DNA of 35,868 bases from a virus (IMGVR_UViG_3300031565_000175:1-35868), one strand, 5' to 3'; positions 1 to 35,868 are shown, counted from the stretch's first letter. A program made the numbers and translations. The notes: generated from the letters alone by a model not told the origin.

Positions 1-2
1 AA

Positions 3-554
3 ATACAAACAGCATCACACCTTCATGAAGTTGCTATGGTTAAAGCAGAATCGGATGCCATGATCGCAGAAGCAAAGGCGAATATAGCTATAACTAGAGC
101 GCAAGTTGAGGGAGCAATTGATTTAGAGGATGCCAAAGCCTTTATTCAAGCTCAAAAAGAAGGAAATAAAGCTCTTTTTGATAATAAATGGATTGATAAA
201 TTATTTACAGTTACAGGTAAATGGCAAATTATAACTCTTCCATTAGCATCTTTAATAGCTACTTTATTTGGTTTTACTGATTTTCTTAGAGGTATTATAA
301 GACCCATGTTGACTATATATTTATGTGGTGTAACTACATGGATTACTATATTAGCATGGAAGATAATGCAAACTCATGGAATTAGTTTAACTGCAACTCA
401 AGCAATTAGTATTTTTAACGATACAACAGGAGTTGTTACTTATTTAACAATTTCCGCTGTGACATTTTGGTTTGGGGATCGTTCAATGAATAAATTTTTG
501 ACTCAATTGAAAGGAGCAGATAGAACTAAAATAGATGATGAGATTAATATATAG
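3..554 (+). CDS. Three-TM holin-like membrane protein, 5' end off the window
   Basis: The frame is open to the left edge: codons before the first ATG (position 36) read IQTASHLHEVA, so the gene is partial and its true start is not in the window. Counted from the ATG at 36, residues 1-45 form a charged, probably coiled-coil stretch. Three hydrophobic segments follow at about 63-82, 88-110 and 128-147. The sequence FLRGIIRPMLT between TM1 and TM2 and the ending FWFGDRSMNKFL match the pattern of the GTA-type three-TM holin family. Such proteins open the inner membrane for lysis or gene-transfer release. The family call rests on motif memory and topology; another small phage membrane protein is possible. 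No endolysin is seen beside it in this window. Confidence 0.6.
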   Translation: MQTASHLHEVAMVKAESDAMIAEAKANIAITRAQVEGAIDLEDAKAFIQAQKEGNKALFDNKWIDKLFTVTGKWQIITLPLASLIATLFGFTDFLRGIIRPMLTIYLCGVTTWITILAWKIMQTHGISLTATQAISIFNDTTGVVTYLTISAVTFWFGDRSMNKFLTQLKGADRTKIDDEINI

Positions 555-571
555 GAGATTGAAAACAACCA

Positions 572-610
572 ATGGCTGATAAAGCCGCACAAAAGGAATT
601 AAAGGTTTGA
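572..610 (+). other. Possible 12-codon leader ORF coupled to the next gene
   Basis: An ATG at 572 opens a 12-codon frame reading MADKAAQKELKV, ending in TGA at 608-610. The TGA overlaps the TTG start (607-609) of the next gene. An AGGAG lies 14 bases upstream, which is rather far. It could couple translation to the TTG-started gene, be a short remnant of an earlier start, or mean nothing. Confidence 0.25.
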
Positions 611-1329
611 GATTTAAAGAATACCTAGATGAATATGAAGACCTAGACATTATAGATGGAGATATTGACGAAAAAACCATTGATGATTGGGGAAAGGTAG
701 GTAAAAAGTTTGAAACCAAAATGGTTAGAGCGTTACATGCCGTTGGTCTTGATTTTGAGGAAAACAGATATGCTGGTAGTGGTTGGGATATTAAACCTAA
801 AGGTAGTGGATGGAACAGTAAGTTATCTGGAAAGGAAGTAAATATCAAACAAGCCAAGACTAAATGGATGTTTGGTAGTTCCGAACTTTATAAAATGTTA
901 CCTTGGGATGGGTTTAAAGGAAAATTTGATACAGAGAAAGCCGCAATGAAAGTAAAACAATTCTTAAAGAAGAAAGGACTAGATAAGATTGTTTATTTAA
1001 AACCAAATTCACCAGATATTCAATCAAAAATTAGAGATATTGCAGATGATATTTCAGTTATAAATAAAGATGATAAGAAAAAAGAAGCAAAAGAAATATT
1101 ATCTAAGAAGAATTTTTATATTGAAAAATTAGGTGGGTCATGGAGCGTTAGAGTTTTGACTAGAGATGAAGATGGTGGTGGAGGAAGAGTAAGTTCTATA
1201 GCTATAGATTCTGGAGGTAAGGTTTTTATGAGAAGTGAAAAACCACGTACTCTAGGAGGTACTATGATGGTAACTTTTAGAACACCTACTCATATTCCAG
1301 GAACAGGAACACAAGGGAGTATAATATGA
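607..1329 (+). CDS. Possible PD-(D/E)xK-type nuclease with capsid-targeting-like N-terminus
   Basis: A 240-residue basic, soluble protein. The TTG start follows AAAGGAATTAAAGG and gives MRFKEYLDE, the same N-terminal pattern as several genes in this window (for example 1326, 2238 and 14980), which supports TTG as the real start. Residues 34-90 read like a restriction-endonuclease-fold core: an early Glu in a helix (KKFETKMVRAL), GSGWDI with an Asp at about 62, then KEVNIKQAKTKW with catalytic-type Lys. No family was recognised with certainty. The C-terminal third has a Gly-rich turn (EDGGGGRVSS) and ends in a Gly/Thr-rich tail. Its stop overlaps the next ATG (ATGA). The nuclease call is an inference from residue spacing only. 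Confidence 0.4.
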   Translation: MRFKEYLDEYEDLDIIDGDIDEKTIDDWGKVGKKFETKMVRALHAVGLDFEENRYAGSGWDIKPKGSGWNSKLSGKEVNIKQAKTKWMFGSSELYKMLPWDGFKGKFDTEKAAMKVKQFLKKKGLDKIVYLKPNSPDIQSKIRDIADDISVINKDDKKKEAKEILSKKNFYIEKLGGSWSVRVLTRDEDGGGGRVSSIAIDSGGKVFMRSEKPRTLGGTMMVTFRTPTHIPGTGTQGSII

Positions 1330-1814
1330 AATTAGAAAAATTTTTAAATGAAGATGCTGTATCTAAAGCGTTAAATCTTGACGAACCAGAAGTAGGTGGA
1401 GAATATGCTCCAGAAAAAGTAAAACGCTATTTAGAAATAATAAACAAAGCTCTGGAAGTAATGAAGAGTAAAAAAGAGAATGATGCTAATGACGCTACTG
1501 TAGAGGATCTACGAGATAAGAAAGAAAAATGGAGTAATATAGATAAAGCAACTAAACCAGCTAAAACAAAAACAGACATTCCACCCGAACAAAAGCAGGA
1601 CGATGATCCAGATGTAGCTAATCCTCCACCAGAAAAAGAACCTCCACCAGAAAAAGAAGAAGATCCTGAAAAAGAAGAAGAACCACCACCAGAGGATGAA
1701 GAAGATCCTGATGCAGAAAAAAATGGAAAGAAGAAAAAGAAAAATCCATTTAAAAAAGAGGACATAGAATTGATGACTCCATTTGAAAAACGATTGAGAG
1801 GTATATATGAATGA
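1326..1814 (+). CDS. Acidic Pro/Glu/Lys-rich protein, possible internal capsid protein
   Basis: A 162-residue protein that starts MKLEKFLNEDA and overlaps the previous stop by ATGA. Residues 1-75 are mixed and probably helical. Residues about 85-140 are a disordered linker with repeated PPPEKE and PPPEDEE units, then a Lys cluster (GKKKKKNPFKKED) and a short conserved-looking end (MTPFEKRLRGIYE). The N-terminus fits the short motif shared with neighbours, including an L-x-E site (FLNE) of the kind cut by T4 prohead protease. No catalytic motif is seen. Function unknown; a packaged or core protein is the favoured inference. The antisense poly-Ser and poly-Phe frames here are composition shadows of this linker. 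Confidence 0.6.
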   Translation: MKLEKFLNEDAVSKALNLDEPEVGGEYAPEKVKRYLEIINKALEVMKSKKENDANDATVEDLRDKKEKWSNIDKATKPAKTKTDIPPEQKQDDDPDVANPPPEKEPPPEKEEDPEKEEEPPPEDEEDPDAEKNGKKKKKNPFKKEDIELMTPFEKRLRGIYE

Positions 1815-1965
1815 ATTATTAGAGAAGATAGATAACAAATTAAATGAAGAGAAGCTAGTAGATGCTATCTATAAAGCTTTAAGTAAAGTGAAAGAGTTTA
1901 AAAATCTGTCAATGGATAGACAAGGAGAAATTTCTATAAAAGTTAAAAAATTAATTGGGGGTTAA
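1807..1965 (+). CDS. Small helical protein, 52 residues
   Basis: The ATG at 1807 overlaps the end of the previous gene by 8 bases, and the frame runs to TAA at 1963-1965, 3 bases before the next ATG. The product begins MNELLEKIDNKLNEEKL, is highly charged and predicted helical, and ends KVKKLIGG. It again has an L-x-E (KLNE) near the N-terminus like its neighbours. Tight packing between two coding genes on the same strand supports it as a real gene. Function unknown. Confidence 0.55.
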   Translation: MNELLEKIDNKLNEEKLVDAIYKALSKVKEFKNLSMDRQGEISIKVKKLIGG

Positions 1966-1968
1966 TTA

Positions 1969-2241
1969 ATGTATGAATATAGCTGTAAGAAATGTGAAAA
2001 GAAATATGAACATTTTTTAAAGTTACATCATCCATGTTCTTGTGGAGGAGAATTAAGATATCTTTATAATCCTTGTAAGGGAATTGAAAAGTTAGAAGAT
2101 AGAGTTACTTTTAATAGTCACATACCGTTATCTAAAAAGTTTGTACCAATTAGATCATTTGGTGGATATGGTAAAATTTTATACTATAGAAGAAAAAATA
2201 AATTAACTGCATTGAAAGATGAATTGAAAAAGAAATTATGA
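1969..2241 (+). CDS. FmdB-like zinc-ribbon protein
   Basis: A 90-residue protein starting MYEYSCKKCEKKYEHF, very like the opening of FmdB-type zinc ribbons (YxYxCxxCgxxf). The ligands seen are C6 and C9, then C23 and C25 in PCSCGG, so the second knuckle is CxC instead of the usual CxxC. The rest is basic (KKFVPIRSFGGYGKILYYRRKNK) and could bind nucleic acid. A GGGGG run 8 bases upstream can act as the ribosome binding site. The stop overlaps the next ATG (ATGA). Zinc-ribbon proteins of this size in phages are often transcription or packaging accessories, but no specific role can be read here. Confidence 0.6.
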   Translation: MYEYSCKKCEKKYEHFLKLHHPCSCGGELRYLYNPCKGIEKLEDRVTFNSHIPLSKKFVPIRSFGGYGKILYYRRKNKLTALKDELKKKL

Positions 2242-2927
2242 AATTTAAAAATTATTTAACTATAGAACAAATGATCTATGAAGCATGTAATAGATTTTAT
2301 CAGGGAAAACCATTAGAGAAAGGTGGAACTTCAATTGCTGGAAATGTTGCTCCTCCAGTTCGTGAGTTATTCAAGAAGGGATTAATAAAATCTGGAGATA
2401 CCGTTTTAGATTATGGTGCTGGTAAGTATGGACGTAATGCGGATTGGTTACGTGAACAAGGTTGTAGAGTATATGCCTATGATCCTTTTCATGGTGGTCA
2501 AGATGGTTGGGAAGGAGTAAGTAATAAAAAACCTATCATGAATTTCTATCAGAAGAGTTTTACAGCCTATGTTTTAAACGTAGTACCAGAGTATGTAGAA
2601 ACTGCTATAATTCAAGAAGTAAATCGTTATACATTGGCTAGTGGTAAACAATTCCATATAACTAGAAATAAAGATGTATTCGATTCAGCAAAGAAAGCGT
2701 TAATGTCTCAAAACAAAGTAATAGGTAAATTCTTTATTGAACAATTTGCGGAAGGTGATGAAGATATTAGTAATTATGAAAATAAAAGTCTATCAGATGA
2801 ACGTATAGAAGATTTTTGTTGCTTTGGGTATCAATCCACAAGAGGATTTCAAAGGATTCCATTTCTAGAAGATAAAGGATTCAAGATAGTTCGTTCAACT
2901 AGTGGATATAAAATTTATCAGAAATAA
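2238..2927 (+). CDS. Class I SAM-dependent methyltransferase-like protein
   Basis: A 229-residue protein with a Rossmann SAM-binding core. Motif I is VLDYGAGKYGRNADWL (residues 56-71), followed by VYAYDPF (78-84) with the acidic residue expected to hold the SAM ribose, and AYVLNVVPEY (about 109-118) as the motif IV strand. The N-terminus MKFKNYLTIEQ matches the short motif on neighbouring genes and is separate from the core. No DNA-methylase catalytic motif (NPPY or PCQ) is visible, so the substrate is unknown. It overlaps the zinc-ribbon gene by ATGA and is the last gene of this plus-strand run before a TATAAATA box. Confidence 0.65.
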   Translation: MKFKNYLTIEQMIYEACNRFYQGKPLEKGGTSIAGNVAPPVRELFKKGLIKSGDTVLDYGAGKYGRNADWLREQGCRVYAYDPFHGGQDGWEGVSNKKPIMNFYQKSFTAYVLNVVPEYVETAIIQEVNRYTLASGKQFHITRNKDVFDSAKKALMSQNKVIGKFFIEQFAEGDEDISNYENKSLSDERIEDFCCFGYQSTRGFQRIPFLEDKGFKIVRSTSGYKIYQK

Positions 2928-2947
2928 TTGAAAAAGAGTTAAAAAAA

Positions 2948-2955
2948 TATAAATA
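2948..2955 (+). promoter_or_regulatory. T4-type late promoter box TATAAATA
   Basis: A TATAAATA octamer lies in the gap after the methyltransferase gene, about 120 bases before the ATG at 3077. T4 late promoters use this box alone, read by the phage sigma factor gp55. Similar boxes sit upstream of 17830, 23918, 29093 and 29172. The octamer is AT-only and will also occur by chance in this genome, so placement is the main support. Confidence 0.45.
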
Positions 2956-2967
2956 GTATTGAGGAAG

Positions 2968-3046
2968 CATGGAAGTGTGGTAGAGAAGAAGCCCCTTCCA
3001 TGAGAAGAGGAGCAGGGGGGGAGTGAAAGACGAAGCACTCCCCTCC
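2968..3046 (+). promoter_or_regulatory. Structured 5' leader with two hairpins
   Basis: Two inverted repeats lie in the leader of the 3077 gene. CATGGAAG (2968-2975) pairs with CTTCCATG (2995-3002) across a 19-base loop. The second pairs 3015-3025 with 3036-3046: 11 base pairs with one G-T, a G-run arm and a 10-base loop. The second stem carries GGGGAGTG and CACTCCCC, the same arms as the terminator after the gene. The hairpins may stabilise or regulate the mRNA. The second is followed by ATACTCTTAT instead of a T-run, so it is a poor terminator. Confidence 0.5.
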
Positions 3047-3076
3047 ATACTCTTATAAAAATTAGGAGGAAGAGAT

Positions 3077-3409
3077 ATGAAAGAAGCAGTATTTAATGCA
3101 TTAACTACATTATCGACATTAAGCCAAATTGCATCAGCATCGGCAGGAACGAATTTTTTCTTTGGAGCAGAGGAAGCAAAACAAGCTAACAATACCGCTC
3201 TAAGACATAGAATAACTTATCATCAGGCAATTGCAGGAGATGGATCACTAGCAGGACAAGGTTCATTGAATTATAGAATGGTTTTTGACATTCTTGAATC
3301 AGATGATACTGGAGATGAAACGAAAACAACTACAAGACCTGGAGTGACTAGAGTTGCGGCTAGAGATGATGATGATAGATTGAGATATAGAGAGTCAGCT
3401 TATTCCTAA
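3077..3409 (+). CDS. Unknown 110-residue protein, single-gene late transcript
   Basis: It has a strong ribosome binding site (AGGAGGAAGAG) 4-5 bases before ATG. Residues 1-25 are mildly hydrophobic and small-residue-rich (TTLSTLSQIASASAG), followed by TNFFFGAEEAKQANN. The middle has RHRITYHQAIAGDGSLAGQGS, and the C-terminus is acidic then basic (ARDDDDRLRYRESAYS). No domain was recognised. It stands alone: a TATAAATA box and two leader hairpins precede it, and a GC-rich hairpin follows at once. This arrangement suggests an abundant, separately controlled structural or decoration protein, which is an inference. Confidence 0.65.
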   Translation: MKEAVFNALTTLSTLSQIASASAGTNFFFGAEEAKQANNTALRHRITYHQAIAGDGSLAGQGSLNYRMVFDILESDDTGDETKTTTRPGVTRVAARDDDDRLRYRESAYS

Positions 3410-3435
3410 AATCCACCGACAAGGGATTTCACCAA

Positions 3436-3458
3436 GGGGAGTGTTGTTATCACTCCCC
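3436..3458. terminator. Bidirectional hairpin terminator between convergent genes
   Basis: GGGGAGTG (3436-3443), a 7-base loop, then CACTCCCC (3451-3458): a perfect 8-bp stem followed by TATTTCCTCTT on the plus strand. It lies between the plus-strand gene ending at 3409 and the minus-strand gene ending at 3450, and overlaps the last codons of the latter. The stem can act in both directions. Confidence 0.65.
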
Positions 3459-3698
3459 TATTTCCTCTTCCTTTAATAGTTTTATATCATCATTATCCAA
3501 TATTATTTTTTTAAACTTTGAACCCTTTCTATAATAACATTGAACCTTGCCTTTATTTTTTCCTTTTTTGAATTCATATGGATTAAAAACTATTCTATGA
3601 CCTACTGTATGACCACTAGAATTGATATAAGCTGAACCATATGGTATCATAGTTTCAGTTTCTTCTTCTTCTTTATTTATATTCCCAAATATATCCAT
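3450..3698 (-). CDS. Small unknown protein, start uncertain
   Basis: The frame ends in the terminator hairpin. The longest frame opens at 3749, but that start lacks a ribosome binding site and runs far into the upstream small gene. Starts at 3698 (MDIFGNINKEEEE) and 3650 (MIPYGSAYINSS) are more plausible; 3698 is given here. The clearly protein-like part is the last 66 residues: GHTVGHRIVFNPYEFKKG, a basic GKNKGKVQCYYRKG stretch, and an acidic end KLLKEEEIGE. No domain was recognised. An acidic EEE tail also ends the two small proteins at 7583 and 7818. Confidence 0.45.
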   Translation of the reverse strand: MDIFGNINKEEEETETMIPYGSAYINSSGHTVGHRIVFNPYEFKKGKNKGKVQCYYRKGSKFKKIILDNDDIKLLKEEEIGE

Positions 3699-3816
3699 TT
3701 TCGTATATTCTAACCTTTGCTCCATCTTTAATTCTATACATAAGCACATATTCAGATGGAAATTTAAGTGCTACGTAATATCCTTTATCTTCATATTTTT
3801 TTATATCTTCTTCCAT
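3673..3816 (-). CDS. Very small unknown protein, 47 residues
   Basis: ATG at 3816 to TAA at 3675-3673 encodes MEEDIKKYEDKGYYVALKF and then PSEYVLMYRIKDGAKVRIY, ending NGYIWEYK. The even mix of charged, aromatic and beta-branched residues looks like a folded beta protein and not a chance frame. AGGG stands about 12 bases upstream of the ATG. It overlaps or closely precedes the next minus-strand gene, in keeping with coupling. Function unknown. Confidence 0.45.
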   Translation of the reverse strand: MEEDIKKYEDKGYYVALKFPSEYVLMYRIKDGAKVRIYENGYIWEYK

Positions 3817-3849
3817 TTATTCAACCCTTTCCCTATAGATTATCCTCAT

Positions 3850-4692
3850 TTAGTCTGTTTTTACACCAAGAATGTAATCAGCGGCTTTCTGAGCTTTCTG
3901 AGCGGCTTCTACTACTATCTTCACGTTATCTTTAAAAGCTTTACTCCAATGTTTGAGATAAGCGGCAGAGTTATCAATTACTTTGTTTTCGATTCCTGCC
4001 ATTCCACAAAGCATAGCGGCAGTCATTTCAGCTACAAGCTCTTCTTTGCTGTAAGAATTATCTTCTTCTTTGTCTCTATCCAATCGTCCTATGTGAGCAG
4101 TAGAATGAGCTAATTCATGAAACAAGCTTGCATAATATTCTTCTTCTGAGTCAAAGGATTCTTTTTTCGGCAGGGTAACAATGTCTTTATCTCTACGATA
4201 AGAAGCATTAGAACCAGTTTTGATAGTCGGACAATGCGGCATGTTCGCAACAATCTCTTCACATGCGTCAATAGGATTAAATTCAATCTGATTAATATCA
4301 TTCTCAACTTTGCTCAAGTCAAGATCCTCACATTGTTCAGTATTGAAAACATTGTAGTAACGGAGAATGTAGCGTTTCTGCATTTCATTTTCTCCGTTAA
4401 CTTCAACTTCCTTATCGTAAATTTTCCAGAAAACAACCAGTCTGGATTTTTCACCCTTGATAACTTTGCCACCTAATTTTTTGCATTGATTAAAGGTCAA
4501 CCAATACGGAGAATCATAATCGGCAAAAGCCAGCAAGAAAACATTGATTCCCCTGTAACCTTTTTTTGAAACAAGGTTATGTGGCATACGCACGTTATAC
4601 AAGGACTTCCAAGGTTTATGCCAAGGAACCACACCATTTTCAAGGCTTTCCAGAACCTTCTGAGTTACGATTTCATAGACTTTGTTGCTCAT
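3850..4692 (-). CDS. ArdC-like antirestriction protein (ssDNA-binding domain plus zincin domain)
   Basis: A 280-residue protein matching the ArdC/TraC-type architecture. The N-terminal domain (about 1-125) starts with the usual helix and VVPWHKPW, then YRGINVFLL and GGKVIKGEKS. The C-terminal metallopeptidase domain has FHELAHSTAH (HExxH at 192-196) with downstream Glu residues in EELVAEMTAAMLCG (third ligand probably E222), and a final helix. ArdC proteins protect incoming DNA from host restriction and are best known on plasmids, where they enter with the DNA. Here the gene has a GGA-type binding site (AAAGGA) and its own perfect sigma70 promoter upstream, fitting early expression. The zincin residues are intact. 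The family call is firm; the role in this phage is inferred. Confidence 0.85.
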   Translation of the reverse strand: MSNKVYEIVTQKVLESLENGVVPWHKPWKSLYNVRMPHNLVSKKGYRGINVFLLAFADYDSPYWLTFNQCKKLGGKVIKGEKSRLVVFWKIYDKEVEVNGENEMQKRYILRYYNVFNTEQCEDLDLSKVENDINQIEFNPIDACEEIVANMPHCPTIKTGSNASYRRDKDIVTLPKKESFDSEEEYYASLFHELAHSTAHIGRLDRDKEEDNSYSKEELVAEMTAAMLCGMAGIENKVIDNSAAYLKHWSKAFKDNVKIVVEAAQKAQKAADYILGVKTD

Positions 4693-4759
4693 GATTTTTT
4701 CCTTTCGGCTTTCGCCTTTTGTTAAGTCGGTTAAAAATCCTTTTTCATTCTTATAACTA

Positions 4760-4788
4760 ATTATATCTTATATAATAAACTATGTCAA
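4760..4788 (-). promoter_or_regulatory. Consensus sigma70 promoter for the ArdC-like gene
   Basis: On the minus strand TTGACA (4788-4783), a 17-base spacer and TATAAT (4765-4760) match the sigma70 consensus at all 12 positions with ideal spacing. Transcription would start near 4753, about 60 bases before the ATG at 4692. The rest of the 167-base gap 4693-4859 is AT-rich with no other clear signal. Confidence 0.8.
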
Positions 4789-4859
4789 GCAAAATCGCAC
4801 ATTTTTATATATAATAAATTCAGATACTTATATATGACCCACTTTAAGGTAGAGACTTT

Positions 4860-7541
4860 CTAAAAGAAAACCTTGAGTTTTGAATCGTCATTATCTATTA
4901 TATGTTCCTTACCCAAAGGTTCTAAAAGTGTTCGAATTTTGTTAATAAAAAATTTATCAATCATGGTTTCATGATCATATTGTAAAACTTCATCGAATTC
5001 TGTAGGCCATTCTTGAAATGTAATTATATCAACTTCAAAAGGATTTTTCTTAACATAGATAACCTTTGCTTTTAGACCTTCATAAATATCCTCATATTTA
5101 TCTTTGATATCAAGATGTCTTAAAAGATTACGGTAATTATGAACTCCTCTGACATGCCAAGGAGTACCCTTTATAGGAGTACCACTAGATAGATATTTAC
5201 GGATATTATTTATTCCAACATTTGCGGCTAATTCCGCTGGAGTCATTTCTCTTAACTCCTTTCTATACTTTCTAATTTGAGTAGATATATTTAAATCTGA
5301 TTCCTGCTTTACAATCATTTCCATGACTTTTTTCAAACGTGGTCTAACTGCTTCCGAACTATCAGATCTAACTATCTCCAATCCTGTAGTCTTTAACTCA
5401 TCTTTTGGTACACCTTCTTTGTTTACAAGATGATAGGAATATTTTTTCTTCTTTACGAATAAAGCGGATTTAGCAATGATCTCTTGTTTGAATCCAATCT
5501 TGAAATCATGCACCTGAGAATTATAATCACCTAGTTGAACTTCATGAAAAATTCTATTATCAATATACTTTTCCATTTGAGTAGATATTTTTATGATCCA
5601 TTGTATTTTATCTTCATCTAGAAGTTTATCCCATACATCTCCGTATCCTTGATTGTTTATCCATTCACCAACTCCTACAAATAATGAATCAGTATCAATG
5701 TACTTAACATAATCTCTTTCTTCTACATCTGGATTATTATGTACATCACCGTTTGACATTTCTTTAAGAAGATCTATTAATTCTGGAGTGGGATTATTCA
5801 GAAGATTATTACAAAATATTTCTCCCTGTTTTATAGTATGTCTACCTCCAGCGGTAATAGCAGAAGCAATATGGACGTTGAAATATCTAGAGTATGGTAC
5901 GCTAATAATTCCAAAGAAAGCGTTCATCATAATCTTTAAAGCTAACTGTAATGAATCAAGTTCTCTTTCTCTTTCTTTACATTCTTTTTGTTTCAGTCCT
6001 TCACATGCGTTAGCTTTATGACCATACTCATCTCTTTTATCTTTTACTTCTTTTCGTTTAAAGAAAACATTTTTCTCAACCTTTGCTACTACTCCTTCTT
6101 TTGTAGTTGAGAATATAGATCCATTAGGTGCAATTGCTAATAGACCTCTATCAAGAGCCATATTAAAGTTAGCTAGTTTTTCTCCTTCAACTTTTACAAC
6201 TCTCCATTTTCCTTTATCTTCTTTAACCATCTTAAATTCAGGGAATCTTCTTCTGGATACACTTTTTATTACTTGATATTCAGGCATACCAGAAATTTTA
6301 CCTATAAATGTTTCAAGAGACATATTTAAAGCTATAATATGAGAAGGATAACTACTTGTGATATCGACATCCACAACCCATTCCCATAATCCAACTTGTG
6401 GATCTTTAACATGAGCGGCTTTGAAATGTTCTTGATCTCCTCCGTAAAAATGAGGAGCGCATAAATCATTTCTTCTGTAGTAAGTCAACATTAACCCTTC
6501 GATCAATTGTGTTTGAGCATTGTAATACTTCATAGGACACTTACAGAGAAGACTTAATGCTTGAATCATTCTAATGTATCCTAATTTGTTTTCAAGGTCA
6601 TGAACACGCTCACAATCCACTACGTTATAATCAACATATAGGTTCCAATCCTTTTTCATTAGTTCATTCAAATTTTTATATTGAGAATAGTCTAACTTAC
6701 CTTCTCCCAATTCTTTTTGACTGACATATTCCAGAGTATACCTTTCAAGTTTCTTTCCATACCAGCGATAAACATTGTAGTAATCCAGAATTGTAACTCC
6801 TGCCATATCAATATTGATATCATCCGACATTTTTTGCTTCCATATATGAACATTATTAATAGGAGATAAAAGGCTATACATTTTTTTACCAGCTTCTTCT
6901 CCCCAAAGATTAACTGTTCTATTGATGATATAAGGTAAATCGAAATCCCATATGAACCAGCCACTAAGAACATCGTATTTATTATGATATACCCATTCTA
7001 AAAATCTTCTTATAAGATCATGTTCCGTTTCGCAATGTATGTATGTTACTCCTTCTCTTCCACCAGTATAAGTGACTTCAATATTAAGATGGTTATATCC
7101 AAAAGTCATTGTCTCATTATCTCTGCTATTTCTAATGGAAATAAGAGTTATAGGAAATTTAGCATCTTTGGCTTCTGGAAATCCACCAGGGCTATATACT
7201 TCAATATCAATATAGTATATAAGTAATGGAGGTACGAAAATATCTTCATCTGGTATACCGTAATACCTTTCAGCAAGAAATTGAGTTTCAAATTTTACTT
7301 TGTTCTCATACAAATGACTAGCATTGTTTGTCTTTTGAAATTGATGGTAGTCAAAATATGAATCGAATTCTTTTTTGTGTACTGATTTTCCGTAGATTGT
7401 TTTGATGTTTGATTCTTTTGAGGGCATGTAGATATACGGAGTCCAATCAATTTCGTCATGGTGAGTTTCTTTTTCTCCTTCTACTTGTTCCCACAGGTGC
7501 ATAACTGATTTTTTTGTATCATAATACGAATTTTTAAACAT
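4860..7541 (-). CDS. Family B DNA polymerase with 3'-5' exonuclease (T4 gp43-type)
   Basis: Replicative DNA polymerase, 893 residues from the ATG at 7541. That start is preceded by GAGGAGGT at ideal spacing; an ATG six codons earlier has no such site. Exo I is YYIDIEVYS (D112, E114), Exo II is SGWFIWDFDLPYI (Asp about 201) and Exo III is YNVVDCERV. Polymerase motif A is VDITSSYPSHI, motif B LKIMMNAFFG and motif C YIDTDSLFV. All metal-binding Asp residues are present, so both activities should be intact. The Exo II Asn found in T4 gp43 (GWNIEGFD) is Phe here. Length is close to T4 gp43. It lies upstream of the ArdC-like gene and downstream of the helicase in the same minus-strand block. Confidence 0.95.
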   Translation of the reverse strand: MFKNSYYDTKKSVMHLWEQVEGEKETHHDEIDWTPYIYMPSKESNIKTIYGKSVHKKEFDSYFDYHQFQKTNNASHLYENKVKFETQFLAERYYGIPDEDIFVPPLLIYYIDIEVYSPGGFPEAKDAKFPITLISIRNSRDNETMTFGYNHLNIEVTYTGGREGVTYIHCETEHDLIRRFLEWVYHNKYDVLSGWFIWDFDLPYIINRTVNLWGEEAGKKMYSLLSPINNVHIWKQKMSDDINIDMAGVTILDYYNVYRWYGKKLERYTLEYVSQKELGEGKLDYSQYKNLNELMKKDWNLYVDYNVVDCERVHDLENKLGYIRMIQALSLLCKCPMKYYNAQTQLIEGLMLTYYRRNDLCAPHFYGGDQEHFKAAHVKDPQVGLWEWVVDVDITSSYPSHIIALNMSLETFIGKISGMPEYQVIKSVSRRRFPEFKMVKEDKGKWRVVKVEGEKLANFNMALDRGLLAIAPNGSIFSTTKEGVVAKVEKNVFFKRKEVKDKRDEYGHKANACEGLKQKECKERERELDSLQLALKIMMNAFFGIISVPYSRYFNVHIASAITAGGRHTIKQGEIFCNNLLNNPTPELIDLLKEMSNGDVHNNPDVEERDYVKYIDTDSLFVGVGEWINNQGYGDVWDKLLDEDKIQWIIKISTQMEKYIDNRIFHEVQLGDYNSQVHDFKIGFKQEIIAKSALFVKKKKYSYHLVNKEGVPKDELKTTGLEIVRSDSSEAVRPRLKKVMEMIVKQESDLNISTQIRKYRKELREMTPAELAANVGINNIRKYLSSGTPIKGTPWHVRGVHNYRNLLRHLDIKDKYEDIYEGLKAKVIYVKKNPFEVDIITFQEWPTEFDEVLQYDHETMIDKFFINKIRTLLEPLGKEHIIDNDDSKLKVFF

Positions 7542-7582
7542 TACTACCTCCTCAAGCATTATGGTTTCTTCAACCCATCTGC

Positions 7583-7828
7583 TTATAAGTTAAATTCTTC
7601 TTCTTTAAAAAATTCTATTGTTTTATTTTCTTTTTCAAAAAACCCAAAATCACCTCCAGTCATTATTAGTTGTATATCTTTAGTTTTTTTATTCATTATC
7701 AGCATTGATGTATTTGATTTTTCTCCTATATCAAAATTACCCACATACTCATTCATATACTCATTTATAAATTCAGGAGAATCACACATTTTATCTATCC
7801 ACCAATTATTATCTGGATTAATCGACAT
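7583..7828 (-). CDS. Small unknown protein with EEEF tail
   Basis: About 81 residues from the ATG at 7828, preceded by GGAAG at 7 bases; a TTG one codon earlier is an alternative. It overlaps the end of the upstream Ser-tract gene. The product has MSINPDNNWWIDKMCDS, a beta-like middle (TSMLIMNKKTKDIQLIMTGG) and ends EFFKEEEFNL. That tail closely resembles EFFTEEEFDVD of the upstream neighbour, suggesting a shared short interaction peptide or duplication. No domain was recognised. It sits between helicase and polymerase genes, so a replisome accessory is conceivable. Confidence 0.55.
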   Translation of the reverse strand: MSINPDNNWWIDKMCDSPEFINEYMNEYVGNFDIGEKSNTSMLIMNKKTKDIQLIMTGGDFGFFEKENKTIEFFKEEEFNL

Positions 7829-8066
7829 CAAATTCTTCCTCCGTAAAAAATTCTTGTTCTTCTTTAAATCTTTTTTCTAAACTTGCAAAATACGGAGTGC
7901 CTAATTTATTAATACCCACTCTAGCAGTTACGGAATCTATTACATCCCACCTTCTTCCATCAGATGATGAGCTACTTGATGAGCTAGTTGAAGATATAGA
8001 AGAGGAATAATTAAATTCATTTTCTTGAACCCGCAACCAATTCATAAGTAATCCAAATCCAGGCAT
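7818..8066 (-). CDS. Small unknown protein with a Ser tract and EEEF tail
   Basis: An 82-residue product starting at a TAATG junction with the helicase stop. Layout: an N-terminal piece with MPGFGLLMNWLRVQENEF, a Ser tract at about 20-36 (YSSSISSTSSSSSSSSDG), a folded-looking part (RRWDVIDSVTARVGINKLG), then a charged helix and the tail EFFTEEEFDVD. The Ser tract is a short version of the tract that dominates the giant fibre protein at 17879. Function unknown. Its position between helicase and polymerase genes suggests a link to replication, or a displaced structural gene. Confidence 0.6.
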   Translation of the reverse strand: MPGFGLLMNWLRVQENEFNYSSSISSTSSSSSSSSDGRRWDVIDSVTARVGINKLGTPYFASLEKRFKEEQEFFTEEEFDVD

Positions 8067-9463
8067 TAGTCTCTCCTTTTCCTTTTACTTTTACTTCTTT
8101 TCTTTTCTTCTAAAGCTTCTTGATCTATAGATTCTCTGTCATCTCCAGAAATTTCCGCATCCTCAATCCATTCATCAAGTTCAGAGCTATCATACATTTT
8201 TAAACTTCTAGCGTCAAGATAAAATTTATCAAATTGTCCTACTCTTCCACCTAATCTATTTTTCGTTATCTTATAAAGGATCTCATTCTGATAAACCATA
8301 TTGTCTTCATCAGTTCCCAAGATAGCCATAAAATCAGCGGTAGCAGGAACGCCTAGTGATTCAGCAATATAGTTAAAGTCCAATTCTGTAAAATTTACAA
8401 ATGTTCCTTCTCTATTTAATTGTGATACAGATACTACAGGGATCTTGAATTCAAATGATAAAGCTCTTAATTCTTCTGAAACTCTCTTGACTGTAGAATA
8501 CATATTATTTTCTGTCTTGTATGCTGTCTTCATTAAATTAATATAGTCAACATAAAGTATATGTGGTTGTATATCTCGCATTATCAATTCACGTAAATAT
8601 ATCTTAAAGTCAAGTACAGAAGCTTCTCCAGTAGGAAATTGTTTAATAAACAGTTCTCCTCTGTTTTCATTATTTTTAATATTCAAAAGCCTATTGAATA
8701 ACTTCTTTTTATTATCCTTTGACATGTACATCCTGTTAATATCCATACAGGAATATATACCATCGAACCTTTGAGCAAATGCGTCTTCTCCCATCTCAAG
8801 AGAAATTACTACCGGATTATATCCAGCCAAAACTTGTCTAGCGGCAAAATTAGCCATTGTATTACTTTTGCCACCATGAATTTTTGCTGTTAAAATATTA
8901 AGAGTAAAAGGAGGGAATCCACCATTGATAAATTCATCAAATATTGGATAAAATGTAGGTACTTTTTCTTCACTTGCCGTAAATATTCTTCTTAATCTTT
9001 CTGCTAATTGATGAAAATAATGAAGACCTAAATCAATTTTCAAATCTTTAACTAGTGCATTTTCAATCCTGTCACGTATCCTATTACGCTTTTCAGGATC
9101 TTCTACTTCATCCACAGATTCAATTATAGCATTTTTAATAGCCTTTTCTTTTAAGTAATCATTTGATTGATCCAGCAAAAATTTATAGCTATCCGAAACG
9201 CTGAAATCTGTTTGTTCTACTTCATCTAATAATGTTTTTAACCCTTCTTTATTCTCTTGTGAAGAATTTATAATGGTATCTTTAGAAGGAATATTATTAT
9301 TTTCACCGAAGTATGCTTTACAGAAATCGAATGCATGTCTTATATAAGGATCATCAAAATACTTTGCTTCAAAAACAGAAGAAACAAGAACTAAGAAATC
9401 CTTGTCACTAGTCATACCCTTGACTATGATTTTTTCTAAAAAGTCTGAATTCAATCTTTCCAT
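8066..9463 (-). CDS. Replicative DNA helicase, DnaB/T4 gp41 type
   Basis: A 465-residue protein, close to T4 gp41 in length. The N-terminal domain (1-150) is helical. The RecA-like domain has Walker A AKIHGGKS (193-200), VVISLEMGEDAFAQR (218-232, the H1a-type motif), Walker B HILYVDYINL (301-310), VVSVSQLNREG (343-353) and KITKNRLGGRVGQF (398-411), which carries the arginine-finger region. The C-terminus is very basic (EKKRSKSKRKRRD). It should form a hexamer and unwind DNA 5'-3' at the fork with the nearby polymerase. The start overlaps the RF-1-domain gene stop, so the two are translationally linked. Confidence 0.92.
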   Translation of the reverse strand: MERLNSDFLEKIIVKGMTSDKDFLVLVSSVFEAKYFDDPYIRHAFDFCKAYFGENNNIPSKDTIINSSQENKEGLKTLLDEVEQTDFSVSDSYKFLLDQSNDYLKEKAIKNAIIESVDEVEDPEKRNRIRDRIENALVKDLKIDLGLHYFHQLAERLRRIFTASEEKVPTFYPIFDEFINGGFPPFTLNILTAKIHGGKSNTMANFAARQVLAGYNPVVISLEMGEDAFAQRFDGIYSCMDINRMYMSKDNKKKLFNRLLNIKNNENRGELFIKQFPTGEASVLDFKIYLRELIMRDIQPHILYVDYINLMKTAYKTENNMYSTVKRVSEELRALSFEFKIPVVSVSQLNREGTFVNFTELDFNYIAESLGVPATADFMAILGTDEDNMVYQNEILYKITKNRLGGRVGQFDKFYLDARSLKMYDSSELDEWIEDAEISGDDRESIDQEALEEKKRSKSKRKRRD

Positions 9464-9816
9464 TATTTTTTATAATCTACCCATTTTCCGTTTTCCTGAA
9501 TTTCCATTTTTATATTGTCTTCGTTCATCATTTCCTGAACACGTTCTTCTAATGTCTTCTTATCAATAATTTCTATAGCTTTTCTATTTAACCATAATTT
9601 AAATTTTTTGTTTTTGGTTAATCGTTTTAATGCTTCTTGTTTATTTCTTATTTGTTCTCTATTTCTACATTCTCCTACTGCTCCACTTTCTTTATGAATT
9701 ATTCTTACTCCTGAATTAACTTTATTTTGATTTTGTCCTCCTTTCCCACCAGATCTAAAGGTTTGAACGTCTAAATCTTTTTTAGTTACCGAAAATAGTA
9801 ATTCTTTTTTCTTCAT
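9463..9816 (-). CDS. RF-1-domain (GGQ) peptidyl-tRNA hydrolase or release-factor-like protein
   Basis: A 117-residue protein containing only the catalytic domain of class I release factors: FRSGGKGGQNQNKVNSGVRI with GGQ at 26-28, then the conserved CRNREQIRNKQEALKRL. It has no codon-recognition domain. The size and domain content are like ArfB/ICT1-type ribosome rescue factors and other stand-alone RF-1 proteins. It would hydrolyse peptidyl-tRNA on stalled ribosomes. Downstream helicase, small proteins and polymerase follow in the same direction. Its upstream promoter places the -10 box only 6 bases before the ATG, so the transcript may be leaderless. The family is clear; the exact role in infection is not known. 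Confidence 0.88.
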   Translation of the reverse strand: MKKKELLFSVTKKDLDVQTFRSGGKGGQNQNKVNSGVRIIHKESGAVGECRNREQIRNKQEALKRLTKNKKFKLWLNRKAIEIIDKKTLEERVQEMMNEDNIKMEIQENGKWVDYKK

Positions 9817-9822
9817 GTGAAC

Positions 9823-9851
9823 ATATTACACTATTTTTTCTATTTTGTAAA
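9823..9851 (-). promoter_or_regulatory. Promoter for the RF-1-domain/helicase run
   Basis: Minus strand TTTACA (9851-9846), 17 bases, TAATAT (9828-9823), then six bases and the ATG at 9816. The -35 matches 5/6 and the -10 4/6. Transcription would begin at or next to the start codon, giving a leaderless mRNA. It mirrors the plus-strand promoter at 9886-9914. Confidence 0.45.
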
Positions 9852-9893
9852 CCAACTAAATATTATTATCGTTTACTTTTATAGGTTTACAAA
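9844..9893. repeat. 10-bp inverted repeat spanning the divergent promoters
   Basis: TTTGTAAACC (9844-9853) and GGTTTACAAA (9884-9893) are perfect inverted copies 30 bases apart. Each contains the -35 hexamer of one of two divergent genes. The same box, extended to ATTTTGTAAACCAA (9842-9855), recurs exactly at 15958-15971. It may be a regulator site or simply a shared promoter element. Confidence 0.5.
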
Positions 9894-9914
9894 TATGTGT
9901 TAATATGATATAAG
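9886..9914 (+). promoter_or_regulatory. Promoter for the HNH-UvsY-UvsW run
   Basis: Plus strand TTTACA (9886-9891), a 17-base spacer, TATAAG (9909-9914), each hexamer 5/6 to consensus. Five bases separate the -10 from the ATG at 9920 and no ribosome binding site fits between, so the first gene would be read from a leaderless transcript. Confidence 0.5.
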
Positions 9915-9919
9915 TATTT

Positions 9920-10570
9920 ATGCGAAATAAAATAAAAATAGGAGAAGTATTTACTAGATTAACAGTTATTAATGATACTGGCAAAAAAAATAAAAGTAAT
10001 CATAGAATACTTTTATGTGAGTGTGAATGTGGTAATTATTATGAAATAAGTACTGGTAATCTTAGAAGTACTAGAATAAAATCTTGTGGTTGTTTAAGAA
10101 AAGAAAATAGTAGTAAAAGGGCTAAAAATCGAAAAGGAAAACTTCATCCAGCATATAAACATGGGAAAAATTGTAAAAATAGCAAAACATATAGATCATG
10201 GTTTAATATGAAACAAAGATGTATAAATCCTAATACATTTTATTTTAAAAATTATGGTGGAAGAGGTATAATGATATGTGAACGCTGGATGGTATTTGAA
10301 AATTTCTTAGCAGACATGGGGGAATGTCCAAAAGGAATGTCTATAGATAGAATAAATAATGATGGTCATTATGAACCTAGTAATTGTAAATGGAGTACAA
10401 GAAAAGAGCAAGCAAGGAATAGTAAACAAGCTAAATTAAATAAAGATGAAGTTGAAAAAATAAGAATTTTATTAACTACAACAAATTTATTACAAAGACA
10501 AATAGCAAAAATGTTTAATGTAAAACAAGCTACTATATCACAAATAAAAAGGGAGAAAATTTGGTTATGA
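9920..10570 (+). CDS. HNH-type homing endonuclease with C-terminal helix-turn-helix
   Basis: A 216-residue protein of a common phage HNH group. An N-terminal zinc-finger-like part has CECECGNYYEIS and SCGCL (Cys pairs at about 33-37 and 56-58). The nuclease region (about 92-166) holds YRSWFNMKQRC, NYGGRGIMICERW, ENFLADMGECPKGMSIDRI and NDGHYEPSNCKWST. The last 35 residues have a helix-turn-helix (LQRQIAKMFNVKQATISQI). It is paralogous to the shorter gene at 25278, which lacks the helix-turn-helix. The N-termini align (IGEVFTRLTV with IGKRFGKLVV), supporting this start despite the missing ribosome binding site. Its stop overlaps the next start by ATGA. Probably a mobile gene inserted at the head of the recombination operon. 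Confidence 0.85.
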   Translation: MRNKIKIGEVFTRLTVINDTGKKNKSNHRILLCECECGNYYEISTGNLRSTRIKSCGCLRKENSSKRAKNRKGKLHPAYKHGKNCKNSKTYRSWFNMKQRCINPNTFYFKNYGGRGIMICERWMVFENFLADMGECPKGMSIDRINNDGHYEPSNCKWSTRKEQARNSKQAKLNKDEVEKIRILLTTTNLLQRQIAKMFNVKQATISQIKREKIWL

Positions 10571-10980
10571 GTGAAGAAGAAAACATATTTGAAGAATTGA
10601 AACAACAATATCCAATAGATGAACTAGTCAAGTTTGACGAAACCAATATTCAAGAAAAATTGGCTGATAATGTTTATCAGATAATAAAATTCAAAGAGCT
10701 TTACTACAAAGAACTTGATATTTATGAAGATCTTGAAAGAAAAATGGAAGCTTTAACAGGTAAACAATATAAATACTATAGATTTGAATCAGAAGAAGGA
10801 TGGACTAAACCAGAGATAGAAAAATATTGTTTGCCACAGGATAAGAAGATAATAGGATTAAAGAAGATAATGAAGAAACAACAAATAAGAGTTAGATTTT
10901 TTGATCTATGTTATAAGGCATTTGAACAACAAGGCTGGAGAATGAAGACTTATTCGGATAGAGACAGACATGGGATATGA
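10567..10980 (+). CDS. uvsY: UvsY-like recombination mediator
   Basis: 137 residues from the ATG at 10567 (ATGA overlap with the HNH gene; GGGAG stands 10 bases upstream; a TTG two codons earlier is less likely). The length equals T4 UvsY. The fold looks all-helical and basic-acidic: an N-terminal helix, YKELDIYEDLERKMEALTG, KKIMKKQQIRVRFFDLCY and a C-terminal QQGWRMKTYSDRDRHGI resembling the end of UvsY. UvsY loads the UvsX recombinase on ssDNA coated with gp32. The next gene is a UvsW-like helicase, as in T4, which strengthens the call. UvsX itself is not in the window. Confidence 0.72.
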   Translation: MSEEENIFEELKQQYPIDELVKFDETNIQEKLADNVYQIIKFKELYYKELDIYEDLERKMEALTGKQYKYYRFESEEGWTKPEIEKYCLPQDKKIIGLKKIMKKQQIRVRFFDLCYKAFEQQGWRMKTYSDRDRHGI

Positions 10981-12436
10981 AGCTAAACTAGTATTATACA
11001 GAAAAATTAGAATAAAAATCCTTACCAATGACCATAAATTTATGAAGGAAATGAAAAAAGCCTTTACTCATAAGGTAAAGGGATATTTTTGGAGTCCTAA
11101 ATACAGGTCTGGAATGTGGAATGGTGAATCATCTTTAATTACCGATACAGGAACATTCCCCTATGGTTTACTTCCTGATATTTTAAGAGAAGCAAAGAAA
11201 TTTCCAGAAGTAAAAATAGAAGTGGATCAGGAAGTAAAGGATCTTTTCAAAGGAGATGATTTAGATCTCAATCTTGACTTAATTCTTTTTCCATATCCAT
11301 ATCAAAAAGAAGCGATTGAATATTGTTTAAAATATACCAAGGGAATTATACGGAGTGCTACCGCATCAGGAAAGAGCCTGGTCATATCTTATATAATAAA
11401 AGCTCTACTTGATAACAGAGATATAACTAAAGTACGTAGAGCGTTAATTATAGTTCCTTCAAAGCAATTGGTTGAACAGTTTTATACAGATATGCAGGAA
11501 TATGGATTAAAAGAAAAATATATCGGGCGCATCTATGACAAGATAAAAGATAAACCTATTCAATGGGATAAAACTATAGTAATAACTACTTGGCAATCTT
11601 TAAAAAATAACATGGATAGGATAAACAATTATGATGCAATTATTGGAGATGAATGTCATCAGGTAAAAGCACATGAGTTAAAAAAGATATTTTCAAAATC
11701 ACCAGCTAGATATAGACTTGGATTTACAGGTACAATGCCTAATGATGTTCTGGAGACTCTTAATACAAAAGCTTTTATCGGGCCAGTCCTAAGAGAATAT
11801 TCTTCTGGATTATTAGGTGAACAAGGATACATATCAAAATGTAATGTGAAAGTATTAAATATAGAATATCCGTTTGGTCTGGAAGCTCAATATTATGATG
11901 ATGTAAAAAGAGAAACATTTGAGCATAAGTTTAGAATGGATTTAATAAAAGATATAGTCAATCATGTGGATCATAATGTTTTACTTCTTGTGGGATATCA
12001 TAGAGAAGGAAATCAATTATTAAATTATCTTGGAAACTATACTAAAAGAGAAACAGTATTTCTATGTGGAACAGATGATGTTGATTATAGAGAAGAATGG
12101 AGACAGAGAATGATAAAAGAAAAAAACATTGCTCTTGTTGCCACATATGGAATATTTCAGCAAGGAATTAATATTCCTACTTTAAAATATCTTATATTAG
12201 CGGCTCCGTTTAAAAGTAAGATTAGAGTGCTTCAAAGTATAGGACGTGCATTGAGAAAAAATGAAAATAAAAAAGAAGGTGCTTTTGTTTTTGATATAGT
12301 TGATAGCGTGAAGTACTTACGTAAGCATGGTGATAGAAGAATTATATTCTATGAAAGTGAAGGATTTGATATAAAAGAATTCACTTTAACTGATAGAGAA
12401 CCCTACGATTTACATCAAATCCTTCCTCTTGATTAG
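10970..12436 (+). CDS. uvsW: UvsW-like superfamily 2 DNA/RNA helicase
   Basis: A 488-residue SF2 helicase. The N-terminal domain (1-105) precedes a Q-like FPYPYQKEAIEYCL, Walker A SATASGKS (129-136), DECH box (227-230), GFTGT motif III (251-255) and motif VI QSIGRALRK (422-430). A KGYFWSPKYRSGMWNGES stretch in the N-terminal domain is typical of phage UvsW. The protein would branch-migrate and unwind R-loops and Holliday structures, shifting the phage from origin to recombination-dependent replication. It overlaps the UvsY-like gene by 11 bases, and its 3' end overlaps the convergent phosphoesterase gene by 4 bases with no terminator visible. Confidence 0.9.
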   Translation: MGYEAKLVLYRKIRIKILTNDHKFMKEMKKAFTHKVKGYFWSPKYRSGMWNGESSLITDTGTFPYGLLPDILREAKKFPEVKIEVDQEVKDLFKGDDLDLNLDLILFPYPYQKEAIEYCLKYTKGIIRSATASGKSLVISYIIKALLDNRDITKVRRALIIVPSKQLVEQFYTDMQEYGLKEKYIGRIYDKIKDKPIQWDKTIVITTWQSLKNNMDRINNYDAIIGDECHQVKAHELKKIFSKSPARYRLGFTGTMPNDVLETLNTKAFIGPVLREYSSGLLGEQGYISKCNVKVLNIEYPFGLEAQYYDDVKRETFEHKFRMDLIKDIVNHVDHNVLLLVGYHREGNQLLNYLGNYTKRETVFLCGTDDVDYREEWRQRMIKEKNIALVATYGIFQQGINIPTLKYLILAAPFKSKIRVLQSIGRALRKNENKKEGAFVFDIVDSVKYLRKHGDRRIIFYESEGFDIKEFTLTDREPYDLHQILPLD

Positions 12437-13761
12437 TCTTTCATTTCATCATAGTCAATATAACTAGTGAATTGTCCAATGACTCCGTATCTTGCATCCC
12501 AAAGATATGATTCAGCGGCATGATAGCCTTTGATATATCCCTTCCTGTAGTGCCAAGCATCCTCTGTAGCAATTGATGGAATCATTCTAATTACTGTTCC
12601 TGCATGAGTATCCACATTTGTCCATTTCATTTCCATTTTTTTATGTTTATGTCCAATGTGAATTTCTCTGTACTTTGAGTTTCCCCAAAGCATAGGTTCT
12701 TCTGTAGCTATAATTCCAGGCAAATCTTTAATAGGTTCTTCTACTCCATGAGTATAAACTAATAAAGAATCTCCCCAAGGATAAAACTTTCTCCATTTCG
12801 CACCGATATCTACACGAACATCAGGATCATCAGCAAATACTTCTCCTATCACATCACATAGATAATAGGAGACATTTGGATCATGGTTGCCTGGAATCCA
12901 TACTATATCTACTGGAGCTACTTGTCTACAATAATCAATAGCTTTAATTACTGCTTTCTTAGCTTTAGTATAGATTTTTATCAGGCGTGAATCAACGTCC
13001 AATGGATTCCTGTTTTGAGGAGTCAAATTAGTTGGATCGTCAATGTGCAAGAAGTCATTTCCAAAAGGAAATATAATTCTTGAAGGGTTATAGCCAGCGG
13101 ATTTATTTAAAAGGTCTTGTACGGCATGAAGAAATAGTTTCTCCGCAATATCTACATCATAATCATTAGGAGTTTCTTTATCCCATGCCAACATACCAAA
13201 GTGAACATCAAATAAGGCAATTTCCAAAAGATACCTACCAATATTATCTACTTTAGGATATGCAAATTTTGGAGTTTTGATTTGTGGTACTTCTTTTATA
13301 AGCGCACGAATAGCTTCAACCCATTCCATATTATGGAGTTTAACTAGCCATACTTGAATCTTATACATGGTAACGGTCTTAGGTCTGTTTACATATATTT
13401 CATGACCCTTCCCATCTACTTTACCTGTAGGTTCTTTGAGTTTTAAAGTAACTTGCCATGATCCAATGGTATATCTATCAACTTTCCATTGAGTCATATC
13501 TACTTTGGCTACTTCTAATGCCTGTTCTAATGTGGTTATTGTTAATGATTCTAAGTCAAGTGTTGCTCTGTTTTGTGAGGTACGATTGAATTCTATTTTT
13601 TCTTCTAGCGGTTTATGTCCTTGTTTAATTCTGTTTTTCTTTAGCGGTCTTATTGCACTACGTATATAAGCTTCATCTACATTTAATTCTTTTGCTAATT
13701 TTCTTCTATTGAAATCTGGATTTTTATAATACTCTTCTTTTATTTTTTCTTTTTTTGTCAT
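12433..13761 (-). CDS. Calcineurin-like metallophosphoesterase with N-terminal HTH
   Basis: A 442-residue protein. The N-terminal 40 residues form a helix-turn-helix-like unit (FNRRKLAKELNVDEAYIRSA). The phosphoesterase domain begins at about 180: ALFDVHFG (DxH), FPFGNDF (GND), WIPGNHDPN (GNHD), VYTHG and HIGHKHKK (GHxH), all metal ligands present. A binding site GGAGG stands before the ATG. The family includes DNA exonucleases (SbcD/Mre11, T4 gp47) and many other phosphoesterases. The DNA-binding-like N-terminus suggests a nucleic acid substrate, but the full architecture is not that of gp47. A small gene overlaps its start by ATGA. Confidence 0.85.
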   Translation of the reverse strand: MTKKEKIKEEYYKNPDFNRRKLAKELNVDEAYIRSAIRPLKKNRIKQGHKPLEEKIEFNRTSQNRATLDLESLTITTLEQALEVAKVDMTQWKVDRYTIGSWQVTLKLKEPTGKVDGKGHEIYVNRPKTVTMYKIQVWLVKLHNMEWVEAIRALIKEVPQIKTPKFAYPKVDNIGRYLLEIALFDVHFGMLAWDKETPNDYDVDIAEKLFLHAVQDLLNKSAGYNPSRIIFPFGNDFLHIDDPTNLTPQNRNPLDVDSRLIKIYTKAKKAVIKAIDYCRQVAPVDIVWIPGNHDPNVSYYLCDVIGEVFADDPDVRVDIGAKWRKFYPWGDSLLVYTHGVEEPIKDLPGIIATEEPMLWGNSKYREIHIGHKHKKMEMKWTNVDTHAGTVIRMIPSIATEDAWHYRKGYIKGYHAAESYLWDARYGVIGQFTSYIDYDEMKD

Positions 13762-13910
13762 ACAATTTCCTCCCTATTAACATATTCTTCAACAGTTTTT
13801 TCTTCTTCGTAATCTTCACATCTCTCATCAGGTAAAAATTTATCTTTAGATTGGCAATATTTTAAGTCTTCCCAAAACTTTTTACATTTATTACATTGTA
13901 AGTAAATCAA
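13758..13910 (-). CDS. Tiny Cys-containing protein, TTG start
   Basis: A 50-codon frame from a TTG at 13910 to a TGA that overlaps the phosphoesterase ATG (ATGA). The product includes LIYLQCNKCKKFWEDLKYCQ and later LPDERCEDYEEE: CxxC, then single Cys at 19 and 31, a possible zinc site. The end NREEIV is encoded by the next gene's ribosome binding site. An upstream in-frame TAG leaves TTG as the only usual start; no clear binding site precedes it, and it overlaps the upstream gene by 20 bases. Probably real because of the junction and the CxxC; function unknown. Confidence 0.45.
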   Translation of the reverse strand: MIYLQCNKCKKFWEDLKYCQSKDKFLPDERCEDYEEEKTVEEYVNREEIV

Positions 13911-14379
13911 TTTTACTAACTATATCGTTTTTATTTCTTGTTTGAATTTCTTCCGGTGGTAAAGCGGATACTTCTTTTTCTTTTCCTAACTGAGTCTTTG
14001 AAGTTCTCCAAGGTTGACCAGCGGCAGTAAAAGCTTTATCGGTTGCTTTATCCCCAACTTGGCTCATTCTCATCCAGACTTTTTCCCATGTTTTTTCTGG
14101 AAATAAAGAAGCCATTGTTTGTAAGGTTTGAGAATAGTTGTCATAGTCTTCCATACCTTTAGCCATTTCAAAGTGATCCCATTTCCACTTATCGGGATCT
14201 GGTTCCCAATTCCTAGTGAAATTAGTTAATTTATTAAAGAATGGAAGTTCTCTAAATTTACTACCTATCAGAATATTTCCAGGTGGTCTATCATCATCAG
14301 TAGCTACTCCTCTACCATCATCTGGATAATTAAATCCACTCCATGTAGTTTCATCTATTTTAAGTTTTTTATGTCGCAT
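13891..14379 (-). CDS. Unknown protein, possible internal virion protein
   Basis: About 162 residues from the ATG at 14379; a start eight codons earlier (14403) has no binding site and overlaps further into the upstream gene. Sequence features: MRHKKLKIDETTWSGF, an Asp/Gly loop (DDGRGVATDDDRPPGN), an aromatic middle (RNWEPDPDKWKWDHFEM), SLFPEKTWEKVWMRM and an acidic/Pro linker near the C-terminus. It has an I-x-E (KIDE) close to the start, as in the neighbours. No domain was recognised. The run of small, overlapping genes from here to 17830 looks like one co-transcribed group. Confidence 0.6.
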   Translation of the reverse strand: MRHKKLKIDETTWSGFNYPDDGRGVATDDDRPPGNILIGSKFRELPFFNKLTNFTRNWEPDPDKWKWDHFEMAKGMEDYDNYSQTLQTMASLFPEKTWEKVWMRMSQVGDKATDKAFTAAGQPWRTSKTQLGKEKEVSALPPEEIQTRNKNDIVSKIDLLTM

Positions 14380-14980
14380 AAGGATTATCCATTCTTCCTT
14401 CATCTGGTAATCTCATAAAATCGTTATAAGCTTTTTTCAAATTTCTAATTCTACCTTGTAAAAACTTAGTAGAATATGCATTATATGTTTCTCCAAAACT
14501 TCCTTCTTTTTCTGCAATGTTTATAGATCCTAAAAGTTGAACAGCTAATTCTATTAAAAATTTATATGACTCTTCTGCTAATCTTTTAATTTCTTTTGGT
14601 AGTTTTTTATCTAGTCTCCGCATAGCTGATTCAGCACTTGATCTTAATCTAGGAGCGTTCTTCTTAACGGATTTTATTGTATCTTGAACATATGAATCAT
14701 TCATATTCATTCTATTTGGATCTATATAAAGATCTTTACCATATTCTCTAGCACCGTTTTCTATTATACCAAATTCTTCTTTAATGTGATCTTTCTCAAC
14801 CCAAAAAGGAGTATTACTATTTAATTTAGATAGTGATCCTAAAATACAATGAGCGGCTTCTGCCATACGTGCCGCACCAATTTCATATTCTGTATTATTT
14901 CCAAATCCACCTTGACCAAGCATCTCACCATATTGAGTTTGAAGAGGACATTGTTCTTTAAGATATTTTTTTAACTTCAT
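14369..14980 (-). CDS. Helical unknown protein with MKLKKYLKE N-terminus
   Basis: 203 residues from the ATG at 14980, which overlaps the upstream stop by ATGA. The longer frame opening at 15004 would overlap 28 bases and adds only ERERQRE. The N-terminus MKLKKYLKEQ fits the shared motif with an L-x-E site. The rest is predicted mostly helical: GAARMAEAAHCILGSLSKL, a basic RLRSSAESAMRRLDKKLPK and YKFLIELAVQLLG. No enzyme motif is visible. A capsid core or scaffold-associated protein is inferred from the N-terminus alone. Confidence 0.62.
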   Translation of the reverse strand: MKLKKYLKEQCPLQTQYGEMLGQGGFGNNTEYEIGAARMAEAAHCILGSLSKLNSNTPFWVEKDHIKEEFGIIENGAREYGKDLYIDPNRMNMNDSYVQDTIKSVKKNAPRLRSSAESAMRRLDKKLPKEIKRLAEESYKFLIELAVQLLGSINIAEKEGSFGETYNAYSTKFLQGRIRNLKKAYNDFMRLPDEGRMDNPYAT

Positions 14981-15267
14981 TTCTCTTTGTCTTTCCCTCT
15001 CCATTCTGTATTGCCGTAATACTTATCTTTTAAGCTTGCACAAAACCCATCTGGATCATCTACTCTCTTTCCCATCTTAGCTACACAAGCATCAAAGAAT
15101 CCTTTCTTTGAAGGTGGATGACCAATTGTATCACCGAATTTTTCTACAGAGGATTTAGTCCAGCCAGCCGTTCTAACTGCTTCTTCTCTAAGTTCTGGAT
15201 CTCGCATGAATTCTTTTGTATCTTGGATTAGTTCTTCTACTTCTATTTTATCTAGAATATCAGACAT
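14977..15267 (-). CDS. Small protein with Cys-x(n)-Cys phage motif
   Basis: A 96-residue protein. The N-terminus MSDILDKIEVEELIQD is acidic and helical. The second half has FFDACVAKMGKRVDDPDGFC then ASLKDKYYGNTEWRG. The C...[aliphatic/acidic]...C spacing recalls short motifs often found in phage head-region proteins, and a looser version (YMDVCMHEVSKG ... VAICLGNW) is in the gene at 16747. The start follows the upstream stop by only a few bases. Function unknown. Confidence 0.6.
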   Translation of the reverse strand: MSDILDKIEVEELIQDTKEFMRDPELREEAVRTAGWTKSSVEKFGDTIGHPPSKKGFFDACVAKMGKRVDDPDGFCASLKDKYYGNTEWRGKDKEK

Positions 15268-15270
15268 TTT

Positions 15271-15486
15271 TTATATTTCCTCCAATGCTTCATCTGCCAT
15301 GTCTGCAATCTTAATTGCTTCTTTTTGGTCTATCTCTTTTTGACTTACTGCTTTCTTGACATCCTGTAATACTTTAGAAATTTCTTTAGCAGATTTAGCT
15401 CTTTTGATTCTATCAGCAAGGCTTTTATATACTTTACTGGATTCTTCTATTTTACCTTCATTTAAATATTTGTCTACATTATCCAT
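15271..15486 (-). CDS. Small helical protein with MDNVDKYLNE N-terminus
   Basis: 71 residues from the ATG at 15486, preceded by GGGAG at good spacing; the frame opening at 15501 is less likely. The sequence is wholly helical and Lys/Glu-rich (KVYKSLADRIKRAKSAKEIS, then KEAIKIADMADEALEEI). It carries KYLNE (L-x-E) near the start like other members of this block. Function unknown. Confidence 0.6.
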   Translation of the reverse strand: MDNVDKYLNEGKIEESSKVYKSLADRIKRAKSAKEISKVLQDVKKAVSQKEIDQKEAIKIADMADEALEEI

Positions 15487-15488
15487 TA

Positions 15489-15938
15489 TTATTGCTCCCA
15501 TTGATCATCAGGTACATAAGCACCCAAGATATGATTAAACTTTAATCCGTTTCTTCCTAAATTTTCTAGAGTCTTATCAGCCGAAAGAGATTTTGGTTTA
15601 TTCTTTGTTATCAGATTTTCTATTTCTCCTCTTTCTCCACCTCTTTGTGGCCCATCCCCACGTTTAACTCCCCATGTTCTGGTTTGTCCTGATCCAATTA
15701 TATTGACGGTAGTTCCAGAAATGTAAGAACCCCCGACCACGCTCATTTCTTTGACTACAGGTACACAAACTTTTTTAACTGGATCATACTTCTGCCCTTT
15801 AGGACATTCTCCACCAATAACATCTATGTGTCCTTTAGCTGTATTGATAGCTACGTTAGCTGTAGTAGTTGCTCCTCCGATACCAGCGGTTAAAGACTGA
15901 TCGCCTAGTAACCTTTCTATTCTATTAACAATATCCAT
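15489..15938 (-). CDS. Unknown protein with CPxGxKYxPxxxxCVPV loop
   Basis: A 149-residue protein. It starts MDIVNRIERLLGDQS, then a Gly/Ala/Thr-rich part (TAGIGGATTTANVAINTAKG), a Cys-bounded loop ECPKGQKYDPVKKVCVPV at about 44-61, a beta-like SVVGGSYISGTTVNIIGSG, and a basic Gly-rich middle. It ends GAYVPDDQWEQ. The Cys loop recurs, interrupted by a TGA, at 16711-16770. GAGG before the ATG serves as binding site. The box ATTTTGTAAACCAA lies at 15958-15971 in the short gap upstream. Function unknown. Confidence 0.6.
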   Translation of the reverse strand: MDIVNRIERLLGDQSLTAGIGGATTTANVAINTAKGHIDVIGGECPKGQKYDPVKKVCVPVVKEMSVVGGSYISGTTVNIIGSGQTRTWGVKRGDGPQRGGERGEIENLITKNKPKSLSADKTLENLGRNGLKFNHILGAYVPDDQWEQ

Positions 15939-15972
15939 ATTTTACCTCATTTGGATGATTTTGTAAACCAAA

Positions 15973-16365
15973 TTAATAAATTTCCCATTTTTTTTCTTTG
16001 GAATTCCATTCATATATTTTCTCAAATGTTTTAGAAAGGCTATAGAAATTACTTTTTAGTTTCGATAGTGCATCATCTGTTAATCTTTCACTTTTTTCTA
16101 AATTTCTTCCAATTCTAAACCATAATTCATCTATTACCTTCATAGAATTTTGTGTTTTATATATTACTCCTCCACCAGATCCAACTATAGCTGGATTGAC
16201 ATAATGCCAAAGCTCCATGATTATTTCACCAACATCAGCATTTGTAAGTCCTTTCATAAGTATGGATCTAAGTTTTTGTTGAGATACGGATTTAAGTCTA
16301 AGATCTAAATCTCCCATTTTACTTTCATCAATTAGTATTTTATCTATTCTATCAAGTATAGTCAT
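15973..16365 (-). CDS. Unknown helical protein with MTILDRIDKILIDE N-terminus
   Basis: A 130-residue protein. The N-terminus MTILDRIDKILIDES resembles MDIVNRIERLL of the downstream gene and carries I-x-E (LIDE). Further on it has QQKLRSILMKGLTNADVGEI, a Gly-rich NPAIVGSGGGVIYKTQNS turn, and a charged helical C-terminus. It starts one base after the stop of the 33-residue membrane protein. No known domain. Confidence 0.6.
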   Translation of the reverse strand: MTILDRIDKILIDESKMGDLDLRLKSVSQQKLRSILMKGLTNADVGEIIMELWHYVNPAIVGSGGGVIYKTQNSMKVIDELWFRIGRNLEKSERLTDDALSKLKSNFYSLSKTFEKIYEWNSKEKKWEIY

Positions 16366-16366
16366 A

Positions 16367-16468
16367 TTACACCTTTATTTTATTTAAAAGTTCTGCTATT
16401 TTATCCCTTTTTAAATACGCTACTACTCCAATACCAACGATTACTACTATAACAATTACTGTTCCCAT
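16367..16468 (-). CDS. 33-residue single-TM microprotein
   Basis: ATG at 16468, preceded by a strong TTAGGAGGTAAT, runs to TAA at 16369-16367. The product is MGTVIVIVVIVGIGVVAYLK followed by RDKIAELLNKIKV: one TM helix (2-19) then a basic amphipathic tail, so the C-terminus should face the cytoplasm. The strong binding site and tight fit between genes support it. Small membrane phage proteins can act in lysis control or exclusion; the role here is unknown. Confidence 0.65.
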   Translation of the reverse strand: MGTVIVIVVIVGIGVVAYLKRDKIAELLNKIKV

Positions 16469-16476
16469 ATTACCTC

Positions 16477-16704
16477 CTAACTTCTTTTATATTTATTTCC
16501 ACTAGTAGAAATTATATCTCCATCATCTTTTAGTCCATCCCAGGCTTGATTAAATTCATGTCTTTTCAATTTGTATTCACTTTTAATTAGTTTGAATACT
16601 TCATCTTTAGTCATTTGACCATGTTCAAGAGCATCCATGATTCCATCTTCTGCATCTGTAATGGACTCAGACATTCCTTTCCCATTCCCTTGTCTTTTTC
16701 TCAT
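16477..16704 (-). CDS. Small protein, possibly the readthrough half of a TGA-split gene
   Basis: From the ATG at 16704 (AGGAAAG seven bases upstream): MRKRQGNGKGMSESITDAED, then a helical region (MDALEHGQMTKDEVFKLIKS) and AWDGLKDDGDIISTSGNKYK, which looks like a small winged-helix-type fold. The 14 codons before this ATG are open and in frame with the upstream gene after its TGA. They encode PIKGECVPVGTGKK, completing a Cys loop conserved in the gene at 15489. The two frames were therefore one protein, or are joined by readthrough. Confidence 0.55.
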   Translation of the reverse strand: MRKRQGNGKGMSESITDAEDGIMDALEHGQMTKDEVFKLIKSEYKLKRHEFNQAWDGLKDDGDIISTSGNKYKRS

Positions 16705-16746
16705 TTTCTTTCCTGTACCAACTGGTACACATTCTCCTTTAATCGG

Positions 16747-16962
16747 TCAGTACTTTTCTCCTTCTGGACAAGCTTTTTCTTCTGTTAAAAATATATCAAA
16801 TCTTTTTAATATAGCATCCTCTTCATTTGATTTCGACCAATTTCCTAGACAAATGGCTACATTTTGTTTTTGATCTCTTTTAGAACCTTTACTTACTTCA
16901 TGCATACAGACATCCATATATTGATTTTTTGTTTGTCCTTTTTCTGGTTGAGGTACTGGCAT
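16747..16962 (-). CDS. Small protein ending at an in-frame TGA inside a conserved Cys loop
   Basis: 71 residues after a GGAGA binding site: MPVPQPEKGQTKNQYMDVCM, HEVSKGSKRDQKQNVAICLG, an acidic helix and FDIFLTEEKACPEGEKY, then TGA (16749-16747). Continuing in frame gives CPEGEKY-stop-PIKGECVPV, parallel to CPKGQKYDPVKKVCVPV at 15489. The TGA thus stands where that protein has Asp. The stop is followed by C, a leaky context in bacteria. A readthrough product would be about 161 residues, ending at 16477. Mutation, programmed readthrough and sequence error cannot be told apart here. Confidence 0.6.
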   Translation of the reverse strand: MPVPQPEKGQTKNQYMDVCMHEVSKGSKRDQKQNVAICLGNWSKSNEEDAILKRFDIFLTEEKACPEGEKY

Positions 16963-16963
16963 A

Positions 16964-17830
16964 TTATTTCTCCTTAATATAAGCTTTTTCTAATGATTGA
17001 GCAAATTTAGATTTATGAGTAACTTTTTCTTCTTTTACTTCTCCTATTTTTTCGAATTTACTTTTTGGCGCACCACATTTCGGGCAAGGCCCATCCCATT
17101 CAGAAAATGGTTTACCTTGTTTTTCTGGATCATACACCCATCCACACGGTTTACATTTATATTTACTACCTAAATCTTTTTCTTCTCCTAAAGATAAATA
17201 TTTCTTCTTTGCTTTTTCTTTTCCTAATTTTTTGAATTCCTTTTGAGAAATAGCACTATTGTAATCTCTATCATCTTTCCCGATTAAATGCCATTTATCA
17301 TCTTTAGTTCCATAAGCCCATTTTTTTTCTTCTTCTTCAAGCTCTGGTTCTGGTTCAACCTTCATATCTAAAATATCTTTGAATTTACTCTTTTTTTCTT
17401 GTTCTTCTTTAGTATCTTTAAAAGCATCATTGAAAGCATTTATAATACTATCCTTTTCGGGATCACTTACCATAAACTTTTGAGCTTTTTCTAGTTTTCC
17501 TTCACTAACATTCATAGATAAAGGAATTTCAATGTCTATATCCCCCTGCCAAGGAGTAACATATGTGTTATTATTGGCAATAACATCCAATCTTCCTTTT
17601 ACTATAAGCTCTTTGTTTTTTGAAATGGATTCCGTAAGTTTATCATTGACTACGTTTTTAAATGGAGGAACTTCTACTTTAAAGCATCCTTCTTCAATTT
17701 TAGCTGGAAAACCATACTCTACTCCTCCAAAACTAAATCTAAGGTATCCTTGAAGATCCTCTAACTTACATCCACTACTTGTATCAATTTTAAATTCTAA
17801 GATTTTAGATTCATCTATTTTAATTTTCAT
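16964..17830 (-). CDS. Beta-domain structural-type protein with C-terminal rubredoxin-like domain
   Basis: A 288-residue protein with GGAGAAG-type binding site. The N-terminal domain (1-105) looks beta-sandwich: MKIKIDESKILEFKID, LRFSFGGVEYGFPAKI, KVEVPPFKN and YVTPWQGDIDIEIP, a layout I associate with phage head accessory proteins. A charged linker (110-170) follows, with a WAYGTKDDKWHLIG strand pair. Residues 224-262 are rubredoxin-like: YKCKPCGWVYDPE ... GPCPKCGAPKSKFE with C226, C229, C249 and C252, shorter than free rubredoxin between the knuckles. It may bind Fe or Zn. A TATAAATA box stands 36 bases upstream. The combination is unusual; the function is unknown. Confidence 0.6.
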   Translation of the reverse strand: MKIKIDESKILEFKIDTSSGCKLEDLQGYLRFSFGGVEYGFPAKIEEGCFKVEVPPFKNVVNDKLTESISKNKELIVKGRLDVIANNNTYVTPWQGDIDIEIPLSMNVSEGKLEKAQKFMVSDPEKDSIINAFNDAFKDTKEEQEKKSKFKDILDMKVEPEPELEEEEKKWAYGTKDDKWHLIGKDDRDYNSAISQKEFKKLGKEKAKKKYLSLGEEKDLGSKYKCKPCGWVYDPEKQGKPFSEWDGPCPKCGAPKSKFEKIGEVKEEKVTHKSKFAQSLEKAYIKEK

Positions 17831-17866
17831 TTTACTTCTCCTGATTTACATATAAGGTTTCATTAA

Positions 17867-17874
17867 TATTTATA
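17867..17874 (-). promoter_or_regulatory. T4-type late promoter box
   Basis: TATAAATA on the minus strand (17874-17867), 36 bases before the ATG at 17830 and just upstream of the stop of the Ser-rich gene. It would start a late transcript covering 17830 down to about 12433. The 48-base gap 17831-17878 holds this box and the ribosome binding site only. Confidence 0.5.
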
Positions 17875-17878
17875 AATT

Positions 17879-20800
17879 TTATCTAGTTTTAATCGTTTTT
17901 ATGTCAATATCTATTTTTTTATCTTTAGCTATGACTGATTTTATTTTTATACCCATGTCTTTGTCTTCTTTTAAAGTGACATTTATATTTACTTTTTTAT
18001 CAATTTCTTCTTGTTCTTTTACAATTATTACTGGTATATTATACCATCCTTGAGGTACTTCAATGGAAACTATTAAAGTACTTGAAGACGAAGAGTATGA
18101 TTCTGATGACGAAGACGAATAACTAGAGCTTGAGGTTGAACTGGTACTGCTTGACGATGACATTGACGAAGAACTTGAAGAGGAAGATGATGAAATATCA
18201 AACCATTTCCATTCAGGTTTTCTAAATCCTCCTCCACCACCACCTGGAACTTGCAGGGAGAATGAAGAAGATGATGAAGATTTCGAACTGGAACTTGACG
18301 ATTCACTAGATGACGAAGAGCTTACCGAAGATCTTGAGCTTGAAGAACTTGATACCGATGAAGAAGATGAAGATGATGATAGCGAACTTGACGAACTTGA
18401 AGATGACTCGCTGGACGATGACGAAGAAGAACTTGACGATTCGCTGGAACTGGAGCTTGATACCGATGACGAACTACTGCTTGACGAACTACTGCTTGAC
18501 GAAGACGATTGACTAGAAGAAGATGAACTCACCGATGACGAAGAAGAAGAACTGCTTGACGATGAAGAAACACCGCTAAAGCTGGATGAGGATATACTTG
18601 AGGAACTGGAAGAAACTGATGACGAAGATGAACTGGACGAAGACGATTGACTGGATGAACTACTGCTTGACGAAGACGATAGCGAACTGGACGAAGAAGA
18701 ACTGCTTAAAGAACTGGAGCTTGAGCTTGATGATTTGCTAGACGATGACGAAGAAGAACTTTCGCTGGATGAACTGGACGAAGATGATTGACTAGAGCTT
18801 GAACTTGATACCGATGACGAAGAACTGCTTGACGATGATGAAGACGAAACACCGCTAAAGCTGGATGAGGATATACTTGAGCTTGAGCTTGATCGACTAG
18901 ATGACGATGAAGACACCGATGAACTGCTTGACGATGAAGATAGCGAACTTGAAGAACTGGACGAAGAAGAAGATTCGCTGGACGAAGAACTGGATGAGGA
19001 ACTGCTTGACGATAGCGAACTTGAAGAAGAAGAACTGCTTGATGAAAACGATAGCGAACTGGATGAAGAAGAACTTGAACTGGATACAGATGATGAAGAA
19101 CTGGACGAAGAAATTGAGGATGAAGATGAAGAAGATGATAGTGAAGAAGAACTACTGCTTGACGATAGCGAACTTGAACTGGAACTGGAACTTGAAGATT
19201 CGCTTGACGAAGAAACAGATGATGAACTTGAAGAAGAAGAACTGGATACCGAAGAGGACGAAGAACTTGAAGAACTGGATACCGATGAGGACGAAGAACT
19301 ACTGCTTGACGATTCGCTGGAAGAAGATGAACTGGATGATTTAGAACTGGACGAAGAACTCACACTAGACGAAGAGCTTGAAGAAGATCCACTAAAACTG
19401 GAACTTGAAGAACTGGATGACGATAGTGAACTGCTAGAGGACGATTCACTAGAACTACTAGATGATGAACTCACCGATGAAGAGCTTGATGAAGAACTTA
19501 CAGAACTGGAACTGGACGAAGATGATTGACTAGAAGAAGAACTGGATGACGATAGTGAACTTGAAGAAGAAGAACTTGATATTGATGACGAACTACTGCT
19601 TGACGATAGCGAACTTGAAGATGAAGAACTGCTTAAAGAACTGGAACTGGAACTTGATGATTCTGATGACGAAGAAGAACTTGAACTTGATGATTCGCTG
19701 GACGAAGATGAAGACGAACTTGAAGAAACGCTGGACGATGACGAAGAAGAACTTGATGAAGATGATTCACTAGAGCTTGAAGAAGAAGAACTTGATGATT
19801 CGCTGGAAGAAGAGCTTGATGAAGATTTAGAACTTGATGAACTACTTATCGAAGAAGAAGAACTTGACGAAGATCCACTAAAGCTAGAACTTGAAGAACT
19901 GCTTGATGATAGCGAACTTGAAGAGCTAGAAGATGATACCGATGAGGAAGAAGAACTACTGCTTGACGATAGCGAAGAAGAAGAACTGCTTGACGATAGC
20001 GAACTGGATGAAGAAGAACTGGACGAAGAATAACTTGAAGATGAAGAAGAACTGGACGAAGAATAACTTGAAGATGAAGATGAGCTTGAGCTTGATATTG
20101 ATGAGCTTGATGACGAAGACGATAGCGAACTGGATGAAGACGATTGACTAGAAGAAGAACTTGACGAAGATGATGATTCGCTGGAACTTGATAACGAACT
20201 TGACGAAGAACTGGATGACGAAGAAACCGATGACGAAGAACTTGAGCTTGACGATGACTCACTAGAACTGGAGCTTGAAGAACTAAAACTGGATGACGAT
20301 GAAGAAGATGATACCGATGAACTTGAAGAAGAACTGGACGAAGAAACTGATGAAGAAGAACTGGATGACGATAGCGAACTAGAGCTTGATGATGACGAAG
20401 AAGATTCACTAGAGCTTGAAGAGCTTAGAGAACTGCTACTTGATGAAGAAGAATAACTAGATGAAGAACTTGAAGACGATAGTGAACTTGAAGATGATGA
20501 CTCACTAGAACTGGAGCTTGAAGAGCTTAAAGAACTGGAGCTTGATGAAGAAGATAATGAAGATGATGATGACGATAGTGAACTTGAAGATGAAGAACTG
20601 CTCACCGATGAGGAACTGGAGCTTGATGATGAAGAAACAGAACTGGAGCTTGAACTTGAGGAAGAGCTTAAAGAACTGGAACTTGAAGAGCTTGACGATG
20701 ATTCACTAGATGAAGAACTGCTTGACGAAGACGATAGCGAACTGGACGAAGAAGAACTGGATGAACTCAAGCTTGAGCTTGAACTGCTACTTGACGAAGA

Positions 20801-21985
20801 AACTGATGACGATGATGAAGAAGAAGAATAACTAGAACTTGAGCTTGAGCTTGAGGAAGATAATGAGCTTGACGAAGAAGATGAAGATGACGATAGCGAA
20901 CTTGAAGAACTGCTTGACGATAGCGAACTCGAAGAACTTGAACTTGATGAAGATAAAGAACTAGATGACGATGAGGAAGAAGAAGAATAACTAGAGCTTG
21001 AACTGGACGAAGATAATGACGAAGAACTGGAAGAACTGGATAGCGAACTTGACGAAGAAGAACTGGATAGCGAACTTGACGAAGAAGAACTGGATAGCGA
21101 ACTGGACGAAGAAGAAGAACTACTGGATGACGATAGCGAACTTGAAGAACTGGATGAAGATAGCGAACTAGAGCTTGAAGAACTGCTTGACGATAGCGAA
21201 CTTGAAGAACTTGAACTTGATAGCGAACTGGACGAAGAAGAACTGCTTGACGATAGTGAACTTGAAGAACTGCTTGACGATAGTGAACTTGAGCTTGACG
21301 AAGAACTAGTAGAAGAAGATGAAGAAGATGAACTACCAATAGTAATATTACCACATCTTAGACAAAAACTATGTAAAGGACTTCCAGGTGAAGTATGTAT
21401 AATTTTAAGTTCGGTTATACCACCACTAACATAATTTGTCATATTAGATGGTAAATTAAAACCAACTATCTGAAAAGATGTATTAGAAGGAAAATCATCA
21501 CCGACACCAGTTACATTATCAAATGTAAGAGTATTATAATTATAGATTCTTAATTTAATATTATGACCTGGATTACCAATATACCTATATTCAAATAAAA
21601 TAGTATATTGAAAGGCGGGATTCATTCCTTCATATATAATATCAAAATCAAATCCTGGTGTACCAGTACATTCATTCATACAGAATGTATCATCGTCACT
21701 ACAACTACAAAGAGATATATGATCTCCACCACTTGCAGTACACGTATTAACCTGTATAGCAGTAGGACATCCAAAAGGAACAGCACTTGAAGAACTTTCA
21801 CTAGACGATGACGATGAAGAATAACTGCTACTGCTACTTGAGCTTGATGAAGAAATTGATGATGAAGAAGAACTGGACGAAGAACTTAGAGAAGAACTAC
21901 TAGAAGAAACAGATGACGATGAAGATATGCTAGAACTACTAGAAGATGAAGATGCAATTTGGTCAAACCCTATATCCCAAGCCAT
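17879..21985 (-). CDS. Giant poly-serine fibre-like protein, 1368 residues
   Basis: Layout: short N-terminus MAWDIGFDQIA (1-11), Ser-rich stretch (about 12-66), a globular beta-rich domain (about 67-218), a Ser tract of about 1,020 residues, a hinge with LQVPGGGGGGFRKPEWKWFD, a second short Ser stretch, and a C-terminal beta region (about 1308-1368) with TLIVSIEVPQGWYNIPVIIV. The globular domain has about eight Cys (FGCPTAIQVNTC, SLCSCSDDDTFCMNEC, FCLRCG) and looks like a secreted or lectin-type sandwich. The Ser tract is broken by single L, V, E, Y, I, Q, K, R or F every 7-13 residues. AAGGAG precedes the ATG. It lies just downstream of a beta-helix tail protein, so a fibre, adhesin or mucin-like surface coat is inferred. 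No homologue was recognised. Confidence 0.75.
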   Translation of the reverse strand: MAWDIGFDQIASSSSSSSSISSSSSVSSSSSSLSSSSSSSSSSISSSSSSSSSSYSSSSSSSESSSSAVPFGCPTAIQVNTCTASGGDHISLCSCSDDDTFCMNECTGTPGFDFDIIYEGMNPAFQYTILFEYRYIGNPGHNIKLRIYNYNTLTFDNVTGVGDDFPSNTSFQIVGFNLPSNMTNYVSGGITELKIIHTSPGSPLHSFCLRCGNITIGSSSSSSSSTSSSSSSSSLSSSSSSSSLSSSSSSSSSSLSSSSSSSSLSSSSSSSSSSLSSSSSSSSLSSSSSSSSSSSSLSSSSSSSSLSSSSSSSSLSSSSSSSSLSSSSSSSSYSSSSSSSSSSLSSSSSSSSSSLSSSSSSSSLSSSSSSSSSSLSSSSSSSSSSYSSSSSSSSVSSSSSSSSSSLSSSSSSSSSSLSSSSSSSSSSESSSSSSSSSSLSSSSSSSSSSVSSSSSSSSSSVSSSSSSSSLSSSSSSLSSSSSSSSLSSSSSSSSESSSSSSLSSSSSSSSYSSSSSSSSLSSSSSSESSSSSSSSSSLSSSSSSSSVSSSSSSSSSSVSSSSSSSSFSSSSSSSSESSSSSSSSSSVSSSSSSSSSSLSSSSESSSSSSSSSSQSSSSSSLSSSSSSSSISSSSSSSSSSYSSSSSSSSSSYSSSSSSSSSSLSSSSSSSSLSSSSSSSSSSVSSSSSSSSLSSSSSSSSSFSGSSSSSSSSISSSSSSKSSSSSSSSESSSSSSSSSSESSSSSSSSSSSSVSSSSSSSSSSESSSSSSSSSSESSSSSSSSLSSSSSSSSLSSSSSSSSISSSSSSSSLSSSSSSSSQSSSSSSSSVSSSSSSSSVSSSSSSSSESSSSSSLSSSSSSSSSFSGSSSSSSSSVSSSSSSKSSSSSSSSESSSSSSSSSSVSSSSSSSSSSVSSSSSSSSSSVSSSSESSSSSSSSSSLSSSSSSSSLSSSSSSSSISSSSSSSSVSSSSSSSSSSLSFSSSSSSSSSSLSSSSSSSSSSSSESSSSSSSSSSLSSSSSSSSVSSSSSSRSSSSSSISSSSFSGVSSSSSSSSSSSSVSSSSSSQSSSSSSSSESSSSSSSSKSSSSSSSSLSSSSSSSSLSSSSSSSSSSQSSSSSSSSSSVSSSSSSISSSSFSGVSSSSSSSSSSSSVSSSSSSQSSSSSSSSSSSSSSSVSSSSSSESSSSSSSSSSESSSSSSSSLSSSSSSSSVSSSSSSRSSVSSSSSSESSSSSSKSSSSSSFSLQVPGGGGGGFRKPEWKWFDISSSSSSSSSSMSSSSSTSSTSSSSYSSSSSESYSSSSSTLIVSIEVPQGWYNIPVIIVKEQEEIDKKVNINVTLKEDKDMGIKIKSVIAKDKKIDIDIKTIKTR
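18263..21331 (-). repeat. Poly-Ser coding tract with X(Ser)even periodicity
   Basis: About 3.07 kb coding for Ser runs separated by one residue. Run lengths read from the translation are nearly always even: 4, 6, 8, 10 or 12. The only exceptions noticed are runs of 9 beside FSG inserts and one of 15. Codons mix TCN with AGY, for example TCGTCAAGCAGTTCTTC, so this is not a simple DNA microsatellite. Longer copies occur inside: 36 bases at 18567-18602 recur at 18846-18881 (FSGV region), and another FSG unit near 19387 recurs near 19869. Confidence 0.85.
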
Positions 21986-21988
21986 ACT

Positions 21989-22891
21989 TTAACTCCTTGT
22001 TTCCCCATCAATATCATCATCAAATGCATATATACCATCTGCACTTAAATCTGCCCCAAATGTATGTGCTCCAGTATCGCTGCTATCAAGATGATAGTCA
22101 TCGTTGCCTGTGTTGACAAATGTGAATGTCTGGTTTATTCTATTACTTGTACCAGGAGCTGTAGCATCTCCTGATGCATTATTATTACCAGTCCCACCGT
22201 CAAAATCAGTTGAGTTCCCATCACCAAGACAGTTCTTAATATTTAGAGTTCCGGAATCTTCCCAGAAACCTATATCTGTATTTCCTATAGCATTACAATT
22301 ATATATATAACAATTGTTTGATACGCCAACATCAAATCCTTTTGCGGTGTTATTCAATGCCAAGCAATTTATACAATAAACATCATCATCTTGTATTTCA
22401 AAAGCTGCTCTAATAATATTATCATTATTATCACATTCAAGAACTATACACCCAATACAATAAGCTGGCCCTGTTTGAATATCAAATAAAGACCGTGGCG
22501 ACGAATCTGTCATTACAACTTTCCAAATCATATCTTGTACAGTTGCATAAGGTTCATCTAATCTCCAAGAATCTCCAGCTATAGTAATATTAAAAAATAC
22601 ACCATTATTTGGAGTTCCATCATTACCCTGCCAACTTCCTGTTCCTATGGTTCCAGCAGGTCTAATTAGTCTGAAATAAGAGGAGTTAGTGGTTGCCCCT
22701 GAGATGTCGATTTTTAGATTAAAGCTTGTAGCATCGTCATAACATTCAAGTACTTCAGTTTGAGTTAATGAAACAAGATTATTATCAGTAGCTGCTTCCC
22801 AAGTAGAAAGATCAGTATAATCTCTCCCGAATCCACCAGCACCAAATGTGCTTATATTTTCATTAGTTCCTGTACGTCTTGAACTTGCCAT
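21989..22891 (-). CDS. Parallel beta-helix tail fibre or tailspike protein
   Basis: A 300-residue protein. The middle has repeated short strands of beta-helix type rich in Asn, Cys and Gly: YCIGCIVLECDNNDNI, VYCINCLALNNTAKGFDVG, NNCYIYNCNAIGNTDIGFW and TLNIKNCLGDGNSTD, roughly 23 residues per turn. The N-terminal part (DLSTWEAATDNNLV, VLECYDDATSF) and the C-terminal DIDGETR motif are common in right-handed beta-helix phage and environmental surface proteins. No catalytic lyase residues can be assigned. It sits immediately upstream of the Ser-rich gene, whose ribosome binding site lies in its last codons, so the two are probably made together. A host-binding or glycan-binding role is likely. 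Confidence 0.68.
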   Translation of the reverse strand: MASSRRTGTNENISTFGAGGFGRDYTDLSTWEAATDNNLVSLTQTEVLECYDDATSFNLKIDISGATTNSSYFRLIRPAGTIGTGSWQGNDGTPNNGVFFNITIAGDSWRLDEPYATVQDMIWKVVMTDSSPRSLFDIQTGPAYCIGCIVLECDNNDNIIRAAFEIQDDDVYCINCLALNNTAKGFDVGVSNNCYIYNCNAIGNTDIGFWEDSGTLNIKNCLGDGNSTDFDGGTGNNNASGDATAPGTSNRINQTFTFVNTGNDDYHLDSSDTGAHTFGADLSADGIYAFDDDIDGETRS

Positions 22892-23340
22892 TACAAATAC
22901 TCTCCTGTGACTTTATCATAAATCAAACCACTAACTTGTAGTGGTAAATGACCATCCTCTAATATAAAAGTATAGTTGTCTTCATCTAATATTAGAAACG
23001 GTTGATAAATAGTATCTGGTGTTAATGCTATATCTATATCAAATTCAGAATCAGTTTCTTCAAGCTTTTCTAAGGGGATACAATATCTCCTTTTATCATA
23101 CTTTTCACCAGAAGGTGATTCTACTATGTCAGTTAATACATAAAATTCAGACTCTTCTAATCCTTCAACTCTCAGCCATAAAAAATCTATAGCTTCTTTA
23201 TTACCAATACCAATATAAGGTTTTCTAACAGCAACAATATCTCCCTCTATAATTCTTTCGTGACCAGACTCAAGAGGTTCATAACTAATTAAAGAAATAG
23301 CTATCTCCATTACTGGATAATTTGGATTTAAAAAACTCAT
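22891..23340 (-). CDS. Tail-fibre-module protein, unknown
   Basis: A 149-residue acidic, beta-rich protein starting MSFLNPNYPVMEIAISLISY and containing GDIVAVRKPYIGIGNKEAID and YVLTDIVESPSGEKYDKRRY. Its end LQVSGLIYDKVTGEYL resembles descriptive structural-protein tails. It overlaps the beta-helix gene by a TAATG junction and starts 2-3 bases after the upstream gene. Position between other tail-type genes suggests a fibre connector or baseplate component. No domain was recognised. Confidence 0.55.
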   Translation of the reverse strand: MSFLNPNYPVMEIAISLISYEPLESGHERIIEGDIVAVRKPYIGIGNKEAIDFLWLRVEGLEESEFYVLTDIVESPSGEKYDKRRYCIPLEKLEETDSEFDIDIALTPDTIYQPFLILDEDNYTFILEDGHLPLQVSGLIYDKVTGEYL

Positions 23341-23342
23341 GG

Positions 23343-23918
23343 TTAATCATCCTTACTAATTAATGCATTTAGTTGATTTTTAATTGTAATCAATGTAGCT
23401 GTTTCTGGTAAATTACTAGTTATTTCTGGTAAAGTCGCTACGGACGTTTTAATATCAGCTAAATTATTAGCATTGCCTATATCTATTTTAAATTGATTCC
23501 ATTGATCAATCATTGCATTTTGTTTTACATTAGAATTTTCAAGAAGTTGATTAACTATAAGTTTTAAAATAGCTTTGAAAATTTTTCTGAATCTTGGATG
23601 GGTTTCAAGAAAATTAGTTGCACCAATAGCATCTAATTGTTTATCATCGTCTAATTCACTATCTGCAAATGTATTAATCTCATCATTACTTGCATTTCTA
23701 ACCATATCACTTGCAGGAATAGCAATTTTCTGATATCCAAATTTTCTACGTTCTCCTAATTCTCCAGCAATCCATTCTCTATTTTCAGTTCCATCAGGCA
23801 AACTAGGGTCTGTTAAATAACCAAAATAAGTTGTATTTACTCTATCAAATACTTGTCCTTTAGTAGAAATTTTTAGAACTTCTCCAGAACTTTTTCTATA
23901 CAATACAGTTGTAGACAT
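23343..23918 (-). CDS. Putative tail structural protein, first gene of the fibre operon
   Basis: A 191-residue protein with a good AGGAGG-type binding site. The N-terminal half is beta-like (MSTTVLYRKSSGEVLKISTK, YFGYLTDPSLPDGTENREW). The C-terminal half is helical with HPRFRKIFKAILKLIVNQLL and a tail of short helices. The pattern of an N-terminal strand domain naming tail-derived sentences and a helical C-terminus is typical of phage tail-fibre-adjacent proteins. It is preceded by a TATAAATA box at 23960-23953, making it the first gene of a late run through the Ser-rich gene. Confidence 0.52.
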   Translation of the reverse strand: MSTTVLYRKSSGEVLKISTKGQVFDRVNTTYFGYLTDPSLPDGTENREWIAGELGERRKFGYQKIAIPASDMVRNASNDEINTFADSELDDDKQLDAIGATNFLETHPRFRKIFKAILKLIVNQLLENSNVKQNAMIDQWNQFKIDIGNANNLADIKTSVATLPEITSNLPETATLITIKNQLNALISKDD

Positions 23919-23952
23919 AATATCCTCCTCTTTTTATATTCCTATTCTTTTA

Positions 23953-23960
23953 TATTTATA
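23953..23960 (-). promoter_or_regulatory. T4-type late promoter box
   Basis: TATAAATA on the minus strand (23960-23953), 34 bases before the ATG at 23918, in the 47-base gap after the glycosyltransferase-like gene. Expected to start a late transcript for the tail-fibre and Ser-rich genes. Confidence 0.5.
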
Positions 23961-23965
23961 ATAAT

Positions 23966-24892
23966 TTATCTAGTTTTATACCATTGATCCAAGAATTTCT
24001 TATCCTTAGTCTCATAATATTTTTTGACTAGTTCTCTTTTATTTCTCCAGAATGTTTCATCTATGTACTCCGCTGGTGGAGGAATGTCTTTATATCTATG
24101 AGCATAATTCCATTCACCATGTATATGTCTGAATCCCAAGATGTCATACCAAGTTCCTCCAGGCTTATGTACTTGAGTACTCAAAGGATTATTAGGAACT
24201 TTGACTACCTTCAATCCCAACTCTTTAATTGCTACTGCAAATCTGGACTCCGTATTTCCTACCTTCTCCGCATACTTTTCATAATTATCTACAGGTATTA
24301 AGTGATCTTGAAAGTGTTTCATTACTGCTTGAGCGGCTTTTGTTTTAGCTATAAAAGAAGTAGTATTAAAAATCTCTCTTCCATTATTTTCTTCCCATCC
24401 ACACCCCATAATATCAGCGTCACCTAACATCTCCATAATTTGAGGAAATCCTTCTGGCTTCTCCAAAATACAATCTCCGTTAGAACAGAAGACATATTTG
24501 AATCCCCCCATTGTATGCATACCGAATTTAAGTAACCAGAAATAAGGATATAAAACTCCTCCCCATGTTTGATGATGAGGTATTAGAAAAGTATCAATTT
24601 GATCAAATACTTCTCTTCTAGGTAACATAGAATCATATGATATCTCTTTGTTATTAGGATCAAAGTAGTTATCGAATACTACAGTAAGCCAGAATCCTAA
24701 TTTCTTATGAGTTTCTACAGAAGCCTTTAAGAATGGTCTGCTACTTGGATGACTAGTTAAAAGGACTCCCACATCTTTCAATGCGTTAACAGCCCATTTA
24801 TCACAATCGGTATATCCTTTAATAACTTGCTTGGCGTATTGCTTATCTGCTCCTTCTTTCATTTGATTTACATATTCTCTAGTGATTGTCAT
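23966..24892 (-). CDS. GT-A-like glycosyltransferase, paralogue A
   Basis: A 308-residue protein. The Rossmann start VGVLLTSHPSSRPFLKASVE (41-60) and FKYVFCSNGDCILEKPEGF (131-149) resemble a GT-A nucleotide-sugar transferase, with NGD at 138-140 in the place of the metal-binding DxD. Later it has TSFIAKTKAAQAVM and TWYDILGFRHIHGEWNYAHR. The gene at 28089 shares these blocks (FEYVFTVNGDCIWDKPKG; TWKQLLGYRNLGGEHKW), so the two are paralogues. The start overlaps the DUF1353 gene stop by ATGA. The acceptor is unknown; a tail or fibre glycan is possible because it directly precedes the fibre operon. Confidence 0.62.
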   Translation of the reverse strand: MTITREYVNQMKEGADKQYAKQVIKGYTDCDKWAVNALKDVGVLLTSHPSSRPFLKASVETHKKLGFWLTVVFDNYFDPNNKEISYDSMLPRREVFDQIDTFLIPHHQTWGGVLYPYFWLLKFGMHTMGGFKYVFCSNGDCILEKPEGFPQIMEMLGDADIMGCGWEENNGREIFNTTSFIAKTKAAQAVMKHFQDHLIPVDNYEKYAEKVGNTESRFAVAIKELGLKVVKVPNNPLSTQVHKPGGTWYDILGFRHIHGEWNYAHRYKDIPPPAEYIDETFWRNKRELVKKYYETKDKKFLDQWYKTR

Positions 24893-25281
24893 AACATATT
24901 CCTCCTATCTCTCAATCTTAGTTTTATCCATTTATACCATCCAAATAGATAAACGCTCCAATATAAACAAAATATTTTCCATCTCTTTACTCCTAGTACT
25001 ACTAATGCTTCTTTAAAAATTCTTTCACATTCCGATTTCTTGGCATAATGTACTTCATACATCCAATCATGAAGAACAGCCGCTTTTGCATGATTATCTA
25101 TTGGAGAAATAATGCTCCAGAAAATTCTAGGAACTGTAGCGAAATCAGTTAAAAAATTCTCTGGAATTATTATAACCTGTAAAGATGGATATGTTCCAAC
25201 ATGATATTCAAATGGTTCTATTAGACGAAATAGGTTTTTACCTACTACTTCTACTATACATGGTGTAGTAAATTGACTCAT
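24889..25281 (-). CDS. DUF1353-family phage protein
   Basis: A 130-residue protein with the DUF1353 hallmarks: ENFLTDFATVPRIFWSIISP at 42-61, then NHAKAAVLHDWMYEVHYAKK with the conserved HDW, and RIFKEALVVLGVKRWK. A hydrophobic stretch (IFCLYWSVYLFGWYKW) is near the C-terminus. Such proteins are common in phages, often near lysis or tail genes; their activity is unproven. It overlaps neighbours at both ends by ATGA. Confidence 0.82.
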   Translation of the reverse strand: MSQFTTPCIVEVVGKNLFRLIEPFEYHVGTYPSLQVIIIPENFLTDFATVPRIFWSIISPIDNHAKAAVLHDWMYEVHYAKKSECERIFKEALVVLGVKRWKIFCLYWSVYLFGWYKWIKLRLRDRRNML

Positions 25282-25751
25282 ACTTTTATTCTTCTATTAT
25301 GTCTTTGAACTATAGGAGTAGCCCACCTACAATTATCAAGTTCATAATGACCATCATTATCAATTCTGTCTAGAGTCATCCCTTCTGGACGTTCTCCCAT
25401 GTCTGCAAAGAAGTTCTCAAACACAATCCATCGTTCACATATCATTATTCCTCTACCACCATATATAGTAAATTTAACATTATTTTCATTCAAACATCTT
25501 TGTTTCATGGATTTCCATGAATTATATGTTGAAGTTCCCCATTTATCATGAGTTATAATTTTTTCTTTATGTAAACACCCACATGATTTAGTTGATCTAT
25601 GTTTTTTATTAAACCTAGTGGTTGATATTTTTATAAGATTTCCACAATCACATTTACATTCCCAAATAATACAACCATCATTTTTTCTTTTATCAGTTTT
25701 TCTTAAAACAACTAATTTTCCAAATCTTTTTCCTATTAAATTATAACTCAT
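25278..25751 (-). CDS. HNH-type homing endonuclease, short paralogue
   Basis: A 157-residue paralogue of the endonuclease at 9920. It has IGKRFGKLVVLRKTDKR, the Cys pairs ECKCDCG and SCGCL, YNSWKSMKQRC, IYGGRGIMICERW, FFADMGERPEGMTLDRI and NDGHYELDNCRWAT. It ends soon after the nuclease core and lacks the helix-turn-helix of the other copy. It is wedged between the peptidase and DUF1353 genes with overlaps at both ends, as expected for an inserted free-standing homing gene. Confidence 0.85.
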   Translation of the reverse strand: MSYNLIGKRFGKLVVLRKTDKRKNDGCIIWECKCDCGNLIKISTTRFNKKHRSTKSCGCLHKEKIITHDKWGTSTYNSWKSMKQRCLNENNVKFTIYGGRGIMICERWIVFENFFADMGERPEGMTLDRIDNDGHYELDNCRWATPIVQRHNRRIKV

Positions 25752-26616
25752 CTTTACCTCTTTCTTTGATAATCTTTCTAGTTACTTGTAAGTCACGACA
25801 AACCCAAGCATCCCACATGTAGTCATTGATATATCTGTATGGAAGATATCCATATCCTTCATCTCCCCATCCAGTACTCCAACTATTTTTAAACTTAACT
25901 AGTTGTGTGTCTTCATTATATCCAACCGCACAAACGGCATGTCCACCAAGAAGATTATTTGGATTAGCAGGATAGTTAACTACTCCGTTTTTCGGATTGA
26001 ATATTTCTTCAAAGCAAGCAATGCCAATTACTACTGGTTGATCATCCAGAGCCACTTTTAAATCTTCAATTCCTTCTACTCTCCAATAGGAATCTATCAA
26101 GCCCCACTTTGCTATAAGTTTAGCCCATGATTTAGGTTTACCTTTAAATCTATCATCATATTCCCATCCAGCTTCACATGGAATTCCTATCTTATGGAGT
26201 ACTCTCATTGCACACCTAATACTTGTTCCTTCTGAATCAGGCCAAGGATCTATGGTCTTTGATTTCCAATATACCCATGCTTCCGATAAATCATAGTGAT
26301 CTTCTTTTCTAGTGTAATCTTTACCTTCTAGTAGTACTTCTTGCATATGTTCTTTTTGTTCTTGATATTCTTTCATTGCCGTTACAGCAAATCCTACACA
26401 AGATCCAAGTCTACCTTGATCCTTTACAGGACTCATATACGGAGTCCAATCTACAGAAAGAGAAACATTATAATGCTTTCTTTCATAAAATCTTTTCTCG
26501 CAAAATAATTGATGATAATCTGTAGTCATACCATGTCCACAATGAGAACATTTCAACTCTGCTACTTTGTAATCTCTTTCATCTGGTAAATCTTTTTGTA
26601 AATCTAATTTATACAT
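25741..26616 (-). CDS. Papain-like (C1 family) cysteine peptidase
   Basis: 291 residues from the ATG at 26616, which follows GGAGGT by four bases; earlier in-frame ATGs lack such a site. Near the N-terminus LPDERDYKVAELKCSHCGHG adds a CxxC pair and a further Cys (C39), a possible zinc finger. The peptidase core has Q67 and C73 in PVKDQGRLGSCVGFAV, H226 in LGGHAVCAVGY and N244 in KFKNSWSTGWGDEGYG, so the catalytic set is complete. No signal peptide is visible. Its binding site lies within the last codons of the radical SAM gene, so the two are coupled. The target could be a virion protein, a host protein or a modified peptide. Confidence 0.88.
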   Translation of the reverse strand: MYKLDLQKDLPDERDYKVAELKCSHCGHGMTTDYHQLFCEKRFYERKHYNVSLSVDWTPYMSPVKDQGRLGSCVGFAVTAMKEYQEQKEHMQEVLLEGKDYTRKEDHYDLSEAWVYWKSKTIDPWPDSEGTSIRCAMRVLHKIGIPCEAGWEYDDRFKGKPKSWAKLIAKWGLIDSYWRVEGIEDLKVALDDQPVVIGIACFEEIFNPKNGVVNYPANPNNLLGGHAVCAVGYNEDTQLVKFKNSWSTGWGDEGYGYLPYRYINDYMWDAWVCRDLQVTRKIIKERGKDEL

Positions 26617-27496
26617 GTCTACCTCCATTGTAATAACACCCCATTCCACATTTATTTATTAATTCACAATGTTGACATTTTTTATTTAATTTAATATTGT
26701 CGATTTTCTTCTCTCTACTGTTCTGTACCATTTCATTAAGTTCTGGAATTGACTTGTTTAATATAGTTCCTAATTTTATTCTTGTTTGATTGCAGTAGTA
26801 TAGGTCAAAGTTCCAGTCTATAAGCCCTATTTCTACGCATTTACAGGAACTAAATATTTTGGTAGGTAAAGATAATTTTTCAAGTTCATAGTTTATTTCT
26901 TTTGTGAAAAAACATAGCGGTAAATTATGATCTAACTGCCAGCGCATTTTTCTCTTGTTAAGTTCTGGAACTATTATTTTTGTTGCTTCTATCCATGTTT
27001 TCCTATAGTCATTGAATTCCTCTTCATCGAAAATATTCACTTGTGTATCAGGTGAATATACAAATATTGATTTTGGATGAGTATCCATACACTTCATCAT
27101 TTTGTCGATTACTTTTTCTGTATCATTTTTTGTTATAACAAAATGAAGCACTTCAAAATCCTTCTTTGGATCAAATGTATATCCATTTACTGTATATGAT
27201 ATTCTATTGCCAAACCGTTTTACTATCCTGTCTATATTTATACCATTTGTAAATAAACTCACCGTAAAATAATGTTTTAATCCTTCTTGGATGATATCCA
27301 TAATTCTCGGATGAATACTAGGCTCACCTCCCATGATCTTTAAAGAGGTATATTCTAAGTACTCCGTATTCCTTCTCATGAAATCTATAAGGATATCTGC
27401 ATCCATTTCATTCTTGTTTCTTACGTTTGCATTGAAGCAATGACTACAAGATGCATTACAGTTTTCAGTCAATACTATTCTATGAGCCATTACCAT
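26609..27496 (-). CDS. Radical SAM protein with SPASM-type C-terminus
   Basis: A 295-residue protein. The 4Fe-4S loop is CNASCSHC (C13, C17, C20), followed by GGEPSIHP (56-63), the usual SAM-contact motif. The C-terminus is Cys-rich in SPASM style: FSSCKCVEIG, FDLYYCNQTR and KKCQHCELINKCGMGCYYNG, enough to bind one or two extra clusters. SPASM enzymes often modify peptides or proteins (thioether or carbon-carbon bonds, sactipeptides) or activate sulfatases. GGAGA precedes the ATG, which overlaps the upstream gene by 7 bases. It is coupled to the papain-like peptidase downstream. No precursor peptide was found in the window. Confidence 0.88.
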   Translation of the reverse strand: MVMAHRIVLTENCNASCSHCFNANVRNKNEMDADILIDFMRRNTEYLEYTSLKIMGGEPSIHPRIMDIIQEGLKHYFTVSLFTNGINIDRIVKRFGNRISYTVNGYTFDPKKDFEVLHFVITKNDTEKVIDKMMKCMDTHPKSIFVYSPDTQVNIFDEEEFNDYRKTWIEATKIIVPELNKRKMRWQLDHNLPLCFFTKEINYELEKLSLPTKIFSSCKCVEIGLIDWNFDLYYCNQTRIKLGTILNKSIPELNEMVQNSREKKIDNIKLNKKCQHCELINKCGMGCYYNGGRHV

Positions 27497-28077
27497 TTTA
27501 TTTCTCCATCAAATATTAGATGGACGATATTCTTATTTTTCTTTATGATATCAAATTGTCTTAGATTGGAATGATTAATTACCATAATTGTTTTGTCTTT
27601 TATCATGTTATGGTTTTCTTTTAAAAAATATGAAGAAGATACTCCATGAAAAGTCATATCATAATAAAAATACCTATTAAGATATTCTTTATATATTGGA
27701 TTATGATCATAGCAAATTATCCATTCCCATTCTTTAACCATTTGAGAAATAAGAATATCAAGTCCTCTTCCCACTTCTCCTATACAAAGAACATCTGCAT
27801 CGTCTTTTATTTTTTTAAGATGTTCATAAGCTTTATATTTCAGTTTAACATGACTAATAATAAGATTATTGATATATCCTGGAGAATCTTTAAATTCAGG
27901 AGGTACTTCTTTTCTAAATGAATCTGTACCTTCAATCATACATCGACACATATCCATAGTCCAATTATCGGCTGTATATCTCTCTTCTCCATGTCCTGCC
28001 GCTTCTTGTGTTACATTATCTGGAATTAGATTTTCTATTAAATGTTTATAAAAATTTTCTATGTTTTCTTTTTGCAT
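27490..28077 (-). CDS. Rossmann-fold methyltransferase-like protein
   Basis: A 195-residue protein with strong AAGGAG site. The SAM-binding-like loop is DVLCIGEVGRGLDILISQMV (about 94-113), then WEWIICYDHNPIYKEYL with an acidic residue at the end of strand 2. It ends HLIFDGEIKW, overlapping the radical SAM gene by 7 bases. An N-terminal TADNWTMDMCRCMIEG stretch is unusual. The core is consistent with class I methyltransferases or a related nucleotide-binding fold; motif IV is not clear. The function is unknown, but it is closely linked to the radical SAM gene. Confidence 0.5.
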   Translation of the reverse strand: MQKENIENFYKHLIENLIPDNVTQEAAGHGEERYTADNWTMDMCRCMIEGTDSFRKEVPPEFKDSPGYINNLIISHVKLKYKAYEHLKKIKDDADVLCIGEVGRGLDILISQMVKEWEWIICYDHNPIYKEYLNRYFYYDMTFHGVSSSYFLKENHNMIKDKTIMVINHSNLRQFDIIKKNKNIVHLIFDGEIKW

Positions 28078-28088
28078 TTTTTTTCTCC

Positions 28089-29093
28089 TTAATCTTTATT
28101 CATAAAGTCCAAGTCAAACCTATTGAACAGACCCTTCCTTTCTGAGTCTGGCCCAAGTTCTTTTCTTTTAGAGTCATCATATAAAACACTATCTCCGTAA
28201 TGTTTCAAAGTATGGTACTTTCTATTATAATAAGAGTCTTCTCCTTGATCCCAATACATATACAAATATCGTCTATCTTGTGTAAGATAGAATGGAAGAA
28301 GAGTAGTCTTCTCATGTTGACTTAAAAACTCTCCCCTGTTTCTTAAATCGAAATATTTTATAGGTAGTGGTTCAAGATGTTCCAATACAGACCATTTATG
28401 TTCCCCTCCTAAATTTCTGTAACCTAGTAATTGTTTCCATGTACTATCTTGATGATAGGAACTATAATGATCTATTGCTCCAGCGTGTTGATGACCTTGA
28501 GGGTATTTAGCTTGCAGGGAAGGAACTTTAACCTTTATCTTGTACAATAAAGCCCAATCACGAAGAAGTACCTCTGGTGAGTAGGATTCTGGTATATTAT
28601 GCGCCAGATTCTTTCTTATATAAGAAACGAAATCCAGGAAAGTATGGCGTTTCCAGATAACGCTACAAGTATGAATGATCCCATTTGAGCTTGAAGACAT
28701 GATCTCATTGTCTCCTATTAATTCAATAATGTCTTCTACTCCTTTCGGTTTATCCCAAATACAATCTCCGTTTACTGTGAAGACATACTCAAAATTCTCA
28801 AAAAGATTAATTATACCAGCACCATATACTATATCCCATAGCCAACCGTTTCTTTTTTCTGCTCCATAAGTTTTATGTTTGAATGTCCATGAGTGAGGAA
28901 TAGCAAAGATGTCTTCTGGAATTGTTCCTGTATGCCTATCCATTGACGATATAACATACTTTCCAGAGTTGACGTACCCTGATAGAGTACTTTTTAAGAA
29001 CGTCAAATGTCCATCGAATGACGTAACAATTATAGCCATATTAGAATCGACCAAAGGATTATTTTCTGTAAATCTATCACTAGTTGCTACCAT
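28089..29093 (-). CDS. GT-A-like glycosyltransferase, paralogue B
   Basis: 334 residues from the ATG at 29093, chosen because GGAGG lies nine bases upstream; the ATG six codons before it has none. It shares key blocks with the gene at 23966: MAIIVTSFDGHLTFLKSTL at the start, FEYVFTVNGDCIWDKPKG with NGD at 108-110, and TWKQLLGYRNLGGEHKW. The C-terminal 70 residues are aromatic and basic (YLTQDRRYLYMYWDQGEDSY). It probably transfers a sugar with a metal-linked nucleotide donor. A palindromic TATAAATA pair lies upstream. Confidence 0.62.
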   Translation of the reverse strand: MVATSDRFTENNPLVDSNMAIIVTSFDGHLTFLKSTLSGYVNSGKYVISSMDRHTGTIPEDIFAIPHSWTFKHKTYGAEKRNGWLWDIVYGAGIINLFENFEYVFTVNGDCIWDKPKGVEDIIELIGDNEIMSSSSNGIIHTCSVIWKRHTFLDFVSYIRKNLAHNIPESYSPEVLLRDWALLYKIKVKVPSLQAKYPQGHQHAGAIDHYSSYHQDSTWKQLLGYRNLGGEHKWSVLEHLEPLPIKYFDLRNRGEFLSQHEKTTLLPFYLTQDRRYLYMYWDQGEDSYYNRKYHTLKHYGDSVLYDDSKRKELGPDSERKGLFNRFDLDFMNKD

Positions 29094-29133
29094 AAACCTA
29101 AACCTCCACATATTTTTATATTTTTCCTATCTT

Positions 29134-29145
29134 TATTTATAAATA
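29134..29145. promoter_or_regulatory. Overlapping divergent late-promoter boxes
   Basis: TATTTATAAATA (29134-29145) is a perfect 12-bp palindrome that contains TATAAATA on both strands: plus 29138-29145 for the gene at 29172, minus 29141-29134 for the gene at 29093. CTAT and ATAG flank it, extending the symmetry. Both genes would thus share one bidirectional late promoter site. Confidence 0.5.
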
Positions 29146-29171
29146 TTATAGTAGCAGAGGAGGAATTTGAG

Positions 29172-29954
29172 ATGTTTAATTGGAAAAAATCTTTATTTGT
29201 TAGTATCTTAACAGTAGTAATTGCGTTTGCTTCATTCTTTATGATAACTGAATCAGCTAGGTATTATAGGAATTTCTATGAGGTAGGTGCTTGGCAACCC
29301 TTATATTTAGCGGCTTTGCTGGAATTGTTTGTACTATCACTTGCTGTTATTAGAATAGGAAAGTCAAAGATGTTTCTTTTGGTACAGAAACTAATTATGA
29401 TAGGAGTATTTTGCTCCATTATTTTTGCGGCTGGTATGCAAGCAGTTAACCCGACTTTAGAAAGTTTGGCTCAAGTGACCAAACAAGAACAACTAGGTGA
29501 GATCCTTCAAAAAGAATATGACTCTCTTATAGAAGATAGAGCCGTGTTTGATAAGCAGAAGCAAAAGACCCGAACCGCTATCTCCACAATGGAAAGGAAG
29601 AAGATTGTAGAGGATATGAAGAAGCTATTCGATCAAGACGTTGAGACTGATACAGGAAGAGTAGCATTAGTAAATATTTTACTACTTTTCAGTATCCGAT
29701 TTCTGGTACAGATAGCTAATATATTTTGCGCTTCTATGATGGGAGTTTATTTCAGGTATAGTGAAAAGGTTGAAGAAGAGTTATCAGATAAAGAACTGGT
29801 AATGAAAATACATCCTAAAGCTGAATGTAAATGGAGAGGAATACATAAGAAGTATTGTGTATTCAATGACGATATTATGACTAAAGGAATAGGAGTAGGA
29901 ACAACTCCTAAGAAAGCATGGGAAGACGCTTATCGAAAACTGTCTAAGATCTAA
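29172..29954 (+). CDS. Four-TM membrane protein with internal coiled coil
   Basis: A 260-residue protein and the only plus-strand gene in the right half. GAGGAGG lies before the ATG. TM segments are at about 8-25, 43-61, 66-90 and 164-190. Between TM3 and TM4 a long charged helix (KEYDSLIEDRAVFDKQKQKT) makes a coiled coil of about 60 residues. The C-terminal domain (about 205-260) has the basic AECKWRGIHKKYCVFNDDIM and TPKKAWEDAYRKLSKI. It may be an inner-membrane remodelling, exclusion or lysis-timing protein. Its own late-type promoter suggests separate control. No family was recognised. Its end overlaps the convergent methyltransferase by 4 bases. Confidence 0.6.
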   Translation: MFNWKKSLFVSILTVVIAFASFFMITESARYYRNFYEVGAWQPLYLAALLELFVLSLAVIRIGKSKMFLLVQKLIMIGVFCSIIFAAGMQAVNPTLESLAQVTKQEQLGEILQKEYDSLIEDRAVFDKQKQKTRTAISTMERKKIVEDMKKLFDQDVETDTGRVALVNILLLFSIRFLVQIANIFCASMMGVYFRYSEKVEEELSDKELVMKIHPKAECKWRGIHKKYCVFNDDIMTKGIGVGTTPKKAWEDAYRKLSKI

Positions 29955-30547
29955 ACTTTTTTCCTCACCATTGTAAGCCCTACATCAAAAGCCGATCTGG
30001 TAAATGTGAAGATATCTAATACAGTTCTCATATGGCTTTCTTCTAGATCTTCTATTAGATAGAAAACATCACCACATTTCTCTGGTACAGTCCATGCTTC
30101 ACTAGGTGGACTGGTATCATGTAAAAATATATAACCACCTTTGACTAACTGCTCCCAAGTATTATCAAAATCTTTTTTAACTTGTTCGTATGTATGATCT
30201 CCGTCAATGAAAGCTAAAGCTATTTGAGGTTTGTTTGCCATTGCATCTTTAAAGAAATCATCAGACTTTCCATTATAAACTTCGGAATTTTTCCCGAAAT
30301 ATCCTTTAGTGTTTTTCATATTCTCAACACCGCTTTTAGAATACTCACAATGAAAACAGATTCTATTATACTTCTCTGCCAGTTTAGATAGGAATATAGA
30401 AGATTCACCGCAACCTATTTCTATGATATTTCCGTTAGTATAATTGAGTACATAATCACAAAGGACAGCTAGCAATCCCCATCTATCCCAAAAAAATTCC
30501 CCTTCAATAACTTGTTCATACAAATTTTTTAATCCTGGATGTTCCAT
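29951..30547 (-). CDS. Class I SAM methyltransferase (Methyltransf_24-like)
   Basis: A 198-residue protein with NIIEIGCGESSIFLSKLAEK (motif I, about 40-59), RICFHCEYSKSG (motif II strand), and IALAFIDGDHTYEQVKKDFD then GGYIFLHDTSPPSEA (motifs IV-V). The FIDGDHTYE pattern is typical of Methyltransf_24 enzymes, which often methylate sugars or small molecules. It overlaps the upstream small gene by TAATG and the plus-strand membrane gene at its 3' end. Near other glycan genes, a sugar O-methyltransferase role is plausible. Confidence 0.75.
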   Translation of the reverse strand: MEHPGLKNLYEQVIEGEFFWDRWGLLAVLCDYVLNYTNGNIIEIGCGESSIFLSKLAEKYNRICFHCEYSKSGVENMKNTKGYFGKNSEVYNGKSDDFFKDAMANKPQIALAFIDGDHTYEQVKKDFDNTWEQLVKGGYIFLHDTSPPSEAWTVPEKCGDVFYLIEDLEESHMRTVLDIFTFTRSAFDVGLTMVRKKV

Positions 30548-30759
30548 TACTCCCCTTCAAACTTCTTACGTGGTCTGTATTGCCTTTTAAAATCTTCTAT
30601 AGGAAGAGTAGCTGTTTCACCTGTAAAATGCTCATATAGCACCGATCCTGCTACTATATCAGTTAGCGTTACCTCTATCGGCCCATTCTCTGGATCTTCA
30701 ATAGTTACCCTTTGCCCTATAAGATCATAAAATCCTTTATCTATTTGTGTTCCTAGCAT
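30547..30759 (-). CDS. Small beta-rich protein, 70 residues
   Basis: GGAGGTAATAATT precedes the ATG. The sequence MLGTQIDKGFYDLIGQRVTI and DPENGPIEVTLTDIVAGSVL suggests a small beta-barrel, SH3-like, with a basic tail (PIEDFKRQYRPRKKFEGE). It is coupled to the methyltransferase by TAATG. No function can be assigned. Confidence 0.55.
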   Translation of the reverse strand: MLGTQIDKGFYDLIGQRVTIEDPENGPIEVTLTDIVAGSVLYEHFTGETATLPIEDFKRQYRPRKKFEGE

Positions 30760-30771
30760 AATTATTACCTC

Positions 30772-32157
30772 CTATTCTATTACCTCATATAAAGTTTCCG
30801 AATTTAAATTATTATCTACAATGTCTTCTTCCATTAACAGTTTCCAGCGAATAGGAAGAAAATTAGAATTTACATGAAATGACCAAAAATGATTTACGAA
30901 ATCTTTTTTATAACATTGTCCTTTTTGTTTTATGTAGTTATATACATCTTCATATTTTTTGATATCTTTAGTAATTGAAATTTCTTTTAACACATTCTCA
31001 ATAATATTGTCAAGCGGTTTTATTTTAGAAATTATTCTTTGTTGCTTCATTAAAATTTCCTGTAACATCTCTGGATTATCTAAAATAGAATCAATAATTT
31101 TTTCCAGATCTGAAAAATTATGATAGAAATTTCCTTCTCCAAAAAATGACTTATAAAAATCACCATCCGTAGATGGTAGTATAACTGGACATCCGTTAAG
31201 TATGGAATCCAGTACAGCCATATTCCAAGTAGAATAATCTAAATGCGTACATACAGAGAACATAGACTTTGATATTAGATATCCATATGACTCATCCTTT
31301 ACTGTCTTAAATTTTATATACGGCTTATCAATCAAATCATAATCTGATATTTTTGTATCAGTTATCCAAATACAAAAATCTTTTCTTTTCTTATATAAGG
31401 ATTCGGCTACATTAAAAAACATTCTCCAATTTGTAGAATTATTTAATCTATGATTAAATAAAATTATCTTTTTTTCTGGAAGAGTTATTTCTTCATTACC
31501 AAAAATACTAGGTGGTGGATTAAAATATATTACTTTAGAAGAATCGACTTCTTCTTTTAAATTATTTTTTACTTCATTTCTGAAAAGCTCAAATGCATAT
31601 TCAGAGTGAAATAAATTAAAAGTAGATTTTAGAAATCCATCATATTGTCTCCAGAAGTAACCACCAAGAGCGGAAGAAAATTTTCTGGATCTTTCACAAT
31701 CAATCCAATGATAATAAGAAAAAATAATTGGCAAATCTCTTCTTTGATTATATAACCATGTCCAAATGTTTGCTGATACTTCTGGCTGATTGTTTATTAC
31801 TATATCAATGTCTTTAGTATAGGGATATTCTCTTTTTAAAATGTTACCATAAAATTCATATCTATTCTGGTGGATGCTGGTAGAATATGGATATGGTATT
31901 GTTGTAATATTTTTGTTTGCACTCAAAAACCAGTCAACGTCTTTTATCTTATCTGGAATTATCCAATCAAATCTCCAATTACTAGGTAAAGATTTTAAAA
32001 GATTTTTTGTGAAGATAAATCCGCTGTCTTTGTAGTATAAAAATTTTTTGCTTATTTTATCAACAACTAGTGGATTAGAAAAAACTAATACTCTTAAATT
32101 TGGATATTTATGTTTTTGGGGAATTTCCTTTTTGATGTTGAAAAATAACTCATGCAA
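30772..32157 (-). CDS. GT-B-like glycosyltransferase
   Basis: About 461 residues. The longest frame opens at a GTG (32208) inside the aminotransferase gene, but AAAGGAGG before a TTG at 32157, directly after the aminotransferase stop, marks the likelier start (LHELFFNIKK). The N-terminal half has Rossmann-like strands (YPNLRVLVFSNPLVVDKISK; DIDIVINNQPEV). The C-terminal half has KKIILFNHRLNN (a GT-B hinge-type start), and FSVCTHLDYSTWNMAVLDSI then NGCPVILPSTDGDFY, the donor-binding pattern of family 4-type enzymes. It should transfer a sugar from a nucleotide donor. It is coupled to the aminotransferase, pointing to an amino-sugar glycan. Confidence 0.68.
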   Translation of the reverse strand: MHELFFNIKKEIPQKHKYPNLRVLVFSNPLVVDKISKKFLYYKDSGFIFTKNLLKSLPSNWRFDWIIPDKIKDVDWFLSANKNITTIPYPYSTSIHQNRYEFYGNILKREYPYTKDIDIVINNQPEVSANIWTWLYNQRRDLPIIFSYYHWIDCERSRKFSSALGGYFWRQYDGFLKSTFNLFHSEYAFELFRNEVKNNLKEEVDSSKVIYFNPPPSIFGNEEITLPEKKIILFNHRLNNSTNWRMFFNVAESLYKKRKDFCIWITDTKISDYDLIDKPYIKFKTVKDESYGYLISKSMFSVCTHLDYSTWNMAVLDSILNGCPVILPSTDGDFYKSFFGEGNFYHNFSDLEKIIDSILDNPEMLQEILMKQQRIISKIKPLDNIIENVLKEISITKDIKKYEDVYNYIKQKGQCYKKDFVNHFWSFHVNSNFLPIRWKLLMEEDIVDNNLNSETLYEVIE

Positions 32158-32158
32158 T

Positions 32159-33271
32159 TTACCATCCTCCTTTAATTGCTTCAACAATATAGGATCTATC
32201 CTCTTCACTTACCCAATATCCTACTGGTATACAAATCATCTTATCAATTACTTCTTCCAGCATAGGCAAATCTCTTTTGAATTCTTTGAAGCAAGTATGT
32301 TTATCATTTCTTTCATGAACCCTTGATACTGCTATACCATTGCTACCCATCATATGAACAAAAGAAGTTCTATCTTCGACTAGTACAGTAAAAAGCCAGT
32401 AAGACGATCTCCTATCTTGTTCTATTTGAGTACATTGTATTCCATCAATATCACTAAATACATCTTCATAGTAATCGGCATTTTCTCTGGCAGTTCTTAC
32501 GTTCTCATCTGCATGATCCATATTAGCCATTCCTATTGTAGCACATACATCATTCATATGATACTTATATCCCCAATCTAAAATATCTTCTTCACAGCGC
32601 ATATCTTTTCTAGGGGATTCACGGTCAATGCCATACCAACGCAATAGTTTAGCCTTGTTATAATCATGTTGACTTCTTGTACATAAAGCTCCACCATCAA
32701 CACTAGTCATATGCTTGATTGCTTGAAAACTAAACATTGCAAAATCTGAATACTCACACTTTCCAATTACAGAATCTTGATATGTAGATCCCCAAACATG
32801 AGCGCAATCTTCTATCAATGTCAAATTATGATCTTGAGATATATTATGTATTTCTTCCATGTCACAGGGATATCCCCCCCAATGTACAACCATTATTGCT
32901 TTGGTTTTATCGGTAATATTTTTCTCTATCGAAAGAGGATCTATATTAAAATCTTCTCTGACATCAGCCCAAACTATTTTTCCACCATGCATTAGAATAG
33001 GCATGTTAGTAGCCGTACAAGTTAACGGAGTAGTAATTACTTCATCTCCTTGCTTGACTCCTGCTAAACGTAGAGCCAGACTTAATCCATGAGTACCAGA
33101 GGATAAAGTTAAGACATTTGGATTGTTGAATTTCTTCCAAAGATGAGTTTCGAATTCCGCTACCTTTGGGCCTTGACCGATCCAGCCGCTATGTAAAACT
33201 TTTAAAAGTTCCTCATCTACAGCAGGATTCATTGTAACTTTAAATAGTGGTATTTCTTTTATACATTTCAT
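32159..33271 (-). CDS. DegT/DnrJ/EryC1/StrS-type sugar aminotransferase
   Basis: A 370-residue PLP enzyme of the family that makes amino sugars (UDP-4-amino or dTDP-amino sugars). It has SGWIGQGPKVAEFE (28-41), TLSSGTHGLSLALRLAGV (55-72), IEDCAHVWGS (Asp155 for PLP N1) and FSFQAIKHMTSVDGGAL with K186 as the Schiff-base Lys. The C-terminal half has YWLFTVLVEDR and SRVHERNDKHTCF. All key residues are present and the length is typical. It overlaps the DUF4326 gene by ATGA and ends in the glycosyltransferase binding site. It would transaminate a nucleotide-4-keto sugar for the adjacent glycosyltransferases. Confidence 0.9.
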   Translation of the reverse strand: MKCIKEIPLFKVTMNPAVDEELLKVLHSGWIGQGPKVAEFETHLWKKFNNPNVLTLSSGTHGLSLALRLAGVKQGDEVITTPLTCTATNMPILMHGGKIVWADVREDFNIDPLSIEKNITDKTKAIMVVHWGGYPCDMEEIHNISQDHNLTLIEDCAHVWGSTYQDSVIGKCEYSDFAMFSFQAIKHMTSVDGGALCTRSQHDYNKAKLLRWYGIDRESPRKDMRCEEDILDWGYKYHMNDVCATIGMANMDHADENVRTARENADYYEDVFSDIDGIQCTQIEQDRRSSYWLFTVLVEDRTSFVHMMGSNGIAVSRVHERNDKHTCFKEFKRDLPMLEEVIDKMICIPVGYWVSEEDRSYIVEAIKGGW

Positions 33272-33561
33272 TTTTTACTCCATAGTTTCCAAGGATCATC
33301 TTCTATTAACTTGACTAGTATATCTCCATGACAATCTTGTGGTTTGCACCAGCAAGCAAGAGCCTTACCTTTAAGCTCTGGTAATGCATCAATAAGATCT
33401 TGTCTGTCTTTTTTAATATACTCATAATATTTATCAAGACATTCTTTTCTGTTCCCATCTCTACTAATCTTAAATGGATTTCCCCATTTAGTAGGTCTTC
33501 CGATATAGACAACTTCTTTATCACCACTATAAGTAGATATGTTAACACAAATAGTTTTCAT
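33268..33561 (-). CDS. DUF4326-family protein
   Basis: A 97-residue protein with the family signature: VVYIGRPTKWGNPFKIS near the start, a central helix ECLDKYYEYIKK and LKGKALACWCKPQDCHGDIL at the end, with the CWCxPxxCHGD motif. Found in many phages; the activity is unknown, though Cys/His clustering suggests metal or nucleotide binding. It overlaps both neighbours by ATGA. Confidence 0.85.
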   Translation of the reverse strand: MKTICVNISTYSGDKEVVYIGRPTKWGNPFKISRDGNRKECLDKYYEYIKKDRQDLIDALPELKGKALACWCKPQDCHGDILVKLIEDDPWKLWSKK

Positions 33562-33764
33562 ATATCACTTACCTTTCTCTGGTTTCTATAATCAATAGAT
33601 CTTTCCTGTACTTTTTTAGAATCCATCGTTGAAAAAACTTCTACTACCTTCCAACCATCATCATCTTTTAGTTTTACATAGTTTCCGACTTTAGCAAACT
33701 TTTCAGGAATCCAACTATATTGAAAAGTAATTCCTTTTTGTAATTTGCATTGTCGATGATTCAT
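33558..33764 (-). CDS. Conserved-type small phage protein, 68 residues
   Basis: A 68-residue basic protein: MNHRQCKLQKGITFQYSWIP, EKFAKVGNYVKLKDDDGWKV and SIDYRNQRKVSDI. This pattern (CKLQKG ... WIPekfA ... LKddDGW ... dYR) is one I recognise from many phage genomes as a hypothetical protein, with an SH3-like feel. It is linked to the upstream gene by TAATG and to the downstream one by ATGA. Function unknown. Confidence 0.65.
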   Translation of the reverse strand: MNHRQCKLQKGITFQYSWIPEKFAKVGNYVKLKDDDGWKVVEVFSTMDSKKVQERSIDYRNQRKVSDI

Positions 33765-34249
33765 TATATCGAATCCACATCTACAAAATACTTCTCTAAA
33801 AGTTGACAGGCTTCATACTCATCATTGACCCATACGTTTACGGTTTGCTGTACGAATGGATGCTGACAGATATATGATGATAAGTCATCAGCAAAAGCTA
33901 TTACTGCTTTATCAGGACTGTCATAATACCATGACAATTCAAAGAATGATCCAAGCAGAGGTTTATCAGGATCATATTGATTCATATTAACCATTGCTAT
34001 AGTTGATCTATCTACGTAGCTTCTGTCTTTAGGAACTAGTAAATCAATCCCCCAACTTCTGCTTTTCTTCTTAACAGCATATTCCTTCTTCTCTAAAACA
34101 TTCTTATTAAAGGGATTAGAGCAAGGATTAATAAAACCAATACTTTTACATTCTCCAGTTTTAAAATAATCAATTACATTTTTTCTCCATTGGTAGGTTA
34201 CTTCAAATTTCGGTGAAATTTGCCCAACTAGATATACAAGTTCTTTCAT
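33764..34249 (-). CDS. Nucleoside 2-deoxyribosyltransferase-like protein
   Basis: A 161-residue protein starting MKELVYLVGQISPKFEVTYQ, the strand and loop used by the 2-deoxyribosyltransferase fold. DLLVPKDRSYVDRSTIAMVN then PLLGSFFELSWYYDSPDKAV follow the family pattern (D-x(n)-NxDxxDxx ... GtxFElgwA) in a weak form. AGGAAGG precedes the ATG. These enzymes break or swap the N-glycosidic bond of deoxynucleosides. In phages they may salvage nucleotides or hydrolyse odd nucleotides. The catalytic Glu (FE) is present. Confidence 0.6.
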   Translation of the reverse strand: MKELVYLVGQISPKFEVTYQWRKNVIDYFKTGECKSIGFINPCSNPFNKNVLEKKEYAVKKKSRSWGIDLLVPKDRSYVDRSTIAMVNMNQYDPDKPLLGSFFELSWYYDSPDKAVIAFADDLSSYICQHPFVQQTVNVWVNDEYEACQLLEKYFVDVDSI

Positions 34250-34261
34250 AATAACACCTTC

Positions 34262-34504
34262 CTATATTATTTTATCCATTAACATTGTTACTGCTCTAGT
34301 AACACTTAACTTATCATAATCTTTTTTTGGATCTTTTTCATGATCATTTCTTTTCTTCCAATTTCTTATTACAATTCCTGCTAAGAAAATTAGTAATGCC
34401 GCTGAAATGTTTACTAACAAAGGAAACATATAATACTTCATTACTATAAGTAACCAACTATCAATTGTATTTAAAATTAATCCATCTGTTAATATATGTA
34501 TCAT
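34262..34504 (-). CDS. Small membrane protein, 80 residues
   Basis: One or two hydrophobic stretches: ILNTIDSWLLIVMKYYMF (weak) and PLLVNISAALLIFLAGIVI (strong TM, about 28-46), followed by a basic cytoplasmic part (RNWKKRNDHEKDPKKDYDKL) and a short helix. The ATG overlaps the methyltransferase stop by ATGA. Function unknown. Confidence 0.6.
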   Translation of the reverse strand: MIHILTDGLILNTIDSWLLIVMKYYMFPLLVNISAALLIFLAGIVIRNWKKRNDHEKDPKKDYDKLSVTRAVTMLMDKII

Positions 34505-35136
34505 TTTATCCTCTTTAGATAACCTTTCGGATTGAACGTCATCATATACTTTTCACATTCAGAATCAGCTTTCCATGAATCATCATGATCTTCTAAAAAG
34601 TCTTCTACCGCTTCATATGGGCCTTTCCCCCATTTCCAAGGAACAGGATGACCATTAGCGTGAGTGTCTTCTACTATCATATAAGAATCTACAGGAACTA
34701 GCGTAGAATACATGTACATCTCTTTTCTTACATGTTCAAATCTATGATCAGAATCCAGAATGACTATATTCTTTTTTCCTTTTACTTGATCTTTAATAGA
34801 ATCAAATATTATTGGATTAGTACTACTTCCATGTAAAAATTTAATTCTATTAAAAAGTTTTTCAGGAATTATTCCCCCATCACATTTAGATTCTATATCA
34901 CAAGTGATTACTTTTCCATGACCAATTATCTCCATAATAGAAGCATAGAAAACAGCCGCTCCACCTTTAGCTGTACCAGTCTCAATTACAAAGTCTGGTT
35001 GAATGTTCCATATAAGTTCCTGTAGTATAAATGCATCGAATGGAAGTTTATAGCAAGGCACACCTAGCCATTTTGTCTTCTCCCAAATTCTACTTGTCTC
35101 ATAATGTTTGTGAAATTCATTTATAGCTGTAATCAT
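34501..35136 (-). CDS. CmcI-like (cephalosporin hydroxylase family) methyltransferase
   Basis: A 211-residue protein: WLGVPCYKLPFDAFILQELI, DFVIETGTAKGGAAVFYASI (SAM loop), GKVITCDIESK, KNIVILDSDHRFEHVRKEMY with the LDSDH motif, and YMIVEDTHANGHPVPWKWGK. These are hallmarks of the CmcI/rhamnosyl O-methyltransferase group. They typically methylate sugars on polysaccharides or natural products. GGAGGG before the ATG lies inside the microprotein gene upstream. With the neighbouring DegT and glycosyltransferase genes this supports a methylated glycan pathway. Confidence 0.85.
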   Translation of the reverse strand: MITAINEFHKHYETSRIWEKTKWLGVPCYKLPFDAFILQELIWNIQPDFVIETGTAKGGAAVFYASIMEIIGHGKVITCDIESKCDGGIIPEKLFNRIKFLHGSSTNPIIFDSIKDQVKGKKNIVILDSDHRFEHVRKEMYMYSTLVPVDSYMIVEDTHANGHPVPWKWGKGPYEAVEDFLEDHDDSWKADSECEKYMMTFNPKGYLKRIK

Positions 35137-35139
35137 AAA

Positions 35140-35214
35140 TTAATACCCTCCACATATTATTATTATACCAATTATTGCAAATAAACCTTCTATTACTACT
35201 TTTATTTCATTCAT
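35140..35214 (-). CDS. 24-residue single-TM microprotein
   Basis: The ATG at 35214 follows GAGGTGA at five bases and reads MNEIKVVIEGLFAIIGIIII then CGGY and TAA (35142-35140). It is one TM helix with a short acidic/basic N-terminus. The stop lies within the next gene's ribosome binding region. The good binding site in a gap otherwise lacking a gene supports it, though its size leaves room for doubt. Confidence 0.5.
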   Translation of the reverse strand: MNEIKVVIEGLFAIIGIIIICGGY

Positions 35215-35219
35215 GATTT

Positions 35220-35825
35220 TCACCTCTTAAAAAATAAAGTCATTGAAGGAAATGCAGTAAACACTTGAGCCTTGAACTCTGGATGAGTTAAAGTTGAATT
35301 TACTACCTCTGGTGCTATCGGTCTTCTATCATGTTTTATCATCCATTCTACTTTATCACGTTCTGGACTTCCCCCTTCGAAAGCAATGATACCACCAGAA
35401 GAAATTTTTGATCCCCAATGATCTAGAGTTTTTCGTAATATATCTCCATCATTTGAAATATCCATATGAAGAAAATCAACCTTTCCATCTGCAAAGTATT
35501 GATAAACTTCAAGCGCATCTCCGTAATGTAGATTTACATATCTATTAAGAAGATTGCCTTGATCCCTCAACATTTTCGCTACATCTTTAAAAGTACCATG
35601 CTTATAAGTATATTCTTCCCATAAGTCATAAGCTATAAATTTATTATCACATCCCATCTTCTCATGATTAAATCTTAGAGCATGAGCTATATGAAAAGTA
35701 GAAAATCCATCTAGCACTCCACACTCAATAACAAATTTAGGTCGATGAGCTAATATCAACCCTCTAAGAAGACCACCGAAATTATTTTTAATATAACTAC
35801 TTCTCATAGGACTTTCTATTTCCAT
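35220..35825 (-). CDS. Class I SAM methyltransferase, MT24-like
   Basis: A 201-residue protein with GAGGAG before the ATG. KFVIECGVLDGFSTFHIAHA is the SAM loop, FIAYDLWEEY the motif II region, VDFLHMDISNDGDILRKTLD motif IV, and GGIIAFEGGSPERD motif V. The layout matches Methyltransf_24 enzymes, as at 29951. Probably part of the sugar-methylation set with the CmcI-like gene just downstream. It ends a few bases before the microprotein gene. Confidence 0.75.
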   Translation of the reverse strand: MEIESPMRSSYIKNNFGGLLRGLILAHRPKFVIECGVLDGFSTFHIAHALRFNHEKMGCDNKFIAYDLWEEYTYKHGTFKDVAKMLRDQGNLLNRYVNLHYGDALEVYQYFADGKVDFLHMDISNDGDILRKTLDHWGSKISSGGIIAFEGGSPERDKVEWMIKHDRRPIAPEVVNSTLTHPEFKAQVFTAFPSMTLFFKR

Positions 35826-35841
35826 TAAGTTCTCCTCAAGA

Positions 35842-35868
35842 TCATAAGTTTATTAAAAATAATTTCGG
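35842..35868 (-). CDS. Possible 3' end of an upstream gene
   Basis: Read on the minus strand the window edge gives PKLFLINL then TGA (35844-35842), just upstream of the ribosome binding site of the 35825 gene. Gene spacing here makes a gene end likely, but only eight codons are visible. Confidence 0.25.
   Translation of the reverse strand, partial: PKLFLINL

Follow-up and report, generated by a model that had tools for sequence, protein, structure and literature searches.

The minus-strand gene block at the end of this viral contig belongs to a cassette that is conserved among phages, and our favoured reading, held with moderate rather than strong confidence, is that it is a protein-glycosylation cassette by which the poly-Ser linkers of virion fibre proteins would be O-glycosylated with a methylated 4-amino sugar. 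The carriers of the cassette are a family of uncultured bacteriophages with a conserved set of genes for building and attaching sugars, and its co-occurrence with poly-Ser proteins, far more frequent than in other phages with comparable sugar genes, suggests a modified-sugar coat on the fibres, made by the viruses themselves.

Gene content of the window

The window, which is the whole stretch of DNA analysed, is a virus contig from IMG/VR, 35,868 bases long, in which a T4-superfamily-like replication block (polB, DnaB and an UvsW-like helicase) is present. The minus-strand block takes in the poly-Ser gene (17879-21985) and continues to the end of the contig, the point where the largest gene of the cassette should start. 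The ORFs named in an earlier note on this DNA are all present on the minus strand at the coordinates given there, and the block also holds three genes absent from that note, namely the conserved gene at 27490-28077, the radical-SAM gene at 26609-27496 and the papain-like peptidase gene at 25741-26649. The features of the block are the following:

17879-21985, minus strand: poly-Ser protein of 1368 aa, the proposed acceptor; poly-Ser relatives lie at the same place in contigs G001 and G005
21989-22891, minus strand: protein without a family between the poly-Ser gene and the transferase, fibre-like by reading only
23966-24892, minus strand: GT2, predicted GT-A-fold transferase (AF2 model, VIA Z, invariant motifs), the best-conserved cassette gene
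25741-26649, minus strand: papain-family (C1) peptidase (PF00112, 55 bits), kept in G001-G005, G007 and G088
26609-27496, minus strand: radical SAM protein (PF04055) with a SPASM-like C-terminus (TIGR04085 SPASM slightly under the cut-off)
27490-28077, minus strand: protein conserved in the cassette, resembling a methyltransferase by reading only, with homologues in 11 cassette loci
28089-29111, minus strand: GT1, paralogue of GT2 (homology to GT2; alignment of 26 relatives)
29951-30547, minus strand: Methyltransf_24-type methyltransferase (PF13578, 63.5 bits), in 17 cassette loci
30772-32208, minus strand: possible GT-B transferase, clade-specific (PF13524, E 0.0077, under the cut-off)
32159-33271, minus strand: DegT/DnrJ/EryC1 sugar aminotransferase, AtmS13/CalS13-like (PF01041, 289 bits)
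34501-35136, minus strand: CmcI / rhamnosyl-O-methyltransferase-type methyltransferase (PF04989, 189 bits; CmcI 2BR3, E 5.5e-4)
35220-35825, minus strand: Methyltransf_24-type methyltransferase (PF13578, 53 bits), final gene on the contig, in 21 cassette loci

The radical SAM gene adjoins GT2 also in loci L051, L052 and L055, and no Pfam match was obtained for the 27490-28077 protein.

The genes at 23966 and 28089 had been described as paralogous GT-A-like transferases, and the two proteins indeed share 26% identity (E 2e-17). Neither of them matched any transferase family named in Pfam or PHROG, and nothing was found for the pair among PDB sequence profiles. The AF2 model of 23966, obtained with 31 relatives, is a confident GT-A fold (pLDDT 93.8, pTM 0.90) and was matched over residues 38-278 by many GT-A enzymes with VIA Z scores of 12-13. 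Both proteins are predicted to have this fold, 23966 by the model and 28089 by homology. GT-A-like nucleotidyltransferases score almost as high against the model, so the fold of 23966 by itself is no proof of glycosyl transfer. In the alignment of 31 GT2 sequences, N138 and D140 (NGD) and R255-H256-x-H258 were invariant. The NGD lies at the usual DXD position but is not a canonical DXD metal motif, and both NGD and RHxH are located where the metal and the donor are bound in GT-A enzymes.

The claim of a GT-B-like transferase at 30772 came out weaker, as the only support for it was the suggestive match to Glyco_trans_1_2 (PF13524) below the cut-off, and no PDB relative was found. This gene is restricted to the closest relatives of the window (77% in G001 only), and its true start is probably further in, since the ORF overlaps 32159. 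The DegT aminotransferase at 32159 is complete, as had been proposed, being intact and matching PF01041 over its full length. Its best solved relatives are CalS13 (280 bits) and AtmS13 (320 bits), the latter being the protein of 4XAU/4ZWV, and the lysine K186 of its active-site region (SFQAIKH) is invariant in 7 relatives. The likeness to these nucleotide-sugar 4-aminotransferases extends over the full length; they act in antibiotic pathways, whereas 32159 is phage-borne and was compared with them by sequence. Pfam also agreed with the methyltransferase types assigned earlier, 34501 being CmcI/RMNT, with a score far above the cut-off of 23.2 for PF04989, and 29951 and 35220 being Methyltransf_24. 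With the NCBI equivalog for rhamnosyl O-methyltransferase, 34501 gave 165 bits, under the cut-off of 400.

Conservation of the cassette

Profile scans with the transferases revealed the cassette in about 35 distinct IMG/VR virus contigs, and the order CmcI, DegT, methyltransferases, GT1 and GT2 recurs down to a GT2 identity of about 25-45%. The scan of cellular genomes with the GT9-like profile (see below) gave one MAG contig, which carries the whole cassette and a poly-Ser ORF 1.8 kb past GT2; the same genomes yielded no relative with the GT2 profile. Conservation of the gene neighbourhood in other poly-Ser phages, which the earlier note had put forward as a check, is therefore borne out by these viral contigs and the MAG contig. 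No match to GT2 or to the GT9-like gene was obtained by tblastn in 50,697 phage records, and so no cultured relative was found.

The poly-Ser protein and its association with the cassette

The protein encoded at 17879-21985 is 73% Ser overall and 87% within the tract, and consists of S8-X / S10-X repeats flanking a small folded domain, followed by a basic C-terminal tail. Its gene uses all six Ser codons, 726 TCN and 280 AGY, which are intermingled. As these two classes are not interchangeable by one silent step and yet are mixed, it is probably serine itself that is under selection. Domains of the SPRY, laminin-G or CAP type occur in some of the poly-Ser proteins and suit fibre and receptor-binding roles. 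A literature search on poly-Ser in phages found nothing relevant.

Cassette loci were compared with phage loci that contain a DegT relative at 46-60% identity and lack GT1 and GT2; in both cases the flanking 10 kb or so on either side was scored for poly-Ser, defined as 22 or more Ser in 30. Poly-Ser was found near 19 of the 31 cassette loci and near 1 of the 63 DegT-only loci (Fisher p = 7e-11, a nominal value as the sequences are related). After clustering GT2 at 60% identity, poly-Ser was nearby in 10 of the 12 clusters. About 28 distinct contigs with GT2 reach 20 kb or more, and 23 of them have a clear poly-Ser ORF; G096 is ambiguous, and G090 and G105 are weak, G105 having been read in part. 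G089 (37 kb) and G091 (120 kb) are without any poly-Ser protein, and G006 and G007 have theirs only at a great distance from the cassette.

The reverse sample consisted of poly-Ser contigs picked by their Ser-codon DNA pattern alone, about half sensitive, and ignoring the cassette. GT2 was present in only 4 of 41 such contigs among the matches listed. The GT9-like domain was present in 8 of the 19 that reach at least 28 kb, again among the matches listed, versus 0 of 17 controls (p 0.003). Inside contigs, the distance from the GT9-like gene to poly-Ser was not below random (p 0.25), because poly-Ser stretches are so numerous, up to 19 per contig. DnaB relatives, taken as a clade control, were mostly short fragments and had little power. 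The comparison supports an association with poly-Ser that is specific to the cassette and recurrent, beyond proximity in one contig.

A predicted GT9/GT4 fusion protein beyond the contig end

In relatives the cassette opens with a protein of about 900 aa at the position where the window stops, and in L008, L017, L035 and L058 its gene is directly upstream of the gene for the 35220-type methyltransferase. The protein is a fusion with a weakly GT9 N-terminus, a middle part with a weak SAM-binding-like match and a GT4 C-terminus (PF00534). For the N-terminal 395 residues, AF2 gave a model of moderate quality (pLDDT 70.6). With this model the first 17 Foldseek hits were all TibC, followed by WaaF, WaaC and another GT9, while VIA placed a generic GT9 first (Z 18.2), then TibC (16.7) and WaaC (15.7). 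The N-terminal domain is thus predicted, on a moderate model, to be a GT9-like GT-B fold close to TibC. The likeness is by fold only, as the sequence profile comparison of the phage domain did not find TibC. TibC of E. coli transfers heptose to serines in autotransporter proteins and contains an iron finger with four Cys (PMC4358343). The phage domain has a conserved IGD and three invariant cysteines (C326, C332 and C340) plus a nearly invariant one (C363), in a part of the model with low local pLDDT; their spacing is unlike that of TibC (339/342/358/370), though they lie in the iron-finger region of TibC. A GT9-like gene without a full GT2 also occurs in the distantly related poly-Ser phages G011, G015, G022, G037 and G047.

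Regarding the sugar donors, a complete pathway is not encoded by the window. The L008 cassette contains genes like both halves of HldE, heptose-7-P-kinase-like and heptose-1-P-adenylyltransferase-like (236 and 154 bits), both below the equivalog cut-offs. It also contains one gene like dTDP-glucose 4,6-dehydratase, whose 288 bits are again under the cut-off, so that this relative, at least, seems to add to its supply of ADP-heptose-type and 4-keto-sugar donors. The other relatives would need host donors. The priming phosphotransferase PF02397 and the flippase PF01943 were found in 0 of 20 cassette contigs, while the positive controls gave matches; these contigs are fragments and may be incomplete, which makes absences weak evidence. 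The lack of lipid-carrier and flippase families, together with the TibC-like fold, fits glycosylation of a cytoplasmic protein.

Proposed mechanism and alternative explanations

We infer the acceptor, the donor sugars, the linkage, the order of the steps and the benefit from what was observed here: the identities and folds, the order that the genes keep, and their specific co-occurrence with poly-Ser. In the host cytoplasm, the TibC-like GT9 domain of the GT9 / possible SAM-binding / GT4 fusion, which is outside the window, would begin the glycan on serines of poly-Ser in virion fibre-like proteins; the sugar that it transfers would probably be ADP-activated heptose or one similar to heptose. 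The chain would then be extended by the GT-A pair (28089 and 23966) together with the GT4 domain. For this extension the DegT enzyme would supply a 4-amino sugar, the CmcI and MT24 enzymes would methylate it, and the virion would end up with protected linkers that resemble mucin. The earlier note had proposed, from proximity, that the phage places a glycan on its own poly-Ser fibre. The link to poly-Ser has gained from the comparison, being kept in distant relatives and almost missing from the controls; the remainder of the proposal is tempered by the incomplete donor pathway of the window, by G091 and G089, and by poly-Ser often occurring without the cassette.

The main alternative, which is possible although clearly the less probable reading, is that the cassette modifies the host surface, putting heptose and methyl-amino sugars on the LPS core or O-antigen and so blocking superinfection or altering receptors, the poly-Ser fibres merely sharing a host-interaction region. 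GT9 enzymes are typically LPS-core heptosyltransferases, with WaaC and WaaF as close fold matches, and sugar genes next to fibre genes are common in phages, many such loci being in the DegT control set. However, those control loci almost never have poly-Ser nearby, Foldseek places TibC above WaaC and WaaF, and the priming transferase and flippase families are absent from the 20 contigs. This absence, the fibre-type domains and the mixed Ser codons make it more likely that the acceptor is a virion protein.

It is rather unlikely that the cassette glycosylates other virion proteins, such as the capsid or other fibre domains, with poly-Ser as a plain flexible linker. This would suit G089 and G091, the latter having other fibre-like proteins following the cassette, and the frequent poly-Ser contigs without cassette, but it leaves the specific co-occurrence unexplained. 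Still less probable is the absence of any functional link, poly-Ser expansions and cassette being old features co-inherited in a few phage clades. Shared ancestry means that the counts are not independent, and the proximity test was not significant; against this, the association is kept in most of the dereplicated clusters, and the GT9-like gene reaches distant poly-Ser phages that lack a full GT2. Finally, DNA glycosylation occurs in phages and the GT-A and GT-B folds would be compatible with it, but action of the transferases on phage DNA bases is extremely improbable, since searches of window and cassette recognised no base-hypermodification gene and the amino-sugar and O-methyl steps and the TibC-like fold better suit a protein or glycan acceptor.

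Relation to known systems

If the cassette does glycosylate the poly-Ser linkers, some phages would own a pathway that O-glycosylates the proteins of their virion fibres, acting on simple poly-Ser and using transferases of families unnamed in Pfam and PHROG. Long poly-Ser stretches in phage proteins would then have an explanation, a way of protecting a virion against proteases or host surfaces would become apparent, and a compact tool for Ser glycosylation would be at hand. A bolder version, which we regard as doubtful, is that of a widespread uncultured phage group with mucin-like virions, in which a TibC-like serine glycosyltransferase and two unnamed GT-A families would attach a methylated 4-amino-sugar glycan to the poly-Ser linkers of as many as a dozen virion proteins or more. 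In the clade of the window, Ser runs of even length would then mirror a two-residue enzyme register.

Serine-rich-repeat adhesins of Gram-positive bacteria are glycosylated by GtfA/GtfB clusters. As here, the transferases lie beside a Ser-rich protein, a likeness drawn by description, although other transferase families are expected in those clusters. The phage enzyme shares with TibC and AAH (the BAHT enzymes, with TibA and AIDA-I) the GT9-like fold, the IGD and a cluster of four Cys in a corresponding region. The acceptor of these enzymes is a serine in a surface fibre-like protein, and the acceptor proposed for the phage enzyme is poly-Ser. Unlike them, the phage enzyme is fused to GT4 and a possible SAM-binding domain, has another Cys spacing, is not detectably similar in sequence, and is phage-borne within a larger amino-sugar/methyl cassette. 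In mycobacteriophages such as Maravista, virion glycosylation has been proposed, with two transferases and the capsid as target (PMC11256854). Both cases would have phage-encoded transferases that glycosylate virion proteins, with a multi-enzyme sugar pathway and poly-Ser fibres here in contrast to two transferases and the capsid there.

Poly-Ser tracts

Poly-Ser tracts were found at many sites in a single genome: the related virus contig G007 carries 10 of them (53-84 kb), G029 carries 19 and G028 has seven. Therefore, poly-Ser is a genome-wide trait of these phages rather than a property of a single fibre gene.

When stretches of at least four Ser separated by interrupting residues were counted, their length was nearly always even in the poly-Ser protein of the window (17879-21985) and in those of G001, G005, G006, G007, G010, G093 and G047. 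Even and odd runs numbered 111 vs. 8 in the window, 73 vs. 4 in G001, 76 vs. 2 in G010 and 77 vs. 8 in G047, although these runs are not independent of each other, owing to tandem duplication. The bias was absent in G029, G022 and G035. A simple hexanucleotide repeat does not account for the even runs in the window, because the Ser codon classes of its gene are not phased to the Ser pair.

Other genes of the window and of the related cassettes

Between the two GT-A-like transferases, and elsewhere in the window, the following genes were identified:

3850-4692, -, anti-restriction protein (PHROG 7245), replication block
9463-9816, -, release-factor-like protein with RF-1 domain (PHROG 3122), replication block
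9920-10570, +, HNH-endonuclease-like ORF, by reading of the sequence
25278-25751, -, HNH-endonuclease-like ORF, by reading of the sequence
25741-27496, genes for a papain-like peptidase and a radical SAM protein, between the transferases

The radical SAM gene also adjoins GT2, the transferase at 23966, in three distant contigs, and a relative of the HNH-like ORF at 9920-10570 is contained in the sugar/transferase cassette L041. In cassette L051 (contig G028), a LAGLIDADG intein lies inside the GT9/GT4 fusion protein (1532-5446). The DegT aminotransferase ORFs of G097 and G098 have an insert of approximately 300-400 aa near profile position 225, which is possibly another intein.
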